Assembly: GCF_000161795.2 (NCBI RefSeq)
Contig: NZ_CP006882.1
Span: forward strand, 310,001-374,000
DNA: 64,000 nucleotides
Reading direction: 5' to 3'
DNA from: Synechococcus sp. WH 8109
GTDB lineage: Bacteria > Cyanobacteriota > Cyanobacteriia > PCC-6307 > Cyanobiaceae
In this document: positions 1 through 64,000 of the stretch, piece by piece
How positions within the stretch are numbered: position 1 is the first letter of the stretch
Layout: every line of letters begins with the position of its first letter
Notes under the pieces: generated by a model
The model's input: only the letters and a program-made list of their open reading frames with translations
Told to the model about the DNA's origin: nothing
Database searches by the model: none
Translations under genes and position numbers: made by a program

Positions 1-1068
1 GGTTTGAACCTCGTCCTCGACGACGGCCTCGGCTTTGATCTCAGCCTGAGGAAGGTCTCGGGGCTGTTCTGTCTTCTCTTGTTGTTTCTCCTCAGCCTTT
101 TGAGGAGGCTCTGGCGAGGATTCGACCACCTCCAGAACGTCAGGCTCAGGGGAGCCGCTCAGGCGCGCGAGCTGGCTTTCGGTGAGACGTGGGCGCATCC
201 AGCCCGGCTTGGCACCGGATGCAGCATTCAGATGGATCAGCTGATTGTTGAAGACCGGTGTGATCGGCTCACCCAGCCCATTCAGCAGTTCCATCTGAAT
301 GTCGTGGCTGCTTGCGCCGTTCGATCCTTTGAGCCAAAGGGCTTCCTGGTGATCAACCAAAAAGCTGTCTCCGTCAATGCTGATGCGGAGCCGCCAACGT
401 CCATCGCCCTCCCGCAGGTTTTGCAGCGGAGCATTCCAGATCAGCCAATCCACCAAAAGGGGTTGCAGGCCCTGCTCTCCAGCTGGTGAGACAGGGACCA
501 GCCAGGGAGCATCGAGTTCGGGTTGTGTGCCCTGCAGTTTTTGCCAGAGGTGCAGGCGTCCCTGGATTGAGGCTCCCGGTATTTGAACAGCTTCTCCCCA
601 GGGGTAAGCGGCCCAGGCGCTGAAGCGGTGACTGCCCGCTTCCAGGTCATCGATGCGAACCTTCAAGCGGCTTCCATCGCTTTCGCTCAGCCGTAGGGGA
701 GCGCGGTTGTCGATTTGGAGCACCACATGGGGGCCCAGGCCCAATTCGGGGTCGCTGCTGAGGGGCCAGTCGTCGATTTCGAAACGCAGCTCAAGGGCGT
801 CAGAGGTAACGATGCTGTCGTTGCTTGGATCGATCAGCCGCAGGGAGGGACGGTGCTGTTGCAGGTTCTGACGCAGCTGTTGCACTGCCCCTGGAGGAGC
901 CACTTCCTGGAGCTTCCCGCTGGGGGCTGAACTCGGCAGCGGTTTGGCAGCGGATCCTGAATCGCGATTAAAGAATCCAGGGCGCGCATGAACAGGTAAG
1001 CCGGCACCAAGAAGCAGCACTGCAACCAGCAGAACAGCACATATCGACTTCAGGCCAGGGCGACGCAT
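1..1068 (-). CDS. Exported hypothetical protein, C-terminus cut by window edge
   Basis: An open frame of 356 codons runs from an ATG at 1068 to the first base of the window without a stop, so the C-terminus lies outside. The N-terminus (MRRPGLKS followed by a hydrophobic stretch ending GLPVHA-RP) looks like a cleavable signal peptide, which suggests export to the periplasm or beyond. The middle is rich in beta-type segments. The last visible ~40 residues are Pro/Glu/Lys/Gln-rich and probably a flexible linker. I do not recognise the family. It lies divergent from psaA across a 404-bp gap. The reading is coherent throughout and uses the same GC-rich codons as its neighbours. Confidence 0.75.
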   Translation of the reverse strand, partial: MRRPGLKSICAVLLVAVLLLGAGLPVHARPGFFNRDSGSAAKPLPSSAPSGKLQEVAPPGAVQQLRQNLQQHRPSLRLIDPSNDSIVTSDALELRFEIDDWPLSSDPELGLGPHVVLQIDNRAPLRLSESDGSRLKVRIDDLEAGSHRFSAWAAYPWGEAVQIPGASIQGRLHLWQKLQGTQPELDAPWLVPVSPAGEQGLQPLLVDWLIWNAPLQNLREGDGRWRLRISIDGDSFLVDHQEALWLKGSNGASSHDIQMELLNGLGEPITPVFNNQLIHLNAASGAKPGWMRPRLTESQLARLSGSPEPDVLEVVESSPEPPQKAEEKQQEKTEQPRDLPQAEIKAEAVVEDEVQT

Positions 1069-1332
1069 CGGGCATGAACAGATCCGATCATTCTGAACAA
1101 TCCGCCCTTCACTGTCAGAGTTTTAGTTATTTAGGAAGGAAATATGCGTGAAATTGTATTGCTTACTGCTTGAGATCTTTGTTGTTTCGCTGATTCTCAG
1201 CCTTCTGCAGACGCCTGTCGCTGACTGGCTCGCCAAGGGATTGAACCTTTGTAACTCAGGGCCCTTTAACCCCCATCTCCGCCCCTATGCTTCCGCCAGC
1301 GGTCCCCTCTTTGGGGCCCCAGCTTCAGTGCA

Positions 1333-1357
1333 GGCAAGGGGTTTCGACCCCTTTGCC
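1333..1357 (+). promoter_or_regulatory. Stem-loop in the psaA leader
   Basis: GGCAAGGGGT pairs with ACCCCTTTGCC around a TTCG loop: 10 base pairs with one bulged T. It lies about 115 nt upstream of the psaA ATG and has no T-run after it, so it is unlikely to be a simple terminator. It may be a leader structure affecting mRNA stability or attenuation; this role is inferred. Confidence 0.5.
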
Positions 1358-1458
1358 GTACTGGCGCCCTAACGCTGATTCCTTGCGAATCCGTGTTCGG
1401 GGCCCCGATTGGCTTCGGCCCGTCGGAGGGGTGGCCCACCACCTCGAAACCCGTCCCT

Positions 1459-1472
1459 CGAGGAACGACTCG
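1459..1472 (+). repeat. 14-nt inverted repeat arm over the psaA ribosome-binding site
   Basis: CGAGGAACGACTCG sits directly before the psaA ATG and contains the AGGA Shine-Dalgarno element. Its exact reverse complement is found at 6036-6049 in the psaB 3'UTR. Each arm can also fold on itself through CGAG/CTCG. Confidence 0.8.
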
Positions 1473-3776
1473 ATGACCATCAGCCCACCTGAGCGTGGGA
1501 GTGACGCGAAAAGCCAGGTCGAGAAGGTTGACAATCCAGCAACCTTCGAGCTGTTCGGTAAGCCCGGACACTTCGACCGAGCTCTCGCGAAAGGTCCCAA
1601 AACCACCACCTGGGTTTGGAACCTTCACGCCAACGCTCACGACTTCGACGCTCACACGAGCGACCTTCAAGAGGTCTCTCGGCGGATCTTCTCCGCCCAT
1701 TTCGGCCACCTGGCCGTCATCTTCATCTGGCTCAGCGGTGCCTTCTTCCATGGCGCCCGCTTCTCCAACTATTCCGGTTGGCTTGCTGACCCCACCCATG
1801 TGAAGCCAAGCGCCCAGCAGGTCTGGGCCGTCTTCGGCCAAGAAGTCCTCAACGGCGACATGGGTGCCGGTTTCCAAGGCATCCAAATCACCTCAGGCCT
1901 CTTCCAGATGTGGCGGGCCTGGGGCATCACCAGCGAAACCCAACTCATGGCTCTGGCCATCGGTGCCCTGGTGATGGCCGGCCTCATGCTCAACGCCGGT
2001 GTTTTCCACTACCACAAGGCTGCGCCGAAGCTGGAGTGGTTCCAGAACGTTGAGTCGATGCTGAACCACCACCTGGCAGGTCTGCTGGGTCTCGGTTCAC
2101 TGTCCTGGGCTGGTCACGTCATCCACGTGTCTGCTCCTGTCACCAAGTTGATGGATGCCATCGATGCCGGCCAACCGCTGGTGCTCAATGGCAAGACCAT
2201 CGCTTCGGCTGCAGACATTCCGCTGCCCCACGAGTTCTTCAATCAGGACCTGCTGGCGCAGCTGTATCCAGGCTTCAGTGCTGGTGTCGGTGCCTTCTTC
2301 TCCGGCAACTGGGCTGCCTACAGCGATTTCCTCACCTTTAAAGGTGGATTGAATCCTGTGACTGGAAGCCTCTGGATGACCGACATCGCCCACCACCATG
2401 TGGCGATTGCAGTGATGTTCATTGTTGCCGGTCACATGTACCGGACCAACTGGGGCATCGGTCACTCCATCAAGGAGATCCATGAAGGCCAGAAGGGCGA
2501 TCCCCTGCTGTTCCCTGCCACCAACGGTCACGACGGTCTTTACGACTTCATGACCAATTCCTGGCATGCCCAGCTGGCGGTCAACCTCGCCATCGGCGGT
2601 TCAGTGAGCATCATCGTTGCTCAGCACATGTACGCGATGCCTCCGTATCCGTACCAAGCGATCGATTACCCCACTCAGATCGGGCTCTTCACCCATCACA
2701 TCTGGATCGGCGGCTTCCTGATCGTTGGTGCCGGCGCTCACGCAGCCATCGCCATGGTTCGCGATTACGACCCCGCAAAGCACATCGACAACGTGCTGGA
2801 TCGGGTGCTCAAGGCTCGCGACGCCATCATCAGTCACCTCAACTGGGTCTGCATCTGGCTCGGAGCCCACAGCTTCGGCCTGTACGTCCATAACGACACC
2901 ATGCGTGCCCTGGGTCGCCCCCAGGACATGTTCAGCGATTCGGCGATCTCCATTCAGCCGATCTTTGCTCAGTGGATTCAGAACGTGCACGCCGCAGCTG
3001 CCGGCAGCACAGCTCCCAACGCCCTCGCGGGTGTGAGTGAAGTGTTCAACGGTTCCGTTGTCGCCGTCGGCGGCAAGGTTGCCGCTGCTCCCATGCCGCT
3101 CGGCACCGCCGACTTCATGGTTCACCACATCCACGCCTTCACGATTCACGTGACGGTGCTGATCCTGCTGAAGGGTGTCCTGTACGCCCGTAGCTCCCGC
3201 CTCATCCCTGACAAGGCCAACCTGGGCTTCCGCTTCTCCTGCGATGGTCCTGGTCGTGGTGGCACCTGCCAGGTCTCCGCTTGGGACCACGTGTTCCTGG
3301 GCCTGTTCTGGATGTACAACTCCCTGTCGATCGTGATCTTCCACTTCTCCTGGAAGATGCAGAGCGACATCTGGGGAACGGTGAATGCCGACGGTTCCGT
3401 TGCGCATATCACCAATGGCAACTTTGCCCAAAGCGCCATCACCATCAATGGCTGGCTGCGTGACTTCCTGTGGGCTCAGGCCGTTCAGGTGATCAACAGC
3501 TATGGCTCGAACACGGCTGCCTACGGAATCATGTTCCTCGGCGCTCACTTCGTGTTCGCCTTCAGCCTGATGTTCCTCTTCAGTGGCCGCGGCTACTGGC
3601 AGGAACTGATCGAGTCCATCGTCTGGGCTCACAACAAGCTGAAGGTGGCTCCCGCCATCCAGCCCCGTGCCCTTTCCATCATCCAAGGCCGTGCCGTGGG
3701 TGTTGCCCATTACCTCTTGGGCGGAATTGCGACCACGTGGGCCTTCTTCCACGCCCACATTCTTGTGGTCGGCTGA
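1473..3776 (+). CDS. psaA: Photosystem I P700 chlorophyll a apoprotein A1
   Basis: PsaA, 767 aa, is one half of the PSI reaction-centre heterodimer in the thylakoid membrane. It binds P700, antenna chlorophylls and, jointly with PsaB, the FX iron-sulfur cluster. The FX loop is present ([12 protein letters not shown], Cys590 and Cys599), as are the many His-rich membrane helices of the family (for example the [16 protein letters not shown] segment). The length matches marine Synechococcus PsaA. The start at 1473 gives the family N-terminus and is preceded by AGGA. psaB follows after 22 bp, so the two are co-transcribed. The 14 nt immediately before the ATG are exactly complementary to a site in the psaB 3'UTR. 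Confidence 0.99.
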
Positions 3777-3798
3777 CCTCACCTGACCTCTCCCTCTA

Positions 3799-6012
3799 AT
3801 GGCAACGAAATTCCCTTCGTTCAGCCAGGGTCTGGCCCAGGACCCGACAACCCGCCGTATTTGGTACGGGATCGCCACGGCTCACGACTTCGAGAGCCAT
3901 GACGGAATGACGGAGGAGCGCCTCTATCAGAAGCTCTTCTCCACCCATTTCGGTCACCTCGCGATCATCGGCCTGTGGGTTTCGGGAAACCTGTTCCACA
4001 TCGCCTGGCAGGGCAACTTCGAGCAGTGGGTCGCCGACCCCCTGCACGTGCGCCCCATCGCTCACGCAATCTGGGATCCCCACTTCGGTCAAGGCGCCAT
4101 TGACGCCTTCACCCAAGCGGGCGCTTCCTCCCCGGTGAACATCGCCTACTCAGGCCTGTACCACTGGTTCTACACAATCGGCATGAAGACAAATGCCGAG
4201 CTGTATCAGGGTTCCATCTTCATGATGATCCTGTCGGCTTGGGCTCTCTTCGCCGGCTGGTTGCACCTGCAGCCCAAGTTCCGTCCTTCCCTGGCCTGGT
4301 TCAAAAACGCTGAATCGCGTCTGAACCACCACCTTGCTGTCCTCTTCGGCTTCAGCTCCATCGCCTGGACCGGTCACCTGGTTCACGTTGCGATCCCCGA
4401 AGCCCGCGGTCAGCACGTTGGTTGGGACAACTTCCTCAACGTTCTGCCTCACCCCGCCGGTCTTGGACCCTTCTTCACCGGCAACTGGGGTGTATACGCC
4501 GAAAACCCCGATTCTCTGAATCAGGTCTTCGGTAGTTCCGAAGGTGCCGGCACCGCCATCCTCACCTTCCTCGGCGGTTTCCACCCTCAGACAGAAGCTC
4601 TCTGGCTGACGGACATCGCCCACCACCACCTGGCCATCGGTTGCCTTTTCGTGATCGCCGGCCACATGTACCGGACCAACTTCGGTATCGGTCACTCCAT
4701 CAAGGAGATCCTCGAAACCCATAACCCCCCGAAGGGCACCCCCGGTGACCTCGGTGCTGGCCACAAGGGTCTCTACGACACCATCAACAACAGCCTGCAC
4801 TTCCAGCTTGGTCTGGCTCTCGCCTCCCTTGGCGTGGTCACCAGCCTCGTAGCGCAGCACATGTACTCGATGCCGTCGTACGCCTTCATCGCGAAGGACT
4901 ACACGACTCAGGCAGCCCTGTACACACACCACCAGTACATCGCCATCGCGTTGATGTGTGGTGCCTTCGCCCACGGTGCGATCTTCTTCATCCGTGACTA
5001 CGACCCCGAAGCCAACAAGGACAACGTCCTGGCTCGGATGCTCGAGCACAAGGAAGCGATCATCAGCCACCTGAGCTGGGTCTCCCTATTCCTCGGTTTC
5101 CACACCCTCGGCCTCTACGTCCACAACGATGTGGTCGTTGCCTTCGGTACCCCCGAGAAGCAGATCCTGGTTGAGCCCGTGTTCGCCCAGTTCGTTCAGG
5201 CCGCCTCTGGTAAGGCCATGTACGGAATGGACGTGCTGCTCTCCAACGCCTCTAGCTCCGCCAGCCTTGCTTCCCAGAACATCCCTGGTGAGCACTACTG
5301 GCTGGACGCGATCAATGGCAACACCGATGTGTTCCTGCCCATCGGCCCTGGTGACTTCCTTGTTCACCACGCCATTGCTCTGGGTCTGCACACAACCACC
5401 CTGATCCTTGTGAAGGGTGCCCTGGATGCCCGTGGCTCCAAGCTGATGCCCGACAAGAAGGACTTCGGCTACTCCTTCCCGTGCGACGGCCCCGGCCGTG
5501 GCGGCACCTGCGACATCTCTGCCTGGGACGCCTTCTACCTGGCTGTCTTCTGGGCTCTGAACACCGTGGGTTGGCTGACCTTCTACTGGCACTGGAAGCA
5601 CCTGGCCATCTGGTCCGGCAACGTGGCCCAGTTCAACGAATCCAGCACCTACTTGATGGGCTGGTTCCGCGACTACCTGTGGCTCAACTCCTCCCAGTTG
5701 ATCAACGGCTACAACCCGTTCGGAAGCAACAACCTCGCCGTCTGGGCTTGGATGTTCCTCTTCGGACACCTGGTTTGGGCCACCGGCTTCATGTTCCTGA
5801 TCTCCTGGCGGGGTTACTGGCAGGAACTGATCGAGACCATCGTCTGGGCTCACCAGCGCAGCCCCATCGCCAACATGATGGGTTACCGCGACAAGCCTGT
5901 GGCACTGTCCATCGTTCAGGCCCGTGTCGTCGGTTTGGCTCACTTCACGGTTGGCTATGTCTTGACGTACGCCGCCTTCCTGATTGCCTCGACTTCAGGG
6001 AAATTCGGTTGA
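3799..6012 (+). CDS. psaB: Photosystem I P700 chlorophyll a apoprotein A2
   Basis: PsaB, 737 aa, is the partner of PsaA in the PSI core of the thylakoid membrane. The FX-binding loop [12 protein letters not shown] is intact (Cys562 and Cys571), and the His-rich transmembrane helices parallel those of psaA. The ATG at 3799 gives [20 protein letters not shown], the standard family N-terminus. The gene lies 22 bp downstream of psaA and is followed by a strong intrinsic terminator, so psaA-psaB is a self-contained two-gene transcription unit. Confidence 0.99.
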
Positions 6013-6035
6013 TTCATTCCTGAATTAACCCGCGA

Positions 6036-6049
6036 CGAGTCGTTCCTCG
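6036..6049 (+). repeat. 14-nt inverted repeat arm in the psaB 3'UTR
   Basis: CGAGTCGTTCCTCG is the perfect reverse complement of the 14 nt preceding the psaA start codon (1459-1472). It lies 24 nt after the psaB stop and 10 nt before the terminator stem, so it should be present in the mature bicistronic mRNA. Confidence 0.8.
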
Positions 6050-6059
6050 TTTCAAACGT

Positions 6060-6089
6060 CCCCACCCGGTTCGCCGGGTGGGGATTTTT
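6060..6089 (+). terminator. Intrinsic terminator of psaA-psaB
   Basis: CCCCACCCGG and CCGGGTGGGG form a perfect 10-bp stem around a TTCG tetraloop, followed by ATTTTTG. It is a textbook Rho-independent terminator 47 bp after the psaB stop. Confidence 0.93.
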
Positions 6090-6171
6090 GTTGTGTGTTC
6101 TTCGGAGTGGTTCTGTTGGACCGCGATGTTGTTCTCGTCTTGCTCTGGGCACTGCTTAGCCTCAGGCCTAG

Positions 6172-6909
6172 ATGGGGATCGGGCTGAACGTGGGTGAATG
6201 GGAGCTGCTGCAGCGCAACGTTGGTGAGTGGCGTGGCTGGTTCGACAGCCTGGACAGGACACTTCAATGCACTAAGCGTCAGCCCTCCCTTCTCACGCTC
6301 AAACCGGCTCCCCCCGGCGTGCCACTGAATCTGACCCTGCTGCTCTGGCCTGAGGGAGCGGGATCGAGTTCTCCCCACAAACTGCCTGCCGGCGAGCCTG
6401 AAAAGCGGATCGTTCAAAGCTTCATGCGGCTGGATCCCGACATGGGGGTCTTCGGCACCGGCAGTTTTTCGAGGGGGACGCTGTACAGGTCCACCTGGAC
6501 CAAGCTCTATGCCGAGTTCGGGTTCCTGCATGACCAACGCCGTCACCGCCTGGTTCTGCTTTGGGATGGTGCGGGGGAATTGGATCGGATTGTGCTGATC
6601 CGTGAGTTCCTTGCCGGAAGTTCAGCGCTTGAACGTCCACCCCTGGAGCCAGATCAGCTGATCGGCGACTGGCGTTGCGACCTTCCTTCGCCAGGGGACA
6701 ACATCTGTTTTTCCGCAAGCGACCTTGATCGCTGGATCTTTTTGCCGGATGGAGGAGCCTTTCTGGCGCCAGCGCAGATTGATTCACACCAGCCCTTCAG
6801 CATCGAAGCGCTTTGGTTGTCGAGTGCAACGCGCCTCGAGCGCATTTCACGTCGCTATTCAGAACACGGTGCCCTCAGCTCGGTGAACCACCAATTGCTC
6901 ACCCGTTGA
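6172..6909 (+). CDS. DUF3598-family protein
   Basis: A 245-aa soluble protein. The opening (GEWELLQRNVGEWRGWFDSL) resembles the DUF3598 family, cyanobacterial lipocalin-like proteins whose N-terminus typically reads NWxxLLxNxGEWxGSF. The family is distantly related to the CpcS/CpeS bilin-lyase fold, but no function is established and I do not assign one. No signal peptide or membrane segment is visible. It follows the psaAB terminator on the same strand, so it needs its own promoter, and it is convergent with the cupin gene 11 bp downstream. Confidence 0.75.
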   Translation: MGIGLNVGEWELLQRNVGEWRGWFDSLDRTLQCTKRQPSLLTLKPAPPGVPLNLTLLLWPEGAGSSSPHKLPAGEPEKRIVQSFMRLDPDMGVFGTGSFSRGTLYRSTWTKLYAEFGFLHDQRRHRLVLLWDGAGELDRIVLIREFLAGSSALERPPLEPDQLIGDWRCDLPSPGDNICFSASDLDRWIFLPDGGAFLAPAQIDSHQPFSIEALWLSSATRLERISRRYSEHGALSSVNHQLLTR

Positions 6910-6920
6910 GGCTGGGTTGG

Positions 6921-7877
6921 CTATGGGGTGTTGCTTAAGTCAGCCCGGCCTCTGTTGCTGAAGGCAATGTCCAGAGTGCGCAGATAGGTGTGCAGGCCGG
7001 CATCCTGAATGGGCAGCACGTAGGCGTCGGCGCCGGATTCGTTGTGGTGGGAGTGCCAGTAGCCGGGCGGTGTCACGAAGGCTGCGCCGGTTGCCCAGTC
7101 TTCCCGGTGCCCATTACGGATCATCCCGTTCTCGTCCAGCTCGGTGCCGATCATCGTGTAGCAACCCGGTTGGCAGGCCACCGCAAAATCAAGGGCGATC
7201 GACTGGTGTCGATGGGGACGCTGCACCTGGCCTGCAGGGAGGATTCCCAACATGGCCCATAGGGTATGGGTGACGGTGCGCGTCTGAGGGAAGGCGTTGT
7301 TTCCCAACAGCACACTCACGCGATTGGCGTTGGCTCCTCGGGGGTTGCTGGCGATGGCATCCAATTGCGCGCGAGCATCCTCATGGCTGTAGAAGCAGGG
7401 TTCGAACACCGGTTTCACGGTGCTCACGCCCAGATAACGAAGCAGGGGAGCATCGTGCACCCAATACAGGCCGGCGTGCGTTTCGCTGCTGTGAATGGCT
7501 TCACCGCCAGCCGGAAGCACGAACGTATCTCCCTCGCTCCAGTGAAAAACCTGACCACAGGCTTCAGTTTGCCCATGGCCTCGGGCCACGAAGAACAGCT
7601 GACTGGTCGCATCCGCATGGGTGCGCAGGGATCCCTGATCTAGTCGAATGAAGTTGCCGCAGAGCGATGGACCCGTGGCCGGGCCTTCGCAGTGCAAGGC
7701 GGCACTCAAATCAAGTGGTTGCAGTGCCGTTCCGGCTTGATCAAAAAAACTGGCCGAAAAGCTGCGGTAGGGGATCGTACTGATCAGCCCCTGCTTCAGG
7801 GGATTGGCTGCTGAGGCGTAATCGAAGAACTGCGCCTGGGGACTGGTTGCCGTCGTCGCTCGTGAGGTAGTGGTCAT
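6921..7877 (-). CDS. Bicupin protein, gentisate 1,2-dioxygenase-like
   Basis: 318 aa with two cupin modules. The C-terminal one (from about residue 190) carries a credible metal site, PHRHQSIALDF followed by GYWHSHHNES. The N-terminal module has a degenerate set of ligands. The architecture matches the gentisate 1,2-dioxygenase-like bicupins, which cleave aromatic rings with Fe(II); actual substrate use is unproven. I place the start at 7877 because GGAGG precedes that ATG at proper spacing; an in-frame ATG at 7901 is also possible. It lies just downstream of the RND pump gene on the same strand and is probably co-transcribed with it. Confidence 0.75.
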   Translation of the reverse strand: MTTTSRATTATSPQAQFFDYASAANPLKQGLISTIPYRSFSASFFDQAGTALQPLDLSAALHCEGPATGPSLCGNFIRLDQGSLRTHADATSQLFFVARGHGQTEACGQVFHWSEGDTFVLPAGGEAIHSSETHAGLYWVHDAPLLRYLGVSTVKPVFEPCFYSHEDARAQLDAIASNPRGANANRVSVLLGNNAFPQTRTVTHTLWAMLGILPAGQVQRPHRHQSIALDFAVACQPGCYTMIGTELDENGMIRNGHREDWATGAAFVTPPGYWHSHHNESGADAYVLPIQDAGLHTYLRTLDIAFSNRGRADLSNTP

Positions 7878-7918
7878 CGTTCCCTCCAGCAGCAGATCCA
7901 TTGGATCGAGAGCGCACC

Positions 7919-10900
7919 CTACGCGGTGGGCCTTCGAGCACGTTTCAGCACCAGATAAACGGCAGGGACGGCAAACAGGGACAGCAACGAGGCCACCAGC
8001 AGTCCGCTGAACACCACGGTGCCAATGCTGACCCTGCTGGCGGCTCCCATGCCCTGGGCGAACAGAAGGGGCAGGAAACCTGCCAGGGATGTGACCGCTG
8101 TCAGCAGGATCGGGCGCATCCGGTTCACGGCCGCATCCACAACGGCGTCGTGCAGGGCCAGGCCTGCCGCCATCCGCTGGTTGGCGAATTCCACGATCAG
8201 AATTCCGTTCTTAGCAGCCAGGCTCACCAGCACCAGGAGTCCCATCTGGCCGTAAACATCGAGTGGAAGGCCGCGCAATTTCAAGCCGATCAGAGCTCCG
8301 AGAAGGGCCATCGGCACCGTGAGCAGGATGATCAACGGGTCAATGAAACTCTCGTAGAGAGCGGCCAACAGCAGATAGACCACCGTCACGCCGAGGGCGA
8401 ACAGCACCCAGGTCACCTGCCCAGCCCGTTGTTCCTCTAACGCCAGGCCCGTGAAGGCCAGGCCGATATTGCTGCCTCCAATGCGATCACCGGCCTGGGT
8501 GAGGGCATCGATGGCTTCACCGCTGCTGACCTTTGGCGCGGGGATGGCCGTGATCCGGATGGCCCGGTTGAGTCCGAAGTGGCGAATGTTGTTGACGCCC
8601 TCTTCGAGGGTCAGGTTGGCCACGCTTGCCACTGACACAAGCTCACGGCTGCGGTTGCGGACCATCAGCCCTGTGAGATCTTCCGGCCGACGTCGCTCGC
8701 TGCCTTCCAGCTGCAGAAAAATGGAGCGGATTCCACCGGCGTCGTAGGTGTCATCGATGTAGCGGCCGCCGAAGGCGGTGCCGATCTCCCGCAGCGTTGT
8801 GCCGTAGTCGAGGTCGAGAGCAGCCAGTTGGTCGCGGTCGAGCTCCAGCCGCCAGCGGGGGAAGTTGGCATCAAAGCGGGTGCTCACCCGTTCAAATCGG
8901 TCCGTTGCCTTGGCCGTCTGGATGAAATTCTGGGCGACTTTGCCGAATTGCTCCAGGCTGAGTTGTCCTCCGCTGCGGTCCAGCAGTTCCAGCGAAAGTC
9001 CTGATTCACTGCTGAATCCCCGCACGGTTGGCGGTGTTATCAGCACGACCCTGGCATCACCAACCCGTTGCTGAATCTTTCGGTGGAGACGGCGTTTGAT
9101 GGCGTTGCTGCTCTGCTCTTTGCCAGGTCGGTCCTTGAGTGGCTGAAGGCGCAGGTAAAACGATCCACGGTCTTCCCCGCTCTGTCCGAAGGAGCTGCCG
9201 GCATAAAAGTTGCCGGTACGCACCAGGGGCTCTTCGCTGACGACGCGACGTATGTTGTCCATAACGGCCACGCTGCGCTCAAGGCTGGCGCCGTCGGGCA
9301 GGGTGAAGTAGCCGCGGATCTGGCCTTGGTCGTCATCGGGGATGAACGCCGTTGGCATCACTGCCAATCCTGAGGCCGTGATGACAAGGCCGCTCAGCAG
9401 CAAGAGGGCGATGCGTTGCTTGCGCTGAAGCCAGTGCTCGAGTTGTTTCGCGTATTGGGATTGCAGGGTTTGCATGCCCTGCCGAAGCCAGCGGCTGAGC
9501 TTGCCGATGGCCCCAGGAAGACGGCCGCCCCCTGGGCCCAACACCCTGGCGCAGGCCATAGGGGTGAAGCTGAGCGCATTCAAGGTGGAGAACAGAATTG
9601 CTCCGCTGATGGCCAGGGCGATCGGTTGATAGAGGCGTCCGATCGATCCGGGAATGAGCAGAACGGGCAGGAACACGGCTGCCAGCACCAATGAGGTGGC
9701 CACAACGGCCGTCGCCAGCTCAGCCATGGCGTCTTCGGCCGCCTGTTCGGGGGGTGTGCCCCGTTCGATGCGTCCGGCGATGTCCTCGCTTACGACGATG
9801 GCGTCATCCACAACGATCCCGGTGGCCAGCACCAGCCCAAACAGGATCAGGCTGTTGAGATTAGAACCGCTTAGTTTCACCAGGCTGAGGCTTCCCACCA
9901 GCGCCACCGGCACGGCAAGGCCAGGGATCAGGGCAAGACGCCAGCGGCCCAAAAACAGCACCAGCACCACCAGCACCAGCAGCACGGCATCGCGCAAGGT
10001 GATGAAGGTGCGATCGAGGTTGGCCTGAACCGTGTCGGCCACATCCACGATCATTGAGTGCTCGATGCCCGGGGGAAAGCTCGCTTCCAAATGCTTCAGC
10101 TTGCGCTTGATCGCCCTGCTCACCTCCAGGGCATTGGCCCCATCGCGCTGGTAGATCCCCACGGCCACCGAACGCTCGCCAGCCAGATTCATGGCCTCGC
10201 GTCCGTAGTTGCGCTGTCCGAGGGCAACCCGTCCCACATCCTTCAGGCGCAGCAGCCCGCCGTTGTCGAGCCGGCGCAAGACGAGATTCTCGAAATCCGA
10301 TTGGCTGCGAAGACGACCTTCCGCTTCCACCGGAAGGCTCAGCACTTGCCCCGCTGGAACTGGGGCAGCCCCGATGCTGCCAACGGCAGCCAAAACGTTC
10401 TGTTCAGCCAGTGCCTGACTGACATCGCCAGGGGTGAGGTTGGTCTGTACGAGGCGTTGCGGATCCAACCACAGGCGAAAGGAGAGTTCACTGCTGCCGA
10501 AAATCCGCACATCACCTATTCCTGGTGTGCTGAGCAGCGCGTCCCGCAGGGTCTGGTCCAGCCAGCCGGCGAGAAAGGTGTGGACGTATTGATCTGGTGG
10601 GTGGCTGAACCCCAGGATCATCAATAGGTCTTCCGAGGAGCGCCGCACCCGGAGCCCCTGGCGCGTTACGGCCTGGGGCAGCCGGCGGCTGGCCAGGTTC
10701 ACCTCGTTCTGAACCTTGATCGCATTCAGCTCGGGATCACCCGCGTTGAAGCGCAACGAGATGCTGGCGCCGCCTTGCCTGCTGGTTGAGCTGATGCTTT
10801 CGACCCCTTCAAGGCCATTCAGCTGTTGTTCCAACACCCGGGTCACGCTCTGCTCCACCACCTCCGGTGAAGCCGCCGGGAAGCTGGCGCTAACACTCAC

Positions 10901-11035
10901 GCGGGTGGGAGCAAGGGGCGGAAGATCCTCCAGCCCCAGGCCGAACAATGCCGTGCAGCCCGCTAAGAGGATCAGCAGGCTGCAGACGACCGTGAGAACC
11001 GGCCGCCGAAGAAACGGCTGGGAGATCGACCGCAC
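7919..11035 (-). CDS. RND-family (AcrB-like, HAE1 type) efflux transporter
   Basis: 1038 aa, full length for an AcrB-type inner-membrane pump. It has an N-terminal anchor helix, two large periplasmic loops and two blocks of transmembrane helices. The proton-relay motif is present in TM4 (GIVVDDAIVV), and the partner lysine lies in TM10 (SLAAKNGILIVEF). This supports a drug/proton antiporter rather than a metal pump (CusA type) or SecDF. The start is a GTG at 11035, with an in-frame stop just upstream. No membrane-fusion or TolC-like partner is encoded next to it, so partners would have to come from elsewhere. The cupin gene follows on the same strand with a gap of about 40 bp. Confidence 0.92.
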   Translation of the reverse strand: MRSISQPFLRRPVLTVVCSLLILLAGCTALFGLGLEDLPPLAPTRVSVSASFPAASPEVVEQSVTRVLEQQLNGLEGVESISSTSRQGGASISLRFNAGDPELNAIKVQNEVNLASRRLPQAVTRQGLRVRRSSEDLLMILGFSHPPDQYVHTFLAGWLDQTLRDALLSTPGIGDVRIFGSSELSFRLWLDPQRLVQTNLTPGDVSQALAEQNVLAAVGSIGAAPVPAGQVLSLPVEAEGRLRSQSDFENLVLRRLDNGGLLRLKDVGRVALGQRNYGREAMNLAGERSVAVGIYQRDGANALEVSRAIKRKLKHLEASFPPGIEHSMIVDVADTVQANLDRTFITLRDAVLLVLVVLVLFLGRWRLALIPGLAVPVALVGSLSLVKLSGSNLNSLILFGLVLATGIVVDDAIVVSEDIAGRIERGTPPEQAAEDAMAELATAVVATSLVLAAVFLPVLLIPGSIGRLYQPIALAISGAILFSTLNALSFTPMACARVLGPGGGRLPGAIGKLSRWLRQGMQTLQSQYAKQLEHWLQRKQRIALLLLSGLVITASGLAVMPTAFIPDDDQGQIRGYFTLPDGASLERSVAVMDNIRRVVSEEPLVRTGNFYAGSSFGQSGEDRGSFYLRLQPLKDRPGKEQSSNAIKRRLHRKIQQRVGDARVVLITPPTVRGFSSESGLSLELLDRSGGQLSLEQFGKVAQNFIQTAKATDRFERVSTRFDANFPRWRLELDRDQLAALDLDYGTTLREIGTAFGGRYIDDTYDAGGIRSIFLQLEGSERRRPEDLTGLMVRNRSRELVSVASVANLTLEEGVNNIRHFGLNRAIRITAIPAPKVSSGEAIDALTQAGDRIGGSNIGLAFTGLALEEQRAGQVTWVLFALGVTVVYLLLAALYESFIDPLIILLTVPMALLGALIGLKLRGLPLDVYGQMGLLVLVSLAAKNGILIVEFANQRMAAGLALHDAVVDAAVNRMRPILLTAVTSLAGFLPLLFAQGMGAASRVSIGTVVFSGLLVASLLSLFAVPAVYLVLKRARRPTA

Positions 11036-11069
11036 CGGGGCGTCTCAAATGTGAATGAATCCTGCCAGG

Positions 11070-11108
11070 AAAAATCCCCCGGCTGCCTGATTCCAGGTAG
11101 CCGGGGGA
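11070..11108 (-). terminator. Intrinsic terminator of psaI-psaL
   Basis: Read on the minus strand, TCCCCCGGCTACCTG pairs with CAGGCAGCCGGGGGA (15 bp including one G-U pair) around a 4-nt loop, followed by a T-run. It lies 35 bp after the psaL stop. Confidence 0.9.
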
Positions 11109-11143
11109 TGAATGAATTCGGTTGGCTGTCTCGGTAGCTGGCT

Positions 11144-11635
11144 TCAGCCAACGCTCCAGACACCAGCAGCGATCTTGAACAGTTCCTGTACGTGGACGGT
11201 GTTGCAGAGGAACCAGGCGAAAACGGCACCGCCGCAACCACCGAGCCAGAACCCACTGGTGAAGTCAGCCCAACCGGTGCGGGTGAACAGGTCGGCGGGG
11301 GGGTTCTCAACCGTCACATCCGAAGGGGGGATGTTGGGTTGCTTGCCGGGCTGGTTGTAAAGCAGGAACAGCAAGCTGAGGATGTGCACAGCGCCAATGG
11401 CAGCCAACAGGCCAGCGGTTTGCTGATACTCAGTGGCACGTAGAGGACCACAGATGGTGAAGGGGCCGTAGAGCAGATAACCGAAGGCTGCACCGGTTTC
11501 CAGGCCGCGGAAGTTCGGGGAAATCCCGGGGCGGTACAGGGGCAGATTGTTGATCAGGCCTTTGATGAAATAGCCGCTGTTGACGGGTGTCGCAAGGTTG
11601 CCGACGCAGGGATCAGCAGCAGGAGTGACGGTCAT
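11144..11635 (-). CDS. psaL: Photosystem I reaction centre subunit XI
   Basis: PsaL, 163 aa, is the subunit at the centre of the PSI trimer and is needed for trimerisation. Family features are visible: [25 protein letters not shown] at the N-terminus, followed by the hydrophobic segments containing [19 protein letters not shown] and the C-terminal [16 protein letters not shown]. It is the second gene of a psaI-psaL unit, with 43 bp between the genes, and it ends at a strong terminator. Confidence 0.97.
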
Positions 11636-11678
11636 GGGTTACGAGTGCTGAGGGGTTGAAACGGTCCGCAAGTCGCGG

Positions 11679-11795
11679 TCACTCCGCAGCTGTGATCACT
11701 CGACCAACAAGGACGATGAACACTGCGGGGAAAACGATTCCGGTGATGGGCACGAAAATCGCAGGCAGCCAGGCAGCAGCGAAATCTCCAGTCAT
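11679..11795 (-). CDS. psaI: Photosystem I subunit VIII
   Basis: PsaI, 38 aa, a single-helix PSI subunit that contacts PsaL at the trimer interface. The sequence MTGDFAAAWLPAIFVPITG followed by a hydrophobic helix is typical. The start at 11795 is chosen over a longer upstream in-frame ATG (11870), because the 38-residue product matches the family and the upstream residues do not. It is co-directional with psaL, which follows after 43 bp. Confidence 0.95.
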   Translation of the reverse strand: MTGDFAAAWLPAIFVPITGIVFPAVFIVLVGRVITAAE

Positions 11796-11885
11796 GTCGA
11801 GGCCAAAAGCTTCGCAGCTACTGTAAGTAGGTCCGTTCTGACGGCCTGCTTTAGGCCCCAACGGCGACATAAAAGTTCAATCCGC

Positions 11886-12353
11886 ATGCAGAACGTTCTC
11901 CTCCCCGGTGCTGTCGTGCTGCTCACGGTGGTGCTCTGGTTGCGTAGGAAGCCGGTGAAGCCGATGCTTTCCAGCACGGATGCCAGCCGTGTCGCAGAGA
12001 TCAATCGTGCCCAGCTGGAACTGGTGATTCAGCCTGCCGCTGATGGGGAATCCGTCGATGCTTCCCTGGAGTCCTGGACGGCGCCGACCAGTCCCCTGGA
12101 GCGTCTTGCCCTGGAGCGCCGCCTCAAGGCCGATATGGAGGCTGGCCCCGAGGAGCGTTTGCGCGCCGTATGTTTGGCCGCCCGATGGGGGCACCGTTCG
12201 GCTCTGCCCCTGCTGCGTCAAGCGCTGCGGGACAGCGATACGCGTGTGGTGGAAGCAGCTGCTGCTGCGATCGCACCGTTCCGCGGCGCGCCGGCCGCTG
12301 CTCAGACTCGTCAGCCGGCCCGGCCGCCGCGCAACGTTTCGCGGATGCGATAA
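11886..12353 (+). CDS. Conserved hypothetical protein with HEAT-like helical repeat
   Basis: 155 aa. One N-terminal hydrophobic segment (LLPGAVVLLTVVLWL) may be a membrane anchor. The middle contains a HEAT-like pair of helices (RLRAVCLAARWGHRSALPLL ... DTRVVEAAAAAIAPF), and the tail is basic and low in complexity. Function is unknown. It is divergent from psaI with 90 bp between starts, and its 3' end overlaps the convergent glycosyltransferase gene by 43 bp. Confidence 0.65.
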   Translation: MQNVLLPGAVVLLTVVLWLRRKPVKPMLSSTDASRVAEINRAQLELVIQPAADGESVDASLESWTAPTSPLERLALERRLKADMEAGPEERLRAVCLAARWGHRSALPLLRQALRDSDTRVVEAAAAAIAPFRGAPAAAQTRQPARPPRNVSRMR

Positions 12354-13273
12354 ATCGGTCGGTCCTGGCTTTCGTGGTACGTGCGGATCAGCAGTTCGCC
12401 TAGAAGCCCGAAGCAGAAAAGTTGAATGCCTGCTAGGCCAAGCACCACCGCCAGGGTGAGCAGTGGGCGATTTGCAATGTCGCCTCCCATCACCTTGATC
12501 AATAAGAGATAGGTGCTGGTGATCAGGCTGGCGGCGATGGCCAGCAGTCCACCGAAGCCGAACACGTACATCGGCCGGGTCAGAAAACGCTTCATGAACC
12601 AGACGGTGAGCAGATCCATCAGCACACGGAAGGTACGATCGATCCCGTACTTGCTGCTGCCGAACTGACGCGCCCGGTGGTTCACCTTTACTTCGGTGAT
12701 CCGTGCACCCTCTATGAAGGCCAGGGCGGGAAGAAAGCGATGCAGCTCTCCATAGAGCCGCATGTCTGAGAGCACCTCGCGTCGATAGGCCTTCAGGGAG
12801 CAGCCGTAGTCATGCAGCCGCACCCCAGTCACCCGGCCGATCAAGCGGTTGGCGATCCGGGAAGGAAGTTTGCGCTGGAGAGCGGCGTCCTGGCGCTGAT
12901 GGCGCCAGCCACTGACGAGGTCATACCCCTCTCGCAGTTTGGCCAGCAGCATGGGGATGTCGGCCGGATCGTTCTGAAGATCTCCATCGAGGCTGACGAT
13001 CACCTCTGCGCCAGCCACATCAAACCCAGCCGCCATGGCTGCGGTTTGGCCATAGTTCTTCCGCAGCAGCACAGCCACCACCTCGGGAACTTCTGCGCTG
13101 AGCTGGGCCAGCACTTTCGCGGTGCGGTCGCTGGATCCGTCGTCGACCAGGACCAGCTCAAACGTCTCATCGGTTGGACGCAGTGCTGAGAGGAGCTGCT
13201 CAACCAGGTGGGGCAGGCTTTCCTCTTCGTTGTACAGCGGCACCACCACCGAGAGATTCAGGGGTGCACTCAT
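12311..13273 (-). CDS. Family 2 glycosyltransferase with C-terminal membrane helices (DPM1/GtrB-like)
   Basis: 320 aa. The GT2 catalytic domain fills about residues 1-235, with SVVVPLYNEEESLP at the nucleotide-binding start, the VDDGSSDRT loop and the metal-binding DGDLQNDP. Two hydrophobic helices follow at about 236-305. This layout is that of polyprenyl-phosphate glycosyltransferases (GtrB/ArnC/DPMS type), which load a sugar onto undecaprenyl phosphate at the cytoplasmic face of the membrane. The substrate cannot be told from sequence. The nearby NlpC/P60, serine hydrolase and alanine racemase genes suggest an envelope role. Its 3' end overlaps the convergent HEAT-like gene. Confidence 0.9.
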   Translation of the reverse strand: MSAPLNLSVVVPLYNEEESLPHLVEQLLSALRPTDETFELVLVDDGSSDRTAKVLAQLSAEVPEVVAVLLRKNYGQTAAMAAGFDVAGAEVIVSLDGDLQNDPADIPMLLAKLREGYDLVSGWRHQRQDAALQRKLPSRIANRLIGRVTGVRLHDYGCSLKAYRREVLSDMRLYGELHRFLPALAFIEGARITEVKVNHRARQFGSSKYGIDRTFRVLMDLLTVWFMKRFLTRPMYVFGFGGLLAIAASLITSTYLLLIKVMGGDIANRPLLTLAVVLGLAGIQLFCFGLLGELLIRTYHESQDRPIYRIRETLRGGRAG

Positions 13274-13333
13274 GCCGATCGCGCTGCGAGTCGCTCAACT
13301 TAAGCAGGGGGCCGGTTAATCCGGCTGACTGCG

Positions 13334-14062
13334 TCAGGAGAGATGCGATCCGTCATGGCAACGCACCACACGGCCTGCGCCGCGGAATTCAGCCCTGTAG
13401 TGGCACGCCACCGGGTGCTGATCGCTGCTGTGAAGGCTGTCGATGCCGATCCCATTGCGCCCATGGTCCTTGCCTGAGCTATGGCGGTAGCGGCCATCGC
13501 CGAGATGGAGCCCCACATGGGTGCAACGCCGGCGTGTGCCAAAGAACAGCAGATCTCCCGGGCGCAGCAGGCTGGGATCGTCGGGGAGAGCGGCCACAGG
13601 TTGGCAGAATCGCTCCTGCTGGTAGGCATCTCGCGGAATCCAAATGCCCTGGCTAGCGAAGGCCATCTGCATCAGACCGGAACAATCCATGTCCGGTTCT
13701 GTGGTGCCTCCCCAGAGGTAGACATTGCGACGTTTGTGGGCAGTTTCGCTCCAGGCGAGAACGCCGGGCAGTCGTCGTTCAATCTCCGAGGAGCTCAGCG
13801 GCGACGGTCGCCAGGCTGCGCATCGCTCAGCTCGCCCCAGAACCGCCTCGAGTTCGAGCCAGCAGCGGTAGCCATCCTCCAGCAGCTGAACAGCGATCCT
13901 CTTGCGCCGCCTCTCCAGAATGCGAAAGCGGCGTCCATGACAGGCCTGGGTGGTCAGATTCGCGCCGGCAGATCGCGAATAACCATTCACGTCAGCGCAC
14001 AGCTGCCAACAGGAGCCCATCTGAATCAGGTCCGGGGCCAGCAGGGTGCCTAACGTCGCCAT
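13334..14062 (-). CDS. NlpC/P60-family peptidoglycan endopeptidase
   Basis: 242 aa. The C-terminal NlpC/P60 domain has the catalytic Cys127 in MDCSGLMQ, His182 in THVGLHLG and a third polar residue at His194. The N-terminal ~80 residues look like an SH3b-type domain. This matches the cyanobacterial gamma-D-glutamyl-L-diamino-acid endopeptidases (AvPCP/NpPCP), which cut stem peptides of peptidoglycan. No clear signal peptide is present, so it may act on recycled muropeptides in the cytoplasm. It is divergent from the beta-lactamase-like gene, with 17 bp between start codons. Confidence 0.88.
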   Translation of the reverse strand: MATLGTLLAPDLIQMGSCWQLCADVNGYSRSAGANLTTQACHGRRFRILERRRKRIAVQLLEDGYRCWLELEAVLGRAERCAAWRPSPLSSSEIERRLPGVLAWSETAHKRRNVYLWGGTTEPDMDCSGLMQMAFASQGIWIPRDAYQQERFCQPVAALPDDPSLLRPGDLLFFGTRRRCTHVGLHLGDGRYRHSSGKDHGRNGIGIDSLHSSDQHPVACHYRAEFRGAGRVVRCHDGSHLS

Positions 14063-14079
14063 GGCCCAATCGAATCGCT

Positions 14080-14994
14080 ATGGCGTTCTACCGTCCCGAT
14101 CCCGCAATGGCGGCTCGGCTTGAGGCGGCCCTCGATGGGCTCGATGCCGACGGTCGCCCGGGGCTGCGCAACAGCCTTGCGATCACCTGGGTGCAGTACG
14201 ACGACGCTGCACCGGAGGCGGGTCAGGGCCGCGGTGCTTCTTGGAACCAAGACCGGATCCTCTATCCGGCCAGCGTGGTGAAGCTGTTTTATGCCGTCGC
14301 CGTTGAGCAGTGGCTGCAACGGGACCTGATCCCTGAGAGCGACGAATTGCGGCGCGCGATGTGCGACATGATCGCCGACTCCAGCAACGATGCCACGGGG
14401 CTTGTGGTTGATCTGCTCACAGGCACCACCAGCGGCCCTGCCCTCCATGGCGAACGCTGGGAGCTTTGGACGCGGCAGCGTCGCTTGATCAATGGCTGGT
14501 TGCAGAGCCTGGCCTGGCCAGAACTGGAGGCGGTGAATTGCTGCCAGAAGACCTGGGGTGATGGTCCCTATGGCCGGGAGAAAATGTTCTATGGAGCCGA
14601 CAACGGCAACCGCAATGGCTTGTCTACGGTTGCGACAGCCCGGATGCTGGAGGCGGTGATGACCGGTGCGGTGGTGTCGCCACCGGCCTGTCGTCGGCTG
14701 CAGGGTCTGTTGCGGCGCTCGCTCGATCAAAAGCAGCGTCGCGCTGATCCTGAAAACCAGGTAGATGGCTTTCTCGGCGAGGGCCTGCCTGAGGATGCTC
14801 TGCTGTGGAGTAAGGCCGGCTGGATGAGTCAGGCCCGTCATGACGCCGCCTGGTTCCAGGGGTCCGAACAACAGTCGCCCAGCCTGCTGGTGGTGTTCAC
14901 CACGGGGCCTGATCGCGCCAGGGACGCATACCTTTTGCCGGAGCTGGCACGACAACTCAACCTGTTCACCAGCTCCGAGGAGCCGGCGGATTGA
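14080..14994 (+). CDS. Class A beta-lactamase-like serine hydrolase
   Basis: 304 aa with the penicillin-binding fold motifs: SxxK as S65-V-V-K68 (YPASVVKLFY), SxN as S101-S-N103, and K245-A-G in place of KTG. Homologues are often called beta-lactamase class A or penamidase. No signal peptide is visible, which argues against a secreted resistance enzyme and suggests a peptidase or esterase role in cell-wall turnover. The altered third motif leaves activity open. It shares a 17-bp divergent control region with the NlpC/P60 gene. Confidence 0.82.
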   Translation: MAFYRPDPAMAARLEAALDGLDADGRPGLRNSLAITWVQYDDAAPEAGQGRGASWNQDRILYPASVVKLFYAVAVEQWLQRDLIPESDELRRAMCDMIADSSNDATGLVVDLLTGTTSGPALHGERWELWTRQRRLINGWLQSLAWPELEAVNCCQKTWGDGPYGREKMFYGADNGNRNGLSTVATARMLEAVMTGAVVSPPACRRLQGLLRRSLDQKQRRADPENQVDGFLGEGLPEDALLWSKAGWMSQARHDAAWFQGSEQQSPSLLVVFTTGPDRARDAYLLPELARQLNLFTSSEEPAD

Positions 14995-15010
14995 GTCAAT
15001 GAACTTGGAA

Positions 15011-15099
15011 CGGAGAGGGAGGGATTCGAACCCTCGACAGAAGTTGCCTCCTGTAACTCCTTAGCAGGGAGCCGCTTTCAACCACTCAGCCACCTCTCC
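15011..15099 (-). tRNA. tRNA-Ser(GCU)
   Basis: An 89-nt class II tRNA. Acceptor stem GGAGAGG/CCTCTCC, anticodon loop CTGCTAA giving GCU (reads AGC/AGU), a long variable arm as expected for serine, and T-loop GGTTCGAATCC. CCA is not encoded. Confidence 0.95.
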
Positions 15100-15136
15100 A
15101 GCGGCGCACCCAGAGTACCAAGTGCTCGGCAGTTGT

Positions 15137-16267
15137 TCAGACTTCAACGCGGGGCAGACGTCGTTTGAAACCACAGAGGATCTCCCAGGGAATCGAGCCG
15201 CAGTGGTTGCTCCAGCTTTGAGGGCTTACTTCCAGATCACCGTCCTGGCCCAGCAGCGTGACGATGTCGCCTTGCTCCAGCTCAGCTGCATCGGTGGCAT
15301 CCAGCAGGAGCTGGTCCATGGTGATGGCTCCCACCTGAGGCAGCTGGCGATTGCGATGCAGGGCGTGAATGCGTCCGCTGAGGGACCGCAGAACACCATC
15401 GGCATAGCCGATCCCCACCACCGCAAGTCGAGTGGGGCGCTCTGTGATGAAGCGGTGGCCGTAACTGACTCCAGTGCCGGCGGGCACCTCGCGGATCAGG
15501 CTGACCCGGGCACGAACCGCCAGGGCGGGTTGTAGGGGAATGACGTTGCTCAGATGACTGGCGGGGGCATGGCCGTACAGGGCCAACCCAACGCGCACGA
15601 GGTCGTGGTGCAGCTCCCGGTTGAGCAGGGTTCCTGCCGAGTTGGCCAGATGGCGGGTGATGCCGGCACCCGCTTGGGGCAGGGCCGCGAGCATGCTCAC
15701 GAAGCGCTCCTGCTGGAGGCTGGTCAAGGCATCGTTCGGCTCATCGGCACAGGCCAGATGGCTGTAGATGCCCTCCAGATTGAGATGTTCCAGGCTCTCC
15801 AGCTCCGCCGCGGTCTGATGTCCCTCGCTGAGGGAGCAGCCCAGCCGTGCCATGCCGGTGTCGATCTTCAATTGCACGTCGAAACATCGACCGCTGTCGG
15901 CAGCCAGAGCGTTGCAGAGCTGGGCCTCCCTGAGGCTGCTCAGGGTGGGCATCAACCCCCAGTGCAGGCAGGTGCGCAGGTCGTCCGGTTTATTGAGGTT
16001 GCTGAGCAACAGCACTGGTGCCTCCAGGCCGGCCCGCCGCAGTTCAAGACCTTCCTGCAGCGTGGCCACGCCAAGGCTGGTGGCTCCACCCTGAAGGGCA
16101 GCCCGTGCCACTGTCTCGGCGCCGTGGCCGTAGCCATCTGCCTTCACCACCGCCATCAGTTGGGTGCGAGGGCCGAGGTGCTGGCAGAGAGCCCTGGCGT
16201 TGCCCCGAATCGCTGCAGGTGAAACTTCCACCCAGGCGCGCTGACGTGGATTCAGCTCCGGAATCAC
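15137..16267 (-). CDS. alr: Alanine racemase
   Basis: 376 aa, a PLP-dependent enzyme interconverting L- and D-alanine for peptidoglycan synthesis. The PLP lysine is Lys42 in AVVKADGYGHG; the second catalytic base, a tyrosine, is in GVSYGHRF, and the KIDTGMARLGC segment is conserved. Length is usual for the family (360-390 aa). It stands alone on the minus strand between tRNA-Ser and the divergent HNH gene. Confidence 0.97.
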   Translation of the reverse strand: MIPELNPRQRAWVEVSPAAIRGNARALCQHLGPRTQLMAVVKADGYGHGAETVARAALQGGATSLGVATLQEGLELRRAGLEAPVLLLSNLNKPDDLRTCLHWGLMPTLSSLREAQLCNALAADSGRCFDVQLKIDTGMARLGCSLSEGHQTAAELESLEHLNLEGIYSHLACADEPNDALTSLQQERFVSMLAALPQAGAGITRHLANSAGTLLNRELHHDLVRVGLALYGHAPASHLSNVIPLQPALAVRARVSLIREVPAGTGVSYGHRFITERPTRLAVVGIGYADGVLRSLSGRIHALHRNRQLPQVGAITMDQLLLDATDAAELEQGDIVTLLGQDGDLEVSPQSWSNHCGSIPWEILCGFKRRLPRVEV

Positions 16268-16336
16268 AGGCGGTGCTCGGCGCTACCGAGACAGCTTCAC
16301 ATCGCCGATAGCATGATCATTATTGAGTGAGCTGGC

Positions 16337-16837
16337 ATGGGCCAGGTTCTCGTTCTCAATGCGTCCTACGAGCCGCTCAATATCACGACCTGGAGACGGG
16401 CTGTGGTGATGATGCTGAAGGGTAAGGCCGAGAGTCTGGAACACGACCCCTATCGGCAATTGCGTCAAGGAACCCACCTGCCAACGGTCATCCGCCTGCG
16501 GCAGTACGTCCGCGTTCCATTTCGTCAGCTGCCCCTGACGCGTCGCAACCTCTTCCAGCGGGACAACCACACCTGCCAGTACTGCGGCAGTCGTGACAAT
16601 CAATTGTCCATCGACCATGTGATGCCCCGCAGTCGGGGAGGTAGCGACACCTGGGAGAACGTGACCACGGCTTGCCTCAGCTGCAATGTGCGCAAGGGCA
16701 ATCGAACTCCGAAGGAAGCCGCCATGCCTCTGCGCCATGTCCCGCGGCGACCGGCCAGCAGCCTCAGTTTTGAGGCCCGGCGCCAGATCCATTCCGGTCA
16801 TCACCAGGAATGGGCGAAGTACGTAATAGGTGCTTGA
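16337..16837 (+). CDS. HNH-endonuclease domain protein
   Basis: 166 aa. An HNH domain occupies about residues 75-125: CQYCGSRDNQLSIDHVMPRS, then WENVTTACLSCNVRKGNR, with two Cys pairs to bind a structural zinc. The N-terminus (MGQVLVLNASYEPLNITTWR) is the usual opening of a compact cyanobacterial and bacterial family annotated as HNH endonuclease. Its biological target is unknown. It is a standalone core-genome gene, not linked to an intron or phage here, and it converges on prfA with 3 bp between stops. Confidence 0.9.
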   Translation: MGQVLVLNASYEPLNITTWRRAVVMMLKGKAESLEHDPYRQLRQGTHLPTVIRLRQYVRVPFRQLPLTRRNLFQRDNHTCQYCGSRDNQLSIDHVMPRSRGGSDTWENVTTACLSCNVRKGNRTPKEAAMPLRHVPRRPASSLSFEARRQIHSGHHQEWAKYVIGA

Positions 16838-16840
16838 CCG

Positions 16841-17938
16841 TCAGGCCTCGGCCTCATCGCTCAGAGCTTCGAGTTTCTGACGTTGCTCTTCGGCGATGCA
16901 GGCACCGATCAGGTCCTCCAATTGGCCCTCCAGAACAGGTTCCAGGGTGAAGTTTCGGCCCAGCCGGTGATCGGTGGTTCGGTTGTCTTTGTAGTTGTAG
17001 GTGCGGATTTTTTCGGAGCGGTCACCACTGCCCACCTGGGCGCGTCGGTCGCTGCTTTCGCGTTCTGCAGCAGCCGCCTGCTCCCGCTCCAACAATTTGG
17101 CGCGCAGGATCTCCAGGGCCCTTTCCCGGTTCTGCAGCTGGGAGCGTTCCTGGGTGCAGAACACGCGGATGCCTGTGGGTTTGTGGAGAAGGTCCACGGC
17201 TGTTTCCACCTTGTTGACGTTCTGACCTCCAGCACCGCCTGAACGCGCCGTGCTGATGTCGAGATCCTTCGGGTCGAGCTGTACTTCCACGGCATCGGCT
17301 TCCGGCATCACGGCCACCGTGGCTGTTGAGGTGTGGACCCGACCCTGGGATTCCGTGGCCGGGACCCGTTGCACCCGATGTACTCCCGCTTCAAATTTCA
17401 GTTGGCTGTAGACGCTTTCGCCACGCACCGACAGGATCAGTTCGCGAAATCCGCCCAGGTCGGCCTCGGTGCAGCTCATGGATTGCACAGCCCAGCCCAC
17501 TTTCTGGCTGTAACGCTCATACATCCGTGCCAGATCACCGGCCCAGAGACAGGCCTCGTCGCCGCCTGCACCGGCACGAATTTCCAGCATCACACTGCGC
17601 TCATCTCGGGGATCCCGCGGCAGCAGAGCCAGGGTGAGCCGCTCCGTCAGCGTTGCGTGCTGTTCCTGGAGGCTGGCCAACTCATCCTGCGCCAGTTCCT
17701 CCATCGCAGCGTCACCGCGACTGTCTTTCAGCAGCTGACGTGCGGAATCACGCTCGGATTCGAGCCTCTGAAGTTCCTCGAAATCGAGCACGAGCGGCTC
17801 AAGTCTTGATCGCTCTCGTGCGATCGATTCAAGCCGCTTCGGATCAGCGGCCACATCCGGATCAGCCAGCTGCCGCTCGAGGTTGCGGAAGCTGGCTGTG
17901 GCTGTTTCCAGCCGTATGAACAAGGTCGAGGCGTCCAT
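16841..17938 (-). CDS. prfA: Peptide chain release factor 1
   Basis: RF1, 365 aa, terminates translation at UAA and UAG. The catalytic GGQ is in [14 protein letters not shown], and the RF1-type codon-recognition PxT appears as PAT in [16 protein letters not shown], which separates it from RF2 (SPF). It is the last gene of the long minus-strand ribosomal cluster, 15 bp after rpmE. Confidence 0.97.
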
Positions 17939-17953
17939 GCCCCGTTCTCACCC

Positions 17954-18205
17954 TCAGGCCTTGGACTCGGCCTTGGCGGAGTCGGCACCTTTTTTCTTGG
18001 TGCCCATGCCGTACTTCTTCATGAAGCGGTCCACTCGACCCTCGGTGTCGAGGATCTTCTGGGTGCCGGTGAAGAAGGGGTGGTTGCCACTCCAGACGTC
18101 GACGTGGATCTCCGGCTGGGTGGCGCCGGTGGTCATGACCACTTCGCCGTTGCAGATCACCTTGGCGTCGGGATACCAGGTGGGATGAATGTCGGGCTTT
18201 GGCAT
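17954..18205 (-). CDS. rpmE: 50S ribosomal protein L31
   Basis: 83 aa. MPKPDIHPTWYPDAKVICNG is the L31 N-terminus, followed by HVDVWSGNHPFFTGTQKI and a Lys-rich tail. The Cys set of zinc-binding L31 is incomplete (a single Cys near the N-terminus), as in the zinc-independent group. It lies between rpsI (9 bp upstream) and prfA. Confidence 0.96.
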   Translation of the reverse strand: MPKPDIHPTWYPDAKVICNGEVVMTTGATQPEIHVDVWSGNHPFFTGTQKILDTEGRVDRFMKKYGMGTKKKGADSAKAESKA

Positions 18206-18214
18206 CGGAAAAAA

Positions 18215-18616
18215 TCAGCGCTTGGAGAACTGAGGAGCCTTACGGGCTTTCTTGAGGCCGTACTTGCGGCGTTCCTTGGCACGGGGGTCGCGGCTGAGGT
18301 GACCTTCCGTCTTCAGGGGCTTGCGGTTGTCGGCAGACAATTCACACAGGGCGCGGGCAGCACCTTGCTTGATGGCGCCGGACTGACCGGTGAGTCCACC
18401 ACCGTGAACGTTGACGAGGATGTCGTACTCACTGCTGAGGCCGAGGGTCTCCAGGGGAGCCTTCACCGCTGCGATGTACGAGGGGTTGTAGTTCAGATAG
18501 TTGTCACCTGGACGACCGTTGATGGTGATCGTTCCATTGCCGGGGACTAGGCGAACACGGGCGACAGAGGTCTTGCGACGACCGGTGCCCCAGTAGACGA
18601 CGGAATTGTTGCTCAT
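18215..18616 (-). CDS. rpsI: 30S ribosomal protein S9
   Basis: 133 aa. [19 protein letters not shown] at the N-terminus and a basic C-terminus ending SKR, the tail that reaches the P-site tRNA in the 30S subunit. Its ATG overlaps the rplM stop (ATGA), so translation is probably coupled with rplM, the usual L13-S9 pair. Confidence 0.98.
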
Positions 18617-19065
18617 TGGGCGGATGCGGATGGGTTGAGCTGAAGAGGCTGGGGCTTCTGAGCGGCGTGGGGATGCTCGGTGCCTTTGTAGACCTTGAGC
18701 TTGCGGAACATCTGGCGGCCGAGGGCGTTGTGGGGAAGCATGCCTTTGATGGCCTTCTCCACGATCCGCTCGGGGATCCTTTCCTGCAGAGCCTCGAAGG
18801 TTTCCACCTTCATGCCTCCAGGACGACCGGAGTGACGGCGGTACAGCTTCTGTTGGGGCTTACGGCCGGAGACTTTGATCTTCTCGGCGTTCACGATGAC
18901 GACAAAGTCACCGGTGTCCAGATGGGGGGTGAAGCTGGGGTTGTTCTTGCCACGCAGCACAGCGGCCACTTCAGTGGCCAGACGGCCGAGGGTTTGATTC
19001 TCAGCATCCACCACGTACCACTGGCGGTCGATCGAATCAATCGGGGGGAGAGAGGTCTTGTTCAT
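18613..19065 (-). CDS. rplM: 50S ribosomal protein L13
   Basis: 150 aa. It contains [19 protein letters not shown] and [20 protein letters not shown], both L13 signatures. Start placed at 19065 ([10 protein letters not shown]), giving the family length; an upstream in-frame ATG at 19119 would add 18 residues without family similarity. The gap to truA upstream (19066-19221) is the widest in this half of the cluster and could hold a separate promoter. Confidence 0.97.
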
Positions 19066-19221
19066 CGCGCCGGCATGCCGGTTCGTGTATGTCCCGCCTG
19101 AGGCAGCGGAACTGGGCAAAGGGGGTCGGTCCAGAGCTGGACCTGACGGGGCTAAAGATCGAGCTTACTCTTCGGCCCTCCAGCTCCTGTGAGTTGGGCA
19201 GCTTTCGAAGTAGAGGCCCGT

Positions 19222-20103
19222 TTATCCCGGCGTTGAGGGTGGATCCGGAGGTGGATCGCTCTCGGCCAGAAAAAACCACGGTTGGCCATCGTACCAGCCG
19301 GCTTTGGTGAAGATAGGCTCGGTGTAGCCAGCCCGAAGTAGGCAGAGGCCCGTGGCCGGCGCCGCCTCCTTTACTTCGTGGCGTCGTCGTTCCCTCCAGC
19401 GCTGTTCAAAGGCGGCAACACTTAGACGGTGTTCGCCAACGGCCACCAACTGGGCCATCAGCAGTCGAACCATGCCGTACAGAAAACCACTGGCCTGAAT
19501 CTCAACCCGCAGAAGATCGCCTTGGCGCTCCACGAGCACCTCCTGCACGGTGGTTCGGGCATGGGCGCGACGGCTGCCTGCCTTCATGAAGGCGCTGAAG
19601 TCGTGCAGACCAAGCATGGTGCTCAAAGCGTCCCGCATGCGGGACGCATCCAGCCTGTGTTGGTAGCGGTGCCAGCTCCAGGGGCTGAGAAACAAATTGG
19701 GGCGCCGGCCGTTGTGAATCGTGTACCGGTACCGCCTATAGGTGGCGGAGTAACAGGCATGCCAATCCATGGGACGGGCGACGGATTCGCGCACACGAAT
19801 GGTGCTCGGCAGGCGTCCGTTCAAGGCCGGGGCCCATTTGCGAGCTGGGATCGGCCCACTGCAGTCGAAGTGCACCACCTGACCGGCGGCATGAACGCCG
19901 GCATCGGTGCGACCGGCGGCAAAGGTCTGCACCGGTCGGTGCGGATCGAGCTGGGCGATGGCGTCCTCCAGCACTGCCTGAACACTGCGACCGTTGCGTT
20001 GGCGCTGCCACCCACAAAACGAAGAACCCTCGTACTGAAGGCTGAGCGCGATCCGCTGAAGGGACGCTGTCTCAGGACCTGCAGACGAGGGTTCGGTGTT
20101 CAA
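19222..20103 (-). CDS. truA: tRNA pseudouridine synthase A (positions 38-40)
   Basis: 293 aa, converts U38-U40 of the tRNA anticodon stem-loop to pseudouridine. The catalytic aspartate is Asp67 in [27 protein letters not shown] and RRYRYTIHN are also typical. It sits between rplQ (25 bp upstream) and rplM, a position common in bacterial alpha operons. Confidence 0.97.
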
Positions 20104-20128
20104 ACGTCAGGACTGACGTGAGGTCTGA

Positions 20129-20479
20129 TCAGACCAGTTCGATGATGGCCATCTCGGCGTTGTCGCCACGACGGGGAACGGTGCGGGTGATGCGGGTGTA
20201 GCCACCCTTACGATCGCTGTAGCGGTTGGGGGCCTTGTCGAACAAGGCATGCACCAGCTGCTTGTCGTAGATGTAACCCATTGCCCGGCGACGGGAGGCG
20301 AGGCTGCCGTCCTTGGCCAGGGTGATCATGCGCTCGGCTTCGTCGCGAAGCGCCTTGGCCCGTGCCTTGGTGGTGGTGACCCGACCTTCGCGAATCAGCT
20401 GGGTGGTCAGGGCGCGCAGCATTGCCTTGCGCTGGTCAGCTGGACGTCCCAGCTGAGGAACTCGGCATTGATGACGCAT
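20129..20479 (-). CDS. rplQ: 50S ribosomal protein L17
   Basis: 116 aa. [20 protein letters not shown] and [20 protein letters not shown] are L17 signatures. It follows rpoA by 49 bp, the usual alpha-operon order. Confidence 0.98.
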
Positions 20480-20528
20480 GGTTCTGTCGGTGACGAAGAC
20501 GAAAAAGGACGTTCAGGCCGTTCTGCAG

Positions 20529-21467
20529 TTATGCAGAAGTGCGGCTCTGGGGGATGGAGATGCCGATGCGCTCTAGGGCTTCGATCACTTCATCAGCGGA
20601 TTTGGAACCGAAGTTCTTGATCTCCAGAAGATCCTCGTAGCTGAAGCCCATCAGGTCAGACACGGAGTTGACCTGGGCCCGCTTGAGGCAGTTGTATGCG
20701 CGAACCGAAAGGTTCAGTTCCTCAAGAGGAATCTGTGCTTCAGCCGAGGGCTCGGGTTCAGCAGGAACTTCCTCCACGAGAGTGACCGTGGCCAGAGGCT
20801 GGAATAGCTCAATCAATTGATTAGCTGATTGAGCCAGGGCGTCGTCGGGGGTAATGGATCCGTCGGTGACGATCTCCATCCGCAGGCGCTCCCGGGCCGA
20901 ACCGCCTTCGGCAACGGCGGTTTCGTCGATGGTGAAGTTGACCCGGGTCACGGGCATAAACACCGCATCGATCTGGAGCAGATCGATTGCACTGGTTTCT
21001 TCGTTGTGACGATCCACCGGGCGGTAGCCGACGCCGCGCTCAACGTGAACCTCCAGCTCGAGGCTGTGGCCGTCGGCCACGGTGGCGATCGAACGATCGG
21101 CGTCCACCACCTGCACCTGAGAGGAGAACTGCAGATCTCCAGCCTTTACTTCAGCGGGACCAGCAACCACGAGACGACCAATCTGGAGTTCGGCCGAACG
21201 GCTGTTGACGGAGATCTCCTTGCAGTTCAGCAGGATGTCCAGAACGTCTTCACGGACCCCAGGAACCGTGGCGTATTCGTGATTGACACCGGCAATTCGG
21301 ATGGCGGTGACGGCACTGCCTTCCAGCCCACCCATCAGCACGCGGCGCAGCGCGTTGCCCAGGGTCGTGGCCTGGCCACGCTCGAGGGGGCCAATCAGGA
21401 AAACGCCGGACTGGGCGCGATCCTCGGCCACCTGATGCTCAATGCGATCAATCTGGTACTGCAACAC
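20529..21467 (-). CDS. rpoA: RNA polymerase alpha subunit
   Basis: 312 aa. The N-terminal domain (about 1-225) contains the dimerisation region [21 protein letters not shown] short acidic linker leads to the C-terminal DNA- and activator-binding domain ([20 protein letters not shown], then [20 protein letters not shown]). The family start [13 protein letters not shown] corresponds to a GTG at 21467; the upstream ATG at 21545 would add 26 unrelated residues. It lies in the order rpsM-rpsK-rpoA-rplQ. Confidence 0.97.
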
Positions 21468-21514
21468 AGTCTGAATCGGGGTAAGGGGAGAAACCGGACG
21501 TAAATCAGCTCGGT

Positions 21515-21907
21515 TCAGACGCGGCGGCGCTTGGGCCGGCGGCAACCGTTATGGGGCAGGGGGGTGACGTCGCGAATCAGAGTGATTTCGAGGCCAGCGA
21601 CCTGGAGAGCACGGATGGCGGTCTCACGGCCTGAGCCAGGACCCCTCACCAACACTTCGATCTGACGCATGCCTTGGTCAAGGGCGCGACGTGCTGCTGC
21701 TTCTGCAGCGGTTTGAGCCGCGAAGGGTGTGCCTTTGCGAGCACCTTTGAAGCCACTGGCACCTGCAGACGACCATGAAATCACCTCACCGGCCGTATCG
21801 GTGATAGACACGATGGTGTTGTTGAAGGTGCTCTGGATGTGAGCGACGCCGTTCGGGACGTTGCGCTTGGCCTTCTTGGGGCCGGATTTTTTGACGGTTT
21901 TAGCCAT
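21515..21907 (-). CDS. rpsK: 30S ribosomal protein S11
   Basis: 130 aa. [20 protein letters not shown] and [20 protein letters not shown] are diagnostic of S11, which lines the mRNA path at the 30S platform. It is 35 bp after rpsM. Confidence 0.98.
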
Positions 21908-21942
21908 GGCCGTATGCAGTCAGGGATAAGGATGTTGAGGAC

Positions 21943-22308
21943 TTACTTCTTCTTGCCGGCCACAGTTTTCCGTGCGCCGCGGCGGGTGCGGGCGTTGGTG
22001 CGGGTGCGTTGGCCGCGAACTGGGAGGCTCATGCGGTGGCGACGGCCACGAACGCAGCCGATGTCTTGTAGGCGCTTGAGGGCCATGCCCTCCTGACGGC
22101 GCAGATCGCCTTCGAGGGTGTATTCCTCCATGGCGTTACGGAGCTTCTGAAGATCTCCGTCCTCCAGATCTTTCACCCGGATGTCGGGGTTCACGCCGGT
22201 TTTGGCCAGGATGGCCTGTGAGCGGGTGAGACCAACTCCGTAGATGTAGGTGAGGGACACTTCGATCCGCTTGTCGCGGGGAATGTCAACGCCGGCGATC
22301 CGTGCCAC
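21943..22308 (-). CDS. rpsM: 30S ribosomal protein S13
   Basis: 121 aa. [20 protein letters not shown] at the N-terminus and [20 protein letters not shown] near the C-terminus identify S13, an intersubunit-bridge protein of the 30S head. It follows rpmJ by 71 bp. Confidence 0.98.
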
Positions 22309-22379
22309 GTTCGTTTAGTTGAAAAGGACAGATGCCTCCGAAGTCCTGGAGGCGAGGAATGTTCTGGAACAGCGGGGAA

Positions 22380-22493
22380 TCAGCCCTGGCGCTGTTTGTG
22401 CTTGGGGTTGGCGCAAATGACCATGACCTTGCCGTGGCGACGGATCACCCGGCACTTGTCACACATTTTTTTCACTGAGCTGCGCACCTTCAT
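22380..22493 (-). CDS. rpmJ: 50S ribosomal protein L36
   Basis: 37 aa, starting [20 protein letters not shown]. The zinc ligands CxxC, C and H are intact (Cys11, Cys14, Cys27, His32). The start is at 22493; reading from further upstream would add residues that overlap the adk 3' end. It is separated from adk by 46 bp. No infA was found between adk and rpmJ, where some cyanobacteria keep it. Confidence 0.96.
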
Positions 22494-22539
22494 GAGGCGT
22501 GGCTCTCCAAATTTCCAAACGGCAACACTACCATGCCGG

Positions 22540-23091
22540 TCAACAAAGAACTGACTCGATCCGCTTGGTGATCTCCTCGACTGAGCCCTGGGCGGGGACG
22601 GAAACAAGGAGTCCCTTATCGCTGTAGAAGCGAATCAGGGGTGCGGTTTTCTCGCGGTAAACCTCCAGGCGATTGCGGATCACCGCTTCGTTGTCGTCAG
22701 CGCGACCGCGGGCCAGCAGGCGTTCAATCAAAACGGCGTCATCCAGCTCCAGCAGAACCACGGCTTGGATGGGTTGCTGCAATTCGGCCAGCAGAGGTTC
22801 TAGGGCTTCAGCCTGGGGCACCGTGCGGGGGAACCCATCCAGCAGCCAGCCATCTGTGGTGAGTGCCTTCATCTGGCTTTCCACAATCGCCAGCACGAGG
22901 GCGTCGCTCACCAGTTCGCCGCGGTTCATCACCGCTTCAGCTTCTTTGCCCAGATCGCTGCCGGCTGCCACTTCAGAGCGCAGCAGATCGCCTGTGGACA
23001 GATGCTTCATGCTGTTGGCATCGCACAGCCGAGCGGCCTGGGTGCCTTTGCCGGCTCCGGGAGGGCCCAGAAAGAGCAAGCGATTTTTCAT
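22540..23091 (-). CDS. adk: Adenylate kinase
   Basis: 183 aa, AMP + ATP to 2 ADP. P-loop [16 protein letters not shown] at the N-terminus, AMP-binding [12 protein letters not shown], and [10 protein letters not shown]. The LID region is short ([16 protein letters not shown]), with no zinc cysteines, as in the short-type enzymes. It lies directly after secY, as in many spc operons, behind a hairpin that spans the secY stop. Confidence 0.97.
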
Positions 23092-23124
23092 GGTTGCGTA
23101 AGCGTGAGGTGACGTGAACGGAAG

Positions 23125-23145
23125 GAGCGCTGCCCAGCAGCGCTC
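23125..23145 (-). promoter_or_regulatory. Stem-loop at the secY stop / adk leader
   Basis: GAGCGCTGC and GCAGCGCTC form a perfect 9-bp stem with a 3-nt loop. It covers part of the secY stop codon and lies 34 bp before adk. There is no T-run, so it more likely tunes mRNA processing or adk translation than terminates. Confidence 0.5.
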
Positions 23146-24463
23146 ACTGGCGAACGAGGCCTTCGTAGCGTTGTGAGATCACATAGGTCTGCACCTGCTT
23201 GGCCGTGTCGATGGCCACACCGACAAGGATCAGCAGTGACGTGGCGCCAAGTCCCTGGAAGGTCTGCACATTCGTGGCGCGTTCGACGGCCGCGGGAATG
23301 ATGGCGACGGCGCCGAGGAACAGGCCACCCAGCAAGGTGAGGCGGTTCTGGACTCCTGAGAGGTAGGTGGCCGTGGCGCTGCCGGGGCGAACGCCTGGAA
23401 TCGCCACACCACCCCGTTTCAGGTTCGTGGCGATGTCAGCGGGATTCACCGTGAGAGAGGCGTAGAAATAGGAGAAGCCCAGGATCAACGCAAAAAACGT
23501 GAGTGCGTACGGCCAGGGGTTCGCTGCCCCAGGATTCAGGGCACTGGCCGCACGGATCAACCACTCACTTTTGGTGAGGTTGGCGATGGTGACCGGCAGA
23601 AAAATCAGAGCTGAGGCGAAGATGATCGGCATCACACCGCCGGCATTCAGCTTGAGCGGCAGATAGCTCTGACGCGTGGGAAGAACACCTGCTCCACCCA
23701 CTTGGCGCTTGGCACTGACGATGGGGATACGGCGAGCCCCCTCCTGCACGAAGATGATTCCAACGATCGTGGCCAGGAACACCAGCACCAGAACAATGAT
23801 GCCCAGGACGGTGTCCCGGTCACCGGTTTGAGCGGCTTCGATCGTGGCGCCGAGGGTGCGCGGCAGGGTGGCGACGATGTTCAGAAAAATCACCAGGGAA
23901 GCCCCCTGGCCGATGCCCCGCTCCGTGATCACTTCACTCAGCCACATCACCACCATCGAGCCGGTGACCAGGGCCAGTGCCGTCTGCACCACAAAGGCCA
24001 CTTCGCTCAGCCCCTCCACGGCGTATTGGCGCAGGATCATCGCGAAGACCACGCTCTGGACCAGCCCCCATCCCAGCGCCACATAACGGGTGATCTGGGC
24101 GATCTTGCGTCGGCCGGCCTCGCCTTCATTTTTCTGGAGGTCTTCCAGCTGCGGCAGCGCCGCGGTCAACAGCTGGAGGATGATCGAGGCATTGATGAAG
24201 GGCAGGATCCCCAGGGCAAAGATGCCCAGGGTGGAGATCCCGCCGCCGGTGAAGATGTCGAGAAAACCGATCAGCTGTCCGCCTTGATCGATGAATTGCT
24301 TGAACGCTTCCCGATCGATTCCGGGCATTGGGATGTAGATCCCAAGACGCACCAACAACAGCAGGCCGAGTGTGGTGAGCACGCGACTGCGGAGCCCAGG
24401 GTTGGTGATCAGCTGGCCGATCACTTCGGAGGCGTTGGGGTTGCGACCCCGACTGACGAGCAT
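23144..24463 (-). CDS. secY: Protein translocase subunit SecY
   Basis: 439 aa, the channel of the Sec translocon, with about ten membrane helices. Family segments include RLGIYIPMPGID near the N-terminus, NASIILQLLTAALPQLE, and the cytoplasmic loop RRIPIVSAKRQVGGAG. In cyanobacteria it serves both plasma and thylakoid membranes. It follows rplO across a 104-bp gap that contains a strong hairpin, and precedes adk. Confidence 0.98.
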   Translation of the reverse strand: MLVSRGRNPNASEVIGQLITNPGLRSRVLTTLGLLLLVRLGIYIPMPGIDREAFKQFIDQGGQLIGFLDIFTGGGISTLGIFALGILPFINASIILQLLTAALPQLEDLQKNEGEAGRRKIAQITRYVALGWGLVQSVVFAMILRQYAVEGLSEVAFVVQTALALVTGSMVVMWLSEVITERGIGQGASLVIFLNIVATLPRTLGATIEAAQTGDRDTVLGIIVLVLVFLATIVGIIFVQEGARRIPIVSAKRQVGGAGVLPTRQSYLPLKLNAGGVMPIIFASALIFLPVTIANLTKSEWLIRAASALNPGAANPWPYALTFFALILGFSYFYASLTVNPADIATNLKRGGVAIPGVRPGSATATYLSGVQNRLTLLGGLFLGAVAIIPAAVERATNVQTFQGLGATSLLILVGVAIDTAKQVQTYVISQRYEGLVRQ

Positions 24464-24500
24464 GTCCGGAAGAAAGTGAAGTTGGGCGAAAAGCCAAGAA

Positions 24501-24531
24501 GCCGCCCGTGGATCGAAATCCAGCGGACGGC
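24501..24531 (-). promoter_or_regulatory. Stem-loop between rplO and secY
   Basis: On the minus strand GCCGTCCG-C-TGGAT pairs with ATCCA-CGGGCGGC around a TTCG loop: 13 bp with one bulged C and one G-U. A weakly T-rich stretch follows. It may attenuate or process the transcript between the ribosomal genes and secY; this role is inferred. Confidence 0.55.
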
Positions 24532-24567
24532 TCAGACCCTAGGGCTGACTTGGGGACGAGCCCTTGA

Positions 24568-25023
24568 TTAGTCGAGGATTTCGCAGGTGCCTCCTGCGGC
24601 TTCGATCTTGGCGCGGGCGGAGGCGGTGAACGCCGCGGCTTGCACTGTCAGCTTTTTGGCTTTCAGTTCACCGTTACCGAGCATCTTCAGAGGATGCTTG
24701 GGGCTGGTCACGATGCCGTCCTTGACCAGGGAATCCAAGTTGACGGTGCTGCCGTCCTTCAGGTCGTTCAACGCCGAAACGTTGAGCACGGTGAAGAACT
24801 TGGGATTCACCAGGGGGAAGTGCTTCAGCTTCGGCACCCGGCGGTACAGAGGCATTTGGCCACCCTCAAAGCCGGGGCGCGTGGGGCGACCCGAGCGGGA
24901 TTTCTGGCCGCGCATACCGAAGCCGCAGCTGGCACCCTGACCGGCAGCGATGCCGCGGCCCTTGCGCAATTTGCGGCGACGAGCGCCCTTGTTGGATTTG
25001 AGGGAATCGAGTCGGAGAGTCAT
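24568..25023 (-). CDS. rplO: 50S ribosomal protein L15
   Basis: 151 aa. The glycine- and arginine-rich N-terminus ([20 protein letters not shown]) and [17 protein letters not shown] are typical. It follows rpsE by 6 bp; no rpmD (L30) lies between them, which is the cyanobacterial and plastid arrangement. Confidence 0.98.
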
Positions 25024-25029
25024 CGCGAA

Positions 25030-25674
25030 TCAGGAATAGATCTGTTCGAGGGAGATTCCCCGTTCCTTCGCCGTCTCCTTGTGGGTGCGGAGAAGCGACA
25101 GGGCCACCATGGCAGCCCGTGCATTGTTCAGGGGGGTCTTGCTGCCCAGGCGCTTGGCCAGGACGTTCTTGATGCCGGCGAGTTCGAGCACTGTGCGGAT
25201 GGAACCGCCAGCGATCACACCGGTACCAGGGGCTGCAGGGCGGATGAGCACGCTGGCAGCACCATCACGACCATTGGAGAGGGTCGGGATGGAGTTGTGG
25301 CGGGTCAACGGCACTTTGACGAGGTGCTTCTTGCCATCGGCAACACCCTTGCGGACGGCACCGATCACATCACCGGCCTTGCCGACGCCAACGCCGACCT
25401 GGCCTTTCTCGTTGCCGACAACCACGATGGCCCGGAAGCTCATCTTCTTACCGCCTTTGACGGTCTTGGAGACGCGGCGGATTTGAACCACGCGCTCCTG
25501 CCATTCGGAGTCGCGCTCCTGGCCGCGACGGCCACCACGCCGGTCGCCACGACGACCGTCACGGTCGCCACGGCCGCGGCGCTGTTCCTGTTGCTGCTGC
25601 CCTTCGGCTGCAGCTGGAACGTCGGCCGCACCCGGCACGGAGTTGGGATTGGATTGGGGGGAGGAATCTGTCAT
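25030..25674 (-). CDS. rpsE: 30S ribosomal protein S5
   Basis: 214 aa. A long Gln/Arg/Gly-rich N-terminal extension (about residues 1-55) precedes the conserved core ([20 protein letters not shown], then [20 protein letters not shown]). The core is the normal S5 double-stranded RNA-binding fold plus C-terminal domain; the extension is longer than in E. coli. It follows rplR by 14 bp. Confidence 0.98.
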
Positions 25675-25688
25675 GGGTTGAGCAGGAA

Positions 25689-26057
25689 TCAGAACTGAAG
25701 GCCCGCTTCCCGGGCGGCATCGGCGAGGGCTTTAATCCGGCCGTGGTACAGATTTCCGCCGCGGTCGAACACCACCTGTTGGATGCCTTTGGCGATGGCG
25801 CGCTTGGCGACCAGTTCGCCAACGGCGACAGAGGCGTCGCAGCTGCCAGCCGGAGCCTTGAGGCCGGTGCGCAGCTCCTTGTCAACGGTGGAGGCTGAGC
25901 AGAGTGTGCTCTGGGCCGCGTCGTCGATGACCTGGGCGTAGATGTGGTTGTTGGAGCGGAACACGGCCAGCCGCGGACGGTCTGAAGTTCCGGTGATGTG
26001 ACGACGCAGACGCCGGTGGCGTTTCTGCGTCTGCTGTTTGCGGGAAATTTGGGACAT
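25689..26057 (-). CDS. rplR: 50S ribosomal protein L18
   Basis: 122 aa, a 5S rRNA-binding protein. [20 protein letters not shown] and [20 protein letters not shown] are L18 signatures. It lies between rplF (33 bp upstream) and rpsE. Confidence 0.98.
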
Positions 26058-26090
26058 AGTGGGTGAAGGGAAGGAACGTCAGGACAAGGC

Positions 26091-26630
26091 TTATTTCTTG
26101 CCGGACTTGCCTGCCTTGCGCAGGATGCGCTCGCCCTCGTACTTGATGCCCTTGCCCTTGTAGGGCTCGGGGGGACGGATGGCGCGGACCTTGGCGGCTT
26201 CGTTGCCCACCAGCTCCTTGTCGATGCCGGAAACGATCACCCTGGTGTTGTTCTCCACCTTGAAGGTGATGCCCTCGGGGGCTTCCATCTCGACGGGGTG
26301 GCTGTAGCCAGCACTCACCACGAGAGTTTTGCCTTTGACCTGGGCACGTGAGCCCACACCAACGATCTCCAGGGCCTTGCTGTAGCCGTTGCTGACACCC
26401 TCGATCATGTTGGCGACGAGGGTGCGGCTCAGGCCGTGGCGCTCACGGGAGATGCGCTTGGTGCTCGTGGGAGAAACCACGATGGTGTTGTTGTCCTGGC
26501 TGACGCTGACGCCTTCAGGAAGGGTGCGCTCCAGTTCGCCTTTGGGTCCTTTCACCTTGACAGTGAGACCGTCGAGGGAAACCGTGACCTTTTCAGGGAC
26601 GGGAACAGGGTTTTTGCCGATTCGTGACAT
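26091..26630 (-). CDS. rplF: 50S ribosomal protein L6
   Basis: 179 aa. [20 protein letters not shown] at the N-terminus and [20 protein letters not shown] at the C-terminus are diagnostic. It sits near the factor-binding site of the 50S subunit. It follows rpsH by 14 bp. Confidence 0.98.
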
Positions 26631-26644
26631 GGTTCAGCTCCGGA

Positions 26645-27046
26645 TCAGTAGACGTAACAGAGCACTTCGCCACCGACGCCCTCACGACGGGCGTCGCGGT
26701 CGCTCATCACACCCTTGGAGGTGGAGATGATGGCCACGCCTAGTCCGCCGAGGACTTTGGGCAGGCCGCGAGTGTTCTTGTAGATGCGGAGACCGGGCTT
26801 GCTGACCCGCTGCATGGAGCGGATGGTGGGCAGCCTGTGCTTGCCGCTGTACTTGAGGGCGAGCACCAGTTCGGTGCGAACGCCTTCACCCTGCTCGCTG
26901 ATCTCGGAGATGAAGCCCTCCTGCTGCAGCACCTTGGCGATGCTGCGGGTCATCCGCGAAGCGGGGATCTTGGTGGTTTCGTGACGTTTCTCACTCGCAT
27001 TGCGAATGCGGGTGAGCATGTCGGAAATGGGGTCGTGGTTGGCCAT
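26645..27046 (-). CDS. rpsH: 30S ribosomal protein S8
   Basis: 133 aa. [20 protein letters not shown] and the C-terminal [18 protein letters not shown] are S8 signatures. In E. coli S8 is the translational repressor of the spc operon; whether that holds here cannot be seen. It follows rplE by 19 bp, with no rpsN (S14) between. Confidence 0.98.
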
Positions 27047-27065
27047 AGGTGTCGACGGGGAGGGC

Positions 27066-27605
27066 TCAGTTGCTCTGGAACGGCATTCCCATCTCGCGGA
27101 GGAGGGCCCGGCCCTCTTCGTCCGAACGGGCAGTGGTCACGATGGTGATGTCCATGCCCCGGATCGCATCGATCTTGTCGAAGGAGATCTCAGGGAAAAT
27201 GATCTGTTCGCGCACCCCAAGGGTGTAGTTGCCGCGGCCATCGAAACTCTTGGGGCTGACCCCGCGGAAGTCGCGGATGCGGGGCAGCGCCAGGTTGATC
27301 AGGCGCTCGAGGAAGGCATACATCCGATCACCACGGAGGGTGACGGCACAGCCGATCGGCATGCCCTGCCGAATCTTGAAGCCGGCGATGGCTTTTTTGG
27401 CACGGGTCACAACGACCTTCTGGCCGGTGATCTGCGCCAGCTCATTCACCGAAGCCTCGAGGGACTTGGCATTGGCGGCGGCTTCGCCGAGACCCCGGTT
27501 GACGGTGACTTTCACCACCTTGGGGACTTCATGGATGTTGGTGAGGGAGAGATCCTTCTGCAGCTTGGGCTGGATGGTCTCCCGGTAGCGCTTCTTGAGT
27601 GACAT
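27066..27605 (-). CDS. rplE: 50S ribosomal protein L5
   Basis: 179 aa, a 5S rRNA-binding protein that contacts P-site t[41 protein letters not shown] and [20 protein letters not shown] are typical. It follows rplX by 40 bp. Confidence 0.98.
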
Positions 27606-27645
27606 AAGGGGTTGGGGTGCTTCTGGGCGTGGTCAGAAGTCGGGA

Positions 27646-28002
27646 TCAGTCGAGGACTTCACCGGTTTTCTTGAGCCGGCGCTTCTTGGTGCCGTCCTTC
27701 TCGACGACGATTTCAACGCGGCTGGCCACCTTTTTGTCGGTGGAATACAACATCACGTTGGAGGCATGCAGGGACGCTTCCTCCGTCACGATGCGGCCGG
27801 TCTCGCCCTCCTGGGTGGGCTTTTCGTGGCGGGTGCGCATGTTCACGCCCTCCACGACGACACGGTTCTCATTGGGCAGGGTGCGCAGAACGGCACCGGT
27901 CTTGCCCTTGTCCTTGCCGGCGATCACCTGAACGGTGTCGCCTTTGCGGATGCGCATCTTGATGCGCTCGGTGGCCTTGGCCTTGGTGGTTGCAGTCGCC
28001 AT
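27646..28002 (-). CDS. rplX: 50S ribosomal protein L24
   Basis: 118 aa. The KOW motif is in [20 protein letters not shown], with [17 protein letters not shown] further on. L24 is an assembly initiator of the 50S subunit. It starts 2 bp after the rplN stop. Confidence 0.98.
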
Positions 28003-28004
28003 GG

Positions 28005-28370
28005 TCAGATCACCTCCGGAGCGAGGGACACGATTTTGGTGAAGCTGCGCTCACGCAGCTCACGGGCCACCGGTCCGAAGACGCGGGTGCCTTTAGGGTT
28101 TTTGTCGTCGTTGATGATGACGGCGGCGTTGTCGTCGAACCGGATTGAGTTTCCGGTTTCACGACGCATGGTGGCTTTAGTGCGCACCACAACGGCCTTC
28201 ACCACGTCGGACTTTTTGACGCCCATGTTGGGGGCGGCATCCTTGACGGCGGCAACGATCACGTCGCCAACGTGGGCGTAGCGACGGTTGGTGCCGAGGA
28301 CGCGAATGCACTGGATGCGCTTGGCGCCGCTGTTGTCGGCAACGGTGAGATAGGACTCCTGCTGGATCAC
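28005..28370 (-). CDS. rplN: 50S ribosomal protein L14
   Basis: 121 aa. [20 protein letters not shown] and [20 protein letters not shown] are L14 signatures. Its ATG overlaps the rpsQ stop by 4 bp (ATGA), implying coupled translation. Confidence 0.98.
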
Positions 28371-28663
28371 TGCTTCACCTCCTGAGCTTCAGCCTTGTTG
28401 GCTTCTTCAGCTGCAGCCTTGGGGCTGTGGCTGAGAACCTCGGCGATGGCCCACCGCTTCTGGCGGCTCATCGGACGGGTTTCAGTGATGCGAACGCGGT
28501 CACCGACGCGACAGGTGTTGTCTTCGTCGTGAGCCTTGTAACGGGTGGTACGGCTGACCGTCTTTTGATAGATGGGGTGTGGGAAGCGGCTTTCCACCGC
28601 GACCACCACCGTTTTTTCCATCTTGTCGCTGACGACGGTGCCGATCCTTTCCTTGACTGCCAT
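28367..28663 (-). CDS. rpsQ: 30S ribosomal protein S17
   Basis: 98 aa. [20 protein letters not shown] and [19 protein letters not shown] are conserved. An Ala/Glu/Lys-rich tail extends beyond the usual ~80-residue core. The start at 28663 is chosen because a longer frame upstream overlaps rpmC and has no S17 similarity. Confidence 0.97.
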
Positions 28664-28680
28664 GGTTACGGAGTGGGGGA

Positions 28681-28890
28681 TCAGGAGGCGGTGGAGCGCT
28701 GGCGCTCCGACTGCACCGTCAGCAGCTGGGCCAGCTTGATGCGGACCTCTTTGAAACGGTGCGTGTTGGCGAGCTGGCGCGTGGCCTGCTCGAAACGGAG
28801 CTGGAACAGTTCGCGGCGCAGGCCATCGATCTGTTCGTTGATGTCCGAATCGGACAGGCTGCGCACATCGGCGGCGTTGGGACGGGCCAT
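28681..28890 (-). CDS. rpmC: 50S ribosomal protein L29
   Basis: 69 aa, two helices. [20 protein letters not shown] and [20 protein letters not shown] match L29, which sits at the peptide-exit tunnel. It starts 2 bp after the rplP stop and precedes rpsQ by 17 bp. Confidence 0.97.
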
Positions 28891-28892
28891 GG

Positions 28893-29369
28893 TCAGGACT
28901 CCACGGTGACGGCTTCAGAAGCTGCCGGAGCCTTGGCGCCAGCTGACTTCTCCTGCTCATCCAGCTGGATGAACTTGGTCTTCACGGGAAGCTTGTATTG
29001 CGCGAGGCGCATGGCTTCCTTGGCGATTTCGGGGGTGATTTCATCACCGCCCATCTCGAACAGGATCCGGCCGGGCTTGATCACCGCCACCCAGAATTCT
29101 GGGTTGCCCTTACCGGAACCCATCCGGGTTTCGGCAGCGCGCATGGTGACCGGCTTGTCGGGGAAGATCCGGATCCAGATTTTTCCGCCACGCTTGACGT
29201 AGCGGGTCATGGCACGACGGCTGGCCTCGATCTGGCGCGAGGTGATCCAGCCACATTCCTGTGCCTGCAGCGCGAACTGTCCGAAGGCAATGGTGTTGCC
29301 CCGGGTGGCGACGCCGCGCATGCGGCCTCGCTGCTGCTTACGGAATTTGACGCGTTTTGGACTCAGCAT
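28893..29369 (-). CDS. rplP: 50S ribosomal protein L16
   Basis: 158 aa. [20 protein letters not shown] and the [20 protein letters not shown] loop near the peptidyl-transferase centre identify L16. It has a short Ala/Glu-rich C-terminal extension. It follows rpsC by 16 bp. Confidence 0.98.
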
Positions 29370-29385
29370 GGTTCAGGCCTCCTGT

Positions 29386-30114
29386 TCAACCCTCGTTGGA
29401 GCGGTCTTCGAACTGTTGGGGCCGACGGCTGGCCCGGCGCCGGGGGGCGGCCCCCACCGGCATGGGCTGAGCCTGTTCGCTCAGCACCTCGCCCTTGAAC
29501 ACCCACACCTTGATGCCGAGCACGCCGTAGGTCGTGCTGGCCACCTTGGTGGCGTAGTCGATGTCGGCACGCAGGGTGTGCAGTGGCACCCGACCCTCAC
29601 GGGTCCATTCCGTCCGAGCGATCTCAGCACCGTTCAGGCGACCGGACACCTGGATCTTCAGACCCAGAACACCGGCACGCTGAGCGCGCTGCACAGCCAT
29701 GCGGATGGTGCGGCGGAAGGCCACACGCTTCTCAAGCTGCTGGGCGATGTATTCGGCGAGGAGGAAGGCATCACCGTCGACGCGTTCGACCTCGACAACA
29801 TTGATCCGCACCTGACGACTGGAGTCGCCGATGGTCTTCTGAATGCCAGAACGAAGGTCTTCGATGCCGCTGCCTTGACGGCCGACCAGCACGCCAGGGC
29901 GTGCGGTCTTGAGTTCAACTTCAAGTTGATCGGCCTTACGGGCGATCAGCACATCGCTGATGCCGGCTGAGCCGTACTTCTTGTGGATGAACTTGCGAAT
30001 CCGGTCATCCTCTTGGAGGAGGGCCGGATAGTTCTTGCTGGAGGCGTACCAGCGTGACCGGTGTTCCTGGGTGATCCCCAGGCGCAGACCGGTTGGGTTG
30101 ATTTTGTGTCCCAT
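29386..30114 (-). CDS. rpsC: 30S ribosomal protein S3
   Basis: 242 aa. [20 protein letters not shown] opens the protein; the KH domain ([15 protein letters not shown] region) and the C-terminal [20 protein letters not shown] are typical. It lines the mRNA entry channel. It lies between rplV (20 bp upstream) and rplP. Confidence 0.98.
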
Positions 30115-30134
30115 TGGGTCAGAGTCCTCGGGGG

Positions 30135-30500
30135 TCAGGAATCGGTCTGAGCCGCCACAGCAATGCTGATGTGGCAGGTCTGTTTCTTGATCTGGTAAGC
30201 CCGGCCCTGGGCGCGGGGGCGATAGCGCTTCATGGAGGGGCCCATGTCAGCGGTCGCGCTCGAGATCACCAGAGATGAGGGGTCGAGACCGAGGTTGTGC
30301 TCAGCGTTGGCCACCGCAGACCGGAGCACCTTGGTGATCGGGCCGGTGGAGCGGTAGGGCATGAACTCGAGCATGATCAGCGCGTCGCGATAGCTGCGGC
30401 CACGGATTTGGTCGAGCACACGGCGCACCTTCGACACGGAGCCTCGAATGAAGCGACCGTGAGCCTGGGCAGTGGGTGCCGTTTGGGTTGACGATGTCAT
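30135..30500 (-). CDS. rplV: 50S ribosomal protein L22
   Basis: 121 aa. [20 protein letters not shown] and the long loop ending [20 protein letters not shown] are diagnostic of L22, a tunnel-wall protein. It starts 3 bp after the rpsS stop. Confidence 0.98.
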
Positions 30501-30503
30501 GGA

Positions 30504-30779
30504 TTAGCGGCCTCCTTTCTTGTCTCTGATGTGGCCCTTGAAGGTGCGGGTGGGAGCGAACTCTCCCAGCTTGTGGCCCACCATCTGCTCGGTGATGAAC
30601 ACCGGCACATGGGTGCGGCCGTTGTGAACCGCGATCGTGTGGCCGATCATCATCGGCAGGATCGTGGAGGCCCGTGACCAGGTCTTGATCACAGACTTGT
30701 CGTCGTTGTCGTTCTGCTTTTCAACCTTGCGAAGCAGGCTGTCGGCAATAAACGGACCTTTTTTGAGTGAACGTCCCAT
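30504..30779 (-). CDS. rpsS: 30S ribosomal protein S19
   Basis: 91 aa. [20 protein letters not shown] and [20 protein letters not shown] are S19 signatures. It follows rplB by 35 bp. Confidence 0.98.
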
Positions 30780-30814
30780 AACGGTTTAAGCAAGCGGATA
30801 AGTGATGGTTTGCA

Positions 30815-31678
30815 TCAGGAATCGCGTCCGCCACGGCTCCGCTTGGAGGTCTTGCGACGCTTCCGGAGCACGTATTGGTTGCTGGGTTTGTTCCGCTTGC
30901 GGGTCTTGAGACCGAGGGCGGGTTTGCCCCAGGGGGTCACCGGGCCGGAACGGCCGATCGGTGCACGACCCTCACCACCACCGTGGGGGTGATCGCAGGG
31001 GTTCATCACACTGCCTCGAACCTGAGGACGGCGTCCGAGCCAGCGGCGACGACCGGCCTTACCCAGGCTGGTGTTGCGCATCTCGGAGTTGCCGACCTCG
31101 CCGAGGGTGGCGTAGCACTCGCGGCGAACCAGGCGAACCTCGGTAGAGGGCAGCTTCAGAGCGACGTAGTCGCCTTCTTTCGCCATCACCTGGGCACTGG
31201 CACCGGCGGTACGGACCATCTGGCCACCACGACCGGCGTAGAGCTCAACGCAGTGAACCGCCGAACCAAGGGGCACCGAGGACAACGGCATGGCATTGCC
31301 GTTCTCGATCGGGGCATCAGGGCCGGAGACCACGGTCTGACCCACCTGAACTCCTGCGGGAGCGAGGATGTAGCGCTTCTCGCCATCGGCGTAGAAGAGC
31401 AGTGCCAGACGCGCATTGCGGTGCGGGTCGTAGTGAATGGCGGCCACTTTGGCGGGGACACCGTGCTTGTTGCGACGGAAATCCACCACGCGATAAAGGC
31501 GCTTGTGGCCACCACCGCGGTGGCGGCAGGTGATCACACCGCGGTTGTTGCGGCCCTTGCGGCGGTGTTTGGCCACCACCAGGGTCCGCTCCGGTTTGCG
31601 GCTGGTGATCTCACTGAAATCAGTGACCACCCGGGTGCGGGTACCGGGGGTGTAGGGGCGGAAATTACGGATTGCCAT
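30815..31678 (-). CDS. rplB: 50S ribosomal protein L2
   Basis: 287 aa, close to the peptidyl-transferase centre. [20 protein letters not shown] and the C-terminal [20 protein letters not shown], which carries the conserved His of the L2 loop, are intact. It follows rplW by 15 bp. Confidence 0.99.
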
Positions 31679-31693
31679 GACGATTCAGACCCC

Positions 31694-31996
31694 TCAGGAC
31701 TCAGGGAAGAGTTGGATCGAGTTGCCCTCCGCCAGGCGCACCACGGCTTTCTTCACTTGGGCGCGTTTGCCGGCGAAGCGACCCATGCGACGGGAGCGTC
31801 GCGGGGGATTCATGGTGCTGATGCCGGTGACCTTGACATCGAAGAGCTGCTCAATGGCGGCCTTGATGTCGGGCTTTGCGGCGCGGTGGTCCACCTCGAA
31901 GGTGTACTGGTTGATTTCGAGGGCGCGGGTGGCCTTCTCGGTGATCAGGGGACGGCGGATCACATCCGCCAGGCGTCCTTGAAAACGTTCAGTCAT
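31694..31996 (-). CDS. rplW: 50S ribosomal protein L23
   Basis: 100 aa. [20 protein letters not shown] and [20 protein letters not shown] match L23, the docking site for trigger factor and SRP at the tunnel exit. The start at 31996 overlaps the end of rplD by 8 bp; an ATG at 32050 is in frame but lies inside rplD. Confidence 0.97.
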
Positions 31997-32624
31997 CGCC
32001 GTAGACCTCCTGGATGGTTGCGAGAGCTTCCTCGCCCAGCACCAGAGCATTGGCGTGGAGCAGGTCGAAGACGTTCAGCTGATCTGCGGAGATCAACTTG
32101 ACTTTCTCCAGGTTGCGCACGGAACGGCGCACAACATCGGAGGGGTTCGTCAGAACGATGAGCACCTTGGAGCCGGCAGCAACACCGAGGCGACCCAGAG
32201 CATCTGTGATCTCACGGGTCTTGGGGGCCTCCAGCGAAGCACCGAAGTCCTTCACGACGGTCACATCTTCAATGCGAGCCATCAGCGCAGTGCGCAGGGC
32301 CAGACGACGCTCCTTGCGGTTCATCGCAAGGTTGTACGTGCGGGGCTTGGGTCCAAAGATGATGCCGCCGCCTGGTTTCAGAGGAGTCCGGATCGATCCC
32401 TGACGGGCCCGACCAGTTCCTTTCTGCTTGTAGGGCTTGCGACCACCACCGCGCACTTCTGAGCGGGTGAGGGTGCTGGCGGTTCCTTGGCGTGCATGGG
32501 CCTGCTGACGCAGAACTGCCCGATGCATCAGGTCAACGGCGGTGGTCTCTTTGGCCACCTTCAGGTCCAGGGTTGCCTTGCCGGCTTCCTTGCCCTGCCA
32601 ATCACGAACGACACAACTTGCCAT
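31989..32624 (-). CDS. rplD: 50S ribosomal protein L4
   Basis: 211 aa. [20 protein letters not shown]-type loop (here [19 protein letters not shown]) and [20 protein letters not shown] are typical. In E. coli L4 represses its own S10 operon; that cannot be judged here. The ATG at 32624 overlaps the rplC stop by one base (TGATG), with the Shine-Dalgarno AGGAGG inside the last rplC codons. Confidence 0.98.
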
Positions 32625-33280
32625 CACTTACCTCCTTTGGCGGGCTTGGCGCCCACGCGCAAGGCCGGGCGGATGTTGAGCAGCGCACCAGGCTTGCCGG
32701 GCACGGATCCCTTCACCACAAGCAGGTTGTGCTCGCTGTCCACCTTGAGGATGGTCAGGCCGCGGGTGGTGATTTTCTTGCCGCCGTAGCGACCGGCCAT
32801 CCGCTTTCCGGGATAGATCCGGCCAGGGGTCGTACCGGCACCGGTCGAACCGGGCTCGCGGTGGTTCTTCGAACCGTGGGTCATTGGACCCCGGCTGAAG
32901 CCGTGGCGCTTCTGGTAGCCAGCGAAGCCGCGGCCGACGGTGTCACCGCTGACGTCCACCTTCTGGCCGGCTTCGAAATCGCCGACGGTGATGGCGCCAC
33001 CGATTTCGAGACCTTCAACGCTGTCGACGCGGTATTCGCGCAGATGACGCAGAAGTCCCTCACCGGATTTGTTGAGGTGACCCTGGGCGGGCTTGTTGAT
33101 CAGCTTCTCGCGGGTTTCGCCAAAGCCGATCTGCACTGCGGAATAACCGTCAGTGTCGTCGTTTTTGAGTTGGGTGATGCGGCAGGGGCCGGCTTCGATC
33201 AAGGTGACCGGAACAGCTCTGCCCTGCTCGTCGAAGAACTGGGACATACCCAGCTTCTTCCCGAGGATGCCGATGGACAT
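32624..33280 (-). CDS. rplC: 50S ribosomal protein L3
   Basis: 218 aa. [20 protein letters not shown] at the N-terminus, [13 protein letters not shown], and the tryptophan-loop region [20 protein letters not shown] are conserved. It is the first gene of the cluster in this window; rpsJ (S10) is not upstream. The start at 33280 gives the family N-terminus; an ATG at 33313 adds 11 unrelated residues. Confidence 0.98.
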
Positions 33281-33660
33281 GGGTGGGGAGGAAGCGCCAG
33301 CGTGGACAACCACCAGGCGGAGTACCGCATGGGGTCAGGTGCTGATCGATTGGACGCAGACGTGGTTCGAAGCGGAACTCCCGAAGGAGTGGATTCGAAT
33401 GGGCTAGCGAACGATTCAGCGAGGCTGGGACTTGCATCAGCACGAGTGCTTTTGCAGTTTCCCGACGGAGATTTCCGAAGAAAGCTTCCGTACTGGCCTG
33501 GGGATTCGACGCAATCGTCGAATCTGTTCTGCCGACTGGAGGCCCGGCTAGCGGACGGGCACAGAAACACAGAACAAACAACGAACTTACAACACCGACC
33601 TTCCCTCTCCCCTGATCCCTCTGCCTGCTGCCAGAATCACCTCCAATCCCTGTAGCTGCC
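33281..33660. other. 380-bp divergent control region between rplC and ndhN
   Basis: No gene is supported here. The region must hold the promoter of the long ribosomal cluster (leftward) and that of ndhN-ldpA (rightward). Visible structure: a perfect inverted repeat at 33503-33524, and a pyrimidine-rich stretch around 33600-33625. I cannot place promoters reliably. Confidence 0.6.
33503..33524. promoter_or_regulatory. Perfect inverted repeat upstream of the ribosomal cluster
   Basis: GATTCGACG CAAT CGTCGAATC: a 9-bp perfect stem with a 4-nt loop, 223 bp upstream of rplC and 137 bp upstream of ndhN. It could be a protein-binding dyad or an RNA leader hairpin. It is not followed by a T-run on either strand. 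Confidence 0.5.
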
Positions 33661-34122
33661 ATGCCTCTGCTTCTCACCGGTCAGGCATTTCGCCGTGATC
33701 TCGAAGCCAATGGCTGTCTGGCGGTGCAGGCTCCGCTCGAAGGCGGTGCAGAAACCCGTCTTTTAAGACGTTTGCGCGGCGCCGGTTACAGCACCCGCAT
33801 GACATCAGCCCGTGGTCTCGGTGATCCGGAGGTGTTTCTCACCCAGAAGCACGGCATTCGTCCGCCCCATCTCGGCCATCAAAGTGTTGGTCGTGGTGCT
33901 GCTGTGGGAGAAGTGCAGGAGGTGGCTCCCCAGCTCGGCGACTTGTTTGAAGGTGATGCTCCTGTGGCTCTCTGGCTGCTGGAAGGCCAGGTGCTCTCGC
34001 GCTCCGAACTTCTTTCTCTCTGCGATCTGTGCAAGCGCGAACCGCGTTTACGCATCATCGTGGAGATGGGTGGTGCTCGCAGTCTGAAGTGGGAACCGAT
34101 GACCACATATTTGAAGGCCTGA
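33661..34122 (+). CDS. ndhN: NAD(P)H-quinone oxidoreductase subunit N
   Basis: NdhN, 153 aa, a cyanobacteria- and chloroplast-specific subunit of the peripheral arm of NDH-1, needed for cyclic electron flow and respiration. [40 protein letters not shown] and the C-terminal [10 protein letters not shown] are typical. Its last 34 bp overlap the start of ldpA. Confidence 0.95.
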
Positions 34123-35120
34123 CGCCTGACGACGCCCTCGTTCAGGGCCGCTGGGTCAAGCTGATCTGTGGGGCAAGCAACCAGGATCTGCCGGCCATTG
34201 CCGACCTGACCGCAGTCTTTGCGGCTGTTGGTGTTCATTGCGTTGATGTGGCTGCCGATCCAGCGGTTGCCCTGGCAGCGCGTCGCGGCCTGGACTGGGC
34301 TGAGGCGCAAACAGGGCGTCGCCCCTGGCTGATGGTGAGCCTTAGCGATGGCACCGATGCTCACTTCCGCAAGGCCTGGTTCGATCCTGCCCGCTGCCCT
34401 GCAAACTGCCCGCGGCCTTGCGAAAGGATTTGTCCGGCGGCAGCGATTCCGCCCGGTGCTGGCATCGACCAGCAGCGTTGCTATGGCTGCGGCCGGTGCC
34501 TGCCGGCTTGCCCCCATGGCTTGATCGAGGAGCGCGACCACCGCTTGGCGCCCGAGCAGGTGATCTTCCTGCTCCAATCGATTCAGCCCGATGCTGTGGA
34601 GATTCACACCGCATCTGGGCATGACGAGGGCTTCGCAACCCTGATCCAAAGCCTTCAGCAGCACAAGGTTCCCTTGCGGCGCTTGGCTGTGAGCTCTGGC
34701 TTGGAGGGCCACGGCGTGAAGGCTGATCAGTTGGCTGATTTGCTTTGGCGTCGCTACTCCCGCCTGCGGCAAGCTGGTTACAGACCCCTCTGGCAGCTGG
34801 ATGGGCGTCCGATGAGCGGCGATGTGGGGGCTGGCACCGCGCGGGCTGCAGTTCAGCTCTGGCGAGCCATGCGGAGTCTGGCCCCGCCGGGCCCCCTGCA
34901 GCTGGCCGGTGGTACCAATGCCGCAACGCTGGAGTTCTTGCGTCCGACGGAGCGGCCGGCTGGCATCGCCTTTGGTGGTGTGGCCCGTCGCTTGCTGATG
35001 CCTGTGCTGGATGAGGCGCAAACCCGTGGCCTTGCCCTGTGGCAATGGCCCGAGGGTTGGAAGCGTGCCCTTTCCCTCGCGCGTCCATTGGTTGCGCCAT
35101 GGCTGCAGCGCTCTTGCTAG
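34089..35120 (+). CDS. ldpA: LdpA-like iron-sulfur protein (circadian/redox input)
   Basis: 343 aa from a GTG at 34089. It resembles LdpA of Synechococcus elongatus, a redox-sensing protein that feeds light information to the Kai clock. [20 protein letters not shown] opens the domain, and two ferredoxin-like cysteine clusters follow ([13 protein letters not shown] and [12 protein letters not shown]), fit for two 4Fe-4S centres. GTG at 34089 is chosen because the family begins about 20 residues before WVKLICGAS; an in-frame ATG at 34029 lies deep in ndhN. The overlap with ndhN suggests coupled expression. Confidence 0.85.
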
Positions 35121-35142
35121 AAGGCTGAAACGCGCAGATCCC

Positions 35143-36783
35143 ATGGGCACGCAACGGGTCACCGACGATCTGGATCGCCTTCTCGAGCTCCTGCCGGATC
35201 CCGTGCAGGAGCAGTTGCGGCCGGAAGAAGCGCGAGAGCAGTTGCTTGAGGTGGTGCTCGATCTCGGTCGGGTTCCAGAAGCGCGTTATCCAAGCCGTGC
35301 CCTGGCGCTGGGTTCAACGCCTTTGTCCCGCGAGGATCTGACGGCCGTGGTGGCCAGGCTCGGTCAGTTCGGTGGCGACAACCGGGCGGGAATCGAACGA
35401 ACGCTTCACCGGATCAGCGCGATCCGCAACCGTCAGGGTGAGGTCGTCGGTTTGACCTGCCGGGTGGGCCGAGCCGTTTTCGGCACTGTTGCCATGGTGC
35501 GGGACCTCCTGGATGGAGGGCAGTCCCTGTTGTTGATGGGCCGCCCGGGTGTGGGCAAGACAACGGCGTTGCGCGAGATCGCCCGGGTGCTTGCCGATGA
35601 GCTGGAACGGCGCGTTGTTGTGATCGACACGAGCAATGAGATCGCCGGTGATGGCGACATCCCGCACCCCGCGATTGGTCGGGCCCGCCGCATGCAGGTG
35701 GCCAGGCCTGAGCTGCAGCACCAAACCATGATTGAGGCCGTGGAAAACCACATGCCCGAAGTCATCGTGATCGATGAGATCGGCACGGAGCTGGAGGCGC
35801 AGGCCGCGCGCACCATCGCTGAACGTGGCGTGGTTCTCGTCGCCACAGCCCACGGCAATGCTTTGGCCAACCTGATCAAGAACCCCACCCTCAGCGATCT
35901 GGTGGGAGGGATTCAGGCGGTCACCCTTGGGGATGAGGAGGCCCGGCGGCGGCGCAGTCAGAAAACAGTGTTGGAGCGTGCCGCCGAACCGACGTTTCCG
36001 GTGGCGGTTGAAATGCACAGCCGGCAGCGCTGGGCCGTGCACACTGACGTTGCCGCCACCGTGGATCAATTGCTCCGGGGCCTGAAGCCAAGGGTTCAGG
36101 AGCGCGAGTTGACGCCTGAGGGGGGTGTTCAGCTGGTGGATCCGCCGCAGGCTTCCGGTTTGCTGCGGCCTCCGTCCCAACGGTCGTTCGCGGATCAGCC
36201 GGTTTCCGCTCCCGTGCCCATGCCTGCAGCCAGTGCCCGAGGGGCCAGTGCGGCAGAGGAACCACCTCCGCTGGAGACCAGCGCCGAGCATCTGCAGGTT
36301 CTCTGTTGCGGGGTTCAACCTCGTGTTGTGGAGGAGGCCATCCGTTCCCACGGTTGGAAGGCGCGGGTTGTGGAGGACTTGAGTGAGGCCGATGTGGTGT
36401 TGAGCGTTCGGCTGGGCCTCAGTCGTCAACCATCACTGCGCCGTCAGGTCAGGGATCTGGGGATCCCGATCCTGGTTATCAAGTCCGACACCCTGCCCCA
36501 GGTGACCCGTGCCATGGCCCGTCTTCTGCGCCGTCAGGCCACCGAAACAGCCGCAGAGGTTACCCCGCCGGATCGGGCGTCTCAGGACGATGAATTGGCT
36601 GCTCTCGAGGAATGCCGTCTTGCGGTGGAACAGGTGGTGATGCCGCAAGGCAGGCCGGTGGAGTTGCTGCCTCGCAGTGAGCGTGTTCTACGGATGCAGG
36701 CTGACCTTGTGCGCCGTTACCGACTGCGCAGTGATGTCTTCGGTGAGGCTGAAATGTCACGCCTGAGGGTTTTCCCCCGCTGA
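35143..36783 (+). CDS. R3H-domain AAA+ ATPase (SpoIIIAA/Ycf45-like)
   Basis: 546 aa. The central ATPase domain has Walker A ([19 protein letters not shown]) and Walker B ([13 protein letters not shown]), related to SpoIIIAA and plastid Ycf45. A Pro-rich linker (about residues 330-380) leads to a C-terminal region ending in an R3H-type nucleic-acid-binding motif ([20 protein letters not shown]). Function is unknown; single-stranded nucleic-acid binding is inferred from R3H. Start at 35143; an upstream in-frame ATG at 35011 lies inside ldpA. It follows ldpA by 22 bp. Confidence 0.88.
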
Positions 36784-36811
36784 TCGGCCGTCGGTTAGTT
36801 CGCCCGGTGGA

Positions 36812-36842
36812 TTGACGAAGGGTTGGCTGCTGTGGGTAACTA
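36812..36842 (+). promoter_or_regulatory. Possible promoter of tRNA-Gln
   Basis: TTGACG (36812-36817) and TAACTA (36837-36842) are separated by 19 bp, about 43 nt upstream of the tRNA. The spacing is longer than the ideal 17 bp, so this is only a candidate. Confidence 0.35.
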
Positions 36843-36885
36843 TGTTTACTCCGGTGATCCGCAGGTCGCGGTTCAAACGGATCGA

Positions 36886-36957
36886 TGGGCCGTCGCCAAG
36901 TGGTAAGGCAGCGGGTTTTGGTCCCGCCATTCCTAGGTTCGAATCCTAGCGGCCCAG
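36886..36957 (+). tRNA. tRNA-Gln(UUG)
   Basis: 72 nt. Acceptor TGGGCCG/CGGCCCA with discriminator G, anticodon loop TTTTGGT giving UUG (reads CAA/CAG), T-loop GGTTCGAATCC. CCA is not encoded. The HAD hydrolase ATG lies 9 nt downstream. Confidence 0.96.
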
Positions 36958-36966
36958 TTTTTGTCC

Positions 36967-37716
36967 ATGAATGATCGCCCCCTCCTGGTCTTCGACTTCG
37001 ACGGGGTCATCGTTGATGGCATGGCGGAGTACTGGTGGAGTGCCTGGCATGCCTGTCGTCGTCTTGAGGCTGCTCCAGAAGGCTTGACGCCTGATCAGGT
37101 GCCTGACGCCTTCCGACAGCTGCGGCCGTTGGTGCATCACGGTTGGGAGATGGTTCTGCTGGCCGCAGAGTTGCCGATGCTGAACCTTCAGGTTTGGCTG
37201 CAGTCCTATGGGGAAGCGCAGGCCTCTGCACTGCAACGGCGTGGATGGCGGCCGGAGCAGCTCCAGGCGGCCCTTGATGACGCCAGAGATCAAGCTGTTC
37301 GGCAGAACCGTTCCGCCTGGTTGGCGCTGCATCGACCTTTCCCCGGTCTGGTGGAGAGGCTGCAGCAGTTGGAGGCTGAGGGGGTGGACTGGTCTGTTCT
37401 GACCACCAAAACCCAGGCCTTCACAGCAGAACTGCTGAACGGCCTTGGCCTGCATCCTTGGCGCTTGGACGGTCGTGAGGCTGGCGCCAAGCCTCAGGTT
37501 CTGCTCCAGCTTCAGCAGCAGCGAAGGCTGTGTGGCTTCGTGGAAGACCGCCGGGCGACGCTGGAGGCGGTGCGCTCAACACCAGGGTTGGAACAACTGC
37601 CCTGTTTTCTGGTGACTTGGGGCTATCTTCGCCCGCAGGATCAGAGCGGTCTTCCCTCCGGGATTGCCTTGCTCCATCCAGATCGCCTGCGGGCCCCCCT
37701 GGCGCAATGGCCCTGA
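36967..37716 (+). CDS. HAD-superfamily hydrolase
   Basis: 249 aa. Motif I is DFDGVIVDG, with the nucleophile Asp and the acid/base Asp two residues on. Motif II is VLTTKTQAF, and later a lysine precedes the acidic motif FVEDRRATLE. The helical cap lies at about residues 20-110. This is the phosphoglycolate phosphatase-like branch, but the substrate cannot be told. It begins 9 nt after tRNA-Gln and ends 8 bp before the LexA box of recA. Confidence 0.85.
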   Translation: MNDRPLLVFDFDGVIVDGMAEYWWSAWHACRRLEAAPEGLTPDQVPDAFRQLRPLVHHGWEMVLLAAELPMLNLQVWLQSYGEAQASALQRRGWRPEQLQAALDDARDQAVRQNRSAWLALHRPFPGLVERLQQLEAEGVDWSVLTTKTQAFTAELLNGLGLHPWRLDGREAGAKPQVLLQLQQQRRLCGFVEDRRATLEAVRSTPGLEQLPCFLVTWGYLRPQDQSGLPSGIALLHPDRLRAPLAQWP

Positions 37717-37724
37717 TTCGTTAC

Positions 37725-37738
37725 GGTACGCTTGTACT
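37725..37738 (+). promoter_or_regulatory. LexA (SOS) box of recA
   Basis: GGTACGCTTGTACT matches the cyanobacterial LexA consensus AGTACWNWTGTACT at 12 of 14 positions. It lies 65 bp upstream of the recA ATG, so LexA repression and DNA-damage induction of recA are expected. Confidence 0.8.
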
Positions 37739-37802
37739 ACCTGAGACGATTCGGCGCTTCTGTGGCATTGGATCTCTCGTTCCTTAGTTTCAGGTCCTTC
37801 TC

Positions 37803-38927
37803 ATGCCTGCAGATATGAAATCCGGCGCTTCCGATCCCCGCTCCTCCGGCGAGAGGGACAAGGCGCTGAATCTGGTTTTGGGTCAGATCGAGCGCAACTT
37901 CGGTAAGGGATCGATCATGCGGTTGGGCGATGCCTCCCGCATGCGGGTGGAGACGATTTCCACCGGTGCGCTGACCCTTGACCTCGCCTTGGGTGGTGGT
38001 TATCCGAAGGGTCGTGTGGTTGAGATCTACGGCCCGGAAAGTTCCGGTAAAACCACGCTCACCCTGCATGCGATTGCTGAAGTGCAGAAGCGTGGTGGTG
38101 TGGCGGCCTTCGTGGATGCAGAGCATGCCCTGGATCCCGTTTATGCCGCTTCTCTGGGCGTTGACGTCGAGAACCTGCTGGTCTCTCAGCCCGACACCGG
38201 TGAGATGGCGCTGGAGATCGTTGATCAACTCGTGCGATCAGCGGCGGTGGACCTGGTCGTTGTCGACTCGGTGGCGGCCCTCACCCCTCGCGCTGAGATC
38301 GAAGGTGAGATGGGAGACCTGGCGGTTGGCAGTCAGGCGCGTCTGATGAGCCAGGCGATGCGGAAGATCACCGGCAACATCGGCAAGTCGGGTTGCACCG
38401 TCATTTTCCTCAACCAGCTGCGTCTCAAGATTGGTGTGACCTACGGCAATCCAGAGACCACCACTGGAGGCAACGCGCTCAAGTTCTATGCCTCGGTTCG
38501 CCTCGACATCCGTCGGATTCAGACCCTCAAGAAGGGAACCGAAGAGTTCGGCATCAGGGCCAAGGTGAAAGTGGCGAAGAACAAGGTGGCGCCACCCTTC
38601 CGCATTGCTGAATTCGACATTCTCTTCGGCCGCGGTATCAGCACCCTGGGCTGTCTGCTGGATCTGGCTGAAGAAACGGGTGTTGTTGTCCGCAAGGGCG
38701 CCTGGTACAGCTACGAGGGAGACAACATCGGTCAGGGTCGCGACAACACCATCTCCTGGATGGAGGAGAACCCGGACGCAACAGCCACGATCGAAACGTT
38801 GGTGCGTCAGAAGCTGACAGAAGGTTCTGAGGTGAAGGCGAATTCGATGCGCCCCCTTGCCGCCGCTGCGAAGACGGCTGCTGCCGATAAGTCGGCTCCG
38901 GCCAAGGCCTCAGAGGCGGCGGCCTGA
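37803..38927 (+). CDS. recA: Recombinase A
   Basis: RecA, 374 aa, forms filaments on single-stranded DNA for strand exchange and LexA self-cleavage. Walker A is [15 protein letters not shown]; Walker B is in [19 protein letters not shown]; the L2 loop region ([20 protein letters not shown]) is intact. The C-terminal tail is Ala/Lys-rich instead of strongly acidic. A LexA box lies upstream. It converges on the DUF1815 gene with 2 bp between stops. Confidence 0.99.
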
Positions 38928-38929
38928 TT

Positions 38930-39274
38930 TCAGGCGGCCTGGGCCAGGGACTGCATGGCGCGGACCTGGCCTTCCTGGGCCAAATCGGCCATCCGCTGCA
39001 ATTCCTGGATGGCTTCTGCTCCCTCCAGATTCACCAGTTCTCGGCCGTTGCGAGATTCCACCCAGCTGATGCCGAAGTCGGAGACAAGAAAGCGCACCAT
39101 GTGGCCATCGCCGATGTCAGCCACAAGCGAAGCTCCATGACCATCACGGCCGTCGCCACAGGAATAACAAGTGGCTGTGAAGCCGGCGCTTTGAAGGCTG
39201 CTGGCGAGGGCCTGCAGGCTCATCACCAAGTCTTCAACCAAGGATCGGTAGTGCTCGGCGAGGCGCGGAAACAT
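38930..39274 (-). CDS. DUF1815-family protein
   Basis: 114 aa, a small soluble protein found across cyanobacteria. RLAEHYRSLVEDLVMSLQAL and FTATCYSCGDG are typical of the family, including a CysxxCys pair. Function is unknown. The start at 39274 (MFPRLAE) gives the family N-terminus; an ATG at 39361 adds 29 unrelated residues. Confidence 0.85.
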   Translation of the reverse strand: MFPRLAEHYRSLVEDLVMSLQALASSLQSAGFTATCYSCGDGRDGHGASLVADIGDGHMVRFLVSDFGISWVESRNGRELVNLEGAEAIQELQRMADLAQEGQVRAMQSLAQAA

Positions 39275-39344
39275 AACTGAGTCTCCATTGAGACCCAGCC
39301 TAAAGGTTTTCTTTGGGTTTTGTTTGTTGGTTTGAGCCGGTTGC

Positions 39345-39593
39345 TCAGGGGGTATCCGCAAGCGTCCACCAACCGGCCGCTGGGCCGATGAAGCGCACCG
39401 TGATCCAGAGCACCACCATCCCTCCGATTCCGATCCAGGCGCCGCGGGTGGTCACCGCCATGAACTGCTGCGTCTGATTGCGGGTCAGAGGGAGCCAGGA
39501 CACCACCCGTGGGGAGGTGTTCACAGCTTTGGTGCTGGCCTTGGGCTGACGAGGGGGTAAGCCCTGGGCAGCCCGGCGGCGTGCTTCTCCCAT
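39345..39593 (-). CDS. DUF2839-family small membrane protein
   Basis: 82 aa. It opens MGEARRRAAQGLPPRQ, as in the cyanobacterial DUF2839 family, then LTRNQTQQFMAVTTRGAWIG and one hydrophobic helix (IGIGGMVVLWITVRFIGPAA). Probably a single-pass membrane protein; function unknown. It lies 70 bp upstream of the DUF1815 gene on the same strand. Confidence 0.82.
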   Translation of the reverse strand: MGEARRRAAQGLPPRQPKASTKAVNTSPRVVSWLPLTRNQTQQFMAVTTRGAWIGIGGMVVLWITVRFIGPAAGWWTLADTP

Positions 39594-39628
39594 GCACTTC
39601 TGAGCGTTGAAGAGAGGTTAGGTGTTGT

Positions 39629-41080
39629 TCACTCCGGCAGCAGTCGCTGCAATGGAATCCAAGGTTCCAGTCGATTCAGCACCTGATCACCCCAGCTACG
39701 CCCTCGGAGGCGGCCATCGAGAATGGCGAGGCGACCACCACTGCGGCGCAGCGGCGCAATGGCGGCAGGGATAAGGCTCAGGGCCTCCGGCAGCAGCAGG
39801 GTGCGGAACCAGTCCTCTCCCTGCTGTTTCAACCGCTCCACCCGAGCCGAGGTGAGCGGATTGTCCAGGCTGGCGATGGGGAGCATGCCAACAATCAGCT
39901 GTGCTGGGGCTGGCAGCTGCTCCTGATGCTCCAGCCACCAGTCCCAGTTGCAGGTCACCACGCCATTGCTTTCGGGTGCTGTCGACTCATGCACCACACG
40001 GCGTCCAAATTCCGCAGCCAGGGAGCTGGTCAGCTGCCGACGCAGCTGGTTGTCATTGATCAGTACAAGGGTGAGCCCCGCCTGGCCAAGGATGAGCCTT
40101 CTGCTCTCCTCCAGGAGATGTTGGGCGTAGATCCGGGTGTTCGGCAGTGGCTGGCGACGCGGGGCATAAACGGGGAGCGGTTCATTCAGCTCCCGTTCCC
40201 GCAGTGTCGCCCGCACGTCGGGAACAATGCCGGCCTGTTCAAATTCCAGATCAAGGCTGGCGTTGTCTCCATTGCTGCTGAACATCAGGCAGGGGTGATC
40301 CAGCAGCACCCCTCGCAGCAGTTGGAGTGGTTCAAGGGGGGCCAGCTTCCAGCGCCACTGGAGCAGCCGGTGATCCAGTTCAGCCCATTGACTCCACTCA
40401 GCCGGGTTGATGATGCGGAGGCTGTGCCACGGTTCAGGGCTGGCTGGTATCAGCTGGAGTAGGTCACGCAGGGCCTGCCCGGCTGAGCCTTCGAGTCGCA
40501 CGGCGCCATCTGGCCTCGTGGCATCAGCGAACAGCTGCCGGCTCATGCGGTCATGCAGCTCCAGCAATCCGGATTCCGCCTGGGGACAGGCCTGGCGTAG
40601 CTCATCCCAGTGCTGATGCTCGATCTCCAAGGTGAGAGCGTTGCGCATCCGCCGACTCAACTGATCCATCTCCGGGATCAGCAGTTGCCTTCGGCCCAAG
40701 TGCCCGTCGCGATGGGCCTGAATCAGCTCGCCAACATCCATCAGCCAGAGCTGTGGACCCTCCGGAGGGGTCGCTCCCTGCCAGCAGGGGAGCCTTAGGC
40801 CCTGGTTGCGGAGACGGGGCAATTCCAGCTGGAGCAGACGACGGCGCTGGGGGGCCGTCAGAACAAGTGCCCCCGCTTCGGGAGCGAGACACAGCGGCAC
40901 CAGCAGACCGAGCCACCAGCGTTCGCTGCTGCTGGGGGGGAGCTGAACGAGTGTCGTGTCGCGACGCCTCAGGCTTCGTGCCACCAGCCGGCTCAGGGTC
41001 AGGTGGTGGGGCCAGTCCGATTCCTCCTGACGGAGCAGGGTTTTGATCTGGTGGTGGGCCTGGGCTTCCAACATCATCAA
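39629..41080 (-). CDS. Helicase-like protein, probably DinG/superfamily II-related
   Basis: 483 aa. The C-terminal part (AAIAPLRRSGGRLAILDGRL followed by RGRSWGDQVLNRLEPW) resembles the last motifs of DinG-type helicases. The N-terminal half has tryptophan- and leucine-rich stretches. I see no Walker A (GxxxxGKT) and no clear DEAD/DEAH box, so ATPase activity is doubtful. The protein may be a degenerate helicase of the cyanobacterial lineage. It lies upstream of the DUF2839 gene and divergent from tyrA. Confidence 0.6.
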   Translation of the reverse strand: MMMLEAQAHHQIKTLLRQEESDWPHHLTLSRLVARSLRRRDTTLVQLPPSSSERWWLGLLVPLCLAPEAGALVLTAPQRRRLLQLELPRLRNQGLRLPCWQGATPPEGPQLWLMDVGELIQAHRDGHLGRRQLLIPEMDQLSRRMRNALTLEIEHQHWDELRQACPQAESGLLELHDRMSRQLFADATRPDGAVRLEGSAGQALRDLLQLIPASPEPWHSLRIINPAEWSQWAELDHRLLQWRWKLAPLEPLQLLRGVLLDHPCLMFSSNGDNASLDLEFEQAGIVPDVRATLRERELNEPLPVYAPRRQPLPNTRIYAQHLLEESRRLILGQAGLTLVLINDNQLRRQLTSSLAAEFGRRVVHESTAPESNGVVTCNWDWWLEHQEQLPAPAQLIVGMLPIASLDNPLTSARVERLKQQGEDWFRTLLLPEALSLIPAAIAPLRRSGGRLAILDGRLRGRSWGDQVLNRLEPWIPLQRLLPE

Positions 41081-41157
41081 ACCCTAAGCAGGGTTCCCCT
41101 AGCGATTGGTTCATTGCAATCCATCCATCAACATGGCTTCACGACCCTGCGGGAGGG

Positions 41158-42039
41158 ATGGCGGTGCAACCGGGACGTGTGGGGATTGTTGGCCTTGGCT
41201 TGATCGGGGGATCCCTTGGTCTGGATCTTCAGGCGCGGGGCTGGACGGTGCAGGGCCTCGTGCATCGCCAGGCCACGGCGGATCGCGCCATGGCCCGAGG
41301 GCTGGTGGGAGCGGTGTCGACTGATCCCAGCTGCCTCTCGGATTGCGACCTGGTGATCCTGGCGTTGCCCATTCCCTTGCTGCTGAACCCGCCGGATGAG
41401 CTCATTGCCGCGCTCCCTGAAGCAGCGGTGATCACCGATGTCGGTTCGGTCAAGCAGCCTGTGTTGGAGGCTTGGCGCCAACGGCATCCACGCTTTGTGG
41501 CCAGTCACCCCATGGCGGGAACAGCTCAGGCGGGCGTTGATGCCGGGGTGGTGGATCTGTTCCGCGGTCGCCCTTGGATCGCGACTCCGGATCAAAAAAC
41601 AGACCCCGCTGCCCTGGCCCAGGTTCGTGATCTGGCCGTCAGCGTCGGTGGCAGTTGGCTGACGGCCACCGCGTCCCAGCACGACCAGGCTGTGGCGCTG
41701 ATTTCTCACATGCCGGTGCTGGTGAGTGCTGCACTGCTGCGGGCAGTGGGCGATGAACGGGATCCGGAGATCCGGCAGCTGGCCATGGTGCTGGCGTCCA
41801 GTGGCTTTGCCGACACCAGTCGTGTTGGTGGAGGGAATCCCGAGCTGGGGGTGGCGATGGCATCCACGAATAGGGATGCAGTGTTGCGCGGCTTGGCGGC
41901 CTACCGCTGGAGCCTGGAGCAGCTCGAAGATGCCGTGCTCCAGCAAAACTGGTCTCAGCTTGAGTTGGAACTGCGTCGAACGCAGACCCTGCGCCCGGAT
42001 TTTTTGAGGCCATCGGGGGAGGTCAGCTCCGAAAGCTGA
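41158..42039 (+). CDS. tyrA: Prephenate/arogenate dehydrogenase
   Basis: 293 aa, an NAD(P)-dependent enzyme of tyrosine synthesis. The Rossmann motif is at the N-terminus (RVGIVGLGLIGGSLGLDLQA), with the catalytic His region SHPMAGTAQAGVDAG and the C-terminal helical domain. Cyanobacterial enzymes usually prefer arogenate and NADP; the choice cannot be read here. Its end overlaps the convergent CrtD-like gene by 17 bp. Confidence 0.95.
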   Translation: MAVQPGRVGIVGLGLIGGSLGLDLQARGWTVQGLVHRQATADRAMARGLVGAVSTDPSCLSDCDLVILALPIPLLLNPPDELIAALPEAAVITDVGSVKQPVLEAWRQRHPRFVASHPMAGTAQAGVDAGVVDLFRGRPWIATPDQKTDPAALAQVRDLAVSVGGSWLTATASQHDQAVALISHMPVLVSAALLRAVGDERDPEIRQLAMVLASSGFADTSRVGGGNPELGVAMASTNRDAVLRGLAAYRWSLEQLEDAVLQQNWSQLELELRRTQTLRPDFLRPSGEVSSES

Positions 42040-43525
42040 GGGGTTGTCCCCGCTCGGCCCTGAGCTGCCGGCAGGCATTGAGGGCTGACAGGCTCACCCC
42101 TGCTGTGCCCTCACCCGGATGGAGGCTGTCGCCGCAGAGCCAAAGACCCGGCATGGGCGTTCGTCCTGCGAGGCCGAAGGGGCCGAACCGGCGTGGATGC
42201 TGTCCAAGGCCTCCGACGATGCCATTGGGACGGCCCGTCCAGCGGGCGAAGCCCCTTGGTGTTGCCAGTTCAGCATGCAACCAGGCGTCGTCTTCGAGCG
42301 ACAGCCAGCGGTTCAGCTCGGCTTGGATCAGGTTCAGCATCTCTGTTTTGCGCTGTTGGTACTCCGGCTCCGGCAAGCGGCACCAATCACCTGTTGGGGT
42401 GAACACGCTGGCAATCAAGGTGGCCTGCCCCTGGGGCGCACGCCCATCGCCTTCGCGGCTGATGGAGACGAACAGAGGCCCCGGGGATACGCAGCCGCGC
42501 TGGAGATGGCCTGGGCAGGGATGTGGGAGTGCATCACGCCGCACCGCTCCGTAGAGCACGAGAGCACCACTCGGTTCATGCAGGTTGTCCAGTCGCTTTC
42601 GGTACCCGTTGGGCAGCTGATCCGGTTCGATCAGCTCCAGCAGGCATTGGGGGGGGATGCTGCAGACCACATCCCGGCTGCTGCGTTGGTGTTCCGCGCC
42701 CTTGCCGGTGCTGATCGTCACTTGCCAACCGGATGAGCAGGGCTGCAGGTTGGTGACCCGATGCTTCATCAGCACCGTCCCGCCGTCGCGCTCAATGGCG
42801 GCCACCAGCTGATTGCTCAACACCTGCATCGATCCCTCCAGATGCCAGAGCCCGAGCGGTGCTTGGGCCATGTGCAGGACGGTTGCGCCGTATAGCGCCG
42901 CAGTGCGATCGGCCGGTTCCTGGGAGTAGAGCTTCAGCTGGAGGTCGAGAAAGCGCCGCAGCCGTTGATCGTCACCGCACCCACACAGCTGCAGCAGATC
43001 GGCAATGGTCAGACCTGTGAACAGTCCCGATGCCAGCGTTGAGGGCCGCAGGGCCTGCAGCAATGTGCCGAGATCCCAGAGGGAACGCGGTGTCACCACG
43101 GGGTCTTCGCTGGCGAACTGCCAGTTGCTGGAATGCAACTGATGGCAAAGGCTCCAGAAGCGGTGGCTGCCTGGAAATTGACGCTCACGTTCAGCGGCCC
43201 AGGCTTCGGGGTCATGCCAGAGCGAAATGGGAGGGGACCCATCGCCTAGGTCGACCACACAACCTGGGTCCAGAAGCTCTGCGCTGGGCAGAGGCATGTT
43301 CAGATGCTTCAGCAGTCGCGCATGACTGCCTCCGGGCTCCAACCCAGCCACCTGGGTCGCCCCAACATCGAACACCCATGGACCACGCCGGAACGTTCCG
43401 GCACATCCCCCCGGTTGTTGATGCGCTTCCAGCAGCGTGACGTCGACGCCGTCGCGGGCCAGCAGTGCCGCTGCCGTTAAGCCAGCGATCCCGCCGCCCA
43501 CCACGATCACGCTGGAATCGCTCAC
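42023..43525 (-). CDS. crtD: CrtD-like carotenoid desaturase/isomerase (FAD-dependent)
   Basis: 500 aa. The FAD-binding motif is at the N-terminus (VIVVGGGIAGLTAAALLARD), with GGCAGTFRRGPWVFDVG following. A second dinucleotide-site segment at the C-terminus (MPGLWLCGDSLHPGEGTAG) is typical of the phytoene-desaturase superfamily. It is closest in general form to cyanobacterial CrtD (C-3',4' desaturase, myxoxanthophyll pathway), but CrtISO (CrtH) is an alternative, since marine Synechococcus are not known for myxoxanthophyll. The gene symbol is therefore tentative. Confidence 0.7.
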   Translation of the reverse strand: MSDSSVIVVGGGIAGLTAAALLARDGVDVTLLEAHQQPGGCAGTFRRGPWVFDVGATQVAGLEPGGSHARLLKHLNMPLPSAELLDPGCVVDLGDGSPPISLWHDPEAWAAERERQFPGSHRFWSLCHQLHSSNWQFASEDPVVTPRSLWDLGTLLQALRPSTLASGLFTGLTIADLLQLCGCGDDQRLRRFLDLQLKLYSQEPADRTAALYGATVLHMAQAPLGLWHLEGSMQVLSNQLVAAIERDGGTVLMKHRVTNLQPCSSGWQVTISTGKGAEHQRSSRDVVCSIPPQCLLELIEPDQLPNGYRKRLDNLHEPSGALVLYGAVRRDALPHPCPGHLQRGCVSPGPLFVSISREGDGRAPQGQATLIASVFTPTGDWCRLPEPEYQQRKTEMLNLIQAELNRWLSLEDDAWLHAELATPRGFARWTGRPNGIVGGLGQHPRRFGPFGLAGRTPMPGLWLCGDSLHPGEGTAGVSLSALNACRQLRAERGQPLSFRS

Positions 43526-43575
43526 GACGCCCTGAAGAATCGGGTCATGCTGGCAAGACAGGGGGCCTGCTGAGG

Positions 43576-44464
43576 ATGAACAGCGAACTGCGCCGGGATC
43601 TCACCGCGGAAGAAGGGCCGTTGGCGGGGGCTGTGATCACGGATGTCTCCCCCGTGGGTGGGGGCTGCATCCATCAGGCCTGGAAACTTCGCCTCGGTGA
43701 TGGCCAGGTGTTGTTCGCCAAAAGCGGTGGCGCCAGCGCGCTGCAGCTGTTTGAGGTGGAGGCGGAGGCCCTTGAGGCCCTGCATGTCCAAGCCGATGCC
43801 TCGTTCCTGGTTGTGCCGCAGCCCATCGCCCTGGCGGCACTGCCCCATGGTGCGGTGCTGTTGTTGCCCTGGTTGGATTGCGGTGGCAACGACCAAACAG
43901 CCCTCGGTCGGGGTTTGGCACTGCTGCATCAGGCGTCGATGGCCTCCAGCCCAGCTCGTTTCGGCTGGCACCGTGACGGCTTCATTGGCGCTGGACCTCA
44001 ACCTGGGGGGTGGCGCGATGACTGGGGATCGGCCTTCGTGGAGCTCAGGCTGCGCCCGCAACTGGAAGCCCTTGATTGTTTTGCAGCAGGATTCAACGGA
44101 CCTCAATCCGTTGTTGCTGCGCCTCGCCGAGCATCTGAACGAGCATCAACCACACCCGGCCTTGGTGCACGGCGATCTCTGGGGTGGGAATGCCGCCAGC
44201 CTGAGCGATGGACGAGGGAGCATTTTTGATCCCGCAAGCTGGTGGGCTGATCGGGAAGTAGATCTGGCCATGACCCGGCTTTTTGGCGGCTTCAGCGAAA
44301 ACTTCAGGTCGGCCTATCGGGACGTGCTGCCCGATGCTCCTGGAGCTGACGGTCGGGTGGAGATCTACAACCTCTACCACCTGCTCAACCACGCCAATTT
44401 GTTTGGGGGGAGTTATCTGAGCCAATGCCGAGCCAGTCTCAGAGAACTGGCTCGGCGGGTTTGA
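43576..44464 (+). pseudogene. Fructosamine kinase, interrupted by a single-base frameshift
   Basis: The two halves of a fructosamine/ketosamine-3-kinase lie in adjacent frames. The N-terminal part (from ATG 43576) has GGGCIHQAWKLRLGDG, ALLPWLD-type segments and DDWGSAFVELRLRPQLEALD. The C-terminal part, in the +1 frame, has HPALVHGDLWGGNAAS (catalytic HGD) and FDPASWWADREVDLAM. Similarity switches frame near 44079-44095; removing one base, for example from the TTTT run at 44079-44082, restores a single frame of about 295 aa, the usual family length. Either the gene is newly inactivated or this is a sequence error. The enzyme phosphorylates protein-bound ketosamines so they detach (deglycation). 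Confidence 0.82.
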
Positions 44465-44467
44465 GCA

Positions 44468-44854
44468 TCAGCCCAGGTACTCCTTGCGTAGGGTTTGAAC
44501 ACGCTGCACCAGGGCATTGCGCTTGTCGCTGGTGGTGAGGTTCTTCCAGCTCCACTGACCCACCACAACCACGCCGAGCAGTTCAAGCAGCCCTGGAACG
44601 ATCGGCAGCAGATTGATCGTGTCGAGGATGCCCTTGATCAGGATCTGAGCAATGATCACGGCCGCAAAGATGCCGACGATCTTGCCGATCCGTCCCATCT
44701 GACTCCAGTCGACCTGATCGAGCGTGTCGTTCACCTTGCCGAGAACGTCGCTGTAGCGCTCAGCAAAGGAGGTGGTGTCCTCCTGAGCAGGAGCGTCGAC
44801 GGGTGTCGTCACGGTTGTGGCGGCATCCTTTACTTCAGTGGTGGCGTCACTCAT
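44468..44854 (-). CDS. CAAD-domain (CURT1-like) thylakoid membrane protein
   Basis: 128 aa. An acidic N-terminus with an amphipathic helix (YSDVLGKVNDTLDQVDWSQM) precedes two hydrophobic helices (IGKIVGIFAAVIIAQILIKG and LLPIVPGLLELLGVVVVGQW), and a basic C-terminal amphipathic helix follows. This is the layout of CURT1 proteins, which bend thylakoid membranes. Start at 44854 chosen (MSDATTE); an ATG at 44875 adds seven residues. It is divergent from the JAMM gene. Confidence 0.85.
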   Translation of the reverse strand: MSDATTEVKDAATTVTTPVDAPAQEDTTSFAERYSDVLGKVNDTLDQVDWSQMGRIGKIVGIFAAVIIAQILIKGILDTINLLPIVPGLLELLGVVVVGQWSWKNLTTSDKRNALVQRVQTLRKEYLG

Positions 44855-44909
44855 GAGAACGACTAAATCTTTCACAATTTCAGCTGAGCGTATCGGTGCG
44901 ACGCGGTCT

Positions 44910-45371
44910 ATGCCATCCGTGCTGCAAATTGATCACCGATGCCACACGGATCTGCGCCGCATTTTATTGGCGCCCCATCCTGAAGAAGGCTGTGCCTTGC
45001 TGCTGGGACAACGGACGAATTCAGGGTGTTTGAGGGTGACCACGACCTGGCCCTGTTGCAACGTCTGGGGACGGGGGGCATCAGGCCATCGGCCCGTTCA
45101 CGACCGTTGCAGACGGTTTCTGGTGGATCCGAGGGAGCAGTTGGCCGCCCAGAGATGGGCCCGGGATCGCTATCAACATTGTCTTGGCGTAGCTCACTCC
45201 CATCCGGCATCCGAGCCCTCGCCCTCGCCCCATGATCGGCAGTGGGGGGAGGCGGAGAGTGTGATGCTGATTCTTTCTGCGTCGCTTGGCCTGCGGGCCT
45301 GGTGGCTGCATGGTGACCGCAGCGTGGATGAAATCCCGATTCAGCTCTGGGACACTCACAACGATGCATGA
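44910..45371 (+). CDS. JAMM/MPN-domain metalloprotease
   Basis: 153 aa. The zinc-protease JAMM signature is complete: Glu25/26 in PEEGCALLLG, then His96-x-His98 and Ser106-x-x-Asp109 in HSHPASEPSPSPHD. Bacterial members cleave C-terminal extensions from ubiquitin-like sulfur carrier proteins (Mec+/QbsD type) or act as deubiquitinase-like isopeptidases. The stop overlaps the ATG of the ThiF-rhodanese gene by 8 bp, which strongly suggests joint function in sulfur-carrier activation. Confidence 0.88.
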   Translation: MPSVLQIDHRCHTDLRRILLAPHPEEGCALLLGQRTNSGCLRVTTTWPCCNVWGRGASGHRPVHDRCRRFLVDPREQLAAQRWARDRYQHCLGVAHSHPASEPSPSPHDRQWGEAESVMLILSASLGLRAWWLHGDRSVDEIPIQLWDTHNDA

Positions 45372-46500
45372 CCAACCGATGCTGAGTGCTGATGAGCGGG
45401 GGCGTTACGCCCGCCATCTGATTCTTCCTGAGGTTGGTCCGGCCGGTCAGCTCCGGTTGAGATCTGCTTCTGTGCTGTGTGTTGGCAGTGGAGGGCTGGG
45501 ATCTCCCCTGCTGCTGTACCTGGCCGCGGCAGGCGTGGGCCGCATTGGAATCGTGGATGGAGATGTGGTGGAGCTCTCCAATCTCCAGCGCCAGGTGATC
45601 CACAGCTCCAGCGGGGTTGGCGGCTCCAAGGCCCGCTCAGCCGCAGCACGGATCCACGACCTCAACCCTCACTGCCAGGTGGAGGTGCATGAACACATGC
45701 TTGATGTGGGCAATGCCCTGGACCTCATCGCTCACTACGACCTGGTCTGTGACGGCACCGATAACTTCCCCAGCCGGTATCTGATCAACGACGCCTGTGT
45801 GTTGCTTGGCAAGCCCCTCGTCTATGGCTCCGTGCAGCGCTTCGACGGCCAGGTGAGCGTGTTCAACCGCACGACGACGAGCCCCAATTACCGAGATCTG
45901 CTGCCGGAACCACCTTCGCCGGACGCTGTTCCGTCCTGCTCGGAGGCTGGGGTAATGGGTGTGATGCCGGGACTGATCGGTCTGCTTCAGGCCACCGAAG
46001 CGATCAAACTGATTACAGGCATTGGTGAGTGCCTGGACGGTCGGCTGTTGGTGGTTGATGCCCTGGCGATGCGATTTCGCGAACTCACCCTCCGCGTTGA
46101 TCCCGACCGACCGAAGGTCGAGAGACTGATTGACTACCGCCAGTACTGCCGTCCGGCGTTATCGGAGATGGAATCCATCACTGTCATGGAGCTGAAGGCC
46201 CTGCTCGACTCCGCTCCAGACGAGATTGCGCTGGTTGATGTGCGCAATCCTGCTGAAGCAGAGGTGGCTTCGATTGAAGGAAGCCACTTGGTTCCGTTGG
46301 CCTCGCTGGAGAGTGGAGAGGCGATCGATCGAGTTCGTGCAATGGCCGAGGGACGGCGCCTTTTGGTGCACTGCAAGCTCGGGGGGCGCTCTGCCAGGGC
46401 CGTTGAGCTGTTGGCTCAGCACGGCATCGCGGCAACGAATATGACCGGTGGAATTGATGCCTGGTCTCAGCAGGTGGATCCTGCAATCCCTCGCTACTAA
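45364..46500 (+). CDS. moeB: ThiF/MoeB-family E1-like adenylyltransferase fused to rhodanese
   Basis: 378 aa. The E1-like domain (about 1-255) has the nucleotide motif VGSGGLGSPLLLYLAAAGVG, the RQVIH segment, the D130-G-T-D site, and the conserved Cys192 in PSCSEAGVMG. The rhodanese domain (about 270-378) has the active-site Cys337 in LLVHCKLGGRS. Such fusions (MoeZ/MOCS3 type) adenylate and thiolate the C-terminus of ubiquitin-like sulfur carriers such as MoaD and ThiS. The symbol moeB follows common cyanobacterial usage; moeZ would fit too. It overlaps the JAMM gene, and it ends 8 bp before the cobO-derived scar. Confidence 0.93.
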   Translation: MHDQPMLSADERGRYARHLILPEVGPAGQLRLRSASVLCVGSGGLGSPLLLYLAAAGVGRIGIVDGDVVELSNLQRQVIHSSSGVGGSKARSAAARIHDLNPHCQVEVHEHMLDVGNALDLIAHYDLVCDGTDNFPSRYLINDACVLLGKPLVYGSVQRFDGQVSVFNRTTTSPNYRDLLPEPPSPDAVPSCSEAGVMGVMPGLIGLLQATEAIKLITGIGECLDGRLLVVDALAMRFRELTLRVDPDRPKVERLIDYRQYCRPALSEMESITVMELKALLDSAPDEIALVDVRNPAEAEVASIEGSHLVPLASLESGEAIDRVRAMAEGRRLLVHCKLGGRSARAVELLAQHGIAATNMTGGIDAWSQQVDPAIPRY

Positions 46501-46508
46501 ACCCAGGG

Positions 46509-46553
46509 TTAGTAATCCACCCCTCGCTTCAGGTCGATGCCCTGTTCGGCGTA
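46509..46553 (-). repeat. Remnant copy of the cobO 3' end
   Basis: Minus-strand 15 codons read YAEQGIDLKRGVDY plus stop. The intact cobo end at 48861-48905 reads YAEQGVDLKRGVDY plus stop. Nucleotide identity is 34/45, and nearly all changes are at third codon positions. Only the first 11 nt from the upstream side (TACGCCGAACA) are identical. Sequence upstream of the remnant is not cobO-like. Confidence 0.85.
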
Positions 46554-46603
46554 AGCAGTAGAGCTAAGCCACGACAGCCTTTTCAGGCTAATCGTGACAC
46601 TGA

Positions 46604-46624
46604 ATACAAACTCAGTACAAACTC
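46604..46624. repeat. ATACAAACT-type repeat, left copy
   Basis: ATACAAACTCAGTACAAACT resembles ATACAAACTTCGTGCAAACC at 48830-48849, near the other end of the island. The first nine bases are identical and most of the remainder match. Confidence 0.45.
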
Positions 46625-46628
46625 TGAC

Positions 46629-46760
46629 TTGTCTTCTGGCAGTTCGTCAGGAGCTTGGTCGCGCCGAAAATCGCTGAGAAGGCCAAGGCCCTGAACGGCA
46701 AAGGCGTGGTCTTCTCCTAAATGTGCGAGCCGCAGAAGTTCTATTTCCGCAACTATTGAG
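46629..46760 (+). pseudogene. Short decayed coding relic
   Basis: A frame without start codon reads FWQFVRSLVAPKIAEKAKAL-NGKGVVFS, then an in-frame TAA (46719-46721), then MCEPQKFYFRNY and TGA. The residue composition looks like real protein (amphipathic, K/A-rich, then aromatic-rich), and GC content is higher than in the LRR gene beside it. I do not recognise the family, and chance cannot be excluded. Confidence 0.3.
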
Positions 46761-46899
46761 GGAGGAGAGTGATGCAGTTGTTGCCTATAGATTAGAGCGG
46801 AACAGAATGAGCTTTCCACATCTTTATTGATTTAAATTAGATGACAGTTAGGATCTTGCGTGATCTTTGGCAATCATCTCAGCATTGATCAAAATAATG

Positions 46900-48480
46900 T
46901 CACGTCATTGGATTGCCATACCAAGCAATACCTTCATTTAGCCAATTTGTATCCTGATCCAAAAGGCTTTGTTCGTAAGTACTGGTTGAGTAAAGATGGC
47001 TACCAGTTCCTTGATTGAGATATCGAACAACAGCAACCGCATTGTCAATGTATTCAATTGCATTATAAGCGGTAAAAGCTTTTCCCTCATATTGCCAGCC
47101 TGCATCAACTAGTCCCTGGTTGTTGATAATAAGATCTCTTTCGCTCGAAAGAGCCGTATAAAAGTGTCGATTTTCTGAAGATACATAAAAACGAAAGATA
47201 TCAGCTGTTGCTACCCCAGGCTCGTAGTAGACAGTACCTTCGTTCTTCCATCCGCTGCTCGTCAATATATCTATTTCATTCTGATTAGACGAAAACAAAT
47301 GCTTGCCTTCAGAAGTGTTATGAAGCCTACTAACAGGACTAACAGTTCTTTTGTTTATTTGAGCACCAGAGGTAAGCCAAGAGAGATCAAATGTTGACTG
47401 AGCTGGAATACTAATGGAATGCAAGTTATCATTATACCTAAACGCATCGTCTCCAATTGATGTCACGCTGTCAGGAATATCTATTGTGATTAGATTAGTA
47501 TCATAAAATGGACCATATCCAATAGAGGTAACGGTATTGGATATATTTACGCTAATCAATGGATTGCCAGAAAAAGCATATTGGGGAATTGATGTGATGC
47601 CATGAGGAATTTTTACACTGAAAAGATTATTATTGCTGAACGCAAATCTTCCAATTGATGTTACGCTATTTGGAATGTCTACGGTGTACAAATCATTACT
47701 TTCAAAGGCGGACTCGCCTATCATTGTAATGCTTTCGGGAATACTAACGCTTACTAAGCCCTTGCCAGAAAATGCTTTATCAGCTATTGAAGTATAAATC
47801 TCAGGTATTACTACATTTAATCCCAGCTCATCTATTAACGACTGGGCTAACTCCTTGGTTAGCACCTTTGGCGCTATATCAAGAGACGTGACGACAGTGG
47901 GAGGGATTCGGTCAACAAAAGTTGAAGATGATGTGGATGTTCTATGAATAATTTGAGCATTATATGGAAGCGCTTGAAGATTAAATAATGGATTCTGAGG
48001 AACATTAATAGTTTGTGCTTCGGTTACATAGCTCCAAGCAACACTGGGGAATACATGATTAGGCAATGAAGTCAAGCTATCCGGAAGACTTATATTCTTT
48101 ACATTGTTTTCATAGAAAGCATACATATCAATGAAGACAACTGAATTTGGAATGTTGATTTCTCGCAGAGAATTTGAATAAAAAGCGTTTGTGCCAATAC
48201 TAATCAAGCCCTCAGCAAACTCTACAGATGTAAGAACGTTTGCATAAAAAGCAGACCCATCAATATGCTTTACGCTACTCGGTATTGACACGCTTACAAG
48301 CTGATTTGCATAAAATGCATTACGACCTATGACTGTTATACTTTCGGGGATAACAACACTTTTGATGCCTTTTCCGCTGAATGCATTTTTACCAATTACA
48401 GCATAAGTATTAGGAATCACGATATCCAGCCCTTGCTCATCGATCAGCGCTTGAGCCAGAGATTGCGTAAGGACTGTCAA
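46900..48480 (-). CDS. BspA-type leucine-rich-repeat protein with DUF5648-like C-terminus
   Basis: 526 aa, strongly AT-rich compared with its neighbours. Two blocks of LRR_5-type repeats (units like ITVIGRNAFYANQLVSVSIP) occupy about residues 1-155 and 200-375. Each block begins with a related unit (LAQALIDEQGLDIVIP / LAQSLIDELGLNVVIP), showing internal duplication. The last ~140 residues hold three units of a DUF5648-like module (RFYVSSENRHFYTALSSERD; RYLNQGTGSHLYSTSTYEQ; RLHNTSEGKHLFSSNQNE), a domain often found in secreted proteins. No signal peptide is seen. The start is TTG at 48480, with an in-frame TGA 9 nt upstream. Probably a surface or secreted adhesion-type protein acquired by transfer. 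Confidence 0.8.
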   Translation of the reverse strand: MTVLTQSLAQALIDEQGLDIVIPNTYAVIGKNAFSGKGIKSVVIPESITVIGRNAFYANQLVSVSIPSSVKHIDGSAFYANVLTSVEFAEGLISIGTNAFYSNSLREINIPNSVVFIDMYAFYENNVKNISLPDSLTSLPNHVFPSVAWSYVTEAQTINVPQNPLFNLQALPYNAQIIHRTSTSSSTFVDRIPPTVVTSLDIAPKVLTKELAQSLIDELGLNVVIPEIYTSIADKAFSGKGLVSVSIPESITMIGESAFESNDLYTVDIPNSVTSIGRFAFSNNNLFSVKIPHGITSIPQYAFSGNPLISVNISNTVTSIGYGPFYDTNLITIDIPDSVTSIGDDAFRYNDNLHSISIPAQSTFDLSWLTSGAQINKRTVSPVSRLHNTSEGKHLFSSNQNEIDILTSSGWKNEGTVYYEPGVATADIFRFYVSSENRHFYTALSSERDLIINNQGLVDAGWQYEGKAFTAYNAIEYIDNAVAVVRYLNQGTGSHLYSTSTYEQSLLDQDTNWLNEGIAWYGNPMT

Positions 48481-48860
48481 AAGAAAAATTCACTCTAATC
48501 AATTCTACTTGCCAATAAGATTCAACAGAAAAATTCAATGATTGGTTAGCATTCTACTGCATATGCCTGTGTTGATTTGAGCATAAATTAAATGCACTTT
48601 GTTCAATGCTGATAATTAACGGCGTAGCAAAAGTGCTTTGCATGGCTTGGTTCAATCCGAGCGAGTTCGTGCATGCAAACTTCTCCTCAGATTGATTGGT
48701 GTGACTGTGGTGTGGTGACTATCGCGGATAGGTGGTGACCCAGGTTCTCCATAGGTCGCGGCTTTATGCAATGCCATCACGCGCCTGTCACGTGCGATCT
48801 GTCTTTGGATTGTGTTGAGACTTATCGGTATACAAACTTCGTGCAAACCTTGTCTATAAC
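48481..48860. other. 380-bp region between LRR gene and cobO
   Basis: No supported gene. The part next to the LRR gene (48481-48650) is AT-rich and may hold its promoter. The part from about 48650 has GC content closer to the chromosome, and contains the right copy of the ATACAAACT repeat. Confidence 0.55.
48830..48849. repeat. ATACAAACT-type repeat, right copy
   Basis: ATACAAACTTCGTGCAAACC lies 11 bp from the cobO stop codon and resembles 46604-46624. The pair lies just inside the two cobO end copies. Confidence 0.45.
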
Positions 48861-48905
48861 TCAATAGTCCACGCCACGCTTGAGATCCACTCCTTGTTCG
48901 GCGTA
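48861..48905 (-). repeat. cobO 3' end, intact copy of the flanking repeat
   Basis: The final 15 codons of cobO (YAEQGVDLKRGVDY and TGA), matched by the diverged copy at 46509-46553. TGTTCGGCGTA (48895-48905) is identical in both and is the likely crossover core. Confidence 0.8.
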
Positions 48906-50009
48906 GTGCTTGTGGCACACCATTTCGGAATGGATGCTTGCCAAATCGAAGTAAGCGGGTTGGTTTTTGCAGCGCCCCGTGATGATCACCTCGGTTTCCG
49001 CCGGTTTGCGCAGCAGGGTTTGCAGGATCGGTTCGACGGGCAGCAGCTCCAAGTCGACTGTGGGGTTCAACTCATCGAGGATCACGGTTTTGTAGAGGCC
49101 GCTTGAGATGGCTGCCCGTGCGATCTCCCAGGCCCGCTCGGCTTCCACGTAATCAATCGGCTCCTGCTGGCCCCGCCAGACGATGGCATCGCGGCCGGAG
49201 CGGAGGTGGTCCACCAAATGGGGATAGCTCTCGCGTAGGGCGGCGATGGCTGCATCTTCGGTGTAACCGCTGCCGCCTTTGAGCCACTGCAGGATCAAGA
49301 CCCGATGGCTCTTGTCCTGGCTGATGCCCCGCCCGATGGCCTGCAGCGCTTTGCCCAGCGCACTGGTTGATTTGCCTTTGCCTTCACCGGTGTAGATCTC
49401 AATACCGCTACTCACATTGAGAGGCACCACCCGGTTGTCGTTCATGCCCGGACGGCGATGGGCCCGCATCTCGGAGTGGAGGTCGGCCTCACGCACCAAG
49501 GGGGCCGGTGCGGCGCGACCGGTGACGATGATCTCCATCCCCTCCGGCCGGTTGCTGAGGGTGCGCACCACGTCCTCTAGGTCCAGCAGGCCGAGATCGA
49601 GCACAGGATTCAGCTCGTCCAGAACCACCACCGAGTAGAGGGCACTGGCGATTGCGCCCTTGGCAATCACCCAGCCCCGCTGGGCTTCATCCCGGTCGAA
49701 TCGCGTGGCTTCGTCGGCAGTGAAGTGATCGGCCCGTCCGGTGCGCAGGTGGTCGATCAGATGGGGGAAACCCTGCTGCAAGGCCTCGATGGCCGCATCC
49801 TCGTCGTAGGCCCGGCCTGGGCCTTTGAGAAAGCGCAACAGCAGCACTCGGGTCTGTCGTTGCTCGCAGATGCCGAGGCCGATGGTGCGCAGCACTACAC
49901 CAAGGGCTGCCTGGCTTTTGCCCTTGCCCTCGCCGTCATAGATGTGCAGCTGTCCGTGGCTGCGCTCGCGGCTGTCCGCTGCGGTGACAATGCCGATGCT
50001 TCGAGGCAT
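48861..50009 (-). CDS. cobO: Cob(I)alamin adenosyltransferase, tandem two-domain form
   Basis: 382 aa, about twice the length of E. coli BtuR/CobA (~196 aa). Two homologous domains (about 15-190 and 205-382) each carry a P-loop (YDGEGKGKSQAALG and YTGEGKGKSTSALG), a VVLDELNPVLDL / VILDELNPTVDL segment and an IIVTGR / VIITGR strand. The enzyme transfers the adenosyl group of ATP to cobalamin or corrinoids in vitamin B12 synthesis. Both domains look competent. The last 15 codons are duplicated at 46509-46553 across the LRR island. It is divergent from larE. Confidence 0.93.
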   Translation of the reverse strand: MPRSIGIVTAADSRERSHGQLHIYDGEGKGKSQAALGVVLRTIGLGICEQRQTRVLLLRFLKGPGRAYDEDAAIEALQQGFPHLIDHLRTGRADHFTADEATRFDRDEAQRGWVIAKGAIASALYSVVVLDELNPVLDLGLLDLEDVVRTLSNRPEGMEIIVTGRAAPAPLVREADLHSEMRAHRRPGMNDNRVVPLNVSSGIEIYTGEGKGKSTSALGKALQAIGRGISQDKSHRVLILQWLKGGSGYTEDAAIAALRESYPHLVDHLRSGRDAIVWRGQQEPIDYVEAERAWEIARAAISSGLYKTVILDELNPTVDLELLPVEPILQTLLRKPAETEVIITGRCKNQPAYFDLASIHSEMVCHKHYAEQGVDLKRGVDY

Positions 50010-50062
50010 GGGGACAGCTCTTACCGTTGGAGCCTACCTAGCTCAACTGGTTTTCCCCGCTG

Positions 50063-50890
50063 ATGTTTCGGTTGCAGGAGCCTTTGGCGGATCGAGAGCA
50101 GCAGCTGCTGGCGGACCTGCGGCAGTGGATGGCGGGGCAATCTGCCCTGTGTGTGGCCTATTCCGGTGGAGTCGACAGCACCCTTGTTGCCGCGATGGCC
50201 TACGAAGCCAAGGGCGATGCCGCCCTTGCGGTAACGGGGGTCTCTCCGGCCCTGGCACCGCATCTGTTGCGGGAAGCGCGTGATCAAGCTTCCTGGATCG
50301 GCATCCCGCATCGGGAGTGTGCAACGGCCGAGTTGAACGACCCGGACTACAGCAACAACCCCGTGGATCGCTGCTTTGCCTGCAAGCGTGAACTGCACCA
50401 GCACCTTCAACCCATTGCTGCGGCTGCGGGAGATGCCTTGGTGATTGATGGGGTCAATCTTGATGACCTCGGTGATCACCGGCCCGGCATTAATGCGGCC
50501 CGACAAGCGGGGGTTCGCTCCCCCCTGGCCGAACTGTTAATCGACAAAGCAGCCATCCGTGCCTTGTCGCGGGGCCTTGGTTTTCCCTGGTGGGATAAAC
50601 CGGCGCAGCCCTGCCTGGCCTCCCGCTTCCCCTATGGCGAAAGTATCAGCGCCGAGCGGTTGAAGCGGGTGGGTCAGGCGGAAGCCTGGTTGATCGCTAG
50701 GGGCTTCAGCACCGTTCGTGTGCGGTCACACGGGTTGGCAGCACGGATTGAGGTTCCCCGTGAGCAGATCCGCGCTGTGCTCTTGCTTGCGGAGAGTGAA
50801 CCTCTAGTGGAGGCCTTTCGCTGCCTTGGTTTCACCTCCGTCAACCTGGATCTTGAAGGTCTGGTCAGCGGCAAATTGAACCGCCGCTGA
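50063..50890 (+). CDS. larE: LarE-like ATP-dependent sacrificial sulfur transferase
   Basis: 275 aa. The PP-loop is near the N-terminus (CVAYSGGVDSTLVAA), followed by NPVDRCFACKRELH. The Cys184 in QPCLASRFPYGE corresponds to the sacrificial Cys of Lactobacillus plantarum LarE, which donates sulfur to the nickel-pincer nucleotide cofactor and is converted to dehydroalanine. larA, larB and larC are not nearby, so its real role here is uncertain. It is divergent from cobO. Confidence 0.88.
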   Translation: MFRLQEPLADREQQLLADLRQWMAGQSALCVAYSGGVDSTLVAAMAYEAKGDAALAVTGVSPALAPHLLREARDQASWIGIPHRECATAELNDPDYSNNPVDRCFACKRELHQHLQPIAAAAGDALVIDGVNLDDLGDHRPGINAARQAGVRSPLAELLIDKAAIRALSRGLGFPWWDKPAQPCLASRFPYGESISAERLKRVGQAEAWLIARGFSTVRVRSHGLAARIEVPREQIRAVLLLAESEPLVEAFRCLGFTSVNLDLEGLVSGKLNRR

Positions 50891-50906
50891 TCTCGCCTGG
50901 GCCGGT

Positions 50907-51404
50907 TCAGTTAGGGCGCTGGCTTGGCGTTTCCACAGGTTCTCTCACCCCGGTGGCAATGGCCGCAGGTGTTTCACGAAGAAAGCTTTTCAGCGCGTGC
51001 CGTTTCGCTTGAAGCTCACTGCAGAGAATGGCGCAGGCCTGTTCCGGCATGGTGTGGTCACCACAGGTGAAAACATCAACAGCGGCGTAGCCGGATTCCG
51101 GCCAGGTGTGGATGGAAATGTGGGATTCCGCCAGCAGGGCCAGGCCTGTGACGCCCTGGGGTTGAAATTGATGGGTGATCAGGTTCAGCAGCGTCGCACC
51201 AGCACCTTTGGCTGCTGAGGTGATCGTTGTGCGGATGAATGCTTCGTCGTCGAGCCGGCTCGGGTCGCAGTCGTAGAGCTCGAGAATGCAGTGTTTGCCG
51301 ACCATGTCGGTGGCATGAATCTCAGGTGCCCCCCATCCCGGGTTGGGATGCAGTTCAGAGAGGGTCTGCTCCATCAGGTGATGAGAGAAAAAAGGGTCCG
51401 CCAC
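50907..51404 (-). CDS. speD: S-adenosylmethionine decarboxylase proenzyme
   Basis: 165 aa, bacterial type. It self-cleaves between Glu93 and Ser94 in [14 protein letters not shown], which gives the pyruvoyl group. It makes decarboxylated SAM for spermidine synthesis. The start may be 51404 or the ATG at 51374 ([14 protein letters not shown]); the longer form is given, starting 1 bp after the recF stop. Likely co-transcribed with recF. Confidence 0.93.
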
Positions 51405-51405
51405 C

Positions 51406-52539
51406 TTATCTGATCTTCAGGTCGGGTCTCAGGTCTCTTGCTCCGAGAATTTGGGCCTGCTGCTGCCATCCGCCGCCAAAGCCCTCGAGGTGGGTGGCAC
51501 TCACCAGGCATTGATGCGATTCCCCCACGGCCTCAAGCAGAAGCTGCTGACGGGTTGGATCCAGTTCGGCGAGCACATCATCAAGAAGCAGCAAAGGAGG
51601 CTCCCCGCAGAGCTGGGTCACCAGCTCCAGTTCGGCGAGCTTCAGGCCCAGCACCAGCGACCGCTGCTGGCCTGCGGAGCCAAACTGTCGTGCCGGGCTG
51701 CCCCCCAGCAGCAGGGCTATCTCATCGCGGTGCGGGCCCACGCGGCAGCTGCCGAGCCGTTCCTCCTCTCCCCGCTGCTGGCGCAGTTGCTCCTCGATGG
51801 CGAGTCTCCAGGGTTCTTCGGCATCCTCCCCGTCGAGCTTGCTGCCGGGTTTGTAGTGCAGTTCCAAGGCTTCTGTGCCCCCGCTGAGGTGGGCCTGCCA
51901 GCGTTGGGCGATCGGTTCCAACCGATGCAGGGCCCGTTGCCGTCGCCGGTGAATTCGGGTGCTCACCAGCGCCATCTGAACATCAAAGGCATCGAGTAGC
52001 GCATGGCGTTCGCCACTGGAGACCTGCCTCTGGCGCCAGAGCTGGCTGCGCTGCCGCAGCAACCGGTTCAGCCGCGCCATCAGATCGGCATACACCGGTT
52101 CGAGCTGCAGCACGACGCGGTCCAGCCACTGGCGGCGTAAGGCGGGTTCGCCCCGCACCAGATCAAGATCCAGGGCGCTGAAGCCAATGCAGCGCAGTGG
52201 ACCAATCAGGTCCAGCTGCCGATCGAGCAGCTTGCCGTTCCTTTTGGCCTGACGGCCTCCATGGCGGCGCAGTTTCAGTTCCAGACGATCCCCACCCCCC
52301 ACGTCGGCCCGGATCAGGGCCTCTGGAGCGTCCCACTGGATCAGATCGCGATCGTTACTGCAGCGATGGGAGCGCAGGCTGCCCAGCAGCTCAACCGCTT
52401 CGAGCAGGTTGGACTTGCCAATGCCATTGGGCCCGATCACCAAAAGGCGTGGCTGCCTCAGTTCCAGCTGCAGAACGGTGTGGTTCCGGAAGCCCTGCAG
52501 TTGGAGCCTGTGGAGCCGGATGGGTGCTGGGGCGACCAG
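51406..52539 (-). CDS. recF: DNA repair and replication protein RecF, unusual start
   Basis: About 377 aa. Walker A is [14 protein letters not shown], the signature region is [11 protein letters not shown] with [17 protein letters not shown], and Walker B is [14 protein letters not shown]. The first TTG in frame (52443) would omit the first strands of the ABC-type head, but the frame continues upstream as [20 protein letters not shown], a clear RecF N-terminus. No ATG, GTG or TTG precedes that segment before an in-frame TGA. I set the start at a CTG (52539); an AUC at 52521 is also possible. It loads RecA at gapped DNA together with RecO and RecR. Confidence 0.85.
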
Positions 52540-52603
52540 TGAGTAAGGTACCTGTATCGGGACGGTTGACGCTCGATATCACTGCGGCTTAATGCCGATC
52601 AGT

Positions 52604-52677
52604 GGGCATGTAGCTCAGTTGGATAGAGCATCAGATTCCGGTTCTGAGGGTCGGGGGTTCGAGTCCCTCCATGCTCG
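52604..52677 (+). tRNA. tRNA-Arg(CCG)
   Basis: 74 nt. Acceptor GGGCATG/CATGCTC (with one G-U), D-loop AGCTCAGTTGGATAGAGC, anticodon loop TTCCGGT giving CCG (reads CGG), T-arm GGGGGTTCGAGTCCCTC. CCA is not encoded. Confidence 0.95.
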
Positions 52678-52694
52678 TATTTGAACTCAATGTC

Positions 52695-53150
52695 TCAGCT
52701 CAGGCTGAGGCCCATGGCGCGAATTCCATTGGGATCAATCAGGAAACCTTGCTGTTTGAGAGCTTCCAGCGCATCCGCAGGGGCCGAGATTGAAAGGCTG
52801 CAGCCCGGCAGATCCCGGCGCAGAATCTGCAGGGCTCGGTGCACCAGAACGGCGAAAAGGGCCCCTTGGTTCGGCCCTGGTTTGGCGGCCAGGTTCCAAA
52901 GATTGGCGTTGAGGGCCAGATCACTGGTGGCCCGCACAAATCCGATCAGTTCCCCTGTTGATTCCTCCAGGATGCTGATCTGCCAAAGGCTGCGCTGAAG
53001 GGCGAGCTCCCAGCGTTCCTCAGGGTGGGTTGATTCCCCGCAGGACATCAGCAACGTGTTGAGCTGCTGGGAGGTGGGAGGGGTTGATGTTTCGAGTCGC
53101 GTTCCCTCGGGCAAGGGTGGAATCGAGGGTTGTTGAAGGAACGACAGCAC
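52695..53150 (-). CDS. GNAT-like acetyltransferase, divergent
   Basis: 151 aa. The middle resembles the GNAT core: a strand pair around LIGFVRATSDLALNANLWNL, the presumed acetyl-CoA loop PGPNQGALFAVLVHRALQIL, and the ending SAPADALEALKQQGF. The usual Q/RxxGxG/A is altered, so activity is uncertain. It follows ppc by 6 bp and is the last gene of the trpE-gshA-ppc unit. Confidence 0.65.
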   Translation of the reverse strand: MLSFLQQPSIPPLPEGTRLETSTPPTSQQLNTLLMSCGESTHPEERWELALQRSLWQISILEESTGELIGFVRATSDLALNANLWNLAAKPGPNQGALFAVLVHRALQILRRDLPGCSLSISAPADALEALKQQGFLIDPNGIRAMGLSLS

Positions 53151-53156
53151 TGTGGA

Positions 53157-56100
53157 TCAGCCGGTGTTGCGCATGCCAGCTGCAATGCCGTTGAGGGTGA
53201 GCAAGGCCCCCCGCAGCAGTTCACTGCGGCTGTAGGTGCGGGTGTCCTCGGGGGCGCCTGCCGTCTCACTCATGGGCGGTTGCCGGTTCTGATCCCGCAG
53301 CCGCCTCAGCAGCGCAACCTGCAGGAAGCCAAGGGGAACAATGGTGCGGTTGCGCAAATCAACAGACAGCTGAAGCCCTTGGTCAGCGCCCAGCAGTCGG
53401 TTTTGCCCCGTGATTTCAAGAACCAATTGGCGGGTGAGTTCGTATTCCTTGGCGATTACCTGGAAGATCGCTTCAAAGGCTTCCCGCTGTTCGGGGTGCC
53501 CCAGGCTGTTCATGTAGTGATGAGCCAGGTCGAGATCCACTTTGGAGAGGGTCATTTCGACCTTGGAAATGAGCATCCGGAAGAACGGCCAACGTTGATG
53601 GAGGCGCCGCAGCAGGTCGAGTTGTTCGGAGTCGCCACCCACTTCTTCCGACAGCGCCGTGCCGAAGCCAAACCAGCTCGGCAAAAGGAACCGACTCTGG
53701 GTCCAGCCGAAGACCCAGGGAATGGCCCGCAGGCTGGAGAGGTCCTTGGCGCCGGTTTTGCGTCGGGCTGGACGACTGGAGATCTGCAGCTTGCTGATTT
53801 CCTCGATCGGTGTGACCTGCTGGAAAAACGCCACCAGATCGGGATTGTCGTGAACCAGAGCCCGGTAATGCTCCCGTGAGCGGGTGGCAAGGCGACTCAT
53901 CAGCTGGTTCCAGCTGGGTGTCGCATCAAGCTGGTTGGTCACCAGGCTGTTCTGCACCACGGCCGTGGTGACGGTCTCCAGGTTGTAGAGCGCCAACTCG
54001 GGCAGGCTGTACTTCGAGGCCAGCACTTCACCCTGTTCGGTGATTTTGATCCGGCCCTGCAGTGTTCCGCTGGGTTGAGCCAGGATTGCCTGGTAGGCCG
54101 GCCCACCACCACGACTGACGGATCCACCGCGGCCGTGGAAGAGGCGAAGCGCCACATCCTGGCGGCTAGCGAGTTCCTGAAGGGCGATCTGAGCCTGATG
54201 AATCTCCCAGTTGCTGGAGAGGAAGCCGGAATCCTTGTTGCTGTCGGAGTAGCCCAGCATCAGCTCCTGTAGCGGCTGCTTTTGCTGCCCCACAACGGGG
54301 AGGAGTTCGCGGTAAAGCGGCGTCTTGAACAGTCCCTCCATTACCTCAGGGGCTCGTTGGAGATCCTCCACGGTTTCGAACAGCGGCACCACCAACAGGG
54401 AGGCCCGTTTCTTGGGCGGGTCTACAAGACCCGCCTCCTTGGCCAGCAGCAGGACCTCCAAGAGATCCGATGCCGTGTGGCTCATGGAGATCACGTAGGA
54501 GTTGCAGATCCGCGGACCGAACTCCTCCTGGAGGCGCTGCAGCATTCGGAACACCGCCAGCGTCTCGGCTGTTGCTGCCGACCAGCTGGCGGCAGGCGGG
54601 ATCAGGGGCCGACGGGTCTGCAGTTCCTGCAGGAGCCATGCCATCCGCTCCGTCTCATTCATGTCCCCATAGGCCTGGGGCAGTTCAAGGCTGCGGGTCA
54701 GTTCATCGATGGCATCGCTGTGGCGGGTGCTCTCCTGACGGATGTCCAGGCTGGCCAGTGAGAACCCAAAGATGTGCACCTGGTGCAGCAGGGTGTCGAG
54801 CTGTTCGCAGCTCAGTTCGGTGCTGACGAGGCTGTTGCGCACCAACTCCAGGTCACTACGGAACTGGTCCACCGAGGTGTAGTGGAGAACCTCAGCTCCG
54901 CTAAGCCCGACCTGGGGATCCGTCAGAGCCTCACAGGGCATCTGCCAGCCCGCTTCCGACAGTTGGTTGTTGCGGGCGAGGGTGCGCTCCAGTTTTTCGA
55001 GCACGTAGCAGAGCTTTAGCCGGTAGGGCTCTAGTCGGTATCGCGCTGCTCTGCGCTCGTAGATCTCCGGGAATCGGAGCCGATCCATCTCCAGCGACTC
55101 CAGCAGTGATGGAGCCACCTGACTCCATTGCATGGAGATGCTCAGCTGCTGCCGGAGCGACTGCACAGAACTGATGTACAGCTCCAGCATCAACTGACGC
55201 TGATAACAGGCCGTGCGCCAGGTGATCTCTGGTGTGACTGAAGGATTGCCGTCCCGATCGGAGCCCACCCAGGAGCCGAAGGTGCAGAACGACGCTTGGG
55301 GGACCTGCACATCGGGGTAGTGGCGATGCAGGGAGGAGATCAGCCTTCTGCGCAGTTGCGGCATCGCGTCAAACAACACCTGCTGGAAATAGTGCAAGGT
55401 TGAATCCACCTCATCGATCACGGTGGGCTTGAACTGGTGGAGTTCATCGGTTCGCCACCACAGGCGGATTTCCTCCTCCAGTTGGTCGCGGCATTCCTCA
55501 CGCAGCTGATGCGCCAGAGGGGCGTCTGATTGAAGCTGCTGGAGCAAGTTGGCCACTCGCCTCTGCTTGTGCCGCACCGTGTGCCGCACGATCTCCGTGG
55601 GGTGCGCGGTGAAGACCAGCCGGATGTCTAGTTCCCGCAGCAGTTGTTCCACCTGAGCGGGGGGGACATTCATCCGCCGCAGCCGCTCGAACACCTCTCC
55701 AAAGGTGGCTGGATCGGTCTGGTTGGCGAGGGGCGGGGCGAAGGGATCAAAGGCGTCCCGTTGGGCTTCGTCAGCACTGGAATTGGGTCTCAAGCTGTCC
55801 AGATAGCTGTCTTCCTCGATCCGTTGCTCAAGGATGTTGATGAGCTGGAAATACAGCGAAAAGGCACGGGCCGCGGAGATGGCCTCCGAAAGGTCCATGG
55901 CCTTGATCAGCTCGACGATCGCCTCGCTCGTGCTGTCGCCATCTCGCCCTTCTAAAGAGACGGGGTCGCTGAGTTGTTTGAGCCTCAGCAGTCGTTCGCT
56001 CTGCTCCGGTGGGCACTCGCTGCGCAGCACCGACTTCCAGAGGTCTTCAATCAGGTCCAGGCGGTTCTGAAGAAGCTGTCCTGCACCGGATCCGCCACCG

Positions 56101-56186
56101 CTCAAGCGTGCAGTCTCTTGCTCGGAGACAGGGGTGGTGGACTCGGGCATGAAGTCTCCACGCTGCGACGAACTCGACATGATCAT
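53157..56186 (-). CDS. ppc: Phosphoenolpyruvate carboxylase
   Basis: 1009 aa, makes oxaloacetate from PEP and bicarbonate and so refills the incomplete TCA cycle of cyanobacteria. Signatures: [20 protein letters not shown] (catalytic His), [53 protein letters not shown], and the C-terminal RNTG. The ATG at 56186 overlaps the gshA stop (ATGA), so translation is probably coupled; an ATG at 56180 is also possible. Confidence 0.98.
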
Positions 56187-57325
56187 CCCAAACAGGCTTC
56201 CCCGGTGGAGATCCGTTCCTCCTCCTCCATCCGCTGAATACCTTCCTGAAGTAGGTTCTCGATGGATTGGCCCTGTCTATGGGCCGCTTCCCAGAGCATG
56301 GCCTGATTGCCATGGACAAGCAGGGAATCCAAGGGCTTCAAGCAGGACCTGAGCTGGAGCGATTCGGCGAGGGGAGTCAGCTGACCAATCAGCTCCAGCA
56401 GCCAGTCTTTGCAGTTGATGGCACGGCCATCCTGCCAATGCCGGAGTTCAGCATTCAGGCTGGATCGGGCCACGGCGGCATCGTTGCTTTCGGCGAGCTG
56501 GACCAGTTCACTGGCGCTCAGCGAACTGCTGCTGAGTGGATCGAGGATTTCGATGTTGTTTTTGAGGGCCAGCAGCCGCAGCTCCAGCAGACAGGTGATC
56601 GCCAGCAGCTGATCGGGATTGGTGACCAGATCACAGATCCTTAATTCCAACCGGTTGAGGTCGTAGGGGCGCCGCGGACCATTGGGCCGAACCGATGTCC
56701 ACAGGTGGCGTTCGTTGCGCATGGCACCCGTGGCCAGCTGCTCCTCCACCCACTCGATGTAGTGCTTGTGATCTCTAAAGAGAGGAACCGCAGCCGGCGT
56801 GAGCGGGAATTGATGCCATCGCTGGGAGTGGTGGCTGGTGCTCCGCCCATCCAAGAAGGGGGAACTTGCACTCAGGGCAAGCAGCAGAGCCGCTTCGCAG
56901 CGCACGAGCCGGACCGCTGCAAACAACCAGTTGAGATCGGTGATCCCGAGGTTGATATGGATGCTGGCTGTCACGACCTTGGTGCCATACAGCTGTTCAA
57001 TCAGCGCGTGATACGCGTTCTCCGGGTCGGAGCGTTCGAAGCGGCTGCTGTCACCCAGGCTCATGGTGCTGCCGGGGAGAAGCGTTAGCTCCCGCTTCTG
57101 CAGCCACCGCCGCAGCGTCCGCCGAGGAGCCAGTAGCGCCTCGGGCAGTTGGGCGTAATCCCGGATCGGGTCGGTGACGTATTCGAGGTTGCGACGGTCC
57201 GGTTCCGTCACGAAGCCAGGGAGGTCCCTGGCAACGTCGGGGGCGACGCCCACGTTGGTTCCTTTGCTTCGACCGGTGAACAGTTCAACCTCGAAGCCTT
57301 TCAGCAGAAGGGGGTGCGCTGTCAT
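56183..57325 (-). CDS. gshA: Glutamate-cysteine ligase, cyanobacterial GCS2 type
   Basis: 380 aa, first step of glutathione synthesis. [20 protein letters not shown] opens the protein, with [33 protein letters not shown] and [19 protein letters not shown] further on, typical of the cyanobacterial family. The start at 57325 overlaps the trpE stop by ATGA; an in-frame ATG at 57343 is also possible. It lies in the order trpE-gshA-ppc. Confidence 0.92.
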
Positions 57326-58839
57326 CCCGGTGGATTCAGGCACGCCAGTGCGGTCAGCATTCCCCTGGCTTTGTTGAGGGTCTCCTCAAACTCCGCCGTC
57401 GGTTGTGAATCGGCCACAACGCCGGCTCCGGCCTGTACTTTCACTCGGCATCCCCCGCTATCACGGGGTTGTACCAGCATAGTTCGGATCGTGATCGCCG
57501 TGTTGAGGGCCCCGGCCAGATCAACGGATCCGTACACCCCGGAATAGGGGCCACGGGCATCGGGCTCAAGCTCGTGGATGAGTTGCATCGCCCGGATTTT
57601 CGGCGCGCCGCTGACGGTGCCGGCGGGGAACGCCGCCATCAGCAGATCCCACACGTCGTGCGTTGGCCCCAGGCGTCCTTCGACTTGGCTGACGATGTGC
57701 ATCACGTGGGAATAGCGCTCGATCACCATCAGGTCTTGCACTGCCACGCTTCCGGGCTGACAGACCCTGCCGAGGTCGTTGCGGCCCAGATCAACAAGCA
57801 TCACGTGCTCAGCTCTTTCCTTCGGGTCGGCCAGCAGGTCAGCTTCCAGTTCGCGGTCTTCCACGGGCGTGGCGCCGCGGGGCCGTGTTCCGGCGATGGG
57901 GCGAAGGCTGGCGTGGATGCCATCAGCAGCGGGTTCGGCTTGAACCATCACCTCCGGACTGGAGCCAATCAGTTGCCAGTCCCCAAAGTCGAAGAACGCC
58001 ATATACGGGGAAGGATTCACCATCCGCAAACTGCGGTACAGCTCCAGGGGCGATTGGGGCACCTCGGTTTCTAAGCGCTGACTGATTACCAGTTGGAACA
58101 CATCGCCGGCTGCGATGTGTTCTTTGGCGGTGTCGACGGCGGCTTCGAATTCATCGCGGCTGCGGTTGGAGCGCACCGCGGGAAGCTCTTTGCTTCTCGC
58201 GTCCCAGGTCAGTGGTTTGACGGCGGGCAGAGGTGCGTCCATTCGCTGGCGCAGGGCCTCAATACGTCCGATAGCGGTTTGCCAGGCCTGTTCCTCATCC
58301 GCTCCGTTGGAGAGGTCGCCGAAGGCGACAGCGGTGATCTGTCGTTTCACCTGATCAAAGATCAGGATCGCGTCCATCAACATCCAGATCCCATCCGGGG
58401 GATCTGCAGCAGCGCGGGGATGAACGGCGACGGTGGGTTCGATCCACTGGATCAATTCGTAACCCCAAACGCCATAGAGCTGCCCAAGCGGAGGGAGGCC
58501 CGGCAGGTTGACGCAGGAGTAAGGCTCGAGGATGTCGCGCAGGGATGCGAACGGATTGCCGTTGAAGCTCTCTTCACGACCATCTCGCCAGGTGCGCGTC
58601 AGACGATCATTGCGCGCTGACGCCGTCCAAAGCGGATCGCATGCGATCACGCTCCAACGCCCCAAGGTTTCACCACCCTCTACAGACTCCAGCAGCACGC
58701 CTGGAGGCCTTCCATCACCCACCTTGATCCAGGTGGTGAGGGGTGTTTCAAGATCTGCAGGCCAACTCTGAGCCAGAGGAATCAGGTTGGCACCACTGCA
58801 AACAGCCTGATGAAAGGCGTCGCGATCGGGACTGAACAT
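57322..58839 (-). CDS. trpE: Anthranilate synthase component I
   Basis: 505 aa, makes anthranilate from chorismate in tryptophan synthesis. DVFQLVISQRLETEVP, SPEVMVQAEPAADGIHASLR, RPIAGTRPRG and the C-terminal TVSGAPKIRAMQLIHELEPD are conserved. No glutamine amidotransferase domain is fused, so TrpG must be encoded elsewhere. The feedback-inhibition segment near the N-terminus (LLESVEGGETLGRWSVIA) is present. First gene of the trpE-gshA-ppc-GNAT unit. Confidence 0.96.
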   Translation of the reverse strand: MFSPDRDAFHQAVCSGANLIPLAQSWPADLETPLTTWIKVGDGRPPGVLLESVEGGETLGRWSVIACDPLWTASARNDRLTRTWRDGREESFNGNPFASLRDILEPYSCVNLPGLPPLGQLYGVWGYELIQWIEPTVAVHPRAAADPPDGIWMLMDAILIFDQVKRQITAVAFGDLSNGADEEQAWQTAIGRIEALRQRMDAPLPAVKPLTWDARSKELPAVRSNRSRDEFEAAVDTAKEHIAAGDVFQLVISQRLETEVPQSPLELYRSLRMVNPSPYMAFFDFGDWQLIGSSPEVMVQAEPAADGIHASLRPIAGTRPRGATPVEDRELEADLLADPKERAEHVMLVDLGRNDLGRVCQPGSVAVQDLMVIERYSHVMHIVSQVEGRLGPTHDVWDLLMAAFPAGTVSGAPKIRAMQLIHELEPDARGPYSGVYGSVDLAGALNTAITIRTMLVQPRDSGGCRVKVQAGAGVVADSQPTAEFEETLNKARGMLTALACLNPPG

Positions 58840-58861
58840 GACCTGATCATCGCAGCCGGGA

Positions 58862-58883
58862 CCCGGAGATCATGACCTCCGGG
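58862..58883 (-). promoter_or_regulatory. Stem-loop between psaD and trpE
   Basis: CCCGGAG and CTCCGGG form a 7-bp stem with an inner palindrome TCATGA extending it. It lies 17 bp after the psaD stop and 23 bp before trpE. No T-run follows on the minus strand, so it probably protects the psaD 3' end or limits read-through instead of acting as a standard terminator. Confidence 0.5.
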
Positions 58884-58899
58884 CGTCGGTTTTGAGAGA

Positions 58900-59331
58900 T
58901 CAGGCGTCGAAGGTGTTCCGGCCGCTGAACTTGATGTTGGCCGGGTTCACGTTCTGGCCAATGCGACGGGGGTTGTGGCCCACCATGGGACGACCTTCGT
59001 TCACCTTTTCGGAGAACACACCATCCTTGGGATGCAGGAACTCGGTGTCACCACCGGGGTAGATCCGGTAAATCTTGTAGTCCTCGATCCTGGGCTTGAA
59101 TTTCGTGCGCAGCTGAGTGCCGAGGGCGAGGCACTGTTCCTTGCGAGCGAAATACATCAGGTTCTCGCCTGAATTCATCAGAGCGGCGCCACCAGTAGGT
59201 AGCTCAAAAGCCTGCTCTGTTTTGCTGGTCCAGGTGATTGCGTATTTTTCTTCAGTCTCCGCTGAATTCAGAAGGCCGCCAGTGCTGGCGATGTGCTGGG
59301 GAAGTTGACCGTTCAACGCCGTTGCTGCCAT
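58900..59331 (-). CDS. psaD: Photosystem I subunit II (ferredoxin-docking)
   Basis: 143 aa, a stromal PSI subunit that anchors PsaC and docks ferredoxin. [40 protein letters not shown] and the C-terminal [19 protein letters not shown] are typical. The start at 59331 (MAATALNG) matches the family; an upstream start at 59349 would add six residues. It lies 60 bp before trpE. Confidence 0.97.
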
Positions 59332-59433
59332 GGCTGAAAGAATCCACAAGAGCCGTTATGGCTGGAAAGTAGCACCGTCATTGCGGCCTGGTTTGAGCTC
59401 CGACAGCAAGCTTCACACCCGTCAACAAACCCA

Positions 59434-60783
59434 TCACTCTCTGGGCGTATGCACCGGAAAAAAAACGGTGATGTCGCGGTCGCGCCTGGGCTGATAGCGG
59501 CCTCCCAGGCTGGCCATCATCTGGCGAGTCGCATCCTGGCTTAACTGCAGGCTTCCTGTGCTGGGATCCCAGCTCAGGACGGTGCCTACGTCCTCGCGCT
59601 GGGGAGACTTGCCGGCCTCCGCGGCCTGGCTTCTGTAGGGATGCTCCACATGCAGCTGAAGCTTCACCCGCGGACCCGCTGCCTGGAGGTGAAGCGTGAG
59701 CTGACTGCCGGAGGGGAGCCCCCTGGTGCTGCGGTCGATCAGCCCCCCCAGCATCGGTTCCAGTCGCCGGGAGTCACTGAGGATCGCTGGCAGGTCAGCG
59801 CTGAGATCCAGCTCCAGGGCGATTCCGCGACGGTCCAGCTGTTCCGTCCAGCTGGGTGCAAGGGCGCTCAGCATGGCCTGCAAATCCGTGCGGGCCAGAT
59901 TGGCCTCGTTGGGCTCCCGTTGCAGTTCAGCGGCATGGAAGATCAGGCCAAATCGATCGATCTGCTCGCTGCATTCCACATCGATCTGCCGCAAGCGATT
60001 CACAACGACATCAGCCAGATCCTTCCGCCGTAGCAGAGAGCGAATCAATGTTCGGATCGTGGCCAGCGGGGTTCGCACCTCATGGGTGATCGCTTCCAGC
60101 AAATTCAGATCTCCATGGCTGGGCACTTCCGGTGGGCGATCAGCCTGGATGGGTTGCAGCATCAGCCCAGGGGCTGTGCCGGTGAGCCGCTCCGTGAGAC
60201 GGGGCCAGAACTGTTCTGACCAGGCTGCATTGCTCTGCAGGGAGCCGATCGATTCGAGCGCTTTGCGCAGCTGCTCGGCCTGCGTTGGTGACTGGTGCTC
60301 CAGCCGGCCCCCCAGCTGCACCAGCACATCACTGAGCGTTGCTGGGTCGCATCGCATCAGCAACTGACGCTTCTGGGCCGGTCCATGTAGGGCAAGGGCC
60401 ACCTGGACCTCGGGTGTGATCACCAGCAGCAGTGGGTCATCCCCGTCGTCGGGGCCTAGGGACAAGCGTTGGAATCCCCGCAAGTAACCGGGCTCATTGC
60501 TGCTGGACCGTCCCGGCAGTGCTGTTGGATGCGGACTCAGTTGATCCAGTTGATCTGGAGCCCACACCCATCCCTGCAGATGTTTCAGTAACTCCGGTTC
60601 GTAGAGAGCTGGCAGGGGGGCAGCCAGCCAGATGCCGCGTTCCAGGCCGCGCTCAAGCAGGTCCTGTTGCAGGGTTTCCAGAGCAGCCCACCAAAGCCGC
60701 CGGACACCAATCTCATCGCAGCGGCCCTGGGGCACGTCCTGTGCCAGCCGTTGTCGCAGGTCTGTGAAGGAGGGGCCGGTCAA
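59434..60783 (-). CDS. Sensor histidine kinase with degenerate ATP-binding domain
   Basis: 449 aa, no transmembrane segment, so a soluble kinase. The N-terminal half (about 1-225) is a putative sensory region. The HisKA domain has His234 in ITHEVRTPLATIRTLIRSLL. The HATPase_c region lacks the usual N-box asparagine (LEPMLGGLIDRSTRG) and the DxGxG motif, so kinase activity is doubtful unless replaced by divergent residues. The start is TTG overlapping the rodA stop (TTGA). No response regulator is adjacent. Confidence 0.82.
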   Translation of the reverse strand: MTGPSFTDLRQRLAQDVPQGRCDEIGVRRLWWAALETLQQDLLERGLERGIWLAAPLPALYEPELLKHLQGWVWAPDQLDQLSPHPTALPGRSSSNEPGYLRGFQRLSLGPDDGDDPLLLVITPEVQVALALHGPAQKRQLLMRCDPATLSDVLVQLGGRLEHQSPTQAEQLRKALESIGSLQSNAAWSEQFWPRLTERLTGTAPGLMLQPIQADRPPEVPSHGDLNLLEAITHEVRTPLATIRTLIRSLLRRKDLADVVVNRLRQIDVECSEQIDRFGLIFHAAELQREPNEANLARTDLQAMLSALAPSWTEQLDRRGIALELDLSADLPAILSDSRRLEPMLGGLIDRSTRGLPSGSQLTLHLQAAGPRVKLQLHVEHPYRSQAAEAGKSPQREDVGTVLSWDPSTGSLQLSQDATRQMMASLGGRYQPRRDRDITVFFPVHTPRE

Positions 60784-62018
60784 CGGAGGTGCGCCAAGGA
60801 GCGACGGCTTTGCCGGACCACCGACAGGCAGAGGCCGAGCGCGATGAAGTTCACCACCATGGCTGAGCGCCCATAACTGAGGAAGGGCAGGGGAATTCCT
60901 GTGACGGGGCCCAGGCCGATGGTCATGAAGATGTTTACCACCACCTGGAACATCAGCATCGTGCCGATCCCGATCACCACTAGTGATTCGAAGTCGGTGC
61001 GGGCATTGCGCGCGATCTGGAGCAACCGTGCCATCAAGGCGGCAAATCCAAGAACCACCAGAAGGCAGCCAATAAAACCGGTTTCCTCGCCCAGGGCGCT
61101 GAAGATGAAATCGGTGTGCTGTTCAGGGATGAAACGAAGCTTGGTCAGTTGTCCTTGAAGAAGACCTGTGCCCAAGACGCCGCCTGAACCGATGCCAACG
61201 GTGCTCTGGAGTAGGTGATAGCCCCCGCCCAATGGATCCTGACTGGGGTCGAGGAACAGCACCAAACGGTCCCGTTGATAGTCCTTCAAACCATGTATCC
61301 AGAGCCATGGCGTCACAGCAGCCATGGCGCCGTGGATGGCCAGGGTTGCTGTAGCTGCCAAACGTTTCCAGGGCAGGGAGCGGTACGCGAGAACTCCCAT
61401 CAGCGGGATCCAGAGGGCCATGGCCCAGGGGAGAAGGCCTGAGAGCAGGGCCGTCACCAGCGGTGACAACCACAGAATCACCCACTCGACCGGCATCCCA
61501 GACCAATAGAGCATCGTGAGCATCAGGGCTCCGAACACAAGCGATGTGCCGAGATCAGGCTGGATGAACACCAGCAGCCAAGGCACTGCAATCACCCCGA
61601 GAGGGCGCATCAGATCAACCGGTCGTTCCACCGGGTGTCGCGACAAGACTGCTGCCACGAGCAGGATCGCCGCAATCTTGGCGAATTCCGATGGCTGAAC
61701 ATGAACCCCGCCAATGCTGATCCAGCGTTGGGCGCCCAGCGCTGTGGTTCCAATAACGCGCACCGCCACCAGGCTGATCACCGTGAGGACGTAAACGGGA
61801 ACCAAAAGAGGCCGGAGACGCTGCAGCGGCAGCCGTTCCAGTCCCAGCGCCAGCAGCACTCCGAAGGCTGCGGTGATCCAGTGGTGGTACCAGTCGGCAT
61901 AGTCCGCCTGGCGTTGGGTGCTGGCGATCAGCACCCCGGCGATGGCGATCATCCCGAGCGGAACACCCCAGAGCACCCACTCCCGGTGCGATCTGTGGCG
62001 GTCACGTCGGCTGAACAT
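60780..62018 (-). CDS. rodA: Rod-shape-determining SEDS protein RodA
   Basis: 412 aa, about ten membrane helices, peptidoglycan glycosyltransferase of the SEDS family. RWISIGGVHVQPSEFAKIAA, FIQPDLGTSLVFGALMLTML, GGYHLLQSTVGIGSGGVLGTGLLQGQL, and FSALGEETGFIGCLL with PLPFLSYGRSAMVVNFIALG are signatures. It is RodA-like instead of FtsW-like by context-free appearance, but the two are close. It starts 2 bp after the mrp stop. Confidence 0.93.
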   Translation of the reverse strand: MFSRRDRHRSHREWVLWGVPLGMIAIAGVLIASTQRQADYADWYHHWITAAFGVLLALGLERLPLQRLRPLLVPVYVLTVISLVAVRVIGTTALGAQRWISIGGVHVQPSEFAKIAAILLVAAVLSRHPVERPVDLMRPLGVIAVPWLLVFIQPDLGTSLVFGALMLTMLYWSGMPVEWVILWLSPLVTALLSGLLPWAMALWIPLMGVLAYRSLPWKRLAATATLAIHGAMAAVTPWLWIHGLKDYQRDRLVLFLDPSQDPLGGGYHLLQSTVGIGSGGVLGTGLLQGQLTKLRFIPEQHTDFIFSALGEETGFIGCLLVVLGFAALMARLLQIARNARTDFESLVVIGIGTMLMFQVVVNIFMTIGLGPVTGIPLPFLSYGRSAMVVNFIALGLCLSVVRQSRRSLAHLR

Positions 62019-62020
62019 CG

Positions 62021-63097
62021 TCAGACGGGCTGGGTGACTGCCTTGAGTACCGCTTCAGCAAGGCCTTTGAACTCGGCGGCGCTGGCGGAGTCGCTGCGGT
62101 TGATCACGATCGGTCGTCCCGTGTCACCGCCTTCCTGCACGGGCATTTCCATGGGGATCTGAGCCAGCAGGGGAACGTCATAGTCGGCGGCCAGTTGGGC
62201 GCCGCCGCCACTGCCGAAGAGGGCGTAGCGGCAGTCGGGACGGTCCGGAGGAATGAAGGCGCTCATGTTCTCCACCACGCCCAGAACGGGAATGCCCATC
62301 TGCCGGAACATGGCGAGACCCCTTCGCGCATCCTGCAGCGACACCTGTTGTGGTGTGGTCACGATCACAACGCCCGCCATCGGCACCGCCTGGGCCAGGG
62401 AGAGCTGTGCATCACCGGTGCCCGGTGGCAGATCAACGATGAGAATGTCCCGCTTACCCCATTCGGCCTGATACAGGAACTGCCGAATGATGCCGTTGAG
62501 CATCGGACCGCGCCAGATCACAGGTTGGTGATCGTCGATCAGTAGACCCATCGACACCATGGCGATGCCGCAGGTCTCGATCGGGACAATCCGCTGCTGA
62601 TCGCCGCTGCCCTGCACCTCAGGTGTTTGGTCAGCGACGCCCAGCATGGTGGGTGCGTTCGGCCCGTAGATATCGGCGTCCAGAAGTCCGACCCGCAGCC
62701 CGGTCTGGGCGAGGGCGCAGGCCAGATTGACCGCGACGGTGCTCTTGCCGACGCCGCCCTTGCCGCTGCTCACTGCAATCACCTGGCGGACGCCGGGGAT
62801 CGACTGGCGTTCCGCCGGCTGACCATGGCCGGCCTGGCCAATGCCCCCTTGGCTTGGCGGTTGGCCGATCTCGATCTGAACGTCGTCAATGCCATCGAGC
62901 GCCATCAGAGCGCCCCGTGCTTCGGCCACGATTCGGTCACGCTGGCTTTGGGCGAAGCCAGGAAGGCTGAGGCGAAACACAGCCCGCGGCGGGGTGATGC
63001 GGATCTGTTCGATCCAGCCGAGCTCCAGGGCCGTTTTGCCACTGCCGGCATCTTTGACTTGCTGGAGGGCTTGGTTGGCCTGCTCGACCGGGGTCAT
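62021..63097 (-). CDS. mrp: Mrp/NBP35-family P-loop iron-sulfur carrier
   Basis: 358 aa from the ATG at 63097. An N-terminal DUF59/MIP18-like segment (about 1-90) precedes the ATPase with a deviant Walker A, IAVSSGKGGVGKSTVAVNLA, then GLLDADIYGPNAPTMLG and ILIVDLPPGTGDAQLSLAQ. Such proteins carry and transfer Fe-S clusters. The C-terminal CxxC of ApbC/Nbp35 is not evident (a lone Cys lies in PDRPDCRYALFG), which may change how a cluster is bound. Longer in-frame starts (63106, 63268) exist. It is divergent from hemF. Confidence 0.88.
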   Translation of the reverse strand: MTPVEQANQALQQVKDAGSGKTALELGWIEQIRITPPRAVFRLSLPGFAQSQRDRIVAEARGALMALDGIDDVQIEIGQPPSQGGIGQAGHGQPAERQSIPGVRQVIAVSSGKGGVGKSTVAVNLACALAQTGLRVGLLDADIYGPNAPTMLGVADQTPEVQGSGDQQRIVPIETCGIAMVSMGLLIDDHQPVIWRGPMLNGIIRQFLYQAEWGKRDILIVDLPPGTGDAQLSLAQAVPMAGVVIVTTPQQVSLQDARRGLAMFRQMGIPVLGVVENMSAFIPPDRPDCRYALFGSGGGAQLAADYDVPLLAQIPMEMPVQEGGDTGRPIVINRSDSASAAEFKGLAEAVLKAVTQPV

Positions 63098-63212
63098 CCG
63101 TTTCATCAAGGCAAGCTGGATCCTAGGGGCGCCGCCCGTGACAGTCCCTGACGGATGCTTGTCCAGGCCTGGGGTGGCCTGGTTAGGTTTCGATGTCTTC
63201 AGTCTCTGACAC

Positions 63213-64000
63213 ATGGTCCGCTCCCTGATTCGCCGCGTCCTTGGACGCCAGGACGTGGGTGTCAGCAAAGCTCCCCTTGAGTTGCCCCCCAGCGATTCCA
63301 GAGAGCGGGCTCGGGCGATGGTTATGGGGCTGCAGGACGAAATCTGTGCGGGCCTAGAAGCCCTCGACGGTGAAGGTCTCTTCGCTGAAGAGAGTTGGGT
63401 CAGGTCCGAAGGGGGTGGGGGGCGCTCCCGGGTGATGCGTGAGGGCCGCGTCTTTGAACAGGGCGGCGTGAATTTCTCCGAGGTTCAAGGCGAAGAACTG
63501 CCCCCGTCGATCCTCAAGCAGCGTCCTGAGGCGAAGGGGCATCCCTGGTTCGCCACGGGGACCTCGATGGTTCTGCATCCGCGCAACCCCTACATCCCGA
63601 CGGTTCACCTCAATTACCGCTATTTCGAGGCTGGCCCGGTGTGGTGGTTCGGCGGCGGTGCCGACCTCACGCCCTACTACCCGTTCCTTGACGATGCCCG
63701 TCTTTTCCATCGCACCCATCAGGCGGCCTGTGATTCGGTTCATCCGGATCTGCACAAGGTGTTTAAGCCTTGGTGCGATGAATATTTCTATTTGAAGCAC
63801 CGTGGTGAAACCCGCGGCGTTGGCGGCATCTTTTACGACTACCAAGACGCCAACGGCACCCTCTACAAGGGTCAGGATCCCTCCGGGCCTGCGGCTCAGG
63901 TGTCAGCTCGTTTGGGAGCTCGGCCGTTGAGCTGGGAGCAGCTGTTCTCCTTGGGGCAGGCCAATGGCAGAGCCTTCTTGCCCGCCTACGCCCCCATCGT
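63213..64000 (+). CDS. hemF: Coproporphyrinogen III oxidase, aerobic; C-terminus cut by window edge
   Basis: The first 262 codons of HemF, which oxidatively decarboxylates coproporphyrinogen III in heme and chlorophyll synthesis. Signatures: [50 protein letters not shown] and [14 protein letters not shown]. The frame is open at the right edge; about 80-100 residues are missing from the usual length. It is divergent from mrp with 115 bp between starts. Confidence 0.97.

Follow-up and report, generated by a model that had tools for sequence, protein, structure and literature searches.

A putative decayed integrative element at the 3' end of cobO in marine Synechococcus

Gene islands rank among the chief sources of niche variation in marine Synechococcus. 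The tycheposons of Prochlorococcus (Hackl et al. 2023) reportedly target tRNA genes. Among the elements found in the icd gene of E. coli are those named e14 and phi21. Prophages and islands of icd are described as integrating at an internal site of this housekeeping gene, which a replacement carried on attP keeps functional (PMC10111431). For streptococcal ICEs, tyrosine integrases are described at the 3' ends of rpsI, rplL, rpmG, guaA and lysS (PMC4701971). In Streptococcus agalactiae SagCI and PICI1/PICI2 are described in rpsD, SagCI at its 3' end (PMC4129442, PMC7487436). Integration sites known in marine Synechococcus are mostly tRNA genes, as described in PMC10187409, where a tyrosine recombinase family of Prochlorococcus and Synechococcus islands is placed at tRNA-Phe and tRNA-Cys, often near a small serine recombinase. 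Phage P-SS2 is described as carrying a cobO gene, and the attachment site proposed for it lies in the region of a tRNA-Met (PMC2784084).

Integration of the icd, guaA or rpsI type, which restores the end of the target gene, is thus a known mechanism, and from the S. agalactiae island reports rpsD is a known target outside cyanobacteria. In the open-licence PMC literature that we searched, a scope that did not include Hackl et al. 2023, we found no report of integration at cobO, nor of integration at rpsD in cyanobacteria. Here we describe an island between cobO and moeB in a 64-kb stretch (the window) of the Synechococcus sp. WH 8109 genome, a single contig of 2.11 Mb.

Two cobO ends and their origin

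We observed that the last 15 codons of cobO are present in duplicate and in the same orientation, once at the end of the intact gene and once as an orphan that starts 8 bp from the moeB stop (Table 1). The intact end encodes YAEQGVDLKRGVDY and the orphan YAEQGIDLKRGVDY; they are identical at 34/45 bases and 13/14 residues, and have an 11-bp block in common, TGTTCGGCGTA. The insert between cobO and moeB is 2360 bp long, and its G+C content is 0.37-0.46 vs roughly 0.57-0.66 in the flanks. The duplicated end, its positions, the identities, the moeB spacing, the 11-bp block and the drop in G+C had all been reported in a sequence-only reading of this stretch, and we confirmed each of them. That reading had also held that the two ends evolved in different cobO genes. 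We agree, since with only 34/45 identical bases they are not recent duplicates of one allele.

Table 1. Features of the cobO-moeB island and its flanks in the window
Feature	Position	Strand	Observation
moeB (ThiF + rhodanese), neighbour across the site	45364..46500	+	stop at 46500, 8 bp before the orphan
Orphan cobO 3' end, apparently the host's original last 15 codons displaced beside moeB	46509..46553	-	1/45 differences vs empty-site L008, 11/45 vs the window's intact end
Presumed core copy, moeB side, TACGCCGAACA in cobO sense	46543..46553	-	cobO identity begins here; leftward (cobO sense) lies what would be the element's own sequence
Paired repeat, moeB side, GTTTGTACTGAGTTTGTAT, presumed arm site	46604..46622	-	end 50 bp from core; same 50-bp spacing in the G032 element
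Tyrosine integrase 5' remnant, 45 codons, two in-frame stops	46616..46750	+	matches residues 2-46 of the G032 integrase (475 aa) at 88.9% identity, E 4e-20
Cargo gene, 526-aa BspA-type leucine-rich-repeat (LRR) protein, C-terminal DUF5648	46900..48480	-	LRR_5 3.3e-81, DUF5648 3.6e-29
Segment upstream of cargo gene, common to the G032 element	48632..48736	.	105 bp aligned, 81.9% identical
Paired repeat, gene side, GTTTGCACGAAGTTTGTAT, presumed arm site	48830..48848	-	start 12 nt past cobO stop; same offset in 6/6 repeat-bearing islands
Last 15 cobO codons, apparently element-supplied, incl. core copy 48895-48905	48861..48905	-	10/45 differences vs L008, against 45/1104 in gene body
cobO, corrinoid adenosyltransferase, 382 aa, presumed integration target	48861..50009	-	CobA_CobO_BtuR 5.6e-87

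We surveyed 34 genomes of the genus. The arrangement was absent from four of them (G011, G012, G013 and G015), and 30 had moeB plus cobO beside or near it. In 21 of these 30 the site was empty, the stops of cobO and moeB being 1-19 bp apart, and in the other nine, the window included, it was occupied. We then compared the cobO ends with those of seven close empty-site relatives (L008, L009, L010, L011, L013, L014 and L016; two others, L017 and L018, were left out of this count), using numbers of differences because 45 bases are too few for a tree. The cobO gene of the window differed from these relatives at 45-102 of 1104 positions in its body and at 8-11 of the last 45. The orphan differed from their ends at 1-2/45 positions in six cases and at 4/45 in the seventh. 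In four of the seven comparisons, no stretch of 45 bases in the gene body diverged as much as the tail; in those with L009, L010 and L014 there were 8, 12 and 34 overlapping stretches, respectively, that did. We conclude from these counts that the orphan is the host's own cobO end and that the intact end came with the island. The expectation that strains without the island would have cobO ending close to moeB, with an end of the orphan type, was borne out: in close relatives the distance was 8-15 bp.

These counts also bear on the possibility that a serine recombinase or a transposon made the insertion, with the second cobO end as a chance by-product of target duplication. The small size and AT-richness of the island would suit such an insertion, but target duplications are identical at birth, whereas the copies here differ at 11/45 positions and the orphan keeps the sequence of the relatives. 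Moreover, a tyrosine integrase is the only recombinase trace that we saw. We consider this explanation scarcely credible.

Integrase and attachment sites

The sequence-only reading had stated that the island carries no integrase. This did not hold, as a tyrosine recombinase gene has left a 5' remnant with a broken frame beside the orphan (Table 1); this remnant was the sole integrase match in the whole window genome. An intact integrase of the cobO type was found in one genome only, G032 (locus L046). There an element at the same place, with its own cobO end, carries an intact tyrosine recombinase frame of 475 aa that starts about 60 bp inside the orphan cobO end. A related element of this kind, with an integrase and a cobO end, had been among the expectations of the earlier reading.

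The G032 integrase matched integrase profiles of PHROGs (phrog_1, 5.4e-17; phrog_216, 9.3e-17) and, below the curated cut-off of that family, Phage_integrase of Pfam (1e-4). Alignment of seven homologues showed no variation at R281, K323, H435 and the Tyr pair 443/444; six of the seven keep R412, which is Cys in L082, and the His of HxxR is replaced by Tyr in all seven, as also in the G032 integrase. An AlphaFold model of the protein was of low confidence (mean pLDDT 59). With this model Foldseek returned 19 matches at E <=0.001, all of them to Cre variants or further tyrosine recombinases; the best had E 7.8e-6, and query TM-scores were only 0.2-0.3. The structural matches agree with a tyrosine recombinase and lend weak support to this identity. 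An integrase profile gave no match at E <=0.01 among PDB sequences, and the G032 integrase gave none in phages, plasmids, IMG/VR viral contigs or the named genome collection. We also considered a tRNA gene as the real target and rejected it, because no whole tRNA gene was present in 30 integrase loci (L051-L080) within up to 1.5 kb on each side, some of these loci ending at contig ends.

A second sign of integration, absent from the sequence-only reading, is a paired repeat, GTTTGTACNAAGTTTGTAT, with a period of 11, which lies at fixed distances on both sides of the island. All six islands that have it on the gene side show it starting precisely 12 nt beyond the cobO stop, with scores out of 18 of 17 (window), 18 (G031), 17 (G005), 14 (G006), 18 (G032) and 18 (G016). 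In the three remaining islands (G009, G014 and G027) the best score was 8-9/18, at other offsets; the best match among 3000 random 60-base stretches of the window was 12/18. In two of the three islands with an orphan, those of the window and G032, a distance of exactly 50 bp separates the core from the end of the repeat on the moeB side; in the third, G031, this repeat was not recognisable. Repeats are thus present on both sides in the window and G032, and on the gene side alone in four other islands. At up to 2 mismatches the pattern had no third site in the 64-kb window and none in 100 shuffles; it was written from the two window sites, so those two matches hold by construction. By analogy with lambda the paired repeats are most likely arm sites bound by the N-terminal domain of the integrase, and attP would consist of a core flanked on both sides by arms at about 50 bp, the layout used by heterobivalent (lambda-like) integrases.

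The constant distances weigh on another explanation, in which a divergent second cobO, or a cobO-moeB stretch, was gained by homologous recombination and mostly deleted, the AT-rich DNA being independent. Such a history would likewise yield a diverged end in the same orientation, and the islands at the same place that have neither repeats nor orphan (G009, G014, G027) would suit it. It leaves unexplained the integrase remnant next to the orphan and the paired repeats at constant distance. Further, it is the orphan that is resident and the last 15 codons of the intact gene that are foreign, and the position of the break agrees to within one base among three genomes. We find it very improbable.

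We propose instead that the island is a decayed integrative element, inserted in the 3' end of cobO by a tyrosine integrase, and we put the probability of this at roughly 0.94. The integrase would recombine the core of the element with its counterpart within the 15 terminal codons of cobO. The element core would be followed by its own copy of these codons and a stop, so that cobO is restored at the end of the element, and the original codons of the host would become the orphan beside moeB. The gene would stay whole because the element brings its own last 15 codons. The paired repeats that flank the core at about 50 bp would act as arm sites of the integrase in a lambda-like manner, and the integrase of the window would later have decayed to the 45-codon remnant. 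Counting against this account are the single intact cobO-type integrase (G032) with Tyr for the His of HxxR, the absence of an orphan from three of the six repeat-bearing islands, three further islands with neither repeats nor orphan, the unrecognisable moeB-side repeat of G031, the lack of integrase matches in the phage, plasmid, viral and named-genome collections, and the poor structural model. The sequences themselves show the empty sites, which of the two ends is the host's, the intact integrase and orphan of the G032 element, and the repeats at fixed distance. Catalysis, the exact crossover bases, arm binding, excision and the function of the restored cobO are what we infer from this arrangement; in G031 the intact and orphan copies mismatch at one base inside the presumed core. 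That the insertion restored the 3' end of a protein-coding gene had already been suggested for this locus, and the suggestion agrees with an orphan of host type, a foreign intact end and a same-site element with an integrase in G032. Because its integrase is reduced to the remnant, the window island is predicted to be unable to move by itself. Its two att sites look undamaged, however, and could perhaps serve an integrase acting in trans.

Other islands at the site and their cargo

The other inserts between cobO and moeB measured 822 bp (G031), 1136 bp (G027), 1423 bp (G005), 3025 bp (G016), and about 1.8 kb (G014), 5.4 kb (G006), 5.7 kb (G032) and 21.4 kb (G009). Orphan cobO ends persist in three of the six repeat-bearing islands, namely the window, G031 (L042) and G032 (L046), and were not found in G005, G006 and G016, where the gene-side repeat is present. 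The islands of the window and G032 have DNA in common at both of their ends, in three segments with 80% identity over 242 bp, 82% over 105 bp and 81% over 80 bp; the 242-bp and 80-bp segments take in the 45-base cobO tails. We also checked 80 named cobO loci, 77 of them with moeB downstream. The repeat was present in two only, and since these are G031 and G016, already counted, they give no new cases. In G057, which belongs to another genus, two integrase-like fragments sit between cobO and moeB; no repeat above background followed its cobO (best 10/18, a score reached by 259 of 3000 random window stretches).

In three of the nine occupied sites (G009, G014 and G027) we found neither repeats nor an orphan, and cobO ends there in TAA or TAG. 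The insert of G009 carries a frame of 4,244 aa with Ig domains. These three islands may have arisen otherwise. They are the ground for viewing the cobO-moeB gap as a general recombination hotspot, in which the integrase element would be one of several kinds of insertion; this view is compatible with the integrase explanation. Against it, the other six sites, the window included, have the repeat at the same offset, and the three exceptions could be old elements with decayed ends. We hold the hotspot view possible, at clearly less than even odds.

In both the window and G032 the islands carry a BspA-type LRR gene on the cobO side, facing the integrase. The LRR/DUF5648 gene of the window has a relative elsewhere in the genome, with 73% DNA identity. 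This second LRR locus (L037, beside argJ) was considered as a sister element and rejected, as it had no orphan cobO end and no integrase match; its similarity to the island is limited to window positions 46763-48462, mostly the LRR cargo gene, and for these reasons we take L037 as a relative of the cargo only. The islands of G031 and G016 have a common cargo gene, 82% identical over 755 bp, of which about 90 bp are cobO. In the G032 element five frames of at least 77 aa were compared with Pfam; they comprised the integrase, the LRR protein and three without a match, with no relaxase or secretion genes. A comparison of four frames with PHROGs matched the integrase only, with no capsid, terminase or tail genes.

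The G006 island carries phnC-, phnD- and phnE-like transporter genes. Matches to TIGR02315 and TIGR01097 were above their cut-offs, and the binding protein scored above the cut-off of TIGR01098 and below that of PhnD. The best solved relatives of a dehydrogenase in the same island are phosphite dehydrogenases (5.5e-103). From these matches the G006 cargo is a ptxABCD-like set, and such sets have been described in picocyanobacteria (PMC10119275). A ParA-like protein of the island is identical at 214/231 residues to one within an rpsD element of G029. We assigned G006 to the cobO element family because of its site, the degenerate repeat and the ParA-like gene; neither an integrase nor an orphan was found there.

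Related integrases and comparison with known systems

We searched 400 genomes of the family and found integrase homologues at E <=0.001 in 87 of them; 19 of the stronger places outside cobO were examined (L081-L099). For the nine nearest relatives (L081-L089) identity is about 45-55% along the greater part of the protein, falling to 37-40% in parts of L087 and L089, and at closest the rpsD-linked and cobO integrases are 53-55% identical. In eight of the nine the rpsD end ...LLVVEYYSRKV* lies just upstream of the integrase, whose similarity starts 38-98 bp past the rpsD stop. The rpsD gene of L084 was verified as ribosomal protein S4 (Ribosomal_S4, 5.1e-23). The ninth, L083 (G187; integrase 47-48% identical), is at neither rpsD nor cobO, and we found no target for it.

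All eight rpsD loci have a paired CTCAAAC-type repeat after the stop, with 14-18/18 positions matched. L082 and L086 also have a second repeat pair together with an orphan rpsD end, at a distance of 13.7 and 4.4 kb, respectively; the orphan of L082 differs in its stop codon. The distal repeat ends 41 and 42 bp before the core, and the gene-side repeat starts 63 bp after the core start in both. L084 likely has a third orphan rpsD end, YYSRQV*, with the repeat before it, and no distal end was recognised in the other five rpsD loci. The integrase adjoins the intact gene in the rpsD elements, but the orphan in the cobO elements. Compared in the same codon phase, the rpsD and cobO cores, AAGCACTACGCCGAACAGGG and GAGTACTACTCCCGCAAGGT, agree at 12/20 positions. 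At least 12/20 bases of the rpsD core were matched by 10 of 3145 codon-phased windows (seven window genes, cobO among them), in a register picked from the orphan boundaries.

Among the more distant places, L098 (33% identity) has a 57-bp repeat, 95% identical, before the integrase and about 7 kb on, which spans the first codons of a gene that we take from its sequence to be glutathione-S-transferase-like. In L094 a 20-bp exact repeat spans the start of an 80-aa frame. No clear second end was found in L083, L090-L093, L095-L097 and L099.

At slightly better than even odds, marine picocyanobacteria would harbour a family of lambda-like elements, apart from the tycheposons, that integrate at the ends of essential protein genes (cobO 3', rpsD 3' and, distantly, glutathione-S-transferase-like 5'). 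A new target would be gained through core resemblance (AGTACTACTCC in rpsD, AGCACTACGCC in cobO, same codon phase), and the cargo would be ecological, e.g. the phosphite-use genes of G006. A reproducible site in a protein gene, with integrase, att geometry, empty sites and cargo, offers a testable route of gene gain. Its cargo includes surface-type LRR proteins and, in G006, a phosphite dehydrogenase with a phosphonate-type transporter. The related rpsD and cobO integrases with similar cores would be a natural case of target switching, and the integrase might become a site-specific tool for marine picocyanobacteria.

Like the tycheposons, these elements are integrative, belong to marine picocyanobacteria and combine a tyrosine recombinase with variable cargo; they are set apart, by description, by the cobO target and by the lack of whole tRNA genes in the 30 integrase loci scanned. 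With the tRNA-Phe/tRNA-Cys family, as described in PMC10187409, they share a tyrosine recombinase in variable picocyanobacterial islands, but the cobO elements are not tRNA-linked, and this distinction too is one of description. The rpsD islands of S. agalactiae share their gene, and SagCI also the end of that gene, with the integrases related to that of cobO; they belong to another phylum and are likened to these by target only, and cobO is not among the island targets in the consulted portions of PMC4129442 and PMC7487436. As in the streptococcal ICEs described in PMC4701971, the site is the 3' end of a conserved protein gene and the integrase gene lies at the element end next to it; unlike them, our elements belong to another phylum and target a vitamin B12 gene, and the frames of the G032 element included no recognisable conjugation module. 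Compared with the icd elements of PMC10111431, the target and the integrase are others, the replaced stretch is of 15 codons, and no phage structural genes were recognised in the G032 element, but in both an integrase would enter a conserved gene and the element would supply the replacement end.

Islands between cobO and moeB

In G057, a genome of another genus, we observed two integrase-like fragments between cobO and moeB. This hints at an old or repeatedly used site. The island of genome G009 was 21.4 kb long, and Ig and cadherin-like domains were recognised in one of its frames, of 4,244 aa. Its 1,103-aa frame gave no match in the NCBIfam scan, and neither paired repeats (the presumed arm sites) nor an orphan cobO end was recognised in this island. 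The cargo of the G006 island is listed in the table. We also noted a short inverted repeat between paired repeat and presumed crossover core, both in the window and in G032, whose island encodes an intact integrase.

Coordinates of features in the window and in loci (L) fetched from other genomes (G)
Feature	Location	Positions	Strand	Domain match
Integrase-like fragments	L100 (G057)	1576-1793		
Region noted within the 21.4-kb cobO-moeB island	L041 (G009)	382-16712		
phnC/phnD/phnE-like transporter genes and phosphite dehydrogenase gene, within cobO-moeB island	L044 (G006)	2853-6421		
Inverted repeat AGCCTTTTCAGGCT, moeB-side att region	window	46576-46589		
Inverted repeat GGCCTAGATCAGGCC, moeB-side att region	L046 (G032)	6779-6793		
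Phage-type RNA polymerase	L081 (G014)	11577-14006	minus	PF00940, 1.9e-51

Related integrases at other genes

More distant integrases appear to target the 5' ends of protein genes, where repeats of 57 bp (L098) and 20 bp (L094) were found. In G014, the integrase behind rpsD is adjoined by an 809-aa T7-like RNA polymerase (domain scan of a few frames only), with frames for a PD-(D/E)XK nuclease and an Mrr-like helicase located farther on. Similar frames were seen by eye in G029 (L082). Such an element is possibly a satellite or a decayed prophage.
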